Shown: one piece after another, positions 1-57,814 of the stretch | How positions within the stretch are numbered: the stretch's first letter is position 1 | Layout of the letters: each line of letters starts with the position of its first letter | Assembly (NCBI GenBank): GCA_029261965.1 | Contig: JAJDAH010000095.1 | Location: forward strand, 1-57,814 | Direction: 5' to 3' | DNA: 57,814 nucleotides | Source: Polyangiaceae bacterium | Lineage (GTDB): Bacteria > Myxococcota_A > Polyangia > Polyangiales > Polyangiaceae | Position numbers and translations under genes: made by a program | Notes under the pieces: model-generated | Seen by the model: the letters and a program-made list of their open reading frames with translations, nothing else | Told to the model about the DNA's origin: nothing | The model's database searches: none

Positions 1-3000
1 AACGCCTTTTCGAAGTTGTTGATGGCCTGCTTCGCCTGGTTCTGCTCGCCCTTGATGCAGCCTAACCGGTAGTAGACCTCGACGCGCTCGTCGACTTCCT
101 CTTCACCGAGCGCCGTGAGCACCTTCTGGTAGTTGGTGAGCGCGCTCGGCCAATCTTTGAGCCGAAACGAAACATCGGCGATGCCTCGAATCGTCTCCTG
201 GTCGGTGAGATCGAGCTGGTGCGCGGTCTGATACATCTTCAGCGCACGCTCGTCCTTGTTCAGCGCCGAATAAACTTTACCGGCCAAGTTGTGCAGCATG
301 TGCTGCTCCTGGCGCTCGCGGTTCTTGCTCTTGCGCACGAGGAGCTCGGCGAGATTCTCCGCCTTCTCCCACTGCTCGCCCTTGATGTACTCCTCCACCA
401 GCGGCAACGCAGCCTCTTCGCAGTCTTCGTCGCTCTGCAGCGCCAGCTCGTACGCTTCGATGGCGAGCTCGTGCTCACCGAGCATCTCGTCGCGAAGCTT
501 GCCGAGATCCACGAGCAGCTTGGCGCGCTGGCGCGCGCCCTCAGTGTTCATCTGCTCTTGATCGAGGTACCGCGCGGCGCGATCCCAGTCCGCTTCATCG
601 ACCGCGATGATGCGCAGCGCGGCGAGTGAAGGCAGGTGCGCCGGGTCGAGATCCAGGGCCATCTCGAACCGCTCCTGCGCCTGCATGCGATCACCGAGCT
701 TCTCGTCGAGAGATTTGCCGATGCGGTAGTACATCTCGACGCGCTGAGTGCCGTCGGTGGTCAGATCCGCGACCCGCGTCATCGCCTCGATCGCCCGAGC
801 CGCGTCGTCCTGCTTTTCGTAGAGCTTGCCCAGCTCTTCGAGGGCGGGAATGTTGGCTTCGTCGAGGTCGACGATGTTCTGATAGCCATCGATGGCTTGA
901 TCGACGTCGCCGACTTCGTCCCGGTAGGTCTCGGCGATCTCTCGATAGAGCTCGATCTTGGTCTCGTGCTCTGCAGCCTCCGAAATGTGCCGTTCGTAGG
1001 TGTTGATGAGATCGAGCCACTGCTTGAGTCGCTTGTAACAGCGCTCGAGCGCTTCGTAGGCACGCCCCTCACCTGGGTCTATCTCGAGCGCCTGCTCGAG
1101 CCGTTGCGCGGCGATGTCGGCTTTGAGGAACTGCTCCTCCTGGATGCCGGCGAGCTTGAGCAGCACGTCGACGCGCTCTCGCTCGGTTTCGACGACGTCG
1201 AGCTGCCGCTCGAGAACCGTGACGAGATCCGCCCAGTTCTGCGTGGATTCGTAGATGCGCTCCAGCCCGCGCATCGCCATGAGGTTGCCCCCGTCGATTT
1301 CGAGGACCTCGCGATATTGCCCGCCGGCACGCTCGAAATCACCGAGCGAAGTTTCGTAGAGGCCGCCAAGGCGTAGCTTGTGCGCCGCCACCTGCTCTTC
1401 GTCTTGGAGCGCCTGAATTTTGCTCGTCAGGATCTCGGTGAGGTCCTGATGGTTGCCGCGTTCGTCGTAAATGCGTTCGAGCGCGTCGAGCGCGGGGAGA
1501 CAGAGCGAATCGACCTCGAGGGCACGCTTGTAGAACGTGATGCCCTGGTCGAGCTGCCCCATGTTCTTCTCCAGAAGCTCACCGAGGTCACAGAGGATCG
1601 CCTTGCGGTCCTCGTTGGCGACCGCGACGTCGAGCGCACGGGTGAGCATCTCGCCCATCTTCTGCCATTGGCCACCCATGCGATGGATGTTGGCCATCTG
1701 CCGCAGGACCTGAACGTTGTTCGGGTCGAGCTGCATGATCTGCGCGTAGTAGGGCTGCGCGTACTCGGGGTGACCGAGGTCTTCGCCGTACCATTTGCCG
1801 AGCCGCAGACAGAGCGCGATCTTCTGCTGTTCTTCGGTCTGTTCCTGCAGCCAGGCGTTCGCCGTGTTGATGAGCTCGCCCCATCGACCTGTGGCTTGCG
1901 CCATCTTCTCGAGATACTTGACGGTCTCGTCGTCGTGATAGTCCTCGGCGAAACCGTTGACGAGGGCGTCGAACGCTTGGTTCTGGTCACCCAGCTTCTC
2001 TTCGAACACCGTCGCAATGCGGCGCAGCAGGTCGTTCTGCTCTTGCGGCGTCTCTCGGGTCTCGAGCCGATTGAGGTACAGCTCGATGAGCGGCTCCCAG
2101 CGCTCGCCGGCGGTGTGTAGGCGTTCGAGCGCCTCGAACGCCTCCTGGTGCGTGGGGTCGACGGTGAGGATCTTCTCGAAGGCGGGCGTCGCTTGATCGT
2201 AGTCGTCGACCTCTTTTTTCCAGATCTCCGTGACTTCGAGCAGCTCACGAACCTTCTCTTCGGGCTCTTCGAGCGCGTCCGCACGCTGCATCTTGACGCC
2301 GACGACGTCTGGCCACCGCTCGTCCGCGCGGTAGATCTTCTCGAGCTCGTTGATGGCTTCGAAGTCTCCAGGGTCGACCTCGAGAAGATTGCGCCAAGCT
2401 TCGCTCGACTCGAACTGCTGCTCGAGCTTCTCGCCATAGGTCTTGCCGAGCTCGCGGTAGACGCCGGTCAGCTCCTCGGGCTCGAGCAGAGCCGCGGCGC
2501 GATCGATCATCGAATGTAGCGCCGTCACCAACTCGGTTGCGTCCTCACGCTTGCGCCAAATTTCGGCGATGGCGCGGAGCGCAGCGACGTTGCTGTAGTC
2601 GATGTCGAGAACCCGCTGCCATGTCTCGAGGGCCTCGTCGTCTCGGCCGAGCGGATCCGTGAACAACCGCGCACGCCACATGAGAACGTTGACGCGCTCT
2701 TCGTCGGTGTCCGCGATGTCGAACTGCCGTTCGAGCACGTCACTGAGCTCTGCCCACTGACTCTGCGACTCATAGAGTCGCGCCAACGCGCCGAGCGATT
2801 CCGGATCTTCTCCGCGCAGGTCGAGCACTCGCTTCCAGCCCTCGATCGCGTCTTCGACCTTGCCAAGCCGTTCCGCCGCAAGATGCGCCAAACCCGCACG
2901 GATCTCGGCCTCTTCGACGTCTCCAACGGCGTTTTCGAGCTGCCGGTTGTAGACGCCTTCGAGCTCGACCCACGCTTCCTTCTGCTCGTAGATTCTCGCC

Positions 3001-6000
3001 AGGGCGTCGATCGACTCTTCGTTCGTCGGCTCGAGCTCGTCGAAGATCTTTCGGTACGCGCGGATGGCGTCGTCGGGCTGGCTGAGCTGCTCTTCGTAGA
3101 CCTGCCCGAGGCGGCTGTAGAGCTCGATCTTGTCGTGCTCCTCTTCGGCGGTCGCGGCGCGCTGCTCGAGAACTCCAGCAAGCTCGGGCCACTGCTCGAG
3201 CGAGGTGTAGATTCGGTCGAGATTCGCCAGCGCCTCCTGATCGCGCTCGGAGACCGTCAGCACGTATCGATATGTCTCCTCGGCTTTGGCGATGTCCGCG
3301 AGCTCCTCCTCGAACGCGCGAGCCAACCGCTTGCCGACGAGGGATTGCGTCGACGCATCGACTCCCTCGACGCTGAGAACGTCGGCATAGGCGTTGGCCA
3401 GCTGCTCCCAACCGCCGTCGATCATCGCGGCGAGACGTTCGATCTCTTCCCCGACTCGCTCGTCGAGTGCCCGCTCTTTGATGGCGCGCACATACACACC
3501 GAAGGCGTGCGCCGGATCCATCAGCCGCTCCTCGGCGTCTTCGGCGATCCGGTAGTACATCGCCATGCGCTCGTCCGGCTCCTGGGTGTGGGCCAGCTGC
3601 GCCTCGTGAACCTTGATGAGCTTTTCCCACTCGCCGGCCGACTGGTAGAGCGGGTCGAGGATCTCGGCGATCTCGAGCTGTTTGGTCCCCTGTTCGAACA
3701 GTCCTTCGAGGGCCTGCAGAGTCTCCAGGTGCTCCGGAGCCGCGTTGATGACCTCGCGATAGGCGTCTATCGCTTGATCCAAATCGCCGAGGCGAACCTG
3801 CTGGACCTGTCCCAAGCGATACTTGAACTCGAGGATCTCCTCCGGGCTCTGGCCGATCTCGGATTCTTTGGCGAGCACGTCCGCGAGATCCGCCCATCGC
3901 TCGGCTTGGGTGAACAAACGGTCGAGCGAACGGACGGCGTTCTGATTCTCGGGATCCGCCTCGATCACTCGGCGATACCGCGAAACGGCGTTGTCGATGT
4001 CCTCGAGCTGAACCTCGTAAATCTGCGCGACGCGAAGCCCGAGCTCGACGAGTCGTTCCGGCTCCTCCGCCAGCTTGTCGAGCTCTTGGTCGTAGAGCCC
4101 GGCGACCGCCGGCCACTGCTCGATGCCCATGGCGAGCCGTTCGAGCGACGTGAGGGACTCCTCGTTTTGGTTGTCGACCTGAACGGCCCGGGCGTAAGTC
4201 TGAAATGCCGATGCGTGGTTGCCCAGGCTGTCTTCGTACAGCCGCGCGATGCGGTGCAAGAGGTCCACCTTCGTGTACGGATCGTCGGCGAAGCGAACTT
4301 GGACTTCCAAGCAGCTGATGAGCCGCTCCCATTCGCCCATCGCGTCGTAGACGGGCTCGAGCACGCCGGCGGCGGCGAGGGGTTCACCTTCCCCCTCTTT
4401 GATGCCTTCGAGCGACTGCAGAGTCGGAGCGTGGTCCGGCTGGACGCCGAGAATGTCGCGATAAAGCTCGACGGCACGAGTCACGTCGTCGAGGTGTTTC
4501 TCGTACTGAAGCGCAATTCGGTACTGGTAGCTGATGGCCTCGGCGGGATCCGCGGTCAGCTCCGCCTCGTGCTGAAGAATGCTGAGCAGCTCGTGCCAAT
4601 TCTCCGCCGCTTGGTAGAGCACGTCGAGGCGGCCGAGGGCCGTCAGGTCGTCCGGGTCGAGCTCGAGCACCTTCTGGTAGGTATCGATTGCTCGATTGAC
4701 GTCTTGCAGCTCGCGCTCGTAGACCGCACCCACCTGATAAAAGATGAGCTTCTTCTCTTCGGTGTCGTAAACGAGGTCGGCCTTCTTGTTGTAGACGCCG
4801 AGCAGCTCCTCCCACCGCGACAGACCGAGGTAGAGATTGATGAGGGCATCGATACTCCTCAGGTCTTCGGGATCGAGCTCGAGGATCTTCTGATAGACGC
4901 CGATGGCGTTCTCTTTGCGCTCGAGAAACTCCTCCTCGAGGTTCGCCGCCTGATAGAGCGCCTCTTTCTGCTCGTCGACATCGTCGAGAATCTCGGCTTT
5001 GCGCTGGAGGATCAGCGCCATGTCCGCAAAACGCTCCGAGGCCTGGAACAGGCCCTGTAGCGACTCGGCGGCGTTCAAGTTCATCGGGTCGATGCTCAGG
5101 ACCTTCCGGTACAGCTCGATCGACTGATCCACATCCCCAACGTCGTTTTGGTAGATGCGCGCCGCGAACGTGTAGAGCTGGCTACCGAGATCGGGTTCTT
5201 CTTGCTGGCTGGCCAGCTGCTGGAAGACGCCCGCCAAGTCCTGGAACCGGCCGGTAGCGCGCGCGAGCCGGTCGAGTCCTTCTTGAGTCGACTCGCTCGA
5301 CGGATCTTCGGCGAGGGCACGCGCAAAGGTGTCGAACGCGGCGTTCGCGTCACCACCCGCATCCTCGTGCAGCTCGGAGATCTGATGCAAAAGCTCCACT
5401 TTGCGACTCATGTCCTCGGCGCGACGCACTTGGACTTCGTGCACGCCGATGAGCTTCTGAAAGTCCCCTTGCTGCCGGTAGAGCGGCTCGAGGATTTCCG
5501 CGATCGCTAGCTCGTGGTTCTCGTCTTGACCGAGGCGCTCGAGGGCGCCCAGCGCGGCTTCGTTGGCCGAATCGCGATCGAGAACCTCGCGATAGCCCTC
5601 TATCGCGGAGTCGACCTGACTCATCTGACCCTCACGCAACGCCGCGAGCCGGAGCATGAGCTGCAGTTGTGCGTCGTCGCTTTCAGCAAGACCGAGCTGT
5701 GTCTCGAGGTTCTCCGCCAGGTCGTTCCACATCTGCTGGCGAGTGAACAATCCGTCGAGTGCTTGGAGCGCCACTTGGCTCGCCGGGTCGAGCGCGAGCA
5801 CTTCCTTGTACGCGGCGATCGCCTCGTCGGGCTTGCCGAGTCGCTCTTCGTACACGGCAGCCATTTGCGCGTAGAGCGACTCGCCCTCACCGCTGTCCGC
5901 GGTGAGCTCGATTCGCTTGCGGAAAACGCCGATGAGGTCCTCCCACCGTTCATTGCCACGATAAAGCGCGTCCATCGCGGCCAGAGCATCCATGTCGCTC

Positions 6001-9000
6001 GGATCCAGCTCGAGCAACTTCGCGTAGCTCTGCGCCGCTTCGTCGACCTTGCCGAGTCGCTCTTCGATTGACGCGAGACGGAGCAAGTACTCGCGCGCAA
6101 GCGCCGGGTCGTCCAACCCCTCCGCGACCTCGTTGTAGATCTGGATGAGGCTGTCCCAAGCGTTGGCGTTTTCGGCGAACGTCTCGAGCTCTTGACGGGA
6201 CTCCGGGTTGGCGGGGTCTTCCTTGACAGCTCGTGCAGACGCTTGAAACGCGCGCGTCGTGTCCCCGAGACAGCCCGCAGCAGTGCTTGCGATCTTGCGG
6301 AGGATCTCGACGCTACGCTCGGTATCCTCGGCAGTCGTCACCAGGATCTCGAGCGCGCCGAGCAGCTTCTCCCAATCCTCGCGCGCTTCGTAGATGCTTT
6401 CGAGAATCGCCGCGGCCTCGCCTTTGAGCTCGTCGTGCGCCAAGAGGCCTTCCAAGGCCGCCCGGGCGCCTTCGTGATCCTGATTCAAGAAGAGGATCTC
6501 TCGGTAGTTCTCGAGCGCAGAAGCCGCGTCCGACAGATGCTGCTGCTGCGTCTGTGCCAGCCGGAACTTGAGGTCGACCAGCTCTTCCTCGGTGACGTCG
6601 AGTTCGATCCGCCGCCGCAGGACGTCGCCGTAGGGCTCCCACTCTTCGGTCTGTTGGTAGAGACGATCGAGCGCGCGCAGCGCGACGGTGTCGGCGGGGT
6701 CGTCCTCGAGAACCGCGTTGTAAGTCTCGATGGCGCTCGCGGCCTCGCCACTCTGCTCCTCGTAGAGCTTCGCGATTTCGTAGAGGATCTGCTTGCGCTC
6801 CTCGGGCTCGTCCGCGAGCTCGCGCTTCTTGCTGTAGACGTCGAGCAGGTCCTTCCATCGCTCGGTCTGGCGATAGAGTTTTTCGAGCGCTTCGAGCGCG
6901 ACGCCGTTCTCAGGCTCGCTTTCGTAGACGGCGCGGTACTCCACCAGCGCATCGTCGATGCGCTCGACCTCTTCGACGAGCACGCGGCCGAGTCGGAGCC
7001 TGAGGGAGTTGGCGAGCATGGCATCGCCACCGTCCTCCGTCTCCCGAACCACTTCGCGATACGCTGTGATCAGGTCGTCCCACCGTTTGGTGGTCTGCGC
7101 TGCCCGCTCGACGTCGGTCTGTGATTGCTCGTCGCTCGGCGAAATGCGGAGCGCAGCCAAGTACCGATCGAACGCACTGCTCGGATCGCGCAACCGCTCC
7201 TCGTAGAGACCCGCGGCCTCGCGGAGCAGCGTCATGCGCTCGTCGGCGTCCTCGACGTGCTGGAGCTTCACCTCGATCGCGCCGGCGAGACCCTTGGGGT
7301 TGTTCGACGACTGGTAAATCGGAATGAGCGACTCGGCAGCTTCGAGATTGTTCTCGTCTGCTTTGAGGATCTTCTCGTAGGCGCGGGCCGCCCGGTCCGG
7401 CTTGCCCTTCTGGGTCATCCAAAGCTCGGCGACCTTCATGAGCATCTTGATGCTCTGAGCCGGGTCCTTGGCACGCGACTCGTTGCTCTCGAGCAAACGA
7501 ATGAATTCGTCCCATTTGCCGCTCTCCGCGTAGAACGTCTCGAGATCGTCCCACCGACCGAGCGAGACGTAGCGCTTTTTGAGCTGCTCTTGCGCTCGCT
7601 TGTCGTCCGGCTGCAACGTCAAGAGCGTGCGATACGCTTCGACCGCCCGTTCGTCGTCCTTGAGTCGGTCGCCGGCGACCTGACCGAGCTTGGTGAGGAG
7701 CTTGACCTTCTCGCCCTCTTCGTAGGTGAACTCGGCGAGCTTTTCGAGCACGTCCGCGAGCTTCTCGTAGTCGCGAGCCCGCTCGTAGAGCTGAGCAAGT
7801 GCGGCGAGCGCGTCCGGATCCTGCGGATCGTTTTCGAGAACGACGGCCCAGAGCTCGATGCAAACGTCAGGCTTCTTGACGCGTTCGGTCGCGAGCTGCG
7901 CGATCTCCTTGTAGACCTCGACCCGTTCGGGACCGGCTTCGAGCGTTTCGGCTTCGCGCTGGCGAAGGCCGATGAGCTTCTCCCAATCGCGACGCTTCTC
8001 GTACATCGCGCGGAGGTATTCGACCGCGCTCGCTTCTTGCGGATCGACCGCGAGGACCTTCTCGTAGGTCTTCACGGCTTCGGCCTGGTTCGAGAACTTG
8101 TTGACGTACAAGTCCGCCGCGGCAAGATACCGCTCGAGCTTTTCCGCAGGCTCTCGCAAAGCGTCGCCCAACGCGATCAACGTCTTGACGTACTCGTGTG
8201 GACGCTTTTCGACCTTTTCCAGCTTCTCCAACAACTCAGCGACTTGGGCGTCGTCCTGCGGACCATCTGACGCCGGTGGTGCTGCGGACGCTGCAGGTGC
8301 TTCCGACGCTGCAGGTGCTTCCGACGCTGGCGGCGCCTCCGACGCTGGCGGGGGATCCGAGGGCGCGGCCTCGGCGGGCGCCTCGCTGGCCGCGCGTTCG
8401 GGTTCGGCCTCCTCGGCGGGCGCGGCTTCCGCCGGCGCTTCGGATGCCGCGACAGCTTCTGCCGGCTCGGGGGTAATTTGCTCGCCGATCTGCGCTTCGA
8501 ACGCCTTGAGCGACGGATGCTCTGGAGCGATCTGGCCAAGCCGCTCGAAATAGCCCCGCGCCTTGATCATGTCGCCTAGTTCGCGCCATGCGACGAGACC
8601 GGCGTTCGCCATGAAAAATGCCGACGAGTCGCCGGTGGTGGACGTCTGTGAAAGCTGGTCGGCGAGCTCGATGACCTTGTCCCAGTCGCCGCCCTTCCCG
8701 TAGACCTCACGCAGGAACGTGAACGCGGTCTCGTTGCTCGGGTCGAAGGACAACGCCTGCTCGAGCATTTGAGCGCCGAACTCGGGGTTCTGATGGCGCA
8801 TCGCCCACCGTGCCCCGAATCGGAACGCCACGCGAGCCTTGCTCGCATCGTCGGGAGAGCTGTCGAGCACACCCTTCTGCGCGGCGAGAATGGCGTCGGC
8901 GCGGTCGGTCTCCGCGAGGATTCCTTCATACAGCGCCGCGGTTTCTTCGCTCTCCGGCGATGCGCCATAGGCCTGCGCGAGAATCCCTTCGACCTCGTCG

Positions 9001-9587
9001 GGAGCGAATCGCCTCGCGATGCGCGCGGCGCGCAAGAACGACGCCGCGCGGCCGTCCGCGTCAGTCGCCTCGTGGGCCGCGCGTAGGCACTCGCCGATCC
9101 GCTCTTGCCATTGCTCCTCGGAGACTTGGACGTCCTCGAGCAGCTGCCCGAGATCCCCCGGCTGCCCGTCGGAGCTCTGGAGCGCCTTCGCGTACGACTC
9201 GATGGCACCGTCGTAGTCACCGCGATCGCAGCGCACGTGGCCGAGTTGCTTCAACAGCGCGCTCGATTGCGCCGAGTCTTGGGTGTTCTTCAACTGAAGC
9301 TCGATGAGCTTCTGCACCATGTTGAGCTTGCCGAGCGCCCAATAGATGTCTCGCGCCTCCGCTAGTGCAACCACCAGCGCCGGGTTGAGCTTGAAGGCAT
9401 CTTGAAAGTGCTTGAGAGCTTTGACGCCATGAAGGAATCGCTCATGAAGCACCCGACCTAGGCGCAAGTGACACTCGGCTTTGACTGCGGCGTCGTCCGA
9501 CGCGGCAATCTTCTGCTCGAGAGCCTCTACGACGCCGTACCAGTCGTGGTGACGTTCCGATTGACTGAGTCGCTCCTCTAGATCCAT
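1..9587 (-). CDS. Giant TPR-repeat protein, C-terminus beyond window (AgmK/GltI-like)
   Basis: One frame stays open for 3195 codons from an ATG at 9587 to the window edge without a stop, so the protein is incomplete. The frame was checked at about 3-60, 2400, 5100, 6300, 6700-6840 and 8280, and every point reads as TPR-like sequence. A GAGGAG ribosome site lies just upstream. From about residue 500 on, units of about 72 residues repeat (ALxALxRLYxxxxxW, then a long helix pair, then AIExYRxVLxxDP), which is two TPR-like helix pairs per unit. Residues about 370-440 form an Ala/Pro/Ser/Glu linker. No signal peptide is visible at the N-terminus, which is odd if it works in the periplasm. It lies at the downstream end of a Glt-like cluster, where Myxococcus has the very large TPR protein AgmK/GltI. 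That match rests on size, repeats and position only. Long open frames on the opposite strand here are composition shadows. Confidence 0.9.
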   Translation of the reverse strand, partial: MDLEERLSQSERHHDWYGVVEALEQKIAASDDAAVKAECHLRLGRVLHERFLHGVKALKHFQDAFKLNPALVVALAEARDIYWALGKLNMVQKLIELQLKNTQDSAQSSALLKQLGHVRCDRGDYDGAIESYAKALQSSDGQPGDLGQLLEDVQVSEEQWQERIGECLRAAHEATDADGRAASFLRAARIARRFAPDEVEGILAQAYGASPESEETAALYEGILAETDRADAILAAQKGVLDSSPDDASKARVAFRFGARWAMRHQNPEFGAQMLEQALSFDPSNETAFTFLREVYGKGGDWDKVIELADQLSQTSTTGDSSAFFMANAGLVAWRELGDMIKARGYFERLGQIAPEHPSLKAFEAQIGEQITPEPAEAVAASEAPAEAAPAEEAEPERAASEAPAEAAPSDPPPASEAPPASEAPAASEAPAASAAPPASDGPQDDAQVAELLEKLEKVEKRPHEYVKTLIALGDALREPAEKLERYLAAADLYVNKFSNQAEAVKTYEKVLAVDPQEASAVEYLRAMYEKRRDWEKLIGLRQREAETLEAGPERVEVYKEIAQLATERVKKPDVCIELWAVVLENDPQDPDALAALAQLYERARDYEKLADVLEKLAEFTYEEGEKVKLLTKLGQVAGDRLKDDERAVEAYRTLLTLQPDDKRAQEQLKKRYVSLGRWDDLETFYAESGKWDEFIRLLESNESRAKDPAQSIKMLMKVAELWMTQKGKPDRAARAYEKILKADENNLEAAESLIPIYQSSNNPKGLAGAIEVKLQHVEDADERMTLLREAAGLYEERLRDPSSAFDRYLAALRISPSDEQSQTDVERAAQTTKRWDDLITAYREVVRETEDGGDAMLANSLRLRLGRVLVEEVERIDDALVEYRAVYESEPENGVALEALEKLYRQTERWKDLLDVYSKKRELADEPEERKQILYEIAKLYEEQSGEAASAIETYNAVLEDDPADTVALRALDRLYQQTEEWEPYGDVLRRRIELDVTEEELVDLKFRLAQTQQQHLSDAASALENYREILFLNQDHEGARAALEGLLAHDELKGEAAAILESIYEAREDWEKLLGALEILVTTAEDTERSVEILRKIASTAAGCLGDTTRAFQASARAVKEDPANPESRQELETFAENANAWDSLIQIYNEVAEGLDDPALAREYLLRLASIEERLGKVDEAAQSYAKLLELDPSDMDALAAMDALYRGNERWEDLIGVFRKRIELTADSGEGESLYAQMAAVYEERLGKPDEAIAAYKEVLALDPASQVALQALDGLFTRQQMWNDLAENLETQLGLAESDDAQLQLMLRLAALREGQMSQVDSAIEGYREVLDRDSANEAALGALERLGQDENHELAIAEILEPLYRQQGDFQKLIGVHEVQVRRAEDMSRKVELLHQISELHEDAGGDANAAFDTFARALAEDPSSESTQEGLDRLARATGRFQDLAGVFQQLASQQEEPDLGSQLYTFAARIYQNDVGDVDQSIELYRKVLSIDPMNLNAAESLQGLFQASERFADMALILQRKAEILDDVDEQKEALYQAANLEEEFLERKENAIGVYQKILELDPEDLRSIDALINLYLGLSRWEELLGVYNKKADLVYDTEEKKLIFYQVGAVYERELQDVNRAIDTYQKVLELDPDDLTALGRLDVLYQAAENWHELLSILQHEAELTADPAEAISYQYRIALQYEKHLDDVTRAVELYRDILGVQPDHAPTLQSLEGIKEGEGEPLAAAGVLEPVYDAMGEWERLISCLEVQVRFADDPYTKVDLLHRIARLYEDSLGNHASAFQTYARAVQVDNQNEESLTSLERLAMGIEQWPAVAGLYDQELDKLAEEPERLVELGLRVAQIYEVQLEDIDNAVSRYRRVIEADPENQNAVRSLDRLFTQAERWADLADVLAKESEIGQSPEEILEFKYRLGQVQQVRLGDLDQAIDAYREVINAAPEHLETLQALEGLFEQGTKQLEIAEILDPLYQSAGEWEKLIKVHEAQLAHTQEPDERMAMYYRIAEDAEERLMDPAHAFGVYVRAIKERALDERVGEEIERLAAMIDGGWEQLANAYADVLSVEGVDASTQSLVGKRLARAFEEELADIAKAEETYRYVLTVSERDQEALANLDRIYTSLEQWPELAGVLEQRAATAEEEHDKIELYSRLGQVYEEQLSQPDDAIRAYRKIFDELEPTNEESIDALARIYEQKEAWVELEGVYNRQLENAVGDVEEAEIRAGLAHLAAERLGKVEDAIEGWKRVLDLRGEDPESLGALARLYESQSQWAELSDVLERQFDIADTDEERVNVLMWRARLFTDPLGRDDEALETWQRVLDIDYSNVAALRAIAEIWRKREDATELVTALHSMIDRAAALLEPEELTGVYRELGKTYGEKLEQQFESSEAWRNLLEVDPGDFEAINELEKIYRADERWPDVVGVKMQRADALEEPEEKVRELLEVTEIWKKEVDDYDQATPAFEKILTVDPTHQEAFEALERLHTAGERWEPLIELYLNRLETRETPQEQNDLLRRIATVFEEKLGDQNQAFDALVNGFAEDYHDDETVKYLEKMAQATGRWGELINTANAWLQEQTEEQQKIALCLRLGKWYGEDLGHPEYAQPYYAQIMQLDPNNVQVLRQMANIHRMGGQWQKMGEMLTRALDVAVANEDRKAILCDLGELLEKNMGQLDQGITFYKRALEVDSLCLPALDALERIYDERGNHQDLTEILTSKIQALQDEEQVAAHKLRLGGLYETSLGDFERAGGQYREVLEIDGGNLMAMRGLERIYESTQNWADLVTVLERQLDVVETERERVDVLLKLAGIQEEQFLKADIAAQRLEQALEIDPGEGRAYEALERCYKRLKQWLDLINTYERHISEAAEHETKIELYREIAETYRDEVGDVDQAIDGYQNIVDLDEANIPALEELGKLYEKQDDAARAIEAMTRVADLTTDGTQRVEMYYRIGKSLDEKLGDRMQAQERFEMALDLDPAHLPSLAALRIIAVDEADWDRAARYLDQEQMNTEGARQRAKLLVDLGKLRDEMLGEHELAIEAYELALQSDEDCEEAALPLVEEYIKGEQWEKAENLAELLVRKSKNRERQEQHMLHNLAGKVYSALNKDERALKMYQTAHQLDLTDQETIRGIADVSFRLKDWPSALTNYQKVLTALGEEEVDERVEVYYRLGCIKGEQNQAKQAINNFEKA
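8281..8350 (-). repeat. Imperfect 18-bp tandem repeats coding an Ala/Ser/Glu/Pro linker
   Basis: Imperfect 18-bp units built on GCTTCCGACGCTGCAGGT (plus-strand reading) encode a flexible SEAPAA-type linker. It separates the N-terminal helical region of the giant TPR protein from its main repeat array. Confidence 0.7.
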
Positions 9588-9742
9588 GACTCCTCGGGGA
9601 AACTAGGCTGGTCCGGCAGACCCCGACTCACGATCGAGTGGGGACATGTCGATGATCGTTTCTGGGTACGGGCGGCGCGGCATCTCCGAACGCGACCCGC
9701 GCGGAGGCAGAGTCGACTGACTCGAAGTTCTTGCATGGCTGG

Positions 9743-10693
9743 TCAGTTGACCGAGGCGCCGAGCTTTTGAATGAGCGTCGACGTGGTCTCGCACTGGTCC
9801 TTGTATTTTTTGGCCTTGGCGCTCCGACAGGCCCGCTTCGAGAAGGACTTGAGACGGCGAATCGCCTTCTCCTTCTGGGGGGGATCCATCACCGCGTAGG
9901 TGCTGCCCAGATTGAAGAGAATTTCCGGGTGGGAATCCCCTGCGACCTCTTCGGCTTTTTCCAGGGTGCTGACCATCCCGGGCAGATCGTCCCGCGCCTG
10001 GTTCACGTTCGCCAAGAGCGTGAACATTCCGTAGAGCGCGTTGTTGGTCTTCTCCGTGGGCGGAATGATGCGGGTGCCCTCTTCGAGTACCCCTTTGGCC
10101 TGATCATAGAGCTTGAGCGCGATGTAGAGGTCCGCGAGCGGAGGATAAAAATACGGGATCGTCGAGTTGTGCTGAATGGCCTTCGAGAAGTTGTCGATCG
10201 CTGCCTGCTCGTCGTCCGTCCACCAGGAAGCGTCGCCGAGCTCGTGGTAACACTCGGCGTAGCCCGGATCGTGCTCGATGCACTTTTTGAGCGGCTCTTT
10301 CGCTTCGGTGTACTGGTCGGGATTGCCGTCCCTCGCGATTTGCATCAGCGCGAAGCCACGCTTGTACCAGTAGTTCGCAAACTCCGGAGCGATGGAGACG
10401 GCACGCGACAGCGTCGACGCCATCTTGTCCCAGTCCTCCTTCTTCTCGTATGCCTTGGCGAGCTTCCAGATGATGCGATGGTTCGTCGGGTCGAGGCCCA
10501 TCGCTTGCTCGTACTTCGAGATCGCGCCTTCGACGTTGACCGCGACAGCTCTGTCGCCTTGGTTGGCCAAGTTGATTGCCTCGATGTGGCTTCGACTGCA
10601 CGAGGTTGACAGCACCGTCGCGGAGACGACAACCGCCCACGGGATCGCACTGGACAACACATGACGGAGCTTCGACACAAACGGGAGTTTCAT
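9743..10693 (-). CDS. TPR lipoprotein
   Basis: 316 residues from the ATG at 10693. An upstream in-frame start would add 37 residues ahead of the signal peptide and is unlikely. The N-terminus is a lipoprotein signal: basic MKLPFVSKLRH, a hydrophobic stretch, then the lipobox LSTSC, so the mature protein is probably lipid-anchored in the envelope. The rest is TPR-like, with units such as AISKYEQAMGLDPTN and AIDNFSKAIQHNSTIPY, suggesting a protein-binding scaffold. It lies between the FHA/GltG-like gene and the giant TPR gene on the same strand, which supports a role in the same envelope complex. In Myxococcus a barrel-type component is reported in this part of the cluster and this protein is clearly different, so it may be lineage-specific. 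The exact family is not recognised. Confidence 0.85.
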   Translation of the reverse strand: MKLPFVSKLRHVLSSAIPWAVVVSATVLSTSCSRSHIEAINLANQGDRAVAVNVEGAISKYEQAMGLDPTNHRIIWKLAKAYEKKEDWDKMASTLSRAVSIAPEFANYWYKRGFALMQIARDGNPDQYTEAKEPLKKCIEHDPGYAECYHELGDASWWTDDEQAAIDNFSKAIQHNSTIPYFYPPLADLYIALKLYDQAKGVLEEGTRIIPPTEKTNNALYGMFTLLANVNQARDDLPGMVSTLEKAEEVAGDSHPEILFNLGSTYAVMDPPQKEKAIRRLKSFSKRACRSAKAKKYKDQCETTSTLIQKLGASVN

Positions 10694-11022
10694 TCGGGAC
10701 TCACTTGTTCCTGGGTTGCCAGTCAGTAGGTGAAGCGAGGCGTGCCCGGCGGCCGGACGAGCGGGAGATTTCGGGGTCGGGCCACCGAGCAAGTTGGTGG
10801 CCAAAGTTGGCTAATTGTCCCGTAGACCCTCGAAAAATCAGGGGTCCTTGGGGGGCAGTGAGCATACTCAAACGCGGCTTCCGAAGTAAAGGCGCAAAGG
10901 AGGCGCCAGTAGCCCGGATTCGCTCAGGTTTTCACCGCCTCGCGGCAGGCCTTAAACGACTCGAGCCGCGCTCCCTCTCTAGAGGGGGCACGGCTCGCAT
11001 CGAGGTTTCGAGGGTGCTTCGG
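10694..11022. other. Intergenic region between TPR lipoprotein and FHA gene
   Basis: About 330 bases with no convincing gene. It holds the terminator-like hairpin of the upstream FHA gene at 10963-10996 and a weaker inverted repeat (GACCC/GGGTC) near 10827-10845. No strong promoter for the lipoprotein gene could be picked out by eye. Confidence 0.6.
10963..10996 (-). terminator. Hairpin terminator downstream of the FHA gene
   Basis: Nested inverted repeat GAGCCG...CGGCTC enclosing CCCTCT-ct-AGAGGG, starting about 27 bases past the stop codon of the FHA protein. On the minus strand it is followed by TCGTTTAAGG, which is only weakly T-rich, so termination may be partial. Confidence 0.55.
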
Positions 11023-13155
11023 TCAGCCAGGCGAGAACATGATCGGGTAGACGACCGTGACGATGCCGCCTTCAGGCTGCGGGAAGCTCAGCCCGTAGTA
11101 AGCACTGACCACGCAGCTGATTACTCCGGGATCCGGCAGGTCGGACCCACCATTGCCCACGTTCGAGACCGAACCGTCGCGACCGATGACGAAACGAACC
11201 GTCACGCGCCCTTCGAGGTTCGGGTTACTGCGCAGGCCGTTTTCGTAGCACATGCGGAAACGACCGTAGTTTTGACGAACGATGCGCTGAATGACCTCCG
11301 GCGGCAGTCGACCGCTCACCTGGGTCGCGCCCATCCGGACCTTCGGAGCTTTCGTGCGGTGCGAGCCGCCCAAGCGTCCGTGGCCTGAACCAAACCCTTG
11401 CCCCGTGCCGGTGCCCGCGCCGTGCCCGAGGGTTCCGATGTTGCCCAGGCCGATGCCTTCGCCTCGACCACCGCCACCTTCGCCGATACCCGACAGACCA
11501 AGGCCGCCGGCGCCGTAAGCGTCGCCAATCTCGTCGCCCCACATGTTGCCCATGGCGCTCACGTCGTCCATGCCGAGCGACGTGTCACGACCCCACGGGG
11601 CAGTCGGCGCGTTGGGATCACCGGCCGCTGCGGTGTTGAGCAGACCAATCATCCCGAACTCCATCGCTTCACGAAGTGCGGCCTGCCGCGCGATGTGCGG
11701 ATCGGGATTGTCCTTGGGGCCTTGCACCGCGTACCGCTTGTTCGTGTCGCGGCTCGTCTGCTTGCCCATCGAGCCTTCTTCGCCTTTGGCTCTGGTCCCG
11801 GTACCGCCTTCCTTGTTGTCGGCGTTTTCTTCCGTGACCGTATCGTCTTCCTTCTCCTCTTCCTCGCGCTCGGCAGCGGCCTTCAAGTACTGCTGAATGA
11901 GGTAGAGCTGATCCTTGTCGACACCTTCGTCGTCGGTCAGCCCGAGCGGCGGCACGAAGAACGCCATCGCTGCGATGATGCCCGCGTGTGCCAGGAACGA
12001 GAGCGCGAAGTACATGAACACCGCCCACTCGACCCCCGCGGCGACGCCGTGTTTCGCTGGCTTGCCGGCGTTCACCGCAGCGATCTGGAAAACAAAGTCG
12101 CCCACCTCGATCCGAGCACGCGACCCGCCGGGAAGCGGGATCTGATGGGCGCCGCTGAGTTCTGCGCAGGGTTGCGCTTTGGCTCGCGCCTCGTCGACCG
12201 TCATCTTGCCCTGGCCGGCGATGTCGATGCTGCCCTTCGCACCCTGCGGAATCACGAGCGCGATCCCCGAGGCGTCGGCCAGAACGACGGGAGCTCGGCT
12301 CGTACCGAGCTTCTCCGACGGGATGAAGAAGTCCGTTGCGAAGTTCTTCCCTTGCTCTTCCCCAACGTAGAAGCTGCGCGGCGGCGTCAGGTGCGAGACG
12401 TGAAGCACGTTCGTGCCCCACATGACCATGACCTCGACGGCTTGCACGTGCGGTAGCTCGACTTCGTCCGTGCTGACGTCGGGCCCGCTCTTGACGAGCG
12501 TGTAGGTGTACGTGCCGGGGGGAGCGTCGTCGGGCACTTCGAGCGCCGAACGCTGCGCCGCTTCCGCAGCGCCAGGCGCGAATGGATTCAAGGCACCGGG
12601 ATCGAACGGGCTGGCCGCCCCACCGCCACCGAAGGGACTCGAGCCTGCCGCCGCGGCAAACGGATTCGACCCACCGGGTGCAGCAGCCGGAGCGCCATCT
12701 CCACCAAAGGGATTGGCTGCCGGCGCGGGTGGCGCAGGCTCGGCCGCCGGTACCGCCGCGGCGGGAGCCGGCGCGGCTTCGGCCGCTGGCATGGGCGGAG
12801 GCGCCGCTGCCGCTGCTGCCGGAGCAGGGGCCGCTGCTTCGGCTCCTCCAGCCTCAGCGCTCTCGAGCTGGATCTTGGTGCCGCCGATCTCGATTTGATC
12901 GCCAACGTGGATCTTGCACTTGTTGACCCGCGCGCCGTTCACCATCGTGCCCGGCTCGTTGCCGAGATCGATGAGGGTGATGTCCTCGGGTCCCCCCACC
13001 TCGATGACGGCGTGCATGCGAGATGCTTGCTCGTCTTCGACGCGAAGATGACTCTTCGGGTCCTTACCAACCTTGACGATGTCTTGCGCGACGGTCTCGC
13101 GACGCAACAAAGTTTCGCCTTGGTACAGCGCAAACGTGAGAGCAGCCTTTGCCAT
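11023..13155 (-). CDS. FHA domain / single-pass membrane protein with AgmX-PglI C-terminal domain (GltG-like)
   Basis: 710 residues. Residues about 20-100 form an FHA phosphothreonine-binding domain, with VGKDPKSHLRV, SRMHAV and the LGNEPGTMVNG loop. Residues 105-200 are Ala/Pro/Gly-rich and carry five NPF/SPF motifs. One membrane helix lies at about 376-401. An acidic charged stretch at 430-445 and a Gly-rich stretch at 540-600 follow. The C-terminal 95 residues (VIQRIVRQNYGRFRMCYE, then VRFVIGRDGSV) match the TonB-like AgmX/PglI C-terminal domain. The order FHA-linker-membrane-periplasmic TonB-like domain is that of GltG/PglI of the Myxococcus gliding complex, or of its sporulation paralogue NfsG. 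Expected role: an inner-membrane link that senses phosphorylated partners in the cytoplasm and contacts the periplasmic complex. Family is confident; Glt versus Nfs is unresolved. Confidence 0.9.
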   Translation of the reverse strand: MAKAALTFALYQGETLLRRETVAQDIVKVGKDPKSHLRVEDEQASRMHAVIEVGGPEDITLIDLGNEPGTMVNGARVNKCKIHVGDQIEIGGTKIQLESAEAGGAEAAAPAPAAAAAAPPPMPAAEAAPAPAAAVPAAEPAPPAPAANPFGGDGAPAAAPGGSNPFAAAAGSSPFGGGGAASPFDPGALNPFAPGAAEAAQRSALEVPDDAPPGTYTYTLVKSGPDVSTDEVELPHVQAVEVMVMWGTNVLHVSHLTPPRSFYVGEEQGKNFATDFFIPSEKLGTSRAPVVLADASGIALVIPQGAKGSIDIAGQGKMTVDEARAKAQPCAELSGAHQIPLPGGSRARIEVGDFVFQIAAVNAGKPAKHGVAAGVEWAVFMYFALSFLAHAGIIAAMAFFVPPLGLTDDEGVDKDQLYLIQQYLKAAAEREEEEKEDDTVTEENADNKEGGTGTRAKGEEGSMGKQTSRDTNKRYAVQGPKDNPDPHIARQAALREAMEFGMIGLLNTAAAGDPNAPTAPWGRDTSLGMDDVSAMGNMWGDEIGDAYGAGGLGLSGIGEGGGGRGEGIGLGNIGTLGHGAGTGTGQGFGSGHGRLGGSHRTKAPKVRMGATQVSGRLPPEVIQRIVRQNYGRFRMCYENGLRSNPNLEGRVTVRFVIGRDGSVSNVGNGGSDLPDPGVISCVVSAYYGLSFPQPEGGIVTVVYPIMFSPG

Positions 13156-13238
13156 TGTCTTTCGTCTTCCCGATTTCGTTGCCTAAGGGGGGCGGCCCCG
13201 CTCGTCGAGGCCGCTCGCTCGTTAGGACTCTCGATTGC

Positions 13239-13496
13239 TCAGAGGTTCTCGACCGACTTCAACATTTCCGGCACGAACGAAGTTCGCGGTCGAATCAGCG
13301 TGGTGCGAGCCGCGCTGGGACGAACACGAATCGTCGCGTCGTTCGGACCAAACCCACCGGCGTTCAGCGGGTCATCATCGAACTCGTAGCCGTAGCCTTC
13401 GTCGCCTTCTTCCTCCTGCGCGAGCGCAGTGGTCGAAGCCATGGAAACGAGGGCAAACGCGGCGCCAATTGCAGCAAATTTCTTCCAACGAACCAT
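13239..13496 (-). CDS. Small secreted acidic protein of the Glt-like cluster
   Basis: 85 residues from the ATG at 13496, chosen because a strong GGGAGG site lies 7-12 bases upstream; a longer in-frame start at 13637 lacks support. The N-terminus is a signal peptide (MVRWKKFAAIGAAFAL, cleavage likely after TTALA). The mature part is about 58 residues. It begins with an acidic, Tyr-containing segment (QEEEGDEGYGYEFDDD) and ends with a basic, Arg-rich segment (RPRTSFVPEML). It lies between the TPR lipoprotein and the FHA gene, where gliding clusters carry a small GltF-type gene, but no homology can be asserted. A terminator-like element separates it from the upstream gene, so it may have its own promoter. 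Confidence 0.75.
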   Translation of the reverse strand: MVRWKKFAAIGAAFALVSMASTTALAQEEEGDEGYGYEFDDDPLNAGGFGPNDATIRVRPSAARTTLIRPRTSFVPEMLKSVENL

Positions 13497-13666
13497 TACA
13501 GCCTCCCGGGAATTTTCCGGTAGAATTACAGTCTCATTGTACTGTGCCCGAAGGCGCCGAGTCAACCGCGATCTCCCGAAGTCTGCCGGGATTTCGCTTG
13601 CTCGCCGCGCGATGGGGTGCACGACGGGCCATGTCATGAGACACCGATCGGCTATCGAGGTTCCGC

Positions 13667-13693
13667 AAAAGATCCCTCGGGACCCAATCTTTT
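13667..13693. terminator. Bidirectional terminator-like inverted repeat
   Basis: AAAAGAT at 13667-13673 pairs with ATCTTTT at 13687-13693, and an inner GC stem (GATCC/GGACC type) lies between them. This gives an A-tract/stem/T-tract element able to work in either direction. It lies about 35 bases past the stop of the TPR lipoprotein gene ending at 13726. A second GC hairpin (CCCGCG...CGCGGG, 13700-13717) lies between that stop and this element. Confidence 0.55.
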
Positions 13694-13725
13694 AGAATTC
13701 CCGCGTCGGGGCGCGGGCCGCGGCC

Positions 13726-15207
13726 TCACTTCGGTGGGGGCGGAGGCGGATTCTTCGCGGCGGCAGCTGCGTCGGCCTTCTTCTTCTCGGAGATCGCCTT
13801 GAGCCGTGCGTCTTCCTCGGCCTTGAGGCGCTTGCCGTCCTTGATGAACTGAACGGTGTCTCGGATGTCCTGGACACGATCCTTCGAGCGCTTCACCGCC
13901 TCGGCGTACGCCGAATCGCCACCGGCCTTTCGAACGAAGTCCTCGTAGATGTCCGCGGCCTTCTCCAGCATGGGGACGGCCGACTCCTCTTCGCCCTTGG
14001 CCTTGAACTCCTGGGTGAGGATGGCCTCGTTGTAATAGGGCTCCGGACGGTCGGGCTCGAGCTTCTTGGCCTTTTCGAGATGGCCTCCCGCCTCCTTGAT
14101 CTTCGCCTGGTTGCCCGGGTTGATCTGGCCTCGAATCGCCAACGCGATGCCCAGGTGCGCCTCGAACGTGTCGGGTTTGAGCTTGAGGGCCGCGCCGTAT
14201 GCCTTTTCCGCTTCACTGAAGCCACGGAAACCTAGGCTGACCGCCGCGTAGTTCATGTGCGCCTCGAAAAAGCCCGGGTCGAGCTGACGCGCGCGGCCGA
14301 AGCTCTTGACGGCGCCGTTGTAGTTCTTGAGCTCGACCTGGATCAGCCCCGCCGTGTTGTGAATCGGCGCGTACTTCGGGTTCTTCTGGATGGCTTGCGA
14401 CGCAACGAGAGCCGCGAGATCGAGCTGCTGCCGGTTGACGTCAGTGCCCTTGGAACCGGAGACCACGAGTCTACGCCGGCGCTTCTTGCCTCGTCCGGTC
14501 GCCTTTTCGCTCGACCCGGCCTTCTTTCTCGCCAGCTCCAGGTAGTAGATGGACAGCTGGTTGAACGCGGGCATGAAGCTATCGTCGATCGCGAGGGCTC
14601 GCTGAATGTTCTTTTTGGCGCGCTCGAGATCGTTCGCACCGTCGCCATCCGACTTGTCGTTCGCTCGCTCCATCTGAAGCGCCGCCAAGCTGACGAGCGC
14701 CTCCACGTTCTGGAACTTCGCATCCCGAATGATTTGCTCGAGATCCCGAATCGTGGAATCGAGGTCCCCACCCTTGCTGTAGCCATAGAGCGCGAGTTGC
14801 GCACGCGCGCGGTGGAAGTTCGCGTCCGCGGCTTTGGCCGCGTTGAACTGCGCCAGCGCCTTCGCGTCCATGCCGCACCGCTGGTAGGCCAGCCCGGCGT
14901 TGTAAATCGCTTCCGGGAAATCTTTCCCGGTAGCGTCCTTCTGTTCCTTGGCCGCAGCCATGAACGTGTCGGCGGTTCCGGTGCAGTCACTCTGGGACCA
15001 CTCACCAGCTTTGTCGGTCGCGGCGAACTTCTTGAGGGCTTTTTCGAAGCCTTCCGCCGCAGCCTTGACGACCATGTCGCCGCTCTTGGTTTTCTTGCCG
15101 CTGATCTGGTCGGGGCTGAGGGGACCCTTGCCACCGCCGCCGCCGCCGCAAGCAGCGACGAGCAGCGCAACACCGGCAACTCCGAAGTAACGAGCTTGGT
15201 ATCTCAC
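13726..15207 (-). CDS. TPR lipoprotein (GltE/AglT-like)
   Basis: 493 residues from a GTG at 15207. The start overlaps the upstream stop as GTGA and has a GAGGAGAAG site, so it is translationally coupled to the 1244-aa protein; a longer frame begins inside that gene and is rejected. The signal peptide ends in the lipobox LVAAC, followed by a run of six glycines. TPR-like units fill residues about 130-430 (for example FEAHMNYAAVSLGFRGFSEA). The C-terminus is charged, then poly-Ala and poly-Pro. Size (AglT is about 480 aa), lipid anchor, repeats and position right after a GltD-like gene all fit GltE/AglT, the TPR lipoprotein of the gliding complex (paralogue NfsE). Confidence 0.85.
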   Translation of the reverse strand: MRYQARYFGVAGVALLVAACGGGGGGKGPLSPDQISGKKTKSGDMVVKAAAEGFEKALKKFAATDKAGEWSQSDCTGTADTFMAAAKEQKDATGKDFPEAIYNAGLAYQRCGMDAKALAQFNAAKAADANFHRARAQLALYGYSKGGDLDSTIRDLEQIIRDAKFQNVEALVSLAALQMERANDKSDGDGANDLERAKKNIQRALAIDDSFMPAFNQLSIYYLELARKKAGSSEKATGRGKKRRRRLVVSGSKGTDVNRQQLDLAALVASQAIQKNPKYAPIHNTAGLIQVELKNYNGAVKSFGRARQLDPGFFEAHMNYAAVSLGFRGFSEAEKAYGAALKLKPDTFEAHLGIALAIRGQINPGNQAKIKEAGGHLEKAKKLEPDRPEPYYNEAILTQEFKAKGEEESAVPMLEKAADIYEDFVRKAGGDSAYAEAVKRSKDRVQDIRDTVQFIKDGKRLKAEEDARLKAISEKKKADAAAAAKNPPPPPPK

Positions 15208-18200
15208 TTCTTCTTCTCCTCGTCCTTGTTGATGCGCTCGGCCTTCTTTTCTTCGGTGATGATGACGAATGGTTCGCCGCCAATCTGCACCGGGTAGGGC
15301 CTTTCTTTCAGAGTCGAGTTGACTCGGTTCGGAGCGCCGCGGAATTCGTCGATGAGGTGGAACTCGGCCTTGTAGTTTTCGGCGAGCCACTCCTCGCACG
15401 ACCGGCTGAACTGATCGAAGTACTGGTATTTGACCGAATAGCCGAGACACAGCTCGTAGGCGCCGCGCGCCTGCCTCTTGTACGGCTCGGACGCGTCATC
15501 CAGGGCGCCGTAGTACGCCGTGCGGATTTCGTAGTCTTTCTCCCACGCTTTCGGGATGGGAGCGGACCGGAAGTCCTTGACGAACGTTCCCCACATTTCG
15601 CCCACGCGAGAGCCTGCAGCGATGACCCAGCGCGGCGGCGGAACCGGCTCGAGATCCACGATCTTCTTGTAGTCAGTCGCCACGTCTTTGATGGCCGCGG
15701 CCTTCTTGATGTACCAATCCTTGACCTTGGTACCGATGTGCTTGGTGATGCCCGCCTTGTCCTTCTGTCCCTTGTATTCTGGGAAGACGAGCGTATCGAC
15801 CTTGGCTTTCTTCGATTTCTCCGCGAAGTAGAGCAAGCCTTCGCCGACCGCTTCGAGCGCGCGACCGACTCGCCGTAAGGCGGCGGACTGATTGCCATCG
15901 GCTGATTTTTCGATCGAAGCCACCGCCTTCTTCGGGTCCTTCCAGAGCGCAACGACCTTGCGGTACTCGCCGTCACTCAGCCGGCCCTGCTTCATCTCCA
16001 CATAGGCAAGACCGAGAAGCGCGTGGGCTTGGGCCTGAATGTCGAGATCCGCCTTCGTGTCGATGAGCCTCATCGCGCCGGCGAGGCGTTTGCGAACCTC
16101 GTTCCATTCCTTCTTCTCGCCGTAGTGCGCGGCGATGGCGAACGCGATCTGCGCGGTCTTCTGCGGCTCTTTGCGACCGAAGTACTGATTGAAGTTCTTC
16201 GCCGCCGCGATGGCTTCGTCCTCTTGGCCGAGACCGAGGCGGAGAACCGCAGCATCGCTCAAGGCCTGACCGGCGAACTCCCCGCGGTACTTCGTTTGCT
16301 TGGCGTAACGTTCGTAGAAGTCGGCAGCGCGGTCGTACACCGCGATCGCCTGGTAGTTTCCACCGATCTCGTAAGTGGCCTTCATGGCGAGATCGCTGTC
16401 CTCCATGCCGTAGCGCTTGTCGAGCAGGATCAATCTGGCCTGAATCGACTTCGCGAGGAGGCGACCTGCCTGGTACGACTTCGCCATGTTGTAGACGATT
16501 TCGTCCATCTTCCCGCACTGCGACTTCTCGCCGGCGAGAAGCTGTTTCTCCCCGTAGGTCCGCCACAAGTCGAGATACGCATCGCCACCCTTCTTGTAGG
16601 TCGCGAGCGCCTTGGCGTTGTCATTGCCATCCGCCGCCTTGTCGGCGAGCTCGACGGTTTTTTCGGCCTTCAGGCGCTTGATGTCGCACTGAATGCGCGT
16701 CAGGAGCGTGCACTGCTCCTTGTTGTCCTCGAACTTCTGCTCGGTACCGCAGTAGAGATCGAGGAAAACGGGCACGTCGTCGCCCATGTCGTCGAAGCAG
16801 TCGGGCCGAGGGGGATCGAGCCTGGCACCAATGACGTTGATCGCCTCGAGGTAGAGCTGAGCGGCGTAGATGCCGGCGTCCTTGTCGGCGTGGTTGATGG
16901 CCACGTCGCGGAACGCGATCGCGGCTTCCTCCCAATGCTGCGACTCGAAGTAAGTGCGCGCGCGGGCGTACTTGACCTCGACGTACTGCTCCTCCGCGTT
17001 CGCGTCGCCCTTCTTCGGGATGATGTAACAGACGTATCGGTTGAACGCCTGCACCATGCCCTTCTGCATGGACGTCATCTCTTTCGGTTTGTACTTCTCC
17101 GCGTCGCCCTTCTGAGCTTCGCGGTCCTCCTTGCTTCCTCCCTTGGGGCCGAGCCCCTTGCCCTTGCGGTCGGAGTCACCCTTGTGGGCGAGGTCGTACA
17201 TCTTCTGGTAGCAGAGCACCGAAGCGTAGGCGGCCTCGGCGGCCTCGGGCTTGGTGGGATCTTCTTCGACGACCGAGTCGAAGGCCGGACCGCAGTCCTC
17301 CCAACGCTGGCGAAAGTACAAGAGGTCCGCCATGGCGTACTTGATCTTGTAGATGTTCGGCCAGTCTTCCTTGATGATTCGCGGGAACTTGAACTTCGCG
17401 AAATCCTTCGACGTGAAGTTGTCGACGACCTTCTTGTAGATGGTCGCCGCGAGATCCATCGTGCGCTCGTCGCCCGTGCCGCGGACGCCGCCGGAGCCCA
17501 CGGCCTCGAGGTGCCAGCTCATCGCGGTCTCCGAGAGAAGCTCGGCCGTCTTGTTGCTGCATTCGAGCTTCTTCGACGACGGGTGTTTCGCTTTGATGAA
17601 GTCGTTGCGCGTCGTCATCTGAGTCTCGAGCTCTTTGACGATGACCGGCTTGTTCGACGAGTTGATCGCCGCCACGGCCTGGGTGATCTGCGACTGGTAA
17701 AAGCAGAAGTAGTCGCCGCTGTCGCGGCTCTTCAGGTCACGGTAGAGCGTGATGGCCTCGCGGTAGTGGCCAGTATCGATGTAGGCGTGACCGAGCTCGC
17801 GCAGCATGTGAAGCGTCTTCTTGTCGCCGGTTTTGTCACCACTCAGCGGCCGGAAGAAGTTGTACGCGGCGTCCGGCGCACCCGACGCGGCGTAAACCGG
17901 AATCAGATCTCGGCGGGCCGACTTTTGGAGCTGCTTGGCGTTCGGGAGACTCGAGTGCTGGTTGCCGTACTCGATGACCTTCTTGAACTCGTTCATGGCG
18001 AGCTTGAACTCGCCCTTGTTCCAGTGAACGTAACCGAGCTTGTACCGCGCGTACCCGAACACCTTGTTCTTCGGCGCCGGGTACTTGATCACTTCTTTGT
18101 ACGAGTCGCGCGCCAGATCCCATTGGGCTGGATCGGCCTGCGCCTCGATGAAAAACAGCTCTCCGAACGCGAGGTAGGCGTTCGGGATGTAGGGTGACTT

Positions 18201-18938
18201 GGGCGCCTTCTGGATGAGCTCCAGATAGACTTCACGCGCCTTCTTGAAGTTCTTCGCCTGCTCCCACTCGTAGGCGAGGTAGTACATGACCTCGTCGATC
18301 TTCGAGTAGTTCGGGTACGCGTTTTTCATGATCGTGTAGAAACGAATCGCGTTCTTCCGCGCGCTTCGGACGATCTTCTTGGCCTTGGACGCTTCTTTGC
18401 GCGCCTTGGAGATGTTGGCTGCTTGCCCCTTCTTCTTGGAGCGCTTGAGGTCCTGGGCGCGAATTTCGGCCTCGACCTTGTCGCGATCGGCCGCCGACTC
18501 GAGCTCGACGTACCCTTCGGCCAGTCGACGAATCAGCTGTGGCCGGTCCGGTGATTTCTTCGAGGTGCGCTTGTAGAGGCGCTCGAGGCCGGTAATCTCG
18601 GTGATGAGCAGCGCCCGGGCACGAGCCTTGAGGCGCGTCTTGCGCGTATCTCGTTGCCCGGCGGCCATCGCCGACGTCGGGTTCTTGGGTTTGGTGTCCC
18701 GCTGGGACTTCTTGCCTCGGGGCGGAGGCTTCGACTTGAACGCAGCGCTGCGCTTCTTTTTGATGTCGAACTTCTTGGGGCCACCCGGGCAGACCTCGAG
18801 CTCCTTGTAAGCCTTCGCGTCCACGCACGTGGGGCTGAGCTTGGGCTTGGCTTTCGCCGCCGCGTGAGCAGCCCCCGGCGTCGCCAAAATGACGCCGAGC
18901 GCTAGGGTCAGAACCGTAGGAAAAAGTCGCGCACTCAT
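15204..18938 (-). CDS. Large periplasmic TPR protein (GltD/AgmU-like)
   Basis: 1244 residues with a clear Sec signal peptide (cleavage near AAHAAA, about residue 27). A basic, Lys-rich region (30-110) follows, then many degenerate TPR units, for example AREVYLELIQKAPKSP, FKLAMNEFKKVIEYG, AATIYKKVVDNF and AIAAAKNFNQYFG. Cysteines are scattered through the middle. Size and build match AgmU/GltD (about 1.2 kDa x 100), the periplasmic TPR protein of Myxococcus gliding, or its paralogue NfsD. A GGGAGG site overlaps the stop region of the upstream gene (9-base gap) and the next gene overlaps its stop, so the three genes form one tightly coupled operon. Expected role: periplasmic scaffold between the inner-membrane and outer-membrane parts. 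Confidence 0.88.
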   Translation of the reverse strand: MSARLFPTVLTLALGVILATPGAAHAAAKAKPKLSPTCVDAKAYKELEVCPGGPKKFDIKKKRSAAFKSKPPPRGKKSQRDTKPKNPTSAMAAGQRDTRKTRLKARARALLITEITGLERLYKRTSKKSPDRPQLIRRLAEGYVELESAADRDKVEAEIRAQDLKRSKKKGQAANISKARKEASKAKKIVRSARKNAIRFYTIMKNAYPNYSKIDEVMYYLAYEWEQAKNFKKAREVYLELIQKAPKSPYIPNAYLAFGELFFIEAQADPAQWDLARDSYKEVIKYPAPKNKVFGYARYKLGYVHWNKGEFKLAMNEFKKVIEYGNQHSSLPNAKQLQKSARRDLIPVYAASGAPDAAYNFFRPLSGDKTGDKKTLHMLRELGHAYIDTGHYREAITLYRDLKSRDSGDYFCFYQSQITQAVAAINSSNKPVIVKELETQMTTRNDFIKAKHPSSKKLECSNKTAELLSETAMSWHLEAVGSGGVRGTGDERTMDLAATIYKKVVDNFTSKDFAKFKFPRIIKEDWPNIYKIKYAMADLLYFRQRWEDCGPAFDSVVEEDPTKPEAAEAAYASVLCYQKMYDLAHKGDSDRKGKGLGPKGGSKEDREAQKGDAEKYKPKEMTSMQKGMVQAFNRYVCYIIPKKGDANAEEQYVEVKYARARTYFESQHWEEAAIAFRDVAINHADKDAGIYAAQLYLEAINVIGARLDPPRPDCFDDMGDDVPVFLDLYCGTEQKFEDNKEQCTLLTRIQCDIKRLKAEKTVELADKAADGNDNAKALATYKKGGDAYLDLWRTYGEKQLLAGEKSQCGKMDEIVYNMAKSYQAGRLLAKSIQARLILLDKRYGMEDSDLAMKATYEIGGNYQAIAVYDRAADFYERYAKQTKYRGEFAGQALSDAAVLRLGLGQEDEAIAAAKNFNQYFGRKEPQKTAQIAFAIAAHYGEKKEWNEVRKRLAGAMRLIDTKADLDIQAQAHALLGLAYVEMKQGRLSDGEYRKVVALWKDPKKAVASIEKSADGNQSAALRRVGRALEAVGEGLLYFAEKSKKAKVDTLVFPEYKGQKDKAGITKHIGTKVKDWYIKKAAAIKDVATDYKKIVDLEPVPPPRWVIAAGSRVGEMWGTFVKDFRSAPIPKAWEKDYEIRTAYYGALDDASEPYKRQARGAYELCLGYSVKYQYFDQFSRSCEEWLAENYKAEFHLIDEFRGAPNRVNSTLKERPYPVQIGGEPFVIITEEKKAERINKDEEKKK

Positions 18939-18947
18939 GATTTTTCG

Positions 18948-20717
18948 TTACCTCCCGCAGGCCGATTCGACGACCTGACGGTAGAAGCCGAGCTCGTCAC
19001 GCCACCACTCGCCGTCGAACGGCCAGATGACGTGCTCTTGGTCTGGGTTGACGACGCCGAAGATCTTCGCCTCGGCCTGCGTCACCTGTCCTTTTTGAAC
19101 CGCCTCGTCGAGCAAGTTTCGTTGGGCGGCAGTGATGTCGATGAGGATCTTCTCGCCGTTGCGCAAATGCTCGTTGAGCTCGTCGACGGCGCGCTTGTAG
19201 CGTCCCTTAGCGAGCTCTCCAGCCTGTCGCACGGCCATTTGGCGAGCGAACTTGAGCGCGTCGTTCACGGTCTTTCCGAGGGGCGAGCTCTTGAAGTTCG
19301 ACGGCGCCTGCTTGTACCGGGCGAGTTCTTCGTCGAGCACTCGCACGTACTCGATGTTTCTGAGGAGCTGGCGGTCGCTGAGCGCGCCTTCGACGACGCC
19401 CTTGATCTTGGGATCGAGATCCGACTTGCCCTCGCGAACCGCGAGCAAGAACTTGAAGAACGGTTCTTCCTGGTTCTCTCCCTTGAATCGCTTGAGCACT
19501 TCCTCGAGGCCGGTCTTGAGCGGAACGAACTTCTTGTTGAACCGCGCGACGACGGTGGTGGCCGCGTCGTAGTTGCAGTTGGTGAAGTACACGACGGCCT
19601 TGACGATGTCGGCTTCCGGGTAGAACGCGTTCGGGAAGTACGGCGACTGAATCGTGTGAATGCTGCCGAGAGCGCGCGGGTAGTCGCCCGCCATGAAGTA
19701 CGCCCATGACTCCTCGAAGAGCGCGTCGAGCCAGTACTCGCTGGAGGGCTCGATACGGTTCCAGAATTTCACGGCCGCGCTGAGCTTCTGCTCGTCGACG
19801 GACGGAGCGTTGCTCTCCTTGTCGAGCTTGATCGACGCGGAGTAGTACGTGCGGGCCATCGAGAGGTACGCGAGGTCCTGCATGCGGGCCTCGTCCTCGA
19901 CGCCCTCGACGCCGTCATCGATCGCGTCGACGATTTCCTGGAACGACTTGATCGCGGGAATCGATTTGCGCAGCTGCACGTAGCTGATGCCTTGGAAGAA
20001 CTTTCCGTGCACGTAGTGCTCGCTCTCGCGGTCGACTTTGCCGAAGAGCTTGATCGCCTCTTGAAACTGCCGATTTCGGTACTTGTACCGACCCAAGAGG
20101 TAGTTGAGCTGCCAGTAGAGATCGCGCTGCTGCGGGTTGTTGAACCGAGCGACCTGGGCGTCGCTGTATTTGCCGACTCGTTCGATGATGTCGGCTGGCT
20201 CGGGCAGCTGCGTGGCCAGCTTCGATAGCCAGAGCAGGGTCTCCTTGAACTTCAGGTGGTTCTTGTTCTCCGCGATGATGCTGAAGAGCGCGTAGCTCGC
20301 TTGATAGAATCGCAACCGGTAGAGCGAGATCGCCAGGTAGTACTCCATGAGCTGGCGGTTACCGGGGTCGTCACCGGTTTCGCCAGCCACCACGCGGTAC
20401 AGCCCGAGCGCGGCTTGGCTCCACCGCTCCTGATCGAAGAGTTTTTTGGCGACGGCCGCTTCTTCGGTCATCTGCCCGGCGCTCACTGGTGCGGCGCCGT
20501 CCTCTTCTCCATCGCCCTCTTCGTCGAGATCGATGTCGACGTCGGAGTCGCCGCCCGCTTTCTTCTTTTTCTTTTTGCCTTCGTCTTCGTCGTCGTCTCC
20601 CTCGTCGAGATCGATGACTTCAGCGTCCGGCTGCGCCGCGGCATCGCTGACTAACGTGCTGCCGAAGAGGCATGCGCCGGCGACGGTACAAATTCCCAGA
20701 AAGCGCTTTCGCAACAT
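18948..20717 (-). CDS. Secreted TPR-like protein with acidic N-terminal tail (GltC-like)
   Basis: 589 residues from the ATG at 20717, which has an AAGGAGAG site; an in-frame start 19 codons earlier has none. A signal peptide (MLRKRFLGICTVAGACLFGS..., cleavage near AAAQ) is followed by an alternating acidic and lysine tail, residues about 30-70 (DLDEGDDDEDEGKKKKKK and a second Asp/Glu run). The rest is helical, with TPR-like elements (EERWSQAALGLYRVVAGE-type, AIKLFGKVDRESEHY). It is the first gene of the cluster and abuts the GltD-like gene. Size and position suggest GltC (about 670 aa in Myxococcus) or NfsC. The match to GltC rests on context more than on motifs. Confidence 0.82.
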   Translation of the reverse strand: MLRKRFLGICTVAGACLFGSTLVSDAAAQPDAEVIDLDEGDDDEDEGKKKKKKAGGDSDVDIDLDEEGDGEEDGAAPVSAGQMTEEAAVAKKLFDQERWSQAALGLYRVVAGETGDDPGNRQLMEYYLAISLYRLRFYQASYALFSIIAENKNHLKFKETLLWLSKLATQLPEPADIIERVGKYSDAQVARFNNPQQRDLYWQLNYLLGRYKYRNRQFQEAIKLFGKVDRESEHYVHGKFFQGISYVQLRKSIPAIKSFQEIVDAIDDGVEGVEDEARMQDLAYLSMARTYYSASIKLDKESNAPSVDEQKLSAAVKFWNRIEPSSEYWLDALFEESWAYFMAGDYPRALGSIHTIQSPYFPNAFYPEADIVKAVVYFTNCNYDAATTVVARFNKKFVPLKTGLEEVLKRFKGENQEEPFFKFLLAVREGKSDLDPKIKGVVEGALSDRQLLRNIEYVRVLDEELARYKQAPSNFKSSPLGKTVNDALKFARQMAVRQAGELAKGRYKRAVDELNEHLRNGEKILIDITAAQRNLLDEAVQKGQVTQAEAKIFGVVNPDQEHVIWPFDGEWWRDELGFYRQVVESACGR

Positions 20718-21219
20718 CGGTCTCTCCTTCAGGCTTCCGAGGGGGCTTGAGCCACATGCGAAGGCGTGCGGCAAGGCTCCCTAGGCGGACCCAGAAAACC
20801 CAATGAGAATCGATAGATACCCGCTCGGCGACGGGATGTTAGATATCGGCCCACGGCATTGTCAAGCGCGCCCTCGTCGGGGATCGGAGGTTCCGGGTGA
20901 GTGGATTTCAGCGTCACGGTCACGCTCCGCCGACACTCGAAACTCAGACAATGACGCAGTGCGTCGAGTCGGCAGGCAGCAGGGCTAACGAACGGGCCCA
21001 CAGGGTTGGCTCTAGTGGACACCGCGCACCCGCGGCGCTTTGGGTGGCGGCACCAGGCAATGGGTTCGTATCGGCTGCGTGCCGGCCCCGTCAGCGTAAG
21101 ATTCCGTTCAAGCGAGCAGGGCGGCTCCGCCTTCTTTGACGTTGACGGCGTTCGCGCCGCTCGACTAGCGTACGCGGCGCGGCGGTGCACTCGCACCCCA
21201 GCCACAACACGAAGAAATC
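20718..21219. other. 500-bp divergent intergenic region upstream of the Glt-like operon
   Basis: Separates the leftward Glt-like operon from a rightward lipoprotein gene. No convincing gene is seen. It contains a good leftward promoter at 20838-20865. On the right side, two adjacent TTGACG boxes (21136-21147) lie upstream of the lipoprotein gene, but no good -10 box follows them. Other regulatory sites were not recognised. Confidence 0.6.
20838..20865 (-). promoter_or_regulatory. Sigma70-type promoter for the Glt-like operon
   Basis: Read on the minus strand: a perfect TTGACA (20865-20860), a 16-base spacer, then TCTAAC (20843-20838), four of six matches to TATAAT. It would give a leader of roughly 110 bases before the GltC-like start. 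A perfect -35 box is notable in such GC-rich DNA, but the activity is inferred. Confidence 0.45.
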
Positions 21220-21888
21220 ATGCGTCTAAACAACCTCTGGACGATGCTGTTGGCGGTCACCACCGGAGCCACCTCGCTCGCGTGCGAGAGTGGCGGTGTC
21301 GGCGACCCGTGCGTGCCCGAAGACGAATACCGCTCGACGTTCAGCGGGTTCTCCGTCGACGAGGTCAACATCGAGAGCCGCTCGTTCCAGTGCGAGACGC
21401 GGGTCTGCCTGGTCGAGAACTTCCAGGGCCGAGTGAGCTGCCCGTACGGGCAAACCGAGCCCGAGCTCGGGGCCGCCGCGGGCGACCCGGTTCGATGCCG
21501 GATCCCGGGCACCGACGGGAGCGATCCGGCGGATGCCGTTGCCGTCGCCGTCGAGCCGCAACGCGTAAACCGCCCACCAGAAGACTCGGTCTACTGCTCA
21601 TGCCGTTGCGCGGGACCCGATCCAAACGCGCGCTACTGCAACTGTCCGAGTGGCTTCGAGTGCGTTCCGCTGGTCGACGACCTCGGACTCGGTCAGGCGC
21701 AGCTCGCGGGTTCGTACTGCGCCAAAGAAGGCAAGCGGATTCAGGACAATCCCCCCGCCGCAAACTGCGAAAAGTTGGCGGGACCAGGCTCCGCTCGGAG
21801 CTGCGCCGCCGGTCAGTACTTCGACACGGATCGCCAGGTCCCCGCCTGCGGTGCGGTGCAAGGCGGCGTTTGCGGCGTCAACCCGTAG
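21220..21888 (+). CDS. Cys-rich lipoprotein
   Basis: 222 residues. The N-terminal signal ends in a lipobox-like SLAC, predicting a lipid-anchored surface or periplasmic protein. The mature part has about 16 cysteines in short clusters (CSCRC, YCNCPSGFECVP), of the kind seen in many myxobacterial secreted proteins with disulfide-stabilised EGF-like folds. No catalytic motif is visible and the function is unknown. The stop TAG is immediately followed, in the same frame, by sequence coding for the YraN-like protein. Confidence 0.78.
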   Translation: MRLNNLWTMLLAVTTGATSLACESGGVGDPCVPEDEYRSTFSGFSVDEVNIESRSFQCETRVCLVENFQGRVSCPYGQTEPELGAAAGDPVRCRIPGTDGSDPADAVAVAVEPQRVNRPPEDSVYCSCRCAGPDPNARYCNCPSGFECVPLVDDLGLGQAQLAGSYCAKEGKRIQDNPPAANCEKLAGPGSARSCAAGQYFDTDRQVPACGAVQGGVCGVNP

Positions 21889-22299
21889 CCGACCACACTC
21901 GTCAAGATCGCGAACCGTACGGGTAAAACCGCGAACCGCACGAAGAAGACCGCGCTCGGCGCCGACGCCGAGGCACACGTCGTCCGCCATCTCGAGCGCG
22001 AGGGTTATCAGATCGTCGCGACGAATCTGCGTGTGGGGCGACTCGAAATAGACATCGTCGCGCGCCGCGGCGATGTCGTCGCCGTCGTCGAAGTCAGGAC
22101 ACGCGGCCAGGGCGCGTGGACGACCGGCTTCGGCAGCATCGACGAGAAGAAGCGAGCCCGCGTGCGGCGCGCCGGAGAACGGCTGTGGCAGCGCCGCTAT
22201 CGCTCCGATGAATCCGTGGCGAGAATGAGATTCGACGCCGCGGCGGTCACGTGGGTGGATGGCGAAGCGACCGTCGAGTATGTCGTCGCCGCGTTCTGA
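21889..22299 (+). CDS. yraN: YraN/UPF0102 family protein, start codon unresolved
   Basis: The frame after the upstream TAG reads as a typical YraN: GADAEAHVVRHLEREGYQIV near the start, then GRLEIDIVARRGD and VVEVRTR, the restriction-endonuclease-like core with D, E and K/R positions. No ATG, GTG or TTG occurs in this frame before a GTG at 22033, which would remove the conserved N-terminal third. The true start must be a rare codon (for example ATC at 21907), read-through of the preceding TAG, or a frameshift in the gene or assembly. The coordinates here are the open frame, not a proven start. YraN proteins are small and widely conserved; their role is poorly defined. Confidence 0.7.
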   Translation, partial: PTTLVKIANRTGKTANRTKKTALGADAEAHVVRHLEREGYQIVATNLRVGRLEIDIVARRGDVVAVVEVRTRGQGAWTTGFGSIDEKKRARVRRAGERLWQRRYRSDESVARMRFDAAAVTWVDGEATVEYVVAAF

Positions 22300-22302
22300 G
22301 CC

Positions 22303-23034
22303 TCAAACGTCGAGCGCGTCTTTCATCTCTTTGCGCACGGCTCGAACCGGCTCGAGATCGGCTTCGTCGACTTTTCCTTCAAGCCGACCGATCGCACCGT
22401 CGAGCAGTGCAATCTCGCGTTCTTGGCGCTCGCGGAGCTGCATCACCATTTCGCGAAACTGCTCGAAGAAATCGACGAGCTCGTCGCCTTTTCTCAGTCC
22501 GCGCGGCACTTGGTAGCTCCCGTCGGTCACCTCTTTGAGGTGACGCTTCATCTTGTAGATGGGCCCGGCAATCTTGTGCGTCACCAGGATCCCGGCGATG
22601 CCGATGCAGACCACCAACAGCGTCAGCACTCCGATGAGCGCAATGCTGATGTTCCGGCGCTGCTTCTTGAGGTTCTGCGCCTGCACCTCGAGGTCGGCCT
22701 GCTGCGTCTCGAGCGATCCGTCGCGGGTCTTCGCCTCGTCCTTGAACACTTCGAGAAGCGCTGGGTTGTCGGCGTACTGCTCGGAGATGTTCGCTTCGAC
22801 GACCGCGCTCACCTTCTTGCTCTCTTCGACGAGCCTCGAGCCTTGGGCGACGGTGCTTTCACTCTGAACGATGACCGCTTCACTCGTGCGCCAGAGAATG
22901 ATCCCGAGCGAAACCGATAGGACCATGGCTATCCCCACGAGATAGCTCGTGTATTTCATCTGGAAGCGCGCATCTAGCAGGTAGTTCTTGAGCCTCCTCT
23001 GATGTCGGCCGGATTTGTCTTGGTCTTGCGCCAT
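22303..23034 (-). CDS. Two-pass membrane protein with HAMP-like domain, no output domain
   Basis: 243 residues from the ATG at 23034 (AGGAG site; the earlier in-frame start is rejected). Membrane helices lie at about 29-47 and 130-152, with an extracytoplasmic helical segment between them. A HAMP-like segment (HKIAGPIYKMKRHLKEVTDG) and a coiled-coil tail follow. The layout resembles the N-terminal half of a chemoreceptor or sensor kinase, but no kinase, methyl-accepting or cyclase domain follows. It may pass signals to a separate partner or be structural. It ends 3 bases from the YraN gene in convergent orientation. Confidence 0.82.
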   Translation of the reverse strand: MAQDQDKSGRHQRRLKNYLLDARFQMKYTSYLVGIAMVLSVSLGIILWRTSEAVIVQSESTVAQGSRLVEESKKVSAVVEANISEQYADNPALLEVFKDEAKTRDGSLETQQADLEVQAQNLKKQRRNISIALIGVLTLLVVCIGIAGILVTHKIAGPIYKMKRHLKEVTDGSYQVPRGLRKGDELVDFFEQFREMVMQLRERQEREIALLDGAIGRLEGKVDEADLEPVRAVRKEMKDALDV

Positions 23035-23170
23035 GTCGCGACTCCTACTGGCGTCCGTGGCAGCGCGTGCCGCCCGAAATCCAGTCATTCCTAGCGTAGG
23101 ACGCCGCCGAGCGAGCGAGCAAGAACTTGCCCCGCCACCCCCTCGACGCTCCGCGTAGGTTGAGAATAGG

Positions 23171-24010
23171 TCACTCGAACTTAGAGATGTTGTCCAGGAA
23201 CTGCTTCGTTGCCTTGTCGAAAGCGAGACGGATCAGCTCGTCCTCGGTTTTTCGATCCGGCTTGTCGACGTCCTGTTGGGTCACGCTCTTCGGAATCATG
23301 CCCTTGAGCGCTTTGCCCGGGTAGGTGAACACCGTCAGCTGGATTCGGATCTTGAGATTCCCGTCCTGGTACTTTGGCTTTTTCACTTTGGGCGTCAGAT
23401 AGAACCCCGTGAGCTTCGAGTACTTTCCCAGGACCTTTTTCGCCTGATCCGTCGATTCCCCCGAGGGAGCCACCACCAAGCCGTCGAGCTTACCCAGTCG
23501 TTTCTTGAGCGCCCGCATGGCGATCTTTTCGACGCTCGAGCCATCCCGGCCCGACTTGTCGGCGAGGTCGGCGATCGCGATGTAGTAGCGAGAGCTGCTC
23601 GAGACTTGAACGGTGTCGCTGCCACCGCCCACGTTCCCGAGCTTCTTGAGCGACTTCCGGATGACGCTCTTCACCGAGCTCGAGCTCTCGTCGCCCAAGC
23701 GATCCTCGAGGCACTTCTTCCCGCCCTTTTTCAGCTTGCCGAGAGCGGCGGCGGAAGCGGCCCGCACGGTCGTGTTGGAGTCCTCGAGGCCGTCGCAGAG
23801 AGGCTCGACCGCTCGACCGCTCTTCGACGCGCCGAGCGCGAGCGCGGCTTGGGTGCGCACCCGAAAGTCGTCGCTCTCACCGAGTTGTTTGGCGAGCTTC
23901 GCTACTCGGTCCTGCGCGGACACGGGCACCGCGGTAAAAAAAACCGCGGCCCCCAAGAGAACCGCGACCATCGCGAGCGCCCCCGATGCACGAAACCACC
24001 GCGGAACCAT
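23171..24010 (-). CDS. Secreted HEAT-repeat protein
   Basis: 279 residues from the ATG at 24010, which opens a standard signal peptide (cleavage at PVSA-QD). A GTG at 24055 is possible but adds a non-hydrophobic leader. Residues about 35-120 are HEAT repeats (VRTQAALALGASKSGRAVEP, TVRAASAAALGKL). The remainder is a Lys-rich alpha/beta domain of unknown type, probably extracytoplasmic. No ribosome site stands out for either start. Function unknown; HEAT repeats suggest protein binding. Confidence 0.78.
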   Translation of the reverse strand: MVPRWFRASGALAMVAVLLGAAVFFTAVPVSAQDRVAKLAKQLGESDDFRVRTQAALALGASKSGRAVEPLCDGLEDSNTTVRAASAAALGKLKKGGKKCLEDRLGDESSSSVKSVIRKSLKKLGNVGGGSDTVQVSSSSRYYIAIADLADKSGRDGSSVEKIAMRALKKRLGKLDGLVVAPSGESTDQAKKVLGKYSKLTGFYLTPKVKKPKYQDGNLKIRIQLTVFTYPGKALKGMIPKSVTQQDVDKPDRKTEDELIRLAFDKATKQFLDNISKFE

Positions 24011-24084
24011 TCGCCGCCACGTTATCACGGTGGAGGTTGGTTCGGCGCGGGTCACGGCGGTAGGTTCGGGGGACTGGGGAGGGT

Positions 24085-25878
24085 GTGCTCTCTGCCGAGA
24101 ATTGGACGAACAGATTGGCCCCGCTCTTCAGTGTTCGACGACTTTTGCCGGGGTGCCGCGCGCTCTGGACGATTCTGTGGGCCTTTTGTGCCCTGTCGCT
24201 CGGCGCTCCGGCCGAAGCCGTTCGCATCCACATCACCGGAAAAACGTCGATCCATGCCCGCGTGGTGAAAACCCTCGCGGGGTACGAGGTGCGGGGCGCC
24301 TTGACCGACGACGCGGGCTCTCCAGTGGCGGAACAGGTCGTCTACGTCTCGTTGACGCAGGGTAGTCGGAAGCTGCCCTTCTCGCGGTTGCCGAGGGCCT
24401 GCGATCCAACGCCGCATGTCACCCGGGGCCGGGTGGCGGAGGAGGCCGGCGTCGACTCCGACGCTGAAGGAAAATTTTGCGTTCGATTCGACGTTGCGTT
24501 GCCCGGAGCGACGATCTCGGTCTCATTCGCAGGCAACGGCGACCACGAAGCCGCCGCGGCAGAAATCCCCTTCGATCCGAGCAAGCGCGGGCTCAGCCTC
24601 GAGTTCATTCCCCCTCCGAGAGATCTGTCTCTCGACCGGCCAATGCAGGACGTTGGCGTCGAGACGAGGCTCGAAACCCGCAACTTGGGCGAGCCCGCGG
24701 AGCGGCTGGCGTTGCAGCTCGTCGACGAGCGCGGCACCGAGCTCGACCGAGTCGAAGTCGAGGCAGGGGAGAGAGCCCAATTTCAGTTTCCGTCCGAATT
24801 GCTCGCGCCGCCCGGCGCAGGAAAACTCATCGTGCGCTTCGGCGGAAAGCCCGGGGTGGCTGCGGCTGAAGCGACGGCGGTCGTGCAACGCTCGGTGCTC
24901 GTCCGGCTGACCCAGGCCAAGCCACCCGCACCGGGAGATCCGAGTCAAGGGGTGGACATTCACGTGGCGGTGAGCTCATCGCTCGGAGCGGCGGAAAGCG
25001 GCTCGGTCGAAGCGTTGGTGGGCGGAGAATCCGTGGGTGCGGCGCCGGTCTCGGCGGGCGCGGCGAAAGTCGTCGCCGTCTTCGATGCGGCCCACTCGAC
25101 GCGAGTGCCGGTGATGTTGCGTTATCTCCCCGCGGCCCCCTGGTTTCGCCCCGCGGAGCCCATCACGGTGAGTCTTCCGGTGACCGGACCGAGCGCCTGG
25201 CGCCTACTACCCTGGGCTCTCGCCGCGCTCGGCGTGGCGTTCTGGGTCATGCGGGCGTGGCAGCGACCCGCCCGCGCCGAGCGACCGAAGAGAGAAGAGC
25301 AAAAACAGCCCACTGGCCGCCCGTCCATCGAGCTCGTCGAGCCTGGGCCCTCCGCCGGTGGCTGGCGCGGCGAAGTAGTGGATGCACACGACGGCATCCC
25401 GGTCGCCGGCGCGCGAGTCGAGATTCTCTCGCCCTCTTTCCAGGGTGACGGGGTCCTTCGCTCCACACGAACCGATGAAAACGGCCAATTCGAGCTTCGG
25501 CAGGCCAAACGACCCGAAGGGGCCAGAATTTCCGTCCGATCGCCCTGGCATACGAGCATCGAGCGTCCAGTGCCGGCGCCGGGGCACTTGACCATCGCCA
25601 TCGTCGGGCGCCGCCGCGCCCTGATCGACCGGCTCGTCAGCTGGGCGTCGGGGCGAGGCAAACCCTGGACTCGGCCGGGCGAGCCGACGCCGGGCCACGT
25701 CGCAGCGGCTGCGGAACAACGCTCCCAGCGCGGGGTGGCCCGGTGGGCCCGTGCGGTCGAACGAGCCGCCTACGGACCCGAAGGCGTGGATGAAGCCGTC
25801 GAAGCAGAGGTGCGGGATCTCGAGCCGTCGGGCGACTCGAGTAGCGATCCGTTGACGCCGCGAACTCGAAGTTTATAG
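24085..25878 (+). CDS. Secreted/membrane protein with carboxypeptidase-regulatory-like domain
   Basis: 597 residues from a GTG with a GGGGAGGG site. A signal-like hydrophobic segment lies at about 28-45, then a large extracytoplasmic part with beta-rich segments (residues 50-365). A membrane helix follows at about 372-390 (RLLPWALAALGVAFWVM). A CarboxypepD_reg-like beta-sandwich lies at about 420-500 (GEVVDAHDGIPVAGARVEIL, TDENGQFELRQ), and the C-terminus is charged. Such domains are carbohydrate- or protein-binding folds. It ends 22 bases before ftsY in the same direction, so the two may be cotranscribed. No enzyme motif seen. Confidence 0.8.
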   Translation: MLSAENWTNRLAPLFSVRRLLPGCRALWTILWAFCALSLGAPAEAVRIHITGKTSIHARVVKTLAGYEVRGALTDDAGSPVAEQVVYVSLTQGSRKLPFSRLPRACDPTPHVTRGRVAEEAGVDSDAEGKFCVRFDVALPGATISVSFAGNGDHEAAAAEIPFDPSKRGLSLEFIPPPRDLSLDRPMQDVGVETRLETRNLGEPAERLALQLVDERGTELDRVEVEAGERAQFQFPSELLAPPGAGKLIVRFGGKPGVAAAEATAVVQRSVLVRLTQAKPPAPGDPSQGVDIHVAVSSSLGAAESGSVEALVGGESVGAAPVSAGAAKVVAVFDAAHSTRVPVMLRYLPAAPWFRPAEPITVSLPVTGPSAWRLLPWALAALGVAFWVMRAWQRPARAERPKREEQKQPTGRPSIELVEPGPSAGGWRGEVVDAHDGIPVAGARVEILSPSFQGDGVLRSTRTDENGQFELRQAKRPEGARISVRSPWHTSIERPVPAPGHLTIAIVGRRRALIDRLVSWASGRGKPWTRPGEPTPGHVAAAAEQRSQRGVARWARAVERAAYGPEGVDEAVEAEVRDLEPSGDSSSDPLTPRTRSL

Positions 25879-25900
25879 TCCCGCGCACCCCGGGTTTCCC

Positions 25901-27157
25901 ATGGAAATCGTTTACGTTCTCATTGCGCTCGCCGTCCTGGCCGCCGGTTACTTCTTGTTCGTCAAGAAGGGCGACCAGAAGCCGGAGCTCGAGCAGCCAA
26001 AGACGAAGGCTCTCCCAAAGAGTCAGCCGTCGAAACCCAAGCCGCGCAAGCCGCGCGAAGAAGCCGAAGAAAAGAAGTCCGCGCCAGCAGAAGACGACGC
26101 GCCCGAAGAGCCCGAAGAAGAACCAGCCGACGAAGCTGAAGCGGGCGACGAAGAGCCTCAGATCACCGAGACGCCGGCCGAGCCGCCGGTGAGTCGACCA
26201 TCGCTCACGGACGAGCGCGACATCACGAGTCTGCGCAAGGGTCTGGCCAAATCCCGATCCGCCGAGGGTTTGTTCGGGAAGCTGAAAGCGCTCTTCACCG
26301 GAAATCAGGAGATCGACGCGAGCATTGCCGACAGCATCGAAGAGGCGCTTTTGGCCTCGGATGTCGGCGTCAAAACGACGGAAGCGCTGCTCGAACGGAT
26401 CAAAGAATCTCTCGGCAAAGGCGACCTCGTCGACTCGGGCAAGGTTTGGGATGCGCTCCGCGAAGAAGCAGCGCGCATTCTCGATGTCGACGGAAAGGCC
26501 GGGGCATTCGATCTCGTTGCCAGCCCAACGGTCGTGTTGATGGTCGGCGTGAACGGCGCAGGCAAGACGACGACGATCGGAAAGTTGGCGACTCGTCTTC
26601 AGGGTGAAGGAAAAACTTGTGTGTTGGCCGCGGGCGATACGTTCCGCGCCGCCGCCGTTCAACAGCTCATCGTGTGGGGTGACCGCATCGGTTGCGAGGT
26701 CGTGCGCGGCAAGGACGGCGCCGATCCTGCCAGCGTGATCTTCGAAGCCGTCAAGCAAGCCAAGGAAAGCGGGGCCGACGTCGTTCTCGCTGACACTGCG
26801 GGGCGTCTGCACACGAAACGCAACTTGATGGCCGAGCTCCAGAAGGTCGCCAAGATCGCCGGCAAAGCGGCGGATGGCGCGCCGCACGAAGTGCTGCTGG
26901 TGATCGACGCCACCACCGGCCAAAACGCGATGGAGCAGGCGAAGGAATTCAAGGACGCGCTCGAGCTGACCGGGCTGGTGCTGACCAAGCTGGACGGGAC
27001 GGCAAAAGGCGGGGTGGTCATAGGGATCAGCGACACGCTTGGGCTCCCCGTGAAGTTCATCGGCCTCGGCGAGCGCGCCGACGACCTACACGTCTTCTCT
27101 GCCGGGGACTTTGTCGAGGCGCTACTCGGCAAGGATAGCGAAGCAAGTGCTGCGTGA
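25901..27157 (+). CDS. ftsY: Signal recognition particle receptor FtsY
   Basis: 418 residues. A hydrophobic N-terminal helix (MEIVYVLIALAVLAAGYFLF) is followed by a charged, acidic linker (about 25-100), then the NG GTPase domain. Seen: the P-loop GVNGAGKTTT (about residue 215), DTAGR (about 297), TKLDGTAKGG (about 362) and the closing GLGERADDLHVF. FtsY binds Ffh on the ribosome-SRP complex and delivers nascent membrane proteins to the translocon at the inner membrane. An N-terminal membrane helix, rather than only an amphipathic one, is common in this branch of bacteria. Length and motif order are normal. Confidence 0.97.
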   Translation: MEIVYVLIALAVLAAGYFLFVKKGDQKPELEQPKTKALPKSQPSKPKPRKPREEAEEKKSAPAEDDAPEEPEEEPADEAEAGDEEPQITETPAEPPVSRPSLTDERDITSLRKGLAKSRSAEGLFGKLKALFTGNQEIDASIADSIEEALLASDVGVKTTEALLERIKESLGKGDLVDSGKVWDALREEAARILDVDGKAGAFDLVASPTVVLMVGVNGAGKTTTIGKLATRLQGEGKTCVLAAGDTFRAAAVQQLIVWGDRIGCEVVRGKDGADPASVIFEAVKQAKESGADVVLADTAGRLHTKRNLMAELQKVAKIAGKAADGAPHEVLLVIDATTGQNAMEQAKEFKDALELTGLVLTKLDGTAKGGVVIGISDTLGLPVKFIGLGERADDLHVFSAGDFVEALLGKDSEASAA

Positions 27158-27399
27158 TTTTCGTCTCCTACCACCCCACTGGACTTTTCCACGCATGCAA
27201 GAACGGCAGTGTGTGGCTTTTCCCGGTAGCAGCGCGTCATCGACGAGCTTTGGACCTGCTGGGCATTTTGGTTGTTGATCGTAAGAATTTCGGCGTGATA
27301 TAGTCGCGCGGCGCTCAGGGATGGGCAATTTCCCGTTAATTATTACGTAGTTACGGGATATCACGGGCCGATAAGAATCGGAAAGCGTTAGAGACGACG
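27158..27399. other. Intergenic region between ftsY and the outer-membrane barrel pair
   Basis: About 240 bases, relatively AT-rich near its end. It holds a promoter at 27275-27304 and a roughly 90-base leader with a weak CCCGT/ACGGG hairpin. No clear ftsY terminator was found. Confidence 0.6.
27275..27304 (+). promoter_or_regulatory. Sigma70-type promoter for the barrel operon
   Basis: TTGATC (27275-27280), an 18-base spacer, then TATAGT (27299-27304), five of six matches to the -10 consensus. It lies about 95 bases upstream of the first barrel gene. The surrounding AT-rich stretch supports it. Confidence 0.55.
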
Positions 27400-28359
27400 A
27401 TGAAAAAGACGCTCATCGGGCTCCTCCTGGCAGGCCTGTGCCTCACTCCCGCGCATGTCGCTTGGGCACAACCTGACGACGAAGAGGGCGAAGAAGAAGG
27501 CGAAGGCGAAGAGGGCGAAGAAGAAGAAGGCGAAGAAGGCGAAGAAGAGGGCGAAGAAGGCGAAGAGGGCGAAGAGGGCGAAGAAGAAGGCATCGAGGGT
27601 ATCGAAGAAGGCGAAGGCCTCGACGACATCTGCGAGATCGACCCCGACGCCTGCCCGAAAGTCGATTTCGACAAAGAGGCCGCGAGAAGCCTCAAAGAAG
27701 AAATCTACGCCGTCCAGCAGATCTTCGCGCTTCGGGTTCGCCGAGTGGAGCTCCAGCCGTACTGGGCGATCACCCTCAACGATCCGTTCGTTAGCCACCC
27801 CGCACCGGGGCTGGCGCTCAACTACTGGATCACCAACGTCATGGCCGTTGGTGTCAACGGTCAGTGGTACCAGGGCCTCAACAGCATCAGCGACTTCAAC
27901 GCAGATGTCCGCCGCGCTGCTCGTGTCGGCATCCCGTTGAGCGTCTATCGCTGGAACGCGAACCTCAACTTCACCTACGTGCCAGCGTTCGGAAAGTTCG
28001 CGGGGTTCGGCGACTTCATCTTCCAGTACGACGCCTATCTCGTCGGTGGTGTCGGCGCGATTCAGACCAAGCCGATCGCGGTCATCGATCCCGACAACCG
28101 CAACTTCGACTACGAGACGAACGTTGCTTTCAACGCGGGCTTGGGTCTTCGCATCCTGTTCACCCGCTGGTTCGCCGCGATCGTCGAGGTGCGGGACTAC
28201 ATCTTCCTCGACGACCTCGAAAATACCGAAGTCGACCCGGTCAACCCGCAGGATCCCTCGACATGGTTCGGTGACTCGAAGATCACGAACAACGTGCAGG
28301 TCCAATTCGGACTCGCGATCTTCATCCCCTTCTCGTTCGAATATCGGTTGCCGAAGTGA
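27400..28359 (+). CDS. Outer-membrane beta-barrel protein with long acidic tail (GltA/GltB-like)
   Basis: 319 residues. The signal peptide ends near AWAQ, followed by a Glu/Gly tail of about 50 residues encoded by a purine minisatellite. A short Cys-containing segment (ICEIDPDACPKVD) precedes the barrel. The barrel part alternates aromatic and polar residues (VELQPYWAITLNDPFV, NYWITNVMAVGVNGQW) and ends in strand-like IPFSFEYRLPK. This is the myxobacterial outer-membrane barrel family that includes GltA/GltB. The next gene is a clear relative, the order expected for GltA-GltB or NfsA-NfsB. Proposed role: outer-membrane anchor of the Glt-like complex encoded at 1-20.7 kb. Confidence 0.88.
   Translation: MKKTLIGLLLAGLCLTPAHVAWAQPDDEEGEEEGEGEEGEEEEGEEGEEEGEEGEEGEEGEEEGIEGIEEGEGLDDICEIDPDACPKVDFDKEAARSLKEEIYAVQQIFALRVRRVELQPYWAITLNDPFVSHPAPGLALNYWITNVMAVGVNGQWYQGLNSISDFNADVRRAARVGIPLSVYRWNANLNFTYVPAFGKFAGFGDFIFQYDAYLVGGVGAIQTKPIAVIDPDNRNFDYETNVAFNAGLGLRILFTRWFAAIVEVRDYIFLDDLENTEVDPVNPQDPSTWFGDSKITNNVQVQFGLAIFIPFSFEYRLPK
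27480..27592 (+). repeat. Purine-rich minisatellite coding a Glu/Gly tract
   Basis: About 113 bases built from GGCGAAGAA/GGCGAAGAG-type units. They encode alternating E/G runs at the start of the mature first barrel protein. Unit number could change by slippage without shifting the frame, because units are multiples of three. Confidence 0.85.
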
Positions 28360-28376
28360 TGGGCACAGGGAAAACG

Positions 28377-29291
28377 ATGCGCAGCACGAGCAAAACGAGA
28401 ACGGCACGACGGTTCCTGGCAGGGCTCGTCGCGGGGTTTGCGTTGTTGGCGGCGACCGAAAAGCCCGCTGACGCGCAGGAGATCTTGCTCACCGGCCCGC
28501 TCGCCGGCGCTCCGGCGGTTCGGAAGCTCCGCCTCTACCGCGAGGGGCGCTTCGAAATCGCACCCACGTTCAGCTTCACGCTACTCGACGAGTACAAGCG
28601 GCAGATCATGCCGGGCATCAAGCTGAACTACAACTTCACCGACTGGATCGCGGTGGGGCTCTGGGGTTCATTCGGTCTGATCGACCCCCTCAATCTCGAC
28701 ACCGACCTGTCGAAGCGGATTCAACGAGTCAGCGCGCAGAACCCGAACGGTGACTTTTTCGTTCCGGACAATCGGGACCCGCAGCGTCTTCTGACGCGGG
28801 TAAACCTGAGCCCGGACTTCACCGAACAGACCGGAACGATCGATTTCATCATCGCGCCGCAGCTGACCCTCATTCCTTTCCGAGGAAAGCTCGCGCTGTT
28901 CCAGAGCATCTACGTCGACACGGATCTGCACTTCTTCGTCGGACCGGCGATCGTCGCGCTCAGCGAACGTGCCTCCTGCAGCCCGACGACTTCGCCGTGT
29001 TTTCTCGAAGCCAACGCAGGTGCGTTCGATACCGCTTCGCGTATCACGGCTACCGGCACCTTCGGGCTCGGGTTCTCGTTCTTCGTGAACAAGTGGAACT
29101 CGTTCGGGTTCGACTACCGAATCACGCCGTTCAAGCGCAACACCGGCGGCTTCGACATCGCTGGCGGCGGGCCAGGCGACCAGTTCCCCGATCTCGCGGT
29201 CAACTCCAAGGACCGCGAGCTCATCATCAACCAGATGATCTCGGTGCAGTGGAGCTTCTTCCTGCCGACCGAGTATCGCATCAGCGAATAG
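28377..29291 (+). CDS. Outer-membrane beta-barrel protein, second of a pair (GltB/GltA-like)
   Basis: 304 residues from the ATG at 28377, preceded by an ACAGGGA site. An ATG at 28359 overlapping the upstream stop (TGATG), or a GTG at 28356, is possible and would add six or seven residues. The signal peptide ends near ADAQ. The mature protein is barrel-like (GRFEIAPTFSFTLLDEY, LNYNFTDWIAVGLWGSFG) and ends WSFFLPTEYRISE, parallel to the ending of the first barrel. It lacks the acidic tail. Two cysteines sit in a likely loop. Same family as the upstream gene and very probably cotranscribed with it. Confidence 0.87.
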   Translation: MRSTSKTRTARRFLAGLVAGFALLAATEKPADAQEILLTGPLAGAPAVRKLRLYREGRFEIAPTFSFTLLDEYKRQIMPGIKLNYNFTDWIAVGLWGSFGLIDPLNLDTDLSKRIQRVSAQNPNGDFFVPDNRDPQRLLTRVNLSPDFTEQTGTIDFIIAPQLTLIPFRGKLALFQSIYVDTDLHFFVGPAIVALSERASCSPTTSPCFLEANAGAFDTASRITATGTFGLGFSFFVNKWNSFGFDYRITPFKRNTGGFDIAGGGPGDQFPDLAVNSKDRELIINQMISVQWSFFLPTEYRISE

Positions 29292-29356
29292 CCGACGACT
29301 TCACGTTGCGACGGCAGCTTCGTCGTTACGCCCGTCAAAGCGTCAAGTCGAGTTCC

Positions 29357-30106
29357 TCAGGCAGGAACGACGCGGCCACCGTCGAGACGGTAGTCGGGCG
29401 GAAGCGCATCAGCACAGTCCTCGCGTAGGTCCTCCGGGACTTCCCAGCTCTTGTTGATGAAACCCTGAGCGATGCGGTTCTTGACCCGCAAGCTCTCTTC
29501 CTCACCAAGCGCAGCGACGAGCGCGGGCACGCTCGCGTCGAGCTTCATGGCAAAGACGGTATCCACGGCCGCAAATCGAACCGGCTCAGACGCGTCCTCG
29601 ACGAACGGCTCGACGGCAACACGCACTTCGTCATTGGCGAACTCGCTCAGCATCTTGATGAGCTGAATCTTCGGCTCGGGGTTTCGCACGTACTCGGTGT
29701 CGAACTGGTCGAGCACCGCCAAAACCTCGTCGTAGTACCGATCTTCGTCGGCGATACCCTTGAGCGCCTTGAGCGGCCAGGTGAGGCTTTCAGCCTTCTT
29801 GCAGTACGCACGGATCGGCTCGAGCGCGGCGTCGCCCGAAGCGATTATCCCGCGGCAGGCGCTCTCCTTCTCGTCCTGATCGGTGATCGACGGCTCCATC
29901 GTCCAGTTGAAACGCGCGAGCAGGATCGCCGCCGCTTCGCCGGTGCCCATTTTCCCGAGCTCTTCGATCGCCTCCTGGCGGTCGAAGTTCTGAGTCATCT
30001 TGTTCCCGACGAGCTTGGCGTAGCGCGCGAGCTCGCGGCTGCTCGCTTTCTTCGGCGCCTTCTCGGCACCTTTGTCGCCGCCCTTGAATATGTCGAACAG
30101 GCCCAT
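29357..30106 (-). CDS. HEAT-repeat protein, cytoplasmic
   Basis: 249 residues with no signal peptide. The N-terminus MGLFDIFKGGDKG is a short motif common in cytoplasmic proteins of unknown role. HEAT-like repeats cover about 40-225 (RQEAIEELGKMGTGEAAAIL, VRFAAVDTVFAMKLDASVPALV). No catalytic motif. The gene is convergent with the barrel operon, 65 bases apart; a CGACG...CGTCG inverted repeat at about 29309-29326 may act as a weak shared terminator. Function unknown. Confidence 0.85.
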   Translation of the reverse strand: MGLFDIFKGGDKGAEKAPKKASSRELARYAKLVGNKMTQNFDRQEAIEELGKMGTGEAAAILLARFNWTMEPSITDQDEKESACRGIIASGDAALEPIRAYCKKAESLTWPLKALKGIADEDRYYDEVLAVLDQFDTEYVRNPEPKIQLIKMLSEFANDEVRVAVEPFVEDASEPVRFAAVDTVFAMKLDASVPALVAALGEEESLRVKNRIAQGFINKSWEVPEDLREDCADALPPDYRLDGGRVVPA

Positions 30107-30275
30107 GAGCGGTGGGGCTTATAGCAGGCCGGGAGCCCCCGGCTAACAATCGTTGTCGGAAACCAGGATTGACCCACCGGGGGGTTGGGCCGCAAACCCG
30201 ATGCCAGCGCCTACTCGTCCCCTGGATCTGTGTCCCGGTTCTTTCCAGAGTGTGGTGGACTCCTGCTCCACCACA

Positions 30276-31442
30276 CTAGCCGTCGTAGCCCGCCGCGGAT
30301 GGGGGTCGCGACGGTCGGCCGGCTTCGTCGGTTTCCGCGACATCCATGAAGGCGTTCAGGAGGGAGTTGATCCTCGTCACCAGCCCACCGAGCTCGGGAT
30401 GCTCGAGCTCGAAGCGAAGGTTGGCCTTCCCGTTGATGATCTGCAGGAGGCCGTCTTCGATCTCTTCCACCGGTCGCGAGATGTAGTTGCCGAGAAGCAT
30501 TCCACCAACCACGACCAACACGAGTGCAAAACCGGCCACGGCGAGCACCGGCCAGAGCAGGCCAGCCACGCTCGGCACCAGCGACGACGGGACCGCCGCC
30601 AGAATCACCGTCGGTGTCTCGGAATAGCCCATGAGCGGAGCTGCGGCGAGCAAGAGGCCCTCGGGAGCGCCATCGAGCACGGTCGCGTTTCCGCTCTTCA
30701 TCGTCGCGATAGCGCCCTGCGCCACCGTGGCATCGTTCGCCGCGGCAACGACCTCACCTTGGGCGTTGGCACTCTTGGCGACGACTTCTAGCTTGTCCGT
30801 TGCGGGCACACCCAATACGAGCTGCCGATCGCTGGTCATCTCACTCGTTCGCGACAATCTCTCGTCGTTCAACGGAGTGCCCATGACGAGGGCACCGAGC
30901 ACTTCACCGCCTTCGCCGCGGACAGGGGCGTAACTGACCAGTAGCTGCTCTTCGCGCTCGCGACTCAGCCACATCGCGCTCATGGTGCGACCGGACTTGA
31001 TCGCCTTCATGAGCGAGTCATACGCCTCGCCCGTCTTGTCCCCGCGCATCAGATTCGAGCCGTTTCGCCCGAGGGCGGTACCGCTCTTGTCGACGAACAA
31101 AACCAGGGCGGGAGCCATTTTCGCGAACAGGGGGTCGTTGCTTGCTGCCCCGTGGATGGTGTTGGCTTGCTCGGTCGCCCCCTCGTTCCGGGCGCGTTCC
31201 GTGCCTGCTTGGAAGACGCTCTGGACCTCCTCGGTGAGGGCCTTCTCATTGAGCCAGCGTTCGCTCCTGAGCGCGTCCAACTCGAGCACGGCGTTGGCCG
31301 CTCGAATGGCGCGCTCGGCGTCGCTTTGCGCTTGTCGGGGGTTGGCGACGACGTCGCCGAGAGTCGTGAACAGGAGCCCAAAGGACAGGATCCCGACCAA
31401 AAGGACGATTCCGCCGTTGACGATGATGATTTTCCAGCGCAT
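30276..31442 (-). CDS. Membrane sensor with periplasmic domain and HAMP-like segment, no output domain
   Basis: 388 residues from the ATG at 31442 (GGGGAGAGG site; a start 22 codons earlier is rejected). Membrane helices lie at about 8-28 and about 290-318. The region between them is a periplasmic domain with cache-like features (LVLFVDKSGTALGRNGSN, EREEQLLVSYAPVRGEGGEVLGALVMGTPL). A HAMP-like segment (YISRPVEEIEDGLLQIINGK) follows, then about 30 further residues. No methyl-accepting, kinase or cyclase domain is present. Probably a receptor half that talks to another protein. It shares this architecture with the 243-aa protein at 22.3 kb. Confidence 0.83.
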   Translation of the reverse strand: MRWKIIIVNGGIVLLVGILSFGLLFTTLGDVVANPRQAQSDAERAIRAANAVLELDALRSERWLNEKALTEEVQSVFQAGTERARNEGATEQANTIHGAASNDPLFAKMAPALVLFVDKSGTALGRNGSNLMRGDKTGEAYDSLMKAIKSGRTMSAMWLSREREEQLLVSYAPVRGEGGEVLGALVMGTPLNDERLSRTSEMTSDRQLVLGVPATDKLEVVAKSANAQGEVVAAANDATVAQGAIATMKSGNATVLDGAPEGLLLAAAPLMGYSETPTVILAAVPSSLVPSVAGLLWPVLAVAGFALVLVVVGGMLLGNYISRPVEEIEDGLLQIINGKANLRFELEHPELGGLVTRINSLLNAFMDVAETDEAGRPSRPPSAAGYDG

Positions 31443-31571
31443 TCGAGGCCTCTCCCCATCCAAGCTGCGGCAGCCCGAGCCCCCAGAGGGCCGGTTTGCC
31501 GTTATCAATCCCGCTTGCAGCGCGTTCGGCGCGGCGCGAGGTTAACACTCAGCCCGCCGGATCGGAACGAA

Positions 31572-32606
31572 ATGCCGAATATCCTTGCTGTAGTCGACGA
31601 TCCGCTGTTCGACCAGCATCGGGCATCGTCGGAGCACCCCGAGCGACCCGAGCGGCTGGGCGCGGCCCGCTCGGCGCTCGGGACGTCCGGGCTCCAACTG
31701 CTACAGGACCGCCTGTCGCCGCGTGACGCCAGTGACGAGGAGCTGCTGCGTGTGCACGACGGGAGCTATGTCGAGCTTCTCGGCCAAACGGCCGGCGAAA
31801 GCGGCTACCACGACCCGGACACCTACTTCGCACCCGCCTCGAGCGCCGCGGCGCGACGCGCCGCCGGTGGCGCCGTCGGGATGACCGAAACGCTCTTGTC
31901 GGGAGAAGCGGACTATGGCCTCGCCCTTCTGCGGCCGCCGGGACACCACGCCCGGCCGAAAACCGCGATGGGCTTCTGTCTACTCAACAACGTCGCCGTG
32001 GCGGCGGCGCATGCTCGTGCCGGCGGTGCGGATCGAGTCCTGGTGCTGGACTGGGACGTCCACCACGGCAACGGAACGCAAGAGATGTTCTACGCGGATC
32101 CCGCCGTACTCTACGTCTCCCTGCACCAGTGGCCCTTCTATCCCGGCAGCGGTGCCGCGTCGGAAGTCGGCACCGGAGACGGCCGCGGGTTCACGGTCAA
32201 CGTCCCGTTGTCACCGGGCGCCACCGACGACGTCTATGTCGCAGCGTTCGAGCGACTGCTTTCGCCCGTCACCCGGCAATTCGATCCGGATCTCGTGCTC
32301 GTCAGCGCGGGCTTCGACGCGCACGAGCGCGATCCCCTTGCTTCGATGAGCTTGAGCGACGCCGGCTACGCGAGAATGCTCGAGAAGCTAGTGGAGGCGA
32401 TCCCCCGGGGCGCTGCCGGCCGGCTCGGCCTCGTTCTCGAGGGAGGCTACGACCTCGTGGGCCTTCAGGGCTCCCTCGGCGCCACCCTCGTCGCGCTGGG
32501 GTCGGATCCGGCGCCCACGAGCGGCTCACCCGCCGCCCTCGGTCGCCACGAAGCGGACCTCGTGCGAGCGGTCGAGGCCCAGCGCCCTTACTGGGAGCTC
32601 GAATGA
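31572..32606 (+). CDS. Histone deacetylase / acetoin-utilisation (AcuC) family hydrolase
   Basis: 344 residues from the ATG at 31572; a longer open frame begins inside the divergent sensor gene and is rejected. Zn-hydrolase motifs are intact: RPPGHHA (about residue 120), DWDVHHGNGTQ (about 160), SAGFDAHERDP (about 245) and EGGYDL near the end. It is therefore expected to remove acetyl groups from lysines or from small molecules such as polyamines. The bacterial substrate cannot be read from sequence. Followed by tRNA-His. Confidence 0.93.
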   Translation: MPNILAVVDDPLFDQHRASSEHPERPERLGAARSALGTSGLQLLQDRLSPRDASDEELLRVHDGSYVELLGQTAGESGYHDPDTYFAPASSAAARRAAGGAVGMTETLLSGEADYGLALLRPPGHHARPKTAMGFCLLNNVAVAAAHARAGGADRVLVLDWDVHHGNGTQEMFYADPAVLYVSLHQWPFYPGSGAASEVGTGDGRGFTVNVPLSPGATDDVYVAAFERLLSPVTRQFDPDLVLVSAGFDAHERDPLASMSLSDAGYARMLEKLVEAIPRGAAGRLGLVLEGGYDLVGLQGSLGATLVALGSDPAPTSGSPAALGRHEADLVRAVEAQRPYWELE

Positions 32607-32696
32607 AGCCCAGAAAGGGCCTTGACCGAGCGTTGAGACGTCCCGTACATGGTCGCTGCCTCATCGCTCGGAATCGGACATAGTTGAGGCCCCCCT

Positions 32697-32772
32697 GGTG
32701 GGTGTAGCTCAGTGGTAGAGCACTGGATTGTGGCTCCAGTTGTCGGGGGTTCAATTCCCCTCACTCACCCCA
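32697..32772 (+). tRNA. tRNA-His (anticodon GTG)
   Basis: Full cloverleaf: acceptor GTGGGTG pairs with CACTCAC (one G-U), D-arm GCTC AGTGGTA GAGC, anticodon arm CTGGA TTGTGGC TCCAG, T-arm GGGG TTCAATT CCCC. The extra G at 32697 can be the G-1 typical of tRNA-His, opposite C73. CCA is encoded at 32770-32772. Confidence 0.97.
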
Positions 32773-32812
32773 GTATCTCGGTGACCATCGGCGGCCCTCG
32801 TCTTCGGCGCTC

Positions 32813-34009
32813 ATGACGGACCAGAAGAACCTTCCTCCTGCCGGCGGCTCGGCCGCCGTCGTTCACGGCATCGAAACGCTCGCAATTCACGCCGGCCAAC
32901 CCGCCGACCCCGCGACCGGCGCGGTGATGACACCCATCGTCACGAGCGCCACCTTCGCGCAGTCCGAGCCCGGAAAACCCGACCGCTTCGAGTATTCGCG
33001 CAGCGGCAACCCGACGCGCGCGGCCCTCGAGGCGTGCGTGGCGGCGCTCGAAGGTGGCCGACACGGTTTTGCCTTCGCGAGTGGGAGCGCAGCGACGATG
33101 AGCTTGCTGCACACCCTTCGCCCCGGCGACGAGGTGATTTCAGGAGACGACGTCTACGGCGGCACGTTTCGAATGCTCGACAAAGTGCTGGCGCCGCTCG
33201 GCGTTCGAAGTCGGTTCGTCGACATGCGCCAGCTGTCGAGCATTTCCGACGCGTTCACCGACGCCACACGCCTCGTGTGGCTCGAGACCCCGACCAATCC
33301 GACGCTCAAGCTCTTCGACATCGGCGCCGTTTGCGACATCGCGAAGAGACGCAGCGTACCGGTGGTCGTCGACAACACCTTCGCCTCCCCAGTCCTGCAG
33401 CGTCCACTCGACTTCGGGGCGACCGCCGTCGTGCATTCGACGACGAAGTACATCAACGGTCACTCGGACGTCGTCGGCGGAATGCTCGTTACCGACGACG
33501 ACGAGCTCGCCGAGCGCGTCGGGTTCCTTCAGAACGCCATCGGGGCCGTGCCGAGCCCCATTGATTGTTATTTGGTTCTGCGCGGGATCAAGACGCTCCC
33601 CATCCGCATGCGCCGGCACTCCGAGAGCGCAACTGAGCTCGCACGCCGCCTGGAAAAGTCACCGAAGGTCGCTCGGGTCGTCTACCCCGGCTTGCCGAGC
33701 CACGAAGCCTACGAGCTGTGCCGGCGCCAAATGAAGGGCCCCGGAGGCATGATCAGCGTCGAGCTCGAGGGGGGCCTCGACGCGGCCCGGCGCTTTCTCA
33801 GCTCGCTCGAAATCTTCACCCTGGCCGAGAGCCTCGGCGGGGTCGAATCCCTGGCTGAGCACCCGGCGCTGATGACCCACGCCTCGGTTCCCGAGCCGAC
33901 CCGACAGCAGCTCGGCATCACGGACGGGCTGGTGCGCCTTTCGGTCGGTCTCGAGGGATTGGAGGACCTCTGGGACGATCTGAGCCAAGCTTTGGGGCGA
34001 ATCGGCTGA
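32813..34009 (+). CDS. PLP-dependent cystathionine gamma-synthase/lyase family enzyme
   Basis: 398 residues. Family motifs: YSRSGNPTR (61-69), DDVYGGTFR (112-120), the PLP-binding HSTTKYINGHSD with Lys212, and the C-terminal VRLSVGLEGLEDL. These define the trans-sulfuration fold (MetB/MetC/CTH type) that makes or splits cystathionine from homoserine esters, cysteine or homocysteine. Synthase and gamma-lyase cannot be told apart by eye, so no symbol is given. It stands alone after tRNA-His; the start has no clear ribosome site. Confidence 0.93.
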   Translation: MTDQKNLPPAGGSAAVVHGIETLAIHAGQPADPATGAVMTPIVTSATFAQSEPGKPDRFEYSRSGNPTRAALEACVAALEGGRHGFAFASGSAATMSLLHTLRPGDEVISGDDVYGGTFRMLDKVLAPLGVRSRFVDMRQLSSISDAFTDATRLVWLETPTNPTLKLFDIGAVCDIAKRRSVPVVVDNTFASPVLQRPLDFGATAVVHSTTKYINGHSDVVGGMLVTDDDELAERVGFLQNAIGAVPSPIDCYLVLRGIKTLPIRMRRHSESATELARRLEKSPKVARVVYPGLPSHEAYELCRRQMKGPGGMISVELEGGLDAARRFLSSLEIFTLAESLGGVESLAEHPALMTHASVPEPTRQQLGITDGLVRLSVGLEGLEDLWDDLSQALGRIG

Positions 34010-34015
34010 ACCCGT

Positions 34016-34045
34016 TTGATCGGGCTCGACAGATTGTTCTACAAC
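34016..34045 (+). promoter_or_regulatory. Sigma70-type promoter for a small lipoprotein gene
   Basis: TTGATC (34016-34021), an 18-base spacer, then TACAAC (34040-34045). It uses the same -35 hexamer and spacer length as the promoter at 27275. The coding start lies about 45 bases downstream with an AAAGGA site. Confidence 0.45.
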
Positions 34046-34089
34046 CAGACCGGGCCGCCCTCCGGGGGGACCAGCGAAAGGATTCTTCA

Positions 34090-34653
34090 ATGACTCGTCG
34101 TGTTGTGGGTGCGAGCGCGGCTCTGGTACTGGCTCTCGGAGCCGCTGGCTGCAGCGACACGCCTGCGTTGCCGCCGCAGGGGGCATTCAACATCCAGCTC
34201 CGGGGTGGCAACGAGTGTGGCGCCTCGACGACCACCGCAAACCTCGGCACTCCCGTGCCGAACGATGTGCGAGTCATCGATGGCGAGGAAACTGCCACGG
34301 TCACCTGCGAAGTCGTCCAGGAGGACAACGGGAGCTTCCGAGTCAACGGCTCGATGGGCCGACGCGGTGGCAACACACTCACGATCGGGCTGCAGACGCC
34401 CTTAGCCCCGGGGGGTTCGGTCAGCGCGAACATCAGCTCGTTCATCCTCCCGGTCGACAACCTGCAAAGCGACCCCGCAACGCCATGCATCGTCAGCGTG
34501 GAGCCGGGCTTCAATCGCGGCGGCAACTTCGGGGTTCAGCCCGGCGCGATCTTCGCCGGCTTCACCTGCGAGCGGTTCGTCGATCCCCGAAGCCCGTCAC
34601 GCCTCTGCGAGGCCGAGGGCACGTTCATCTTCGAGAACTGCACGGGCCTCTGA
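34090..34653 (+). CDS. Small lipoprotein, unknown function
   Basis: 187 residues with an AAAGGATTC site. The signal peptide ends in the lipobox GAAGC. The mature protein is polar and beta-rich with five further cysteines (CGAST, VTCEV, PCIVS, FTCERF and a final ENCTGL), probably disulfide-linked. No known domain recognised. Its own promoter and flanking genes of unrelated function suggest a single-gene unit. Confidence 0.82.
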   Translation: MTRRVVGASAALVLALGAAGCSDTPALPPQGAFNIQLRGGNECGASTTTANLGTPVPNDVRVIDGEETATVTCEVVQEDNGSFRVNGSMGRRGGNTLTIGLQTPLAPGGSVSANISSFILPVDNLQSDPATPCIVSVEPGFNRGGNFGVQPGAIFAGFTCERFVDPRSPSRLCEAEGTFIFENCTGL

Positions 34654-34711
34654 CACCGCCACGCGGCGCTTGCGCCTGCAGCTCCGCTGCGGGTCGAGCG
34701 CCGTTCGCTGG

Positions 34712-35629
34712 TCAAGCGCCGCCAGGGCGTGACGGCGGGGGCTCGTCGACTGGCGCCGCAGCGGGCGGCGTCGGGTCGGTCGCCGCATCGATCGGGGGGG
34801 TTTTTGCCGCCCCTTCCAACGTCGCCGGAACGTCGGGGACTCGAATGGTCGTCGTTTTGGGAGAATCCTCTTCGATGCGCACCACCACCGCGGTGATGTT
34901 GTCTTCTCCGCCGTGTTCGTTAGCCATTCGAATCAGGGTGGAGCACGCCACCTCGAGATCCTCCTCCTCGAGCACCACGGCGAGGATCTCCTCGTCGCGC
35001 ATCATGCCGCTCAACCCGTCGGAGCACAGCACGTAGATGTCGCCAGCCTGCACGTCGTCACTTTGCAGATCCACCGTCACGTTGTCCTGCATTCCGAGCG
35101 CGCGGGTGATGACGTTCTTCGGAAGCTCCCCGCGCTGCTCGTCGGTGAGGTCGGGCATCGCCAAGAGGTAGTCGTTGACGAGAGAGTGGTCGCGGGTCAT
35201 CTGCGCGATCTGCCCATCTCGGACCCGGTACGCGCGGCTATCGCCGACGTGTCCGATGAACATCTTGTTCTTCGTCGGGCTGAACAATGCACCGACGACC
35301 GTGGTTCCCATTCCCTGGAGCTCTCGCGAACGAATGCTGCGCTCGAAGATCTGCCGGTTGGCAAGGCGGATCCCGGTGAGCAACCGGTTCTCCTCCTCGG
35401 AGAGGCGCGCATCGAAGTGAAACGGCCACGTCGCGTCGTCGTTGGCGGTCGCACGGAAGAACTCCGAGATCGACTCGGTGGCCATGTTGCTCGCCACGTC
35501 TCCCGCTCGGTGGCCCCCCATCCCGTCGGCGACGACGAAGAGTCGCTGTCCACCAAGCACGGTGTAGCTGTCCTCGTTGTGCTCTCTTTGGAGCCCGACG
35601 TCGGTTAGGCCTGCGGCAACCGCGCGCAT
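34712..35629 (-). CDS. PP2C-family Ser/Thr protein phosphatase
   Basis: 305 residues from the ATG at 35629. All PP2C motifs are present: RxxNEDS-type REHNEDS (metal), VVADGMGGHRAGDVAS, GTTVVGA, GHVGDSRAYRVRDG, LCSDGLSGMM and GGEDNITAVVV. A flexible Pro-rich tail of about 45 residues follows. It should remove phosphate from Ser/Thr of proteins and counter Hanks-type kinases, which are numerous in myxobacteria. An FHA protein that would read such phosphorylation is encoded at 11-13 kb, but a link is speculative. No paired kinase gene lies here. Confidence 0.95.
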   Translation of the reverse strand: MRAVAAGLTDVGLQREHNEDSYTVLGGQRLFVVADGMGGHRAGDVASNMATESISEFFRATANDDATWPFHFDARLSEEENRLLTGIRLANRQIFERSIRSRELQGMGTTVVGALFSPTKNKMFIGHVGDSRAYRVRDGQIAQMTRDHSLVNDYLLAMPDLTDEQRGELPKNVITRALGMQDNVTVDLQSDDVQAGDIYVLCSDGLSGMMRDEEILAVVLEEEDLEVACSTLIRMANEHGGEDNITAVVVRIEEDSPKTTTIRVPDVPATLEGAAKTPPIDAATDPTPPAAAPVDEPPPSRPGGA

Positions 35630-35946
35630 ACGCAAAACGTCCTAAAATACCGAGGGTTGTGGGTGCAGCACGCCCCGAAGTAGGCCGGGGTACTTAGAAT
35701 CTCGTGTGAGATGCGGTTGGTGTCAACTCCGGGGGCTTCCTGAAGCGCAGCCAGGGCGCGGTTTGGTCGATGATTCGGCGTGGAGTGACCCTCCAGGGCC
35801 GCGTTTGTCGCCATTTTTGCGAGTGTGCGGGTTCGTGGCGCCATCCAGGCGAGGGCGCCGCTATCGAAGAGCCAGTGCGCTGAAGGAAGAGCCATGGCGC
35901 TGGAGAGGGCATCCGCGCCTCCGGCACGCGCAGCGCCAGGCAAGCA
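35630..35946. other. Intergenic region between PP2C gene and frr
   Basis: About 315 bases. Short open frames here have no start signals or recognisable content. It contains the possible frr terminator at 35896-35939 and, near 35640-35650, an AT-rich TATTTT (minus strand) that could be a -10 element for the phosphatase gene without a clear -35 box. Confidence 0.55.
35896..35939 (-). terminator. Possible frr terminator
   Basis: An 8-base inverted repeat TGGCGCTG (35896-35903) / CAGCGCCA (35932-35939) with further GC pairing in the loop, just past the frr stop. The following minus-strand bases (GGCTCTTCCTTC) are pyrimidine-rich but not a true T-tract. Confidence 0.4.
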
Positions 35947-36504
35947 CTATATCTCGAGGATGTCCTGCTCTTTGGCGGTCACGATATCGTCGACGTCTTG
36001 TCCGGCAGCACCGACGACCTCTTCGGCTTTCTTTTTTGCGCGTTCGAGGTCGTCCTCACTCATCTCCCCTGCGTCCTTCAGCTCCTTGAACATGTCGAGG
36101 GCATCGTGCCGTGACTTTCGCACCGCAACCTTGCAATCCTCGCCGTGTTTTTTCGCGAGCTTCACGAGATCCTTGCGGCGTTCCTCGCTGAGCGGCGGGA
36201 TCGGAATTCTCAGCATTTCCCCGTCGACCTGGGGATTCAGCCCGAGACCATTCTCACGCACCGCCTTTTCGAGCGCCTTCACCTGAGACTTGTCCCACGC
36301 CTTGACCGTGAGGAGCCGCGGCTCGGGCACGTTCACCGTGGCCATCTGAGAAATCGGTGTGAGCGTGCCGTAGTAGTCGACCTTGATGCTGTCGAGCATG
36401 CCGGCGTGTGCGCGACCGGTGCGGAGCTTCCCGAGCTCGCGCTTGAGCGCGTCCTTGGCTTTGTCGATCGATTGTCGGAGGTCTTGCAGGGTCTCTTCGA
36501 TCAT
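35947..36504 (-). CDS. frr: Ribosome recycling factor
   Basis: 185 residues, the usual length. The start at 36504 has a GGGAGTGAG site. Conserved stretches include LRTGRAHAGMLD, VDYYGTLTPISQMA, NVPEPRLLTVKAWD and the C-terminal VRKSRHDALDMFKEL. RRF with EF-G splits post-termination ribosomes. The frame runs open a further 400 codons upstream, antisense to the next gene; this extension is not coding. The usual neighbour pyrH is not adjacent. Confidence 0.97.
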   Translation of the reverse strand: MIEETLQDLRQSIDKAKDALKRELGKLRTGRAHAGMLDSIKVDYYGTLTPISQMATVNVPEPRLLTVKAWDKSQVKALEKAVRENGLGLNPQVDGEMLRIPIPPLSEERRKDLVKLAKKHGEDCKVAVRKSRHDALDMFKELKDAGEMSEDDLERAKKKAEEVVGAAGQDVDDIVTAKEQDILEI

Positions 36505-36648
36505 CGATCTCACTCCCGGTCTGGGGCTTCGCCGACGGCCGGCGAGCCGGCCCAGCGGCGACGGGGGTATATCACTCCCGTCGTAGACCCGCGAGCCGTG
36601 GCGGCGCGTGGGGCCCAAGACCACACGGTGTGATAGCTTGTGTCCACC

Positions 36649-38142
36649 ATGGGCCGCTCGCGAGGTCGCTTGGGGGCTCGGCTCGGATGGGCCCTGGCCG
36701 TTACCGTGCTGGCAGGGCATGCCCTCGGCGGTTGCGCCGAGGGCAACGCGTGCAAGACGAACAGCGACTGCGGTGGCGGGTACTGCGGCCCCGGCGGCAC
36801 CTGCAAGACCGACTGCAAAATCGACATCGACTGTCCGAGGGGCACGTTCTGCAACTCGCTGGCTCAGTGCGAGCCCGACACGGGCGGCGCCGGCGCGGCA
36901 GGAGCCGCGCCGACCGACGGCGGCGCAGCGACCGGCGGCGCACCGGCTACCGGCGGCGCCGCAGCCACCGGCGGCGCGCCGGCCACCGGTGGAATGGCCG
37001 GCAGCACTGCCACTGGCGGCTCGAGCGGAGCCAGCGGCGCGAGCGGCATGGCCGGCACCGGCGCGGGCCCCGCAACCGGGGGCGGCGCTGGAATGGGAAG
37101 TGGCGGCACGGGCGGCATCGCCACCGGCGGTACTGGCGGCGGTACCGGCGGAACCGGGGGAGTGGCGGGTACCAAACGCGAGTTCGACACGTGCACGAGC
37201 GACAACGACTGCCGCGCGTCGCTCATCTGCCGCGCCATCTACAAGGGCGGTCCGAACCAATGCACGCGCCGATGCAGTAATACCGCCGAATGCATGCAGA
37301 GCACGCGATGTGAGCTCTTCGGCGCCGACCGGTATTGCGCCATCAGCGACGTGGGCCGCTCGTGCACCCAAGCCTCGGATTGCGCCTTCGCGTGCGAGCT
37401 TTCGAAGAGCTACTGCACCTCTACTTGTGTAGACGGCGGCGACTGCCCAGCGGGTTGGGGTTGCCAGCCGCTCGGCACGGCCGGTCAGCGCGTTTGCATC
37501 AAAGCCTCCGCGGCGTGCGACGTCAACACGAACGACTGCATCGTGCCTGCTGCTTGCGACACCACGATGCTCGTTTCGAGCTGCACCCTGGCGTGTTCGA
37601 CCGCCGCGGACTGCCCCCGACGCTCGGTCGAGCTCACCCCGTGGACGTGCAACGGAATCTGCAAACGGCCGCCCGACATTTTCGGCCCGCTCGCCGGCGG
37701 CACGTTCCCCGCGCAGTGGGCGTGCGACCCGCTCGACAACGTCGTCAACATCTGCGGTGACGGTCTCCACGTCGACTTCGGCAACGCCACGATTCCTGCG
37801 CCCCCATCGTTCAGCTGTCCGGTAGGGACCTCGGTGGACGGCCGCCCGGGCGACGCTTGCGTCGACTCGTGCCTGCTCGACAGCGGCTGCCCTTTTGGTT
37901 TCGTTTGCACCGCCATCGGCACGACGACGGGCAGCAACAGGTTCGGCCTCTGCTTCCCCGGCCTCGGAGGCTCACCCATCGGCACGGCGTGCTCGAACGG
38001 CGCCGAATGCTTCTTCGGCTATTGCTCGAATGGCGTGTGCTCCCGCGACTGCACGATCGATGGCCTGTGTCCAGACGGCGCCACGTGCATCGGAGCCGGT
38101 GGGCCCGCCGTAGAGAGCGCGCCCTTCCGTCGGTGCATGTAG
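36649..38142 (+). CDS. Cys-rich lipoprotein with Gly/Ala/Thr low-complexity linker
   Basis: 497 residues from the ATG at 36649 (a GTG at 36640 is the alternative). The signal peptide ends in a lipobox GGC. A first Cys-rich block (CKTNSDCGGGYCGPGGTC) is followed by about 95 residues of TGGAPATGG-type repeats, then five or more further Cys-rich modules of the form CxxDxDC...C (CTSDNDCRASLIC, CSNGAECFFGYCSNGVC). These are Dickkopf-like or EGF-like disulfide modules, frequent on myxobacterial surface proteins, often in adhesion or predation contexts. No enzyme domain seen. Confidence 0.82.
   Translation: MGRSRGRLGARLGWALAVTVLAGHALGGCAEGNACKTNSDCGGGYCGPGGTCKTDCKIDIDCPRGTFCNSLAQCEPDTGGAGAAGAAPTDGGAATGGAPATGGAAATGGAPATGGMAGSTATGGSSGASGASGMAGTGAGPATGGGAGMGSGGTGGIATGGTGGGTGGTGGVAGTKREFDTCTSDNDCRASLICRAIYKGGPNQCTRRCSNTAECMQSTRCELFGADRYCAISDVGRSCTQASDCAFACELSKSYCTSTCVDGGDCPAGWGCQPLGTAGQRVCIKASAACDVNTNDCIVPAACDTTMLVSSCTLACSTAADCPRRSVELTPWTCNGICKRPPDIFGPLAGGTFPAQWACDPLDNVVNICGDGLHVDFGNATIPAPPSFSCPVGTSVDGRPGDACVDSCLLDSGCPFGFVCTAIGTTTGSNRFGLCFPGLGGSPIGTACSNGAECFFGYCSNGVCSRDCTIDGLCPDGATCIGAGGPAVESAPFRRCM
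36880..37170 (+). repeat. Low-complexity GGC-rich repeat coding a (TGGAPA)-like linker
   Basis: Degenerate short tandem units (ACCGGCGGCGC-like) encode Thr/Gly/Ala/Pro repeats in the Cys-rich lipoprotein. A stalk separating the lipid anchor from the outer modules is the likely role. Confidence 0.75.
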
Positions 38143-38156
38143 CTCGCGGCCCGGCG

Positions 38157-39389
38157 TCACTTCGACGAATCGACCTGAGCTCGCTGAAAAAACTCGCGAA
38201 TTTCATCCGCTCGGGCGTGCGCGTCGCGCCTGCCGAGGTCGACAATCGAACGCCCGAACTCGCCGTCGAACAGTAGATACGTGGCCCAGTCAGCTTCCCA
38301 GGTCGCCTTTTCGTGTGCCGCCCGTCCGAGGATCCATTTCGGCAGCCGCCCGAGCTCCCAGAGCGGCAGGTGCTCTCGCACGTGCTCTGCCGCCAGCCGA
38401 CCGATGTCCTGCGACGGCGAAAAAACGAGCGTGTCCAGCCGGTGATAGGGGGCGCCGCGAGACTCGACGAGCCGCTTTTGCACTAGCGCCAAGGCCTCGG
38501 GCTCGAGAGCGCTCTCGAGCACCTCGACCAAGCTGTTCGTGCGCGCGAGCACTTGAAGGTCGTACTCCATCGGGTCGAGCAGCAACGCGTTCAGAATCTT
38601 ACCGGCGAGAAAAGTGAGGCTCGGGTACTGGTCGAGCGGCGTCGGGTTGCTGTCGGGAGCCAGCTCGCTCTTGTTGCGCGTGGAGATGACGACCAGCCGG
38701 TCCGCACCCGCGCGGATCACCGGGGCGATGGGTGTGTTGAAGCGCAGCCCGCCATCGCAATAGTAGGTCAGGCCGATCCGTCGCGCCGGGAAGAACAGCG
38801 GGATCGCGGCTGACGCGAGCACGTGGTCGGCGTTGATGCGGCCGTAGCTCGCCTGCCTGCGCGGGTCGCGCGAGGGTCGAAAGTCGGTGCCCGGAGCGAG
38901 CTCGGAAAAAATGGTGGTGCGGCCGGAACCCACGTCGAGGGCCGCGACGAATAGGGCGGCCACCGTCGAGCTCGAGATATTTTCGTGAAGGCGGTCCCAG
39001 TCGACACTTCGCCGAATCGTCAGCTCGAGGGGCCTCGGGTCGAGCAGGGATTTGCCGAGGTAGTCGTGCTCACCGTCAGGCGAACGCCGACGAAGCGCCG
39101 GTAGGAGCCCCCACGGGTGCATGCGGACGTGGCTCGTGAGCTTGAGCCCGCCCCAGACCTCGATGAGCTCTCGAATGCCGAGATCCCCGCACTCGGCGTG
39201 CGCGGCCATGAACGTCGCATTGATCGCGCCGACGCTCGTGCCGGCGAAGTACCCGAAGGGAGCGGGATCCGATGGAAGCAGACCGAGCACATCGACCATG
39301 CCGGCGATGACTCCAACTTCGTAGGCGCCTCGCATGCCCCCGCCGGACAGCACGAGCCCCACGCTCGAAACCGAAGTCTGCTGACTCAT
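38157..39389 (-). CDS. Patatin-like phospholipase
   Basis: 410 residues from the ATG at 39389; an earlier in-frame start overlaps the divergent gene and is rejected. Patatin motifs: the oxyanion loop GGGMRG (16-21), nucleophile elbow GTSVG with Ser52, and the dyad Asp in CDGGLRFN (Asp212). It should hydrolyse acyl esters of phospholipids or other lipids. No signal peptide, so probably cytoplasmic or membrane-associated. It is convergent with the Cys-rich lipoprotein gene (14-base gap) and divergent from the next gene. Confidence 0.93.
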   Translation of the reverse strand: MSQQTSVSSVGLVLSGGGMRGAYEVGVIAGMVDVLGLLPSDPAPFGYFAGTSVGAINATFMAAHAECGDLGIRELIEVWGGLKLTSHVRMHPWGLLPALRRRSPDGEHDYLGKSLLDPRPLELTIRRSVDWDRLHENISSSTVAALFVAALDVGSGRTTIFSELAPGTDFRPSRDPRRQASYGRINADHVLASAAIPLFFPARRIGLTYYCDGGLRFNTPIAPVIRAGADRLVVISTRNKSELAPDSNPTPLDQYPSLTFLAGKILNALLLDPMEYDLQVLARTNSLVEVLESALEPEALALVQKRLVESRGAPYHRLDTLVFSPSQDIGRLAAEHVREHLPLWELGRLPKWILGRAAHEKATWEADWATYLLFDGEFGRSIVDLGRRDAHARADEIREFFQRAQVDSSK

Positions 39390-39483
39390 CGTGGCCGAAG
39401 CATCATAGCCCCGTTTGCGTCGCGGGCGTGGCGTTGTAACGGTGCGGTTTCGTCCGACATTCTCGCCCGATTTCCCTAGAAAG

Positions 39484-40242
39484 ATGAAGCTCCGAATCGT
39501 CACCTGGAACATCCACAAGGGTATCGGCGGCGTAGACCGCCGATATCGAATCGAACGCATCGTGGAGCTACTCGAGTCGTACGAGCCCGACGTCGCGCTA
39601 CTGCAAGAGGTCGCCGATCACACGCCGATGTCGCGGTTCGACTATCAGGTCGAAGTGCTTGCCGATAAACTCGGCATGCCTCACGCCGCTTTTCGCCCAG
39701 AGCACCGCTTCCGGGTCGGCGGCTACGGAAACGCCATTCTTTCGCGATGGCCCATCAGCGACGTGCATCACGTCGACTTGACCATCGGGCGCAGAAAGAA
39801 GCGTGGTGTTCTTCAAGCCAAAACGCGGGTCCGCCTGAATGGCGGCTCACGGACAGTGTTCCTTCATAACATGCACCTCGGTCTGGCCGGCTCCGAGCGC
39901 GGCCAACAACTCGAGAGGTTTCTCCGCTCGCATCCATTCGCGCGCCTGCATGAACGAACCCCCATCGTGGTCGGCGGCGATCTGAATGATCTTTGGGGCA
40001 GCCTCGGGCCGAAGTTCTTGCTCCCTCGAGGATTTCGGCGGGCGGGCGCGCTCATCAACACGTTCCCGGCCATCCTCCCCGTCCGGCCCCTCGACGCGAT
40101 CTTCGTCAGGGGGGATCTCACGGTCGGTCGCGCCTTTTGTCCGCGCAGCCGCCTCGCCGGACAGGCGTCGGATCATCGCCCGGTGATCGCCGAGCTCGAC
40201 CTCACGGCCATCAAGCGCCGACTCACTCGGCAGCGCGGCTGA
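39484..40242 (+). CDS. Endonuclease/exonuclease/phosphatase (EEP) family protein
   Basis: 252 residues from the ATG at 39484. EEP motifs: TWNIHKG (Asn9), LLQEVADH (Glu), GGDLNDLWG and the final SDHRPVIAEL catalytic DH pair. The fold covers DNase I, sphingomyelinase and phosphoinositide phosphatase types; sequence alone does not say which. No signal peptide. Its last 20 bases overlap the 3' end of the convergent membrane-protein gene. Adjacent to a divergent patatin, so a lipid-turnover role is possible but only inferred. Confidence 0.92.
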   Translation: MKLRIVTWNIHKGIGGVDRRYRIERIVELLESYEPDVALLQEVADHTPMSRFDYQVEVLADKLGMPHAAFRPEHRFRVGGYGNAILSRWPISDVHHVDLTIGRRKKRGVLQAKTRVRLNGGSRTVFLHNMHLGLAGSERGQQLERFLRSHPFARLHERTPIVVGGDLNDLWGSLGPKFLLPRGFRRAGALINTFPAILPVRPLDAIFVRGDLTVGRAFCPRSRLAGQASDHRPVIAELDLTAIKRRLTRQRG

Positions 40243-42514
40243 GTTGCTCGATTTCGTCGACGAGGATGTGACCCCAAGCTCCCTCGGCCTGATCGACGAT
40301 CTCGATGACCGCCTCGCTCCCCTTCAGCGAGGTCACATTCCAGACGCGTCGCCCGAGTAACTCGCTGTTGCACCCAGTGGCCGAAAAGATTCGCTCCCCT
40401 TCGACGAGAAGTGAAACTCGCAGCTCCACGATGTCGCTGCCACCGCCCACTCGGAGCACCATCACGTCGCCTTCGATGGGAAACGGCTTCGATCTCATAC
40501 GCCCCTTGGCGAGATCGCCGAGCTTCGGACTGAACGAGTTGGCAAAAGCGCCGGACTGGCCGAAAACGACCCCCTGCCCCGTCGTCGCCTCGGTGCTCGG
40601 ACCGCCCGAGAAGGCCTCTCCGACCAGCCGCCACCCCTCCCCTTCGTCGAACCCGAGCCTGGCGACGCGTTCGAACTGCCGCGCCGGCGGGTCGCCGAGC
40701 AGAAACCCCTCGAACCCCGAAAGCGACGGATCCGCGGCCACGATTTTTCGGCGAACCCGAGTGCGGCGCTCTTCGTCGTCGTTGGTCGAAAAATAGTACT
40801 CCTGAAAAAACCAGGCGTCGCAGAAAACGCTGTCCGGTAGCTTCCCCGGCATGAGCGGGTCGTAGCTGTCGAGCTGCGCTGGGAAGCTCGCGAACGACAG
40901 GCGCTTCTGCCCACGGAGTGGGTTCAAGATCTCCGGTTGATACCTCGGCATGAAGAGTCTCGCGCCGTTCACCCAGAGCACCGTCGATTGAGCGTAGGGC
41001 AGCGGGAACACCGGGAACTCGGACAGATCGATGTCGCGGGTCAGCAAGTATGCCGGCGACGCCAGCTTCTCGTGCCCCGGACGCCCCCGCGCGACGATCG
41101 GCTTCCGAGCGATGGTCTTGTCGGTCAGCCCATAGGTGTCGACCATCTCGAGGTCGGTCACCCACGCCAAGATCCCGACCGAGCTGACCGCCAGCCGTGG
41201 CCGCACGCCACGGTCGACCACGTACTTGACGATGTCTTCTCCCCACACTTGGTAGGGCGAATCGATGCGAACGGGAAAAAGCGACGCCAGCGGATAAAAG
41301 CTCCGCTCGTCGGCGATGTGCCAGCTTTTTTCCAGAGGGCGGATGACGTTCGTAGGCACTGCGGCGAGCGAAAAGAGTGCGAGCCCCACCGTTGCCGCGA
41401 CGCGACGAAAACGACTGCTGTCGCGGAGCAGATGTCGGCCCCCAACCTCGGCGAGAATGAAGAGCGGAGGCAAAGCGGGCACCAACAGCCGCCCCAACAT
41501 GAAGTCGCCGCCAATCTTCGCGACGTAGGTGATGTAGAGCGTGGAAGAGAAGACGAAATAGCGCGCGAAAAAATGGTCACGTAGCCGCGCGGCGCCGGCG
41601 ATCGCGAGGGGCAGCGCCGCGAACGCGCCTGTACTCACGACGCACACCAAGACGTACACCCACCCTTGGCTGAAGTACGCTAACGCGGCGCTCTTCGCGT
41701 AGTACGTGTTCGGAAAGAACTCGCCGTAGTAAAAATAGCGCCAGGTGAAGTACGGAACGTAGACGATGACGAACATGGCGCCGAACCGCGGGAGGCCGCG
41801 GCGACGTCGATCGTCGAGCAGCATCACGAAGGCCGCCGAGGCGTAGAAGATGGCGTGATCCGGATGCGCCATCGTCGCCAAAATTCCAGCGAGTCCCGAT
41901 AGCGCGTACTGGCCGGCGAGCATGCGCTCGAGCATCAGGAGCACCAAGAACGCGCCGAACATCGTCTCGAGGCCGCTCGTCGCGTAACAAGCCATGACGT
42001 AGTTGAACGCCAAAGCGACGGCGGCGAGCGGCACGACGACGCTGGTAGTCGCGGGTGCGAGCGCGCGCGTGAGCTTTTTCGTCAGATAGAGGGTTCCCGC
42101 GAAGGCTGCGAGCGACAGCACGAGTGAGGTGATTGCCGGCTCGGCGCCCAGCGCGGCCGGGCCAGCCAGCAAGATCGCCCAGAGGAAGTTCGTGTACCCC
42201 TCGACGTACTCGCCGGGGTTGAAGACGAGGCCGTGTCCCCGGACGAGATTCCGCACATATCGAAACGTGATGAACGCGTCGTCCGAAACCCACCGGAGGC
42301 TCCCAGCCCACACGAGCGCACCAGCCAACAAGCCCCCGAATGCGACCCGCCGCGCCCACCTGGGCACCATGGCGTCCCATCCGCGCCATTGCAGCACCAC
42401 GACCGCGGCGACCAACAAGAAGAGCGATCCTGCCCACGGCCAAAGTCGACCGAGCGACTGCGTGTATCGCAGCCAAAGATCCCCCCAAAGGGCCAGGGTG
42501 CGCTCGATCGGCAT
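40223..42514 (-). CDS. Polytopic membrane glycosyltransferase-like protein (GT-C type)
   Basis: 763 residues. The first 400 carry roughly ten membrane helices. After the second helix comes WVSDDAFITFRYVRNL and GEYVEGYTNFLW. An acidic DD pair in the first periplasmic loop (78-79) is the hallmark of GT-C transferases that use polyprenyl-phosphate sugars. The C-terminal 350 residues are soluble, probably periplasmic, and include a beta-rich stretch. Such proteins add a sugar to lipids, polysaccharide or protein outside the inner membrane. The overall layout resembles bacterial arabinofuranosyl/mannosyl transferases, but the sugar is unknown. The start has no strong ribosome site. Confidence 0.8.
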   Translation of the reverse strand: MPIERTLALWGDLWLRYTQSLGRLWPWAGSLFLLVAAVVVLQWRGWDAMVPRWARRVAFGGLLAGALVWAGSLRWVSDDAFITFRYVRNLVRGHGLVFNPGEYVEGYTNFLWAILLAGPAALGAEPAITSLVLSLAAFAGTLYLTKKLTRALAPATTSVVVPLAAVALAFNYVMACYATSGLETMFGAFLVLLMLERMLAGQYALSGLAGILATMAHPDHAIFYASAAFVMLLDDRRRRGLPRFGAMFVIVYVPYFTWRYFYYGEFFPNTYYAKSAALAYFSQGWVYVLVCVVSTGAFAALPLAIAGAARLRDHFFARYFVFSSTLYITYVAKIGGDFMLGRLLVPALPPLFILAEVGGRHLLRDSSRFRRVAATVGLALFSLAAVPTNVIRPLEKSWHIADERSFYPLASLFPVRIDSPYQVWGEDIVKYVVDRGVRPRLAVSSVGILAWVTDLEMVDTYGLTDKTIARKPIVARGRPGHEKLASPAYLLTRDIDLSEFPVFPLPYAQSTVLWVNGARLFMPRYQPEILNPLRGQKRLSFASFPAQLDSYDPLMPGKLPDSVFCDAWFFQEYYFSTNDDEERRTRVRRKIVAADPSLSGFEGFLLGDPPARQFERVARLGFDEGEGWRLVGEAFSGGPSTEATTGQGVVFGQSGAFANSFSPKLGDLAKGRMRSKPFPIEGDVMVLRVGGGSDIVELRVSLLVEGERIFSATGCNSELLGRRVWNVTSLKGSEAVIEIVDQAEGAWGHILVDEIEQLSRAAE

Positions 42515-42601
42515 GAGGGTGAAGTTCAGCTACATGCCGTAGGGGGCTCGGACCGGCTTCTTGACACACCCCCACCGGACCACTAGACCAAGCGCCCCAC
42601 C

Positions 42602-42673
42602 GCGGGAGTAACTCAGCGGTAGAGTGCCACCTTGCCAAGGTGGACGTCGAGGGTTCGAATCCCTTCTCCCGCT
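42602..42673 (+). tRNA. tRNA-Gly (anticodon GCC)
   Basis: Acceptor GCGGGAG pairs with CTCCCGC, D-arm CTC AGCGGTA GAG, anticodon arm CCACC TTGCCAA GGTGG, T-arm GAGGG TTCGAAT CCCTT. CCA is not encoded (CTC follows the discriminator T), unlike the tRNA-His in this window. Confidence 0.96.
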
Positions 42674-43056
42674 CTCTAGTCTATGGTGGCTGGGGCCCCA
42701 ACCCCAGCCACGTTTCGTTTGTCGTTTCACGGCTCTGGCGGCTGCGGCAGGCCAGCCACGCTTGTTTTCGATCAGCCAGCTAGCGTCACTCGCTCGCTGG
42801 CAGCCCCGTGAGGCGCGCCAGATCTTCGAGGTAGCAGCGGTGGGTGACCGCGCTCGGCTACTCGATGAGGTAGAAGCCTCGGTCGAATTCGCCGAGGTGT
42901 CCAGGTCGGCCCTGGGGGTCGGCATGCCGAACACGTCTCGGAAAATCAGGATGCGACCGCTCCTGCGAACGTACAGGTTGTCGTTGCGATCGAGCCAGGC
43001 CTCTTTGCATGCATCACATGCATCACCTCCGAGCCATGCATCGCTAACCGCACGGC
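42674..43056 (-). pseudogene. Gene-poor stretch after tRNA-Gly with possible decayed coding remnant
   Basis: No intact gene is seen. On the minus strand a segment reads AWLDRNDNLYVRRSGRIL and IFRDVFGMPTP in one frame. A neighbouring frame reads GHLGEFDRGFYLIE, a TAG stop, then HRCYLEDLARLTGLPASE and a stop. The protein-like flavour split across frames with an internal stop suggests a degraded gene, but the parent family is not recognised. A 9-base tandem repeat (TGCATCACA/TGCATCACC) lies near 43008-43027. The open frame crossing the tRNA on the minus strand (containing RRDSNPR) is the usual tRNA antisense artefact. Confidence 0.3.
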
Positions 43057-45984
43057 ATGGATGAGTCCAGGAGCCGGCGAGGGACGGTGCTTCTGGGTCA
43101 ACTCGCGGCCAATAGCCAAAAACGCTACCATCGGCGGCGGTTCGTGCCTCAGCCAGCCAGACCCCGCGCCCAAGAAGCGCGGCCTCTCATCGTCGTATCC
43201 AACGACTATGGGGAGCTGGGGCTCGCCATGTTCTTCCTCCGTGGGCAGGAGCTGTCGGGGAAGGTCGCTCTCGCGTTGCCGGACCGTCTCTACCCGGGGC
43301 ACGAACACCTGATCCCAGGCGCAACCCACCACTACTCGTCGGTCGCGGACCTGCTCGAGCTCGTCGACCAGCACGGGGCGAACCCGGTCCTGCTCTTCTC
43401 CGGCTACCTGTTCTCGAACAACGATCTGTTCACGCGAGACGAGCTAAAGCAGCTGGTCGAGCAGCTGCAACACCGCGGCTGCGTCGTCGGGACGAGCGAC
43501 CCCTTCCTCGGCCTCGCATCGACCTTGACGCGCGACGACGTCAAGCTCGACGTACCCATCAAACCGTGGCTGCGCCTGGTCTTGGGATGGCTCGAGCGCC
43601 GTTTCGTTCGAGATCTGTCGAAGGTGGCCGAGATTCTCAGCTCGACGGTGCATCTCTACCACGCGGCGCCGGACGAGTTCCTCCAGCGTCACGAGTTTCC
43701 GGCCGCGGCGTTCGCCAATCCTCGGCTAGCCACGCCACCGATCGAGTCGAGCGAAAAGCGCTGGCTGTTCGTGCTCGGCGCCGAAGACGCCCAGTGGGGC
43801 ACGTTCGCCGAAGGGGCCATGACCTCGCGAGGCGACCCGTGGTTAGTTGAGCGTCGCGCCACGGCAAAACCGAGCGACGGCGCTCCGCAGCCATTCATCG
43901 CAAGGGTCAGCTCGCTACTCGAACAGAGTGTGGCCGCGGGTCGACGACCGACGTTGATCGCTCCCGCCAAACTGATCGACACCCTGCCCCCCGAGTCCGC
44001 AGAGCTCGCCGAGCTCGTGCCCTTTTGCACCTTCCCGGAATTTCTCGACAGGCTGACCTCGGCAGAATGCGTGTTCTATTGGAACGTGATTTCCGCATCG
44101 ATCCTGCCCCGGCTCGTGCTTGCTCTGCCCGTGTTTTTTTTCGATCGCGGACACATGTCGCGCCTGGTCCGACCGATGTACGACCTAGCCGTCGACCAGC
44201 ACTACGGAGGCCGTGAGCCGACCTACTTGGATCCCGCCGAGCCACTCGATCCCGTCGAGCTCGGCAACGTCTGGGCGGAACACGGCTTGGGGAACCCAGC
44301 CGTGTTGGAACGACGCCGCGCCGAATCGCTCACTCCCGAGGAGTTGGTGCAACGTCTCGTGGAAGAACCCGACGCCACTTCGTGGCTGAAGTCAGTCAGA
44401 GCCGCGCCGTCGGCATCGGAGGATCTGGAAACCGACCTGGAGAAGGGTGCTCGTCTCGTCGAAGCGCAGCGCTGGCAGCAGGCTTTGCCCGTGCTCGAGG
44501 TCGCCGTCGACGAGCAGCCCGGCGACTCGCGGCCGCACGAGCTACTCGGTCGCGCGGCTGCGAAGGTAGGAGACTTCGAGCTCTCCGCTCGCCACTACGG
44601 CCGGGTAGTAGAGCTCGGTCGTGCCGATGCGAGCGTCATGATCGGGCTGGGAAACGCCTTGGCGTCGCTCGGTCGCCCCGAGGACGCTCGGAACGCGTAC
44701 CAAGCAGTAATAGAGCTCGAGCCGGACAACCACGAGGCGCACATCGAAGTTGGAGTGGCCCTCGAACAGCTCGGTCCGGCCGAGGCAGCAGTCAAGCACT
44801 ACCGGCGAGCCATCGAGCTCAATCCCGAGCAACCCGCGGCGTACGTCGAGCTCGGTCGGACCCTTTGCGCGCTTGGGCGGGCGGACGAGGCGGCAACACC
44901 AACCGAACGCGCCATCGAGCTTGGCGAAGCGACGCCTCTCTTGTACATGCGACTCGGGCGCGCCCACGCCACTCTCGGCAACGTCGGCCTCGCGGCTGCC
45001 GCCTATCAGCGGGCAGCGGCCATCGTACCGTTCTGGGCGGAAATCCAGCGGCGAGTCGGCGAGCTCTCCGCGGCCCGAGGCCGGTTCAAGGAAGCCGCGG
45101 CATTCTTCCTCCTCGCCGTCCAGGATCGGCCGATGACGGACGCGTCGACGAGCGACTACTATGGCGAACGCACCGAAGAACGGATCGGCCTCGTCATCAG
45201 GGTCGCCAGCTGGATCCCGGCGTACCTCGAGCTCGCCCGGCTGCTCGAGCACGATGCGCGCCCGAAGGAGGCAGCGCTCGTGCGAAGCCGGGTCGAAACG
45301 CTGAGGTCCGCTGCACCAGCGTCGCTTCGACCTGCTGCCGCGGGTGCGGCCCCTGACCCGCTGGGATCCTATCGGGAAGCGTCGGCACGTCTCGTCGGCC
45401 GGAGTTTCGCGTTTCTCGGCCTGGGGATCCGCGAGCCCGAAACGCTACGCATCTGGCGAGACCGTTTCCCGCACGCGACGATCGTCGGGATAGACGAGAG
45501 CAGCGTCGATTTGGACGACCCCACCGGGCGGGTCCGCGTTTATCAGGGAGATCCCGAAAAAAGACCCTGGTTGGACGGCATCACACGGGACGTCGCGCCC
45601 GACGGATACGAAATCATCGTCGACGACACGCTGCAGAGGGGACGAGGGGCACAAGCCACCTTCCAGCACTTGTTCCACCGGGCGCTGAAACCAGGCGGAG
45701 TCTACGTCGTGGAGGACTGGCAATCCGGCTATGTGCCCGACTGTCCACAGCTCGGGGCACCGCGAGTCAATCTCCCGGGGCGCGAGCTCGGAATGCACGA
45801 CTTCGTCAAAAACCTCGTGGACAACGCGGAGGCATACGCGCGCGTCGTGTTCGCCGAAAACCGGGTATTCGTTTTCAAAAAGACCGAGCAGGCCGCGCAG
45901 AGCACCGAAGTGCCCCTCCGGCGTGCGCGAAGACCGGCGCCGACCTATGACGAGAGCTCGACGAAAAACGACGCGACGAAATGA
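43057..45984 (+). CDS. DYGEL-domain / TPR / methyltransferase-fold fusion protein
   Basis: 975 residues in three parts. (1) Residues about 44-400: an alpha/beta domain with VVSNDYGELGLAMFFL, LLFSGYLF, TSDPFLGL, FYWNV, FFFDRGHM and GGREPTYL. It is shared with the protein at 48267-50357; I do not recognise a named family, and two Rossmann-like halves suggest a GT-B glycosyltransferase. (2) About 460-690: six or so TPRs (AYQAVIELEPDNHEAHIE, HYRRAIELNPEQPAAYVE). (3) About 780-945: a SAM-methyltransferase fold of the macrocin/MycE-like type (RFPHATIVGID, VYQGD, IIVDDTLQ, LKPGGVYVVEDW). The usual DDGSH-type motif is DDTLQ here, so activity is uncertain. It overlaps the next gene as ATGA. The start is chosen as the first ATG near the domain; its ribosome site is poor. 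Confidence 0.85.
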   Translation: MDESRSRRGTVLLGQLAANSQKRYHRRRFVPQPARPRAQEARPLIVVSNDYGELGLAMFFLRGQELSGKVALALPDRLYPGHEHLIPGATHHYSSVADLLELVDQHGANPVLLFSGYLFSNNDLFTRDELKQLVEQLQHRGCVVGTSDPFLGLASTLTRDDVKLDVPIKPWLRLVLGWLERRFVRDLSKVAEILSSTVHLYHAAPDEFLQRHEFPAAAFANPRLATPPIESSEKRWLFVLGAEDAQWGTFAEGAMTSRGDPWLVERRATAKPSDGAPQPFIARVSSLLEQSVAAGRRPTLIAPAKLIDTLPPESAELAELVPFCTFPEFLDRLTSAECVFYWNVISASILPRLVLALPVFFFDRGHMSRLVRPMYDLAVDQHYGGREPTYLDPAEPLDPVELGNVWAEHGLGNPAVLERRRAESLTPEELVQRLVEEPDATSWLKSVRAAPSASEDLETDLEKGARLVEAQRWQQALPVLEVAVDEQPGDSRPHELLGRAAAKVGDFELSARHYGRVVELGRADASVMIGLGNALASLGRPEDARNAYQAVIELEPDNHEAHIEVGVALEQLGPAEAAVKHYRRAIELNPEQPAAYVELGRTLCALGRADEAATPTERAIELGEATPLLYMRLGRAHATLGNVGLAAAAYQRAAAIVPFWAEIQRRVGELSAARGRFKEAAAFFLLAVQDRPMTDASTSDYYGERTEERIGLVIRVASWIPAYLELARLLEHDARPKEAALVRSRVETLRSAAPASLRPAAAGAAPDPLGSYREASARLVGRSFAFLGLGIREPETLRIWRDRFPHATIVGIDESSVDLDDPTGRVRVYQGDPEKRPWLDGITRDVAPDGYEIIVDDTLQRGRGAQATFQHLFHRALKPGGVYVVEDWQSGYVPDCPQLGAPRVNLPGRELGMHDFVKNLVDNAEAYARVVFAENRVFVFKKTEQAAQSTEVPLRRARRPAPTYDESSTKNDATK

Positions 45985-47150
45985 AACGTTCGAGCGAATC
46001 CTTCCGCGCCATTCTCGACGAGCTCTGCATCGAGCGCGCCGCCGGCGACCAAGTGTACGCCACGAGCGGCACCGCCTACATCGATCTCTTCACGGGAAAC
46101 GGCACCACGCTGCTCGGGCACGTCGACCCGACGGTGCGCGATGCCGTGCGAGCGCAGCTCGAGCGCGTTTGGATCGCCGGGGCCTTGGAGACCCCCGTCG
46201 GCATCGAAGCCCGAGCTGCCGTCGAGAGATTTTTTCCTTCGTCGCACAAGGTCAGGGGTTTCTATTCGGCCGGGGCTGAAGCCGCCGAGTTCGCGCTACG
46301 AGTGGCGCGAGAGACGACGGGGCGCCGCGGCGTCCTGGGGTTCGAAGGTTGCCTGCACGGAAAGTCGATGGCCACGGCGGCGCTCGGCTGGCCGAACGAG
46401 CTGGTTCACCTGCCGGACTTTCGACGGTTGCCCTACGTGCCCCAGTGCGCGGAGAAAGAAATTCTCGAACGCGCCGCCCATGCGCTGGCCGAGGAGTCCT
46501 TCGCTGCAGTGTTCATCGAGCCGCTGCAAGGATCCGCGGGGGGCCACTTGGCCTCGAGGGCCTTTTTCACCGAGTTGTCCGAACTGTGTCGTCGACACGG
46601 GACGCTGCTCGTCGTCGACGAAATCTTCACGGGTTTTCATCGAACCGGACCCGCGTTTCTGCATCAAGAGCTCGGCCTGACGCCGGACGTCGTGCTCGTC
46701 GGCAAGGCCATGGGGAGCGGCTTTCCCGTTTCTGGCGTCGTCGTTCACGAGAAGTACGCCATCGAAGCGTCGATGCTACCCGGCAGCACGTTCTCGGGAA
46801 ATCCACTCGCGGCCGCTGCCGTCGTCGCGACGCTCCGGCGACTCCGGGAGTTCGACGTGAGTGCCAAGGTCGCCGCAGTCGGCAACACCATCCAACAGGA
46901 GCTGGCGCCGGTGCAGCAAGCAGGCATCGCGCTCCGGGGACGGGGGGCGCTTTGGGTGCTGGAGGTCGGAACGGCGGCCGTCGACCCAGTGATGCGACGC
47001 ATCGTCCGAGGCGGCGTCATCGCGTCGCCCACGGCGCGCTACATCCGCCTTCTGCCGTCCGCGACGATTTCACAGGAACGCCTCTCCCGGGCTTGCCAGG
47101 TCATCCGCGAGGCGTGCCTCGACGTGCAAAAGGACGTCGAGACGCGATGA
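45981..47150 (+). CDS. Class III PLP aminotransferase (GSA/ornithine-type)
   Basis: 389 residues. Motifs: YSAGAEAAEFALRVAR, FEGCLHGKS, VVDEIFTGFHRTG (Asp213) and VLVGKAMGSGFPVSGV (Lys242, Schiff base). These enzymes move an amino group to an aldehyde or keto acceptor such as a semialdehyde or keto sugar, or isomerise GSA. The start overlaps the upstream stop as ATGA and its stop overlaps the next start as ATGA, so all three genes are coupled. A second, unrelated aminotransferase follows directly, which points to a pathway that puts amines on two positions or two substrates. Confidence 0.9.
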   Translation: MKRSSESFRAILDELCIERAAGDQVYATSGTAYIDLFTGNGTTLLGHVDPTVRDAVRAQLERVWIAGALETPVGIEARAAVERFFPSSHKVRGFYSAGAEAAEFALRVARETTGRRGVLGFEGCLHGKSMATAALGWPNELVHLPDFRRLPYVPQCAEKEILERAAHALAEESFAAVFIEPLQGSAGGHLASRAFFTELSELCRRHGTLLVVDEIFTGFHRTGPAFLHQELGLTPDVVLVGKAMGSGFPVSGVVVHEKYAIEASMLPGSTFSGNPLAAAAVVATLRRLREFDVSAKVAAVGNTIQQELAPVQQAGIALRGRGALWVLEVGTAAVDPVMRRIVRGGVIASPTARYIRLLPSATISQERLSRACQVIREACLDVQKDVETR

Positions 47151-48304
47151 GCCACCAAACCGAACGAATCGCCGCCGCCCGGCCCCGATTTTTAGAGGAA
47201 GACATCGCCGAAATTTCCAGAGACGTGGAAGCCGTCTTGAGATCGGGCCGGCTCGTTCTCGGCCCGCGCACCACCGAGCTCGAACGACGGTTCGCCGACT
47301 ACGTGGGTGTCGAACACGCGGTGGCGGTCAGCTCGTGCACGGCGGCGATTCAAATTAGTCTGCGTTTCATCGGCGTGCGCGGCCGCGAGGTCATCGTTCC
47401 GACCAACAACTTTCCCGGGATCCTGAGCGCGGTGCTCTACGAAGGCGGGACGCCAGTCCTCGCCGACATGGACCCGACGACCTTCGGACCCGACGTCGAG
47501 GACATCGCCTCGAGGGTCACGCCGAACACCGCAGGTGTCATCGTGACCCACATCGGGGGTCTCGTGTGTCCCGAGATTGGCCAACTCCGATCGGTCTGCC
47601 AGGCCAAGGGCCTGTTCCTGCTCGAAGACGCGTCACATGCGCACGGCGCGTCGATCGATGGTCAGAACGCCGGAAGCCTTGCGGATGCCGGTTGCTTCTC
47701 TTTCTACCCGACCAAGATCATGACCACGGGTACCGGCGGAATGCTGACGACTCAGCACGCCGAGCTCGCCGAACTCGCACGATCTCTCAGGCATCACGGG
47801 CAAGGCGGGCGTCGGAACGAATTCGTCCGCCTTGGAAATGATTGGTGCCTCGGTGAAATCCAAGCGGTGCTCGGTCTTCATCAATTGAAGCGCGTGGACG
47901 AAAACGTCGAGCACCGAAACCGCGTCGTCGATTGGTACCGAGAAAGCCTCGCCGACGCCGATTGGCTCACCATCCCCTCGCCCCCGCCCAACGCCCGCCA
48001 CGCTTACTACAAGCTACTCGCCGTACTCGACGAGAAAATCGACGCGAACCGGTTTCGCCGAATCCTCGACGAGGAGTACGGCATCGAGAACGGCAACCTC
48101 TACCTGCCGCCGTGCCACCTGCAGCCGGTCTTCCTCGAATCCCTCGGTCATGAAAAGGGCGCGTTTCCCCGGGCGGAACGCATGCTCGAACGCCAAGTCT
48201 GTCCTCCCGTGCACTCGAGCCTCGGCCGAGACGACGTGAACCGGGTCGTCGAAGCCCTACGTGCCGTCAAAAGCCGATTGAGCCCTGAGCCTGCTCGCGA
48301 CTGA
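47147..48304 (+). CDS. DegT/DnrJ/EryC1/StrS-family aminotransferase
   Basis: 385 residues from the ATG at 47147; the longer open frame starting at 46349 is antisense-like run-in and is rejected. Family motifs: LVLGPRTTELERRFADYVG, AVAVSSCTAAIQISLR, LLEDASHAHGA (Asp161) and CFSFYPTKIMTTGTGGM (Lys190). These proteins aminate keto-sugars on nucleotide carriers for surface glycans and antibiotics. ATGA overlap with the upstream gene shows coupling. Its last 38 bases overlap the 3' end of the convergent TPR gene. Confidence 0.94.
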   Translation: MSHQTERIAAARPRFLEEDIAEISRDVEAVLRSGRLVLGPRTTELERRFADYVGVEHAVAVSSCTAAIQISLRFIGVRGREVIVPTNNFPGILSAVLYEGGTPVLADMDPTTFGPDVEDIASRVTPNTAGVIVTHIGGLVCPEIGQLRSVCQAKGLFLLEDASHAHGASIDGQNAGSLADAGCFSFYPTKIMTTGTGGMLTTQHAELAELARSLRHHGQGGRRNEFVRLGNDWCLGEIQAVLGLHQLKRVDENVEHRNRVVDWYRESLADADWLTIPSPPPNARHAYYKLLAVLDEKIDANRFRRILDEEYGIENGNLYLPPCHLQPVFLESLGHEKGAFPRAERMLERQVCPPVHSSLGRDDVNRVVEALRAVKSRLSPEPARD

Positions 48305-50357
48305 CGCTCTTGGCGGGTCGGTTACGCAGTACCCGCGCGAGCATCTCGGCGGGCGCTGGAGCTCGGGCGAAACCGCGCGCCACGCGCTCGGCGTCCTCGG
48401 AGTCGGCCCGGGCTTGCTCAGTCAACTCGGCGAGATCGAGCCGTTGGTCTTGGCTGAGATAGGTCGGCTCGCGCCCTTGGTAGTACCACTCGACCACGCG
48501 CTCGTAGAGCGGCGTCACGTTGCGGACCAAGTGACCCCGGTCGAACATGAAAAATGGCTGCCGATTCATCAACCTGAGCAACATCGAGTGCGAGACGACG
48601 TTCCAATAGAACGCGAACTCGGCATCGATCAGCAGTGTCAGGAACTTCTTGAAGGGGCAAAACGTCAACAGGGTCACGCCATCAGTCGGAGGCATCTTGG
48701 CAATGACCGCCTGCACGAGATCGTAGGGCGCGACAAAAACCGGATGTCTTCCGGCGTCGAGGGTCGCGTGAATCTTGTGAATCACGGTGTCGACGAAACG
48801 CTCCTTGCCGTGGATCATGATCTGCGCCTCGTAGTCCCTCGAGGCGAGGATGAAGAGCCACCGCGGCCTCTCTGCGGAAGCGGTTTCGCTAGCCCCGGGA
48901 CCGGTGGGCCCGTCTGGACACACCAAGCTCGAGTTGAAGAACGAAAGCACGCGGGCATCGCTCGCGGCCTCGGCATCGAGCGCAGCGGGATACGTCGGAT
49001 ACAGGTGCTCGAGATCCGCGACGATCCGCGACGACCCGAAGAAGTTGGTCAACAAGCGCTCATCTTGTTTCTGCTTTTCTCGAACCAAATCGGCCGACGC
49101 GTCTGCCGGGATATCCACCGAAACCGTCGTGGACGTCCCGAGGTTGGACAGCAGTCCCAGAAACGGATCCGTCGTGACCACGCGACAGCCACGCGATTTC
49201 AGCTGAGGAACGAGTTCGTCGAGCTCGTCGAGCGACATGACTCCGTGCAGCGAAAAAAGATAGGCGGAGCACAAGAACACGATTTCCGGCTTCTCACGAT
49301 CGACAGCGCGCACGACGTCCTCGCGCGAGGTCGCCGGGTGCGTTCTGCCGGGCAGCACGTGGCGGTTGTGCAGAAAAAGCCGCTCGGACAGAAGGAGCGT
49401 GGACCTGGCCGCGAGACCTTGCGCGAACAGAAAAAACATCACCGTCGTCAGCTCACCGTAGTCGCTGTCCATGACGAACATGAGTCGTGGGCCGGACGGC
49501 GGCTCCGTGGGTTCAGACCAACCGCCCGAAACCCAAGCCTCGATGTGAGCATCCATCGGACCGATCGGTGCCCGCGACCAGAGAGGGTTGAGCTGATTGG
49601 CCCGGTGAACCGCCGCAGAAGCCTCCTCCCATCGATGAAGTCGGCAGAGCGCGTCGCCGAGCTCCCGGTACAGCCGCGACGCGTTCTGTGCTCGTTCGAA
49701 CGCAGCTTCGCGGGTCTCGTCGGCCCCGGGCTCGCCTTCCAAGGTTTCGCGAATGGTCTGGCGATAGGCGGAAATCGAATCCTCCCATCGTCCCGACCGC
49801 GTCGAAGCGTCGGCCAACCTCGCACACACACCGGCCGCGCTCGGGTCGAGTTCGCGAGCCCGACGGTATTCATCCGCGGACTCCGCCCAACGATTCAAGT
49901 GAAACAGCGCCTCCGCCAGGTTGGCGTGCCACGACGCCTTCCCCTGCTCTTGCGCGATCGCCGCTCGGAAGACGCCGACCGCATCTTCCCAGCGCTCGAG
50001 ATGCATGAGGGTGTGCCCGAGGTTGATACGAATCGAGCAATCGTCCGGCGCCTCGCGGATCGCCTCTTCGTAGGGGGTCACCGCTTCGGCCCAACGCTCG
50101 GCGCGCATCAGCGCATCGCCGAGGTTGGCGCAAACCCCGAGCACGCTCGGATCGAGATCGCGCGCCCCCGCATAGGCTGCGGCCGCCTCCGTCCAGCGCC
50201 CGAGGTGGCAGAGGGCGTGGCCCATGTTGACGTGGCAAACGGTGGCCTCCGGCCGGCTGCGGATGACCTCGTCGTAGGCATCGGCGGCCTCCTGCCAGCG
50301 CCCGGCCTGGAGCAGAGCGTCGCCGCGCTGATGACTTTCGCCCCAACTATCGGACAC
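48267..50357 (-). CDS. TPR / DYGEL-domain fusion protein
   Basis: 696 residues from a GTG at 50357 with a GGAG site 8 bases away. This start overlaps the upstream stop by 11 bases; an earlier ATG at 50522 lies deep inside that gene and is rejected. Residues about 1-270 are seven or so TPRs (AADAYDEVIRSRPEATVCHV, AVTPYEEAIREAPDDCSIRI). Residues about 285-640 are the same unnamed domain as in the 975-aa protein at 43 kb: VMDSDYGELTTVMFFL, FLCSAYLFS, TTDPFLGLLS, FYWNVVSHSM, FFMFDRGHLVR and GREPTYL. The order is reversed (TPR first) and no methyltransferase follows. TPR-plus-enzyme order resembles O-GlcNAc-transferase layout, but homology is not claimed. Confidence 0.87.
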   Translation of the reverse strand: MSDSWGESHQRGDALLQAGRWQEAADAYDEVIRSRPEATVCHVNMGHALCHLGRWTEAAAAYAGARDLDPSVLGVCANLGDALMRAERWAEAVTPYEEAIREAPDDCSIRINLGHTLMHLERWEDAVGVFRAAIAQEQGKASWHANLAEALFHLNRWAESADEYRRARELDPSAAGVCARLADASTRSGRWEDSISAYRQTIRETLEGEPGADETREAAFERAQNASRLYRELGDALCRLHRWEEASAAVHRANQLNPLWSRAPIGPMDAHIEAWVSGGWSEPTEPPSGPRLMFVMDSDYGELTTVMFFLFAQGLAARSTLLLSERLFLHNRHVLPGRTHPATSREDVVRAVDREKPEIVFLCSAYLFSLHGVMSLDELDELVPQLKSRGCRVVTTDPFLGLLSNLGTSTTVSVDIPADASADLVREKQKQDERLLTNFFGSSRIVADLEHLYPTYPAALDAEAASDARVLSFFNSSLVCPDGPTGPGASETASAERPRWLFILASRDYEAQIMIHGKERFVDTVIHKIHATLDAGRHPVFVAPYDLVQAVIAKMPPTDGVTLLTFCPFKKFLTLLIDAEFAFYWNVVSHSMLLRLMNRQPFFMFDRGHLVRNVTPLYERVVEWYYQGREPTYLSQDQRLDLAELTEQARADSEDAERVARGFARAPAPAEMLARVLRNRPAKSVSREQAQGSIGF

Positions 50358-51858
50358 CTTGGGACTCCGCTGGCTTCGTGGCTGGCGGACAAAAGTCACA
50401 ACCGGCACAAAAATCGTCCATTTCCCGACGGAGATACCGCTCGAGCTTGCTCCGATGCATGTCGCGCAGGCTCTCACTCTTCGCCGAGCCGCACGACGTG
50501 ACTCGCTGGTAGTCCATCGCACAAAGGCGCATCTCTCCGTCGGCGGAAATGAAGATCATGCTCTCGGCGACCTTGCACAACCGATCTTCTTCGTGGATCT
50601 CGCTGAAAACGTCGACCAGGACGAGATCGTCTCCCTCGTAACGCCGCTCGTGTTCCCGCATGTCCACGGACTTCACTGCCGGCGACAGCAAGCCGGCGCG
50701 GTTGTTCAGCGGATGTAGCCAGATCCGACTCGGACGCTTCGGCCGCCAAAAGCTCACGAAATCGGCGACCTCGTGCTGGTTCAAATCGCAGACGACGAAG
50801 CTCACGTGCACGGTAATCTCGGGGTGATGGCGATCGCGTGCTTCGAGAATGCTCTCCACGTTGGCGACGGTTCGGTCGAAGCCCTTGAGCCGCATGACCT
50901 CACGATGAGTCTGTGCGGTGTTGGCGTTGAGACTGAAATTCACACCGCACAACCCGAGCGCCACGAGTCTTTCGAAACGCTCGACATCGAGGCGGCCACC
51001 GTGAGTCGTCATCTCGACCTTGGTGCCGGTGGCGGCCAGTATCTCGACGATCCGCTCGAGCTCAGGATGCAGAGTCGACTCGCCGATTCCACAGAGCACG
51101 ATCAGGTCCACTGGGTTCTTTTCGATGTCCCGCGCGAGGCTCTCGACGACATCCAGTGAGATCAGTCGCTTCTTGTCGGGCATGGCAGCTCGTGGGCAAA
51201 AGCCACAAGCCGCGTCGCACGCCGACGTCACCTCGAGATCCACCGTCACTTCCGCGAGGTTGCCGGGTTCGGTGCTCGCACGCCGATGGCCAGCTTTCGA
51301 CAGGGCAATCGCGACCTTGCGCCGGGCCTCGTCGGCGCCGGGGTCGACGTCGAGGGCGCGTTGGTAGGCGGCGGCAGCATCCTCCCAACGTTTCAATCGA
51401 CAATAGGCATCGCCGAGGCTCACGTGAGAAGACGCCACCCCCGGCTCGAGGTCGACGGCGCGACCGTACGACGACGCCGCGGCATCCCAACGACCCAGGT
51501 GCGAGAGTGCGTGACCTCGATTGAGGTGGCACGCGGCGTCGTCGGGTCGCTGTCGAAGGCACGCGTCGTATTCGACGACTGCTTCTTTCCAGGCACTCGT
51601 CTTCAGGAGCGCATTGCCGAGATTCACGCGAGCCTCGACGATGCCCGGGTCCAGGTCGAGGGCACGTCGATATGCGGCGGCTGCCTGCTCCCAGTGCCCG
51701 AGATGGCTGAGGCTGTGACCGAGGTGGACATGCGAGGCCGAAGCGTCCGGCCGGCACCGAATCGCGCTCCGGTACGCCACGGCAGCTTCTTCCCACTGAC
51801 CCGAACGCAATAGTGAGGCGCCGCGATCATGGTGCACGCTCCACGGCGCTCCATCCAT
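50347..51858 (-). CDS. TPR / radical SAM / SPASM-like fusion protein
   Basis: 503 residues from the ATG at 51858, chosen because MDGAPWSVHHDRGASLL aligns with the start of the next TPR protein; a TTG at 51894 is possible. Residues about 1-190 are five TPRs. The radical SAM core begins CDAACGFC (Cys214, 218, 221) with LCGIGESTLHPELE and a TTHGG-type strand. The C-terminal cysteines (CKVAES, LCAMDY, CAGCDFC) form a SPASM-like auxiliary cluster. Such enzymes modify peptides or sugars by radical chemistry. Fusion of TPRs to radical SAM is unusual. Translationally linked to the following TPR/DYGEL gene, divergent from the GMC gene. Confidence 0.9.
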   Translation of the reverse strand: MDGAPWSVHHDRGASLLRSGQWEEAAVAYRSAIRCRPDASASHVHLGHSLSHLGHWEQAAAAYRRALDLDPGIVEARVNLGNALLKTSAWKEAVVEYDACLRQRPDDAACHLNRGHALSHLGRWDAAASSYGRAVDLEPGVASSHVSLGDAYCRLKRWEDAAAAYQRALDVDPGADEARRKVAIALSKAGHRRASTEPGNLAEVTVDLEVTSACDAACGFCPRAAMPDKKRLISLDVVESLARDIEKNPVDLIVLCGIGESTLHPELERIVEILAATGTKVEMTTHGGRLDVERFERLVALGLCGVNFSLNANTAQTHREVMRLKGFDRTVANVESILEARDRHHPEITVHVSFVVCDLNQHEVADFVSFWRPKRPSRIWLHPLNNRAGLLSPAVKSVDMREHERRYEGDDLVLVDVFSEIHEEDRLCKVAESMIFISADGEMRLCAMDYQRVTSCGSAKSESLRDMHRSKLERYLRREMDDFCAGCDFCPPATKPAESQGVR

Positions 51859-51980
51859 GTGCGGGTCTCGATCTGTCTCCACGTCTACCGCCAAAGCTAC
51901 CTGAGAAAATGGCGAGATTCCAACCGCCGCCCATCGCGTCGGCTGCGCTCGACCTAGACAATGTGTAGGCTTCGCTTCCC

Positions 51981-53591
51981 ATGCACCCGAGCGAGCGCAT
52001 TCCCGCGAAACCGGAAGCCGAGGAATGGGACGTCATCGTCATCGGGTGCGGTATGGGCGGTGGCACACTCGGCTACGAGCTCGCTCGACTCGGCCGCCGA
52101 GTGCTGTTCCTGGAAAAAGGGCATTTGCTGCACGGTGAGTCCGATGCGACCGGCGCACCCGAGCCGGGACTCGCCCAAGAGCTGGACGAGCGCTTGAGAA
52201 CCGCGCGCTGGCCGCTCCGTCTGCGAGGAAAAACGACCTTCGGCGACGTGGAATTCTACGCACCCCTCGGGTGCGGCTCGGCGGGCTCGACGAGCCTCTA
52301 CGGAGCGCAGCTCGAGCGATTCCGGCCCTCGGATTTTCAGCCTCGGGCGAGCTATCCGAAAGCGGCGGACTCTACGCTCCCCGATGAGTGGCCGATCTCC
52401 TACGAGGACATGCTTCCGAGCTACCGCCGCGCGGAAAGTCTATTCCAAGTGTGCGGAACCGACGATCCGCTCTGCCCGGATCCCAAAGGCGAGCTGAGGG
52501 AACCCCCGCCTCTGAGCGAACGCGACTCGCTGCTCCGCGACATCTTCACGGATTCGGGTTTGCACCCCTACCGCTCGCACGTCGGCATGAAGTACGTGCC
52601 GGGCTGCGAAGAGTGCCCCGAGATGTGCCCGCGGCCTTGCAAGAGCGACGCTGGCAACATCTGCGTACTGCCCGCGCTGCTCCAGCATGGCGCCCACATC
52701 CTGCCGCGCTGCGAGGTCACCCGAATCGACGCCAAGGGGCGACGCGCGACCGGCGTGCAAGCGCGTTGGCAAGGCCGGAACATCGAGCTCCGAGCGAAAG
52801 CCGTAGCAGTGGCCGCTGGCGCGTACATGACCCCGGTTCTACTCCTTCGTTCGAAGTCGCCCGACTGGCCCGACGGCCTGGCGAACAGCTCCGGTCTCGT
52901 TGGACGCAACCTCATGCTGCACGTCAGCGACTTTTTCACCGTCGACCCCGGCGAATTCCGTTCGGCCGAGGGGCCACGCAAATCGTTGTCGATGACCGAC
53001 TTCTACAACGACGACGGACACAAGCTCGGCGCGTTGCAGTCCGCCGCCTTTCCGCTGGTGCCCCCCTTCATCGAGGCCTACCTCCGGTACATCGACCAGC
53101 GCGACCCCCAGTGGTGGCGCGAGCACACCGCTCCCCTGATCCCCCAGCTCGCTCAGGCCGCGGCCGGGGCGTTCCAAACGGCGAGCGTCATGGTGACGAT
53201 CGTCGAAGACCTACCGTACTTCGACAACCGAATCATCGTCGACGAAAACGCGCCCAACCAAATGCGGTTCGAATATCGCTACACCGACGAGCTCGACGAG
53301 CGCAGTGAACGGTTCCGAAAGCGAGTGACGCGGCTGCTCGGCTCGAAACTCCGCGTGGTGAACGTGACCTGGGGCAAGAACAACATCAACTACGGCCACG
53401 TTTGCGGGACGTGCCGCTTTGGCAACGACGCGAGTTCGAGCGTCCTGGACCGGAACAATCGGGCCCACGACCTCGACAATCTGTACGTCGTGGATGCCTC
53501 GTTCTTCCCGTCGAGCGGTGCCATCAATCCGAGCCTCACGGTGGCCGCGAACGCCCTTCGGGTCGGTAGCGCGATACACGAAGCGCTATGA
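51981..53591 (+). CDS. GMC-family oxidoreductase
   Basis: 536 residues. FAD-binding DVIVIGCGMGGGTLGYEL (17-34), LFLEKG, the GGSxG-like GCGSAGSTSLYG (98-108) and the C-terminal GHVCGTCRFG...SSGAINPSLTVAANALR are typical of glucose-methanol-choline oxidases and dehydrogenases. The His-Asn style active-site end (NPSLT) is present. A Cys cluster CEECPEMCPRPC (209-220) is an insertion that could bind an Fe-S centre or zinc, and is often seen in sugar/alcohol dehydrogenases of this subgroup. Substrate unknown; a sugar or alcohol is likely. It leads a two-gene unit with the radical SAM gene 21 bases downstream. Confidence 0.92.
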   Translation: MHPSERIPAKPEAEEWDVIVIGCGMGGGTLGYELARLGRRVLFLEKGHLLHGESDATGAPEPGLAQELDERLRTARWPLRLRGKTTFGDVEFYAPLGCGSAGSTSLYGAQLERFRPSDFQPRASYPKAADSTLPDEWPISYEDMLPSYRRAESLFQVCGTDDPLCPDPKGELREPPPLSERDSLLRDIFTDSGLHPYRSHVGMKYVPGCEECPEMCPRPCKSDAGNICVLPALLQHGAHILPRCEVTRIDAKGRRATGVQARWQGRNIELRAKAVAVAAGAYMTPVLLLRSKSPDWPDGLANSSGLVGRNLMLHVSDFFTVDPGEFRSAEGPRKSLSMTDFYNDDGHKLGALQSAAFPLVPPFIEAYLRYIDQRDPQWWREHTAPLIPQLAQAAAGAFQTASVMVTIVEDLPYFDNRIIVDENAPNQMRFEYRYTDELDERSERFRKRVTRLLGSKLRVVNVTWGKNNINYGHVCGTCRFGNDASSSVLDRNNRAHDLDNLYVVDASFFPSSGAINPSLTVAANALRVGSAIHEAL

Positions 53592-53612
53592 ATGCGATAA
53601 TGGGAATCAAGA

Positions 53613-55427
53613 ATGGCTGACCTGAAAATCCTCCAAGAGTTCAACGAGTTCCGAGGCTCGCCCCCCGGCACGACAATCTGTCCCGCGCCGCTGATCAACC
53701 TGCACTTTTCGCAGCTAGGGGTCGTCACGGCCTGTTGCTTCAACCGCACGCACGTCCTCGGCACGTACCCCAAAGACTCCGTCGACACGATTTGGAACGG
53801 GCAGGCTGCCAAGGAGCTCCGCGAAGCCCTCGCGAAAAACGACCTCTCGAAGGGTTGCGAGAAATGCATGCAGCAAATCGAGGCACGGGATTTCGGCGGC
53901 TCGCACGCAGCCTTCTACACGATCTTCGCACGGGGCATGGCGGAGCGTCAAAAGGAGCTCGGCATCGCGCCCGACGTCGACCAATCGGTCACCCCGATGC
54001 CGATGAAGCTCGAGTTCAACATTCACAACGCGTGCAACCTCGAGTGCATCATGTGTCACGGGCTGGCGTCCTCTTCGATCCGCTCGCGTCGAGAATCCCA
54101 GCCGACGATGCCAAACCCATACGACGACGAGTTCGTCGACCAGCTCGCCCCCTACTTGCCCCACGTCGTGGAAGCCGATTTCATGGGTGGAGAGCCGTTC
54201 CTGGTGCCTGCCTATCGACAGCTTTGGGAGCGTATCGCCGAGGTGAGCCCGAAGACCAAGGTGCTCATCCTGACGAACGGAACGACCGTCGACGACAAGA
54301 TCCGCGCGCTCCTCGAAAAAATGAACTGCTCGATGCACATGTCGATCGACTCCGACGTCAAGGAGACCTACGAGACGATTCGCAAGAACGCTTCCTTCGA
54401 AGAGGTGATGGAGAACGCCAACTACTTCCGCGAGATGATGCCACCGGAGCACCCGCTGGTTTATCGCTACTGCCCGATGCGCATCAACTGGCGAGAGATG
54501 CCGCAGACGGTTCGCAACTGCAACGAGAACAGGACCATTCTCCACTTCAATCAGTTGGATTCGCCCATCAATTTCTCGCTGGCGACTCTGCCCTACGACG
54601 AGCTCGAAGAGGTCGTGGCGTATCTGGATGAAAACGGCCCAGAAGAGCCGACCACCGACATCGAGCGGGCGAACCACGGGAACTGGGTCGAGATGGTGGC
54701 CAGGTTCCGCGGCTTCTTAGAGCCAAGTAATCGACTGAATGGGCTCATCGCACGACTCGACACCGCCGCCGCCGTCGTGAGCCAGTACTCCGGTGGAATC
54801 GAAGGGCAGTCCAAGAAACGCCTCGCGATCATCGAGACTGAAGGTCCGCTGACCGAGGCGGTGAAGAGCTTCTTGATCACTCGACTCAATGTGGATCAAG
54901 GCGTGGCTAACGAACCGGAGATCCCCGACCACATCCTCGAAAGGTTCGAGGGCCGCACCAAGGGTCTTCTCGCATTCGTCGACCCAACTCCGCCGGACAT
55001 GTTCGTCAGAGTCTTCCTGAACGAGCTCCTCCGCACCTACTCGGGCGTGTGGGGAGTTTACGAGCCGCACGACTTCGGTGCGTTCGAGCGAATCCTCGCC
55101 TTTGCGCCCTGGGTCGCAGCGCTGCCCGATCCAAAAGGAGCGATTCGCGCCATGGTCGCCACTTCGCCGGAGGAGCTCTACCGGCTGTTCGGGCTGGTGA
55201 CATCCACCGACGAGGCCAAAACGCGGTTCGGAGCCGATCGCCCGATCGCAGCAATCGAAGAACCCAAAGCGATCGAAGAACCCAAAGCGGACGAGGCTCG
55301 CGACGATTTGCCCACGCCGTATCGACGCTCCCCTCGCAAGGAAACGTTGGCAGCAGTGGTCGCGGGCGCGATGATCGACAAGCTCGCGGGCTTGATCATC
55401 CGGGTGGCGGACGGTCCGCGCCGCTGA
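53613..55427 (+). CDS. N-terminal-twitch radical SAM protein
   Basis: 604 residues with a GGGAATC site. Residues 1-90 hold an N-terminal twitch/SPASM-like cluster (Cys23, Cys41-42, CEKC at 82-85). The radical SAM motif CNLECIMC (Cys141, 145, 148) follows, with FMGGEPFLVPAY and LTNGT. Auxiliary cluster before the core is the order of the N-twitch radical SAM family. Residues about 390-560 are an extra domain without recognised motifs, then a linker with two IEEPKA repeats and a hydrophobic C-terminal patch (LAAVVAGAMIDKLAGLIIRV) that may touch the membrane. It is 21 bases after the GMC gene. Confidence 0.9.
   Translation: MADLKILQEFNEFRGSPPGTTICPAPLINLHFSQLGVVTACCFNRTHVLGTYPKDSVDTIWNGQAAKELREALAKNDLSKGCEKCMQQIEARDFGGSHAAFYTIFARGMAERQKELGIAPDVDQSVTPMPMKLEFNIHNACNLECIMCHGLASSSIRSRRESQPTMPNPYDDEFVDQLAPYLPHVVEADFMGGEPFLVPAYRQLWERIAEVSPKTKVLILTNGTTVDDKIRALLEKMNCSMHMSIDSDVKETYETIRKNASFEEVMENANYFREMMPPEHPLVYRYCPMRINWREMPQTVRNCNENRTILHFNQLDSPINFSLATLPYDELEEVVAYLDENGPEEPTTDIERANHGNWVEMVARFRGFLEPSNRLNGLIARLDTAAAVVSQYSGGIEGQSKKRLAIIETEGPLTEAVKSFLITRLNVDQGVANEPEIPDHILERFEGRTKGLLAFVDPTPPDMFVRVFLNELLRTYSGVWGVYEPHDFGAFERILAFAPWVAALPDPKGAIRAMVATSPEELYRLFGLVTSTDEAKTRFGADRPIAAIEEPKAIEEPKADEARDDLPTPYRRSPRKETLAAVVAGAMIDKLAGLIIRVADGPRR
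55254..55289 (+). repeat. Perfect 18-bp tandem duplication
   Basis: Two exact copies of an 18-base unit beginning ATCGAAGAACCC encode IEEPKA-IEEPKA in the linker of the radical SAM protein. Confidence 0.9.
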
Positions 55428-56703
55428 GTGACGAACGAAGCTCCTTTTCGAAGTGAGCCACGAAACCGTCGACGTCCACTGGGTCAGCGCCGAGCAACGT
55501 GAACGCACGTGCCAGCTCCGGCTCGCTCTCGGCGAACAGCTTCTTTGATTGCTCGAGAACTCGCGTGTCGTACGGCGTGTAGAGATGGTGCACGAACTTC
55601 GGGTAGTAGCATCGCATGCAGATCGTATCGACGTGCGCGAGTTCCTCCGACTCGGTTCCCGCGAACGCCATTCGAGACTTGACGTAGCGATCCCCGTTCC
55701 ACACGTTCTCGAAGCTCACTTCTCCTGCCCGCATCGTGCCGAAGTCGTCGTCCTCTTTCGCAGCGGCGCAGCACGGCGAGACCGGACCGCCGGCAGTCAC
55801 CACGGAGTAGCTGTAGTGCCAGGCGCACGCCCCCGGATACGCCGACGGGATCCCCTTCGGCAGTGGGCTCCAGGACGCGGCGAGTTCGTGGTCCATGAAA
55901 TAGCCGCTTCGCCCGGCCGCTTCCCATTCCGAGGCTAGCTTCGCCGCTTCTTCGTCGGAGGTCTGAGGCTCCTCGTCTTTCCGGTAGCTCGGCAGCCAGC
56001 TCTTTTCGTGGACGAAGGCCTCGTTGCGCTCGAACTTTATGCCGATGCTGTCTGAAAACTCCTCGGCGGCGCCCACCTCGTTCTCGTTGTGGCTGAAAAC
56101 CAGAAACTTGTAGGTGATCTCGGTGGCCGTCCCCAAGCGATCCCTCGCCTTCGCCATGCGCGAGAGGTTTTCTTTGACGAGCTCCACGTTGCCGCCGACG
56201 CGATGCACCTCGTAGGCCTCCTGGGTGAAGCCATCGACGGAACACGTCAGTCGATCGAGTCCGCAATCCATGAGCGCGTCGACGCGTTCGTCGGAGAGCT
56301 TGAGCGACAAATTGGTGTGCACGACGGTCTCGATGTCGAGGTCCGCAGCGCGGCGAATGAACGTTGCCAGATGTTGGTTCAGAAGCGGCTCGCCGTAGTT
56401 GTAGAAGTTCACCAAGAAGAGGTAGGGACCCATCTCGTCGAGCAGCGAGTCGTACAACTCCGGGCTCATCTTGCTTCGATCGGTCCGCACGACTTTCAGC
56501 GGATTCTCGCGGACTCGGCGGCTCTCGTTTTCGATGCCCGTCGGACAGGTCGGGCACTTCAACTGGCAAATGTCGGACGGATCGATGCTGATGTAGTACG
56601 GATACGAGTCCACACGCACCGCGCCCGTGTACATGGCGTACTTCGCCTTCAGGAAGTTCACGAACGCTTCGCGGTTCGTTTTTCTGACCGCGGTGTCCGT
56701 CAC
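55396..56703 (-). CDS. Radical SAM / SPASM-domain protein
   Basis: 435 residues from a GTG at 56703 that overlaps the upstream stop (GTGA) and has an AAGGA site; longer frames run into the sulfotransferase gene and are rejected. The core motif is CQLKCPTC (Cys46, 50, 53), preceded by YYISIDPSDI, with NFYNYGEPLLN and HTNLSLKL. C-terminal cysteines (GACAWHY, CCAAAKEDDD, CMRCYYP) mark a SPASM auxiliary cluster. Such enzymes modify peptides, sugars or alcohols; the substrate is unknown. It is coupled to the sulfotransferase gene, and its 3' end overlaps that of the N-twitch radical SAM gene by 32 bases. Confidence 0.93.
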   Translation of the reverse strand: MTDTAVRKTNREAFVNFLKAKYAMYTGAVRVDSYPYYISIDPSDICQLKCPTCPTGIENESRRVRENPLKVVRTDRSKMSPELYDSLLDEMGPYLFLVNFYNYGEPLLNQHLATFIRRAADLDIETVVHTNLSLKLSDERVDALMDCGLDRLTCSVDGFTQEAYEVHRVGGNVELVKENLSRMAKARDRLGTATEITYKFLVFSHNENEVGAAEEFSDSIGIKFERNEAFVHEKSWLPSYRKDEEPQTSDEEAAKLASEWEAAGRSGYFMDHELAASWSPLPKGIPSAYPGACAWHYSYSVVTAGGPVSPCCAAAKEDDDFGTMRAGEVSFENVWNGDRYVKSRMAFAGTESEELAHVDTICMRCYYPKFVHHLYTPYDTRVLEQSKKLFAESEPELARAFTLLGADPVDVDGFVAHFEKELRSSLSGADRPPPG

Positions 56704-57548
56704 GGCTCGTCCTTCGCCGATATCCCGGGGCTTGTCAACGCGCTGGCATCGACGACCTCGGTCATATTGCCGTCTTTCGCCCAATCCGGGCCGAGCTCGT
56801 ACCCAGCCTCGACAAAAGGCTCGCCGGCCACGTCTTCGAACACTCGGCGTTGCTCCTGGGTCCAATCGTGCCAACGCGGCGTCAACTTGTCGCGGCTCAC
56901 CTCCGCTGGGAACGACGAGTTGATCGGCTTGGCGTTCCGAATGAAATCGACCCCAGACTGCGCCGGAGCCTCACCGAGGAACTTGAAGGCTTTCGCGAGC
57001 TCTGCCGCCGTGTCCGTGATGACGGCTTCGTACCGAACGGTCACGAGCTTGCCGCCGTCGGGTCCGTCGCAAAACTTCCGGGCGGCGGCCACGGATTGTG
57101 CCCAGGTGGCGCACGCCTCGTCGTGCTTCATGGGGTTGACGAAGTTTCGTAGAGATTCGACGACTTGCCGACCGTCTCGCAGCATGTAGACGAAGCGAGC
57201 GTCGGGGAAAAATTCGAGCATGGTGTGCATGTGCAGGGTGTACTGCGGCGTCTGCTCGACCCAGCGTTTGCCGCCGGAACGTTCGCAGTAGAGCGCGTTC
57301 ACCCCCAGCCCGATGAAACGGGCGAACTCCCGAAGTTCGACATTCTTTTGACTCAACCAGTGAAAGTCCCCTCGACTCGTACCGAACTCGTGAACCTCGG
57401 CGATGGCGCGATGCAGAGGAACCAGAAAGTCGCTCTCGGGCCCTCCCCAGAGTCCCGGGTTCTGGCAGAGAGCCCACTGCATCATGCTCGTCCCGGAGCG
57501 AGGCGCTCCTACGACGAATATCGGGCTGTCACAGACAGAGACCTTCAT
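56700..57548 (-). CDS. PAPS-dependent sulfotransferase family protein
   Basis: 282 residues from the ATG at 57548 (a GTG two codons earlier is possible). The 5'-phosphosulfate loop FVVGAPRSGTSMM lies at about residue 11-22 and the 3'-phosphate site YMLRDGRQVVESL at about 121-133. It would move sulfate from PAPS to a hydroxyl or amine of a sugar, lipid or peptide; cytoplasmic, no signal. It opens a two-gene unit with the SPASM radical SAM gene and is divergent from a GT2 gene. Together these suggest sulfation of a small carbohydrate-containing product. Confidence 0.92.
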   Translation of the reverse strand: MKVSVCDSPIFVVGAPRSGTSMMQWALCQNPGLWGGPESDFLVPLHRAIAEVHEFGTSRGDFHWLSQKNVELREFARFIGLGVNALYCERSGGKRWVEQTPQYTLHMHTMLEFFPDARFVYMLRDGRQVVESLRNFVNPMKHDEACATWAQSVAAARKFCDGPDGGKLVTVRYEAVITDTAAELAKAFKFLGEAPAQSGVDFIRNAKPINSSFPAEVSRDKLTPRWHDWTQEQRRVFEDVAGEPFVEAGYELGPDWAKDGNMTEVVDASALTSPGISAKDEP

Positions 57549-57619
57549 GCTCACCGACTCTACTACTTTCGTACGCCCTTGGCCGCTCGCAGGCGGGCTG
57601 GTAGTTAGTCCCCCGGGCG

Positions 57620-57814
57620 ATGATAATTTCGGTAGAGACGCCGGTATTCAAAGGGCGGCGGCTTCAGCGGTGCATTGATTCCGTCCTGTACCAAAGCTCT
57701 CGGGATTGGACCTACTCCCTGTTGTGGGACGGCGGTGACGACGAGTCGCGACGGATCCTGGAGGCACTCGCTGCGGAGCGACGTCCCAACGTGACGGTTC
57801 ACTTCTCGAAAAAT
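57620..57814 (+). CDS. Family 2 glycosyltransferase, N-terminal part only
   Basis: 65 codons are open from the ATG at 57620 to the window end. The start MIISVETPVFKGRRLQRCID, then SVLYQSSRDWTYSLLWDGGDDES, is the typical GT2 (GT-A fold) N-terminus: a first strand and nucleotide-binding loop, then a D-rich strand end. It continues past the window. Divergent from the sulfotransferase gene (71-base gap). Confidence 0.85.
   Translation, partial: MIISVETPVFKGRRLQRCIDSVLYQSSRDWTYSLLWDGGDDESRRILEALAAERRPNVTVHFSKN

Follow-up and report, generated by a model that had tools for sequence, protein, structure and literature searches.

A rare, undescribed domain in two TPR fusion proteins of a Polyangiaceae bacterium: a candidate GT-B-like glycosyltransferase family in a putative sugar-tailoring cassette

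The contig JAJDAH010000095.1 of a Polyangiaceae bacterium (assembly GCA_029261965.1; 57,814 nucleotides, analysed at full length and referred to here as the window) encodes two TPR fusion proteins, A and B, that have a region in common. What is this region, and does it act on sugars, as the original prediction for this DNA supposed when it guessed at a TPR-linked glycosyltransferase family with a GT-B fold?

A domain common to proteins A and B

As judged from the ORF list, Pfam, its match to B and phmmer, protein A (43057..45984, plus strand; 975 aa) is composed of the new domain, TPRs and a MycE-like methyltransferase domain. Its copy of the new domain, delimited by BLASTP against B where Pfam is silent, lies at 43180..44262 (plus strand; 361 aa, residues 42-402) and is followed by a TPR array recognised by Pfam TPR families at 44419..45126 (plus strand; about residues 455-690) and by the MycE-like class I methyltransferase domain, found by phmmer against the PDB, at 45442..45819 (plus strand). 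Protein B (48267..50357, minus strand) has 696 aa when read from a GTG at 50357. Here the order is different: the TPR array (49587..50327, minus strand, limits approximate; Pfam TPR families) precedes the new domain (48423..49487, minus strand; 355 aa, residues 291-645 of the 696-aa protein; BLASTP against A), and in A the TPRs lie between the new domain and the methyltransferase-like domain. The longest ORF of protein B has 751 aa and starts at 50522, within the upstream gene; a likelier start is the GTG at 50357, which is preceded by GGAG. This GTG is also where the range of the original prediction (43057-50357) ends, a range that does span A and B but takes in two aminotransferase genes as well.

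Seven motif strings (DYGEL, MFFL, YLFS, DPFLGL, FYWNV, FDRGH and GREPTYL) occur once in each protein and in the same order, which bears out the claim of a domain common to both. They start at residues 50, 58, 117, 148, 340, 362 and 385 in A and at 354, 362, 421, 452, 638, 660 and 683 in B (numbering of the 751-aa ORF), so that the offset of B from A is 304 for the first four motifs and 298 for the last three. The core motif of the C-terminal lobe reads FYWNVISxSILPRL...FFFDRGH in A (44074..44154, plus strand) and, from the alignment of the copies, FYWNVVSHSMLLRL...FMFDRGH in B (48531..48611, minus strand); FDRGH is thus present in both, but the longer string FF(F/M)FDRGH first proposed needs adjusting, as A reads VFFFDRGH. 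BLASTP aligned A and B with 133 identities in 380 (35%, E 2e-57). The two domains scored 195 bits against each other, compared with at most 26.2 bits when B's domain was shuffled (n=1000), and only 354 of the 1000 shuffles gave any alignment.

The original prediction knew of no named family with these motifs, and this holds for the Pfam, PHROG, PADLOC and NCBIfam profiles and for the PDB sequences that were searched. At E<=10, searches of Pfam, PHROGs and PADLOC gave nothing for the domains of A and B, hence also no catalogued glycosyltransferase family (0 Pfam families). Among the NCBIfam profiles, nothing was found at E<=1 except a 23-residue chance match in B (E 0.19), and the best matches among PDB sequences had E 0.33 or worse. 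The listings and abstract openings returned by a full-text literature search contained no mention of the domain. The domain is rare and undescribed, and it lies within a familiar setting, that of TPR-fused sugar enzymes in glycan loci.

Distribution of the domain and its neighbours

A whole-genome search over the 317 genomes available for the window's class found the domain in one, the window's own, and a phylum-wide sample of 377 genomes returned that genome and one other, G438; since up to six (317 set) or five (377 set) first-look candidates were scored per genome, a divergent copy could escape these counts. Another search of the window's class found it in 1 of 144 genomes, and two further classes gave 1 of 90 (G438, same phylum) and 0 of 52. 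Weak matches in five further genomes of the 377 (E 0.02-0.1) and in 26 of 183 genomes besides the window's own (E 0.02-1) were short and partial and were dropped. Ten phage records matched A, each with its best place only in the TPR or methyltransferase part. B's domain was unmatched in a plasmid collection, and scans of viral and genome contigs, which need exact peptide patterns and can miss records close to the window, gave 16, 23, 30 and 195 pattern stretches with none confirmed.

The third copy, in G438 (L032:1495-2550), has the TPR-domain layout of B. Its domain is 49.3% identical to that of B and 37.6% to that of A, and the full protein is 37% identical to B over 725 columns; judged from these sequences, the split of A and B is probably older than the split of B from the G438 protein. 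The sole Pfam match of the domain in this copy is Peptidase_M50 at E 0.1. DYGEL, SxYLF, DPFLG, FYWNVxSxSxLxRL (with its FYWNV, S, S and R) and FDxGH are invariant in all three copies. Where A and B have MFFL, YLFS, FDRGH and GREPTYL, the third copy reads MYLV, YLFP, FDHGH and GRMPEFH, so that the core of the motif set first described extends to this copy while these four strings are limited to the two in the window; MFFL, the R of FDRGH and GREPTYL are variable among the three. Altogether the three copies, which are 38-49% identical, share 39 invariant positions occupied by D, E, H, K, R, N, Q, S, T, Y, W or C, and several of these fall in the motif blocks.

In the window, the stop codon of A and the start codon of a class III PLP aminotransferase gene (45981..47150, plus strand; PF00202, E 1.2e-69; Lys in VGK) overlap as ATGA, and the stop of the latter overlaps in the same way the likely ATG, at 47147, of a DegT/perosamine-synthase-like sugar aminotransferase (47147..48304, plus strand; PF01041, E 4.6e-100), whose closest PDB relatives are perosamine synthetase (3dr7, 3bn1; E 5e-56). 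Because of these overlaps, A and the two aminotransferase genes look like one tight operon, which converges on B. Upstream of B and overlapping it is a gene for a TPR-radical SAM/SPASM protein (50347..51894, minus strand; PF04055, PF13186, TPRs; CxxxCxxC). Beyond it in the window are genes for a GMC oxidoreductase (51981..53591, plus strand; profile match, and PDB glucose dehydrogenase at E 8.5e-29), a twitch/SPASM radical SAM protein (53613..55427, plus strand; PF04055; NF033640 at 163.1 bits, just below the cut-off of 170), another radical SAM/SPASM protein (55396..56874, minus strand, ORF limits, start uncertain; profile match) and a sulfotransferase (56700..57554, minus strand; PF13469, E 1.2e-27). 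The contig stops at 57814, and therefore the cluster may be incomplete. On the other side of A, a tRNA-Gly lies at 42602-42674; the GC content, considered for the idea of an island, has no step there.

The C-terminal domain of A matched 3ssm, which is listed as Methyltransferase and which we take to be MycE (phmmer, E 6.5e-11), and 8ia9, demethylmacrocin O-methyltransferase (E 1.7e-5). The likeness to these enzymes concerns this domain only: homology is detected, and VIED is kept as VVED, which is acidic. In contrast, DDGSH, presumably the active-site segment of MycE, is absent from A, which reads DDTLQ, and A's domain, unlike MycE, is fused to TPRs and the new domain.

The neighbourhood of the third copy was scanned over 19 ORFs, not counting the domain protein. 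It holds an ABC-transporter pair, a GT4-type protein, a GT2-GT1 fusion and another GT2 protein, together with a TPR-TylF O-methyltransferase, PMT_2 and SGNH-hydrolase-like proteins, a sulfatase, an amidohydrolase, DUF3604, a molybdopterin oxidoreductase, a GMC oxidoreductase and a twitch-like radical SAM protein. None of the 19 ORFs encodes an aminotransferase, and the link to amino sugars therefore belongs to the window alone.

Two neighbours are kept at both loci. The GMC oxidoreductase of the window has a 62% identical relative near the third copy (L037:9733-11418), and the twitch radical SAM protein a 51% identical one (L037:8025-9665). At E<=1e-40 and with up to three candidates scored per genome, a search of 359 genomes detected the twitch radical SAM protein in two, and these are the two that gave the domain in the sample of 377. 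The window's genome has a second copy of this radical SAM protein elsewhere, 34% identical. With the GMC oxidoreductase as bait, relatives were found in 6 of 282 genomes; in the stretches read around the four besides those of the window and G438, both the domain and the radical SAM relative were absent, and the GMC oxidoreductase alone is for this reason not tied to the domain. Since the searches traced the domain and the radical SAM protein to one and the same pair of genomes, and relatives of both enzymes lie near both loci, the domain, the GMC oxidoreductase and the radical SAM protein look like a cassette, seen in two instances.

Predicted fold and competing explanations

AlphaFold models were made from an alignment of two sequences only, with either B or A first. 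Both have low confidence (pLDDT 51.3 and pTM 0.39 for B first; pLDDT 53.0 and pTM 0.48 for A first), and both have two halves of alternating strands and helices. For the B-first model, 48 of the best 50 of 82 Foldseek rows at E<=0.001 are glycosyltransferases or NDP-sugar 2-epimerases, which we take to be of the GT-B fold class; the other two are 8ahe_A, whose title names no protein, and 9grx_1, which is unrelated. The best E is 6.8e-6, and over these 50 rows the TM-scores are 0.26-0.40 on query length with an rmsd of 9.5-18.3 Å. In VIA, 45 of the best 50 rows for the same model are two-lobed GT-B-type proteins by title or, for part of them, by what we presume their fold to be. These rows plus 8ahe_A (46 rows) have Z 9.1-11.1 over 231-277 residues, the top one 11.1 at 6.4 Å over 263, where a typical best Z for models without a clear match is, by the tool's own figure, 7-8. 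Against a viral library, the best row for the B-first model is a glycosyl transferase (E 4.4e-6), with more glycosyltransferases and also unrelated replicases among the lower rows.

Which GT-B enzymes would the domain resemble? UDP-GlcNAc 2-epimerase, EarP, TagF and the GT1 antibiotic glycosyltransferases are the best B-first matches and have, like the model, two alpha/beta halves in order, but the domain has other motifs and no detectable sequence similarity to this class, and the likeness comes from a low-confidence model. In GT41 (the O-GlcNAc transferase or SPINDLY type, PF13844), a TPR array is likewise joined to a GT-B-like part, and the first-strand loop of the domain presumably resembles that of GT41/OGT; unlike GT41, A has the domain ahead of its TPRs, in reversed order. 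The PF13844 profile (Glyco_transf_41) matched neither the A nor the B domain and nothing in the window's genome at E<=0.001. As a candidate family GT41/OGT was set aside: with eight GT41 sequences (three genomes of the same order), hhalign reached a probability of at most 0.5%, for a thin three-row profile without a positive control. EarP, the EF-P arginine rhamnosyltransferase (PF10093), stands at ranks 3, 4, 9 and others of the B-first Foldseek list, and we assume a resemblance of its first-strand loop as well; its profile is unmatched by all three copies of the domain. A PF10093 scan was negative for all 57 genomes and also for all 14 controls, a result that says nothing on absence.

The same lists bring forward the strongest competing explanation, in our estimate an unlikely one, that the domain is a GT-B-fold enzyme of the same sugar pathway other than a glycosyltransferase, for example an NDP-sugar epimerase like the non-hydrolysing UDP-GlcNAc 2-epimerases, or else a transferase of pyruvyl or polyol-phosphate groups. 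UDP-GlcNAc 2-epimerases do top the B-first rows (Foldseek ranks 1-2, VIA ranks 1-5), the teichoic acid polymerase TagF follows at VIA ranks 6 and 11, and any sugar-modifying enzyme fits the gene context. However, models of low confidence are poor at ranking enzymes within one fold class, the domains of A and B lack any Pfam match, the Epimerase_2 profile is unmatched by all three copies, and to our knowledge epimerases are not usually fused to TPRs.

The A-first model gave a different picture. Foldseek returned two matches at E<=0.001 and a mixed list with CysG, KaiC and plant UGTs. The 28 best VIA rows cover 89-107 residues and comprise threonine dehydrogenases, biotin-dependent carboxylases and phosphoribosylamine-glycine ligase; the first glycosyltransferase appears at rank 29 (Z 8.7). 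These rows, led by threonine dehydrogenase and biotin carboxylase N-domains of about 100 residues, would suit an unrelated domain of Rossmann type with another function, whose N-lobe could for example be dehydrogenase-like or carboxylase-like; the GT-B match would then be an artefact produced by weak modelling. The low pLDDT of both models would suit it too, and so would the three threonine dehydrogenases in the B-first VIA list, which align over one lobe (99-103 residues) with Z 9.4-10.2, level with the GT-B rows. We nevertheless regard this as improbable, because the B-first model aligns to GT-B enzymes over both lobes and because the neighbours in the window and at the third locus belong to sugar pathways.

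Slightly less probable still is a catalytically dead GT-B-like domain that serves with the TPRs as a scaffold or acceptor-binding part, like accessory proteins with GT-like folds: TPRs are scaffolds, the accessory secretion protein 5vaf stands at rank 41 of the B-first VIA list, and the loss of DDGSH means that A may hold other inactive parts, but the 39 invariant positions speak against it, suggestively at n=3.

The structure searches thus lean to GT-B, short of proof. The B-first Foldseek and VIA rows favour the GT-B-like fold of the original prediction, while the pLDDT of 51, the dehydrogenases at equal Z and the mainly single Rossmann lobes of the A-first model weigh against it.

Proposed role in a sugar pathway

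With moderate confidence, we favour the view that the domain represents a glycosyltransferase family that is GT-B-like, TPR-linked and so far undescribed, and that forms part of a sugar-tailoring cassette. Because GT-B-fold enzymes include non-transferases, the transferase activity is something that we infer; the gene context at both loci agrees with the glycosyltransferase of the original prediction, but homology points to no catalytic residue in the domain. As a sugar transferase, the domain would probably make part of a surface glycan or of a natural product.

In the sequence of steps that we propose, a nucleotide-activated sugar would be held between two Rossmann-like lobes of the domain, with the DYGEL loop after the first strand on the side of the N-lobe and FYWNVxSxSxLxRL...FDxGH of the C-lobe around the nucleotide, and the sugar would be passed to a growing glycan or natural-product core. 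The TPRs may hold the acceptor or partner enzymes. An amino sugar could be the donor in the window, made via the class III and perosamine-synthase-like aminotransferases, as the A gene overlaps the former and this in turn the latter. The MycE-like domain of A may O-methylate the sugar, and the GMC oxidoreductase and the twitch radical SAM enzyme may oxidise or otherwise remodel it. A logic of oxidation followed by amination, by a GMC oxidoreductase and a class III aminotransferase, occurs in aminoglycoside pathways.

A fuller version of the glycosyltransferase reading is possible, and we put it forward tentatively: a new glycosyltransferase family outside the scanned profiles would travel in one cassette together with a GMC oxidoreductase and an extended twitch radical SAM enzyme, and A would combine a glycosyltransferase with a sugar O-methyltransferase on a single TPR scaffold. 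With the two aminotransferase genes following that of A in overlap, one assembly would both make and attach an unusual sugar that is oxidised, aminated and methylated.

The alignment of the three copies supplies the invariant residues for testing the domain. If the glycosyltransferase reading is true, the domain would add a glycosyltransferase family that the scanned sequence models miss, and would mark a rare sugar-tailoring cassette in which a GMC oxidoreductase and a radical SAM enzyme accompany the transferase.

Left edge of the cluster and other reading frames

A tRNA-Gly gene (42602-42674) immediately precedes the cluster, and no step in GC content was seen at this gene along the window. 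The protein encoded at 40223-42514 weakly matched the NCBIfam arabinofuranosyltransferase model NF041481 (59.9 bits vs a cut-off of 1050). An open reading frame of at least 3195 residues (3-9587) continues past the contig end.

Radical SAM proteins beside the domain proteins

Adjoining the two proteins that share the putative GT-B-like domain, three distinct radical SAM/SPASM proteins and a sulfotransferase are all encoded inside about 7 kb (50347-57554); one of the three radical SAM/SPASM proteins is a TPR fusion. The window's own genome contains a second twitch radical SAM relative (L069, G000:C221:7406-8410; 34% identity).

Methyltransferase part of the 975-residue fusion protein

Sequence comparison showed that the DDGSH segment of MycE is replaced with DDTLQ in the MycE-like methyltransferase part (45442-45819) of the fusion protein encoded at 43057-45984. 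Because of this replacement, the methyltransferase part may be inactive or may have a mechanism unlike that of MycE.
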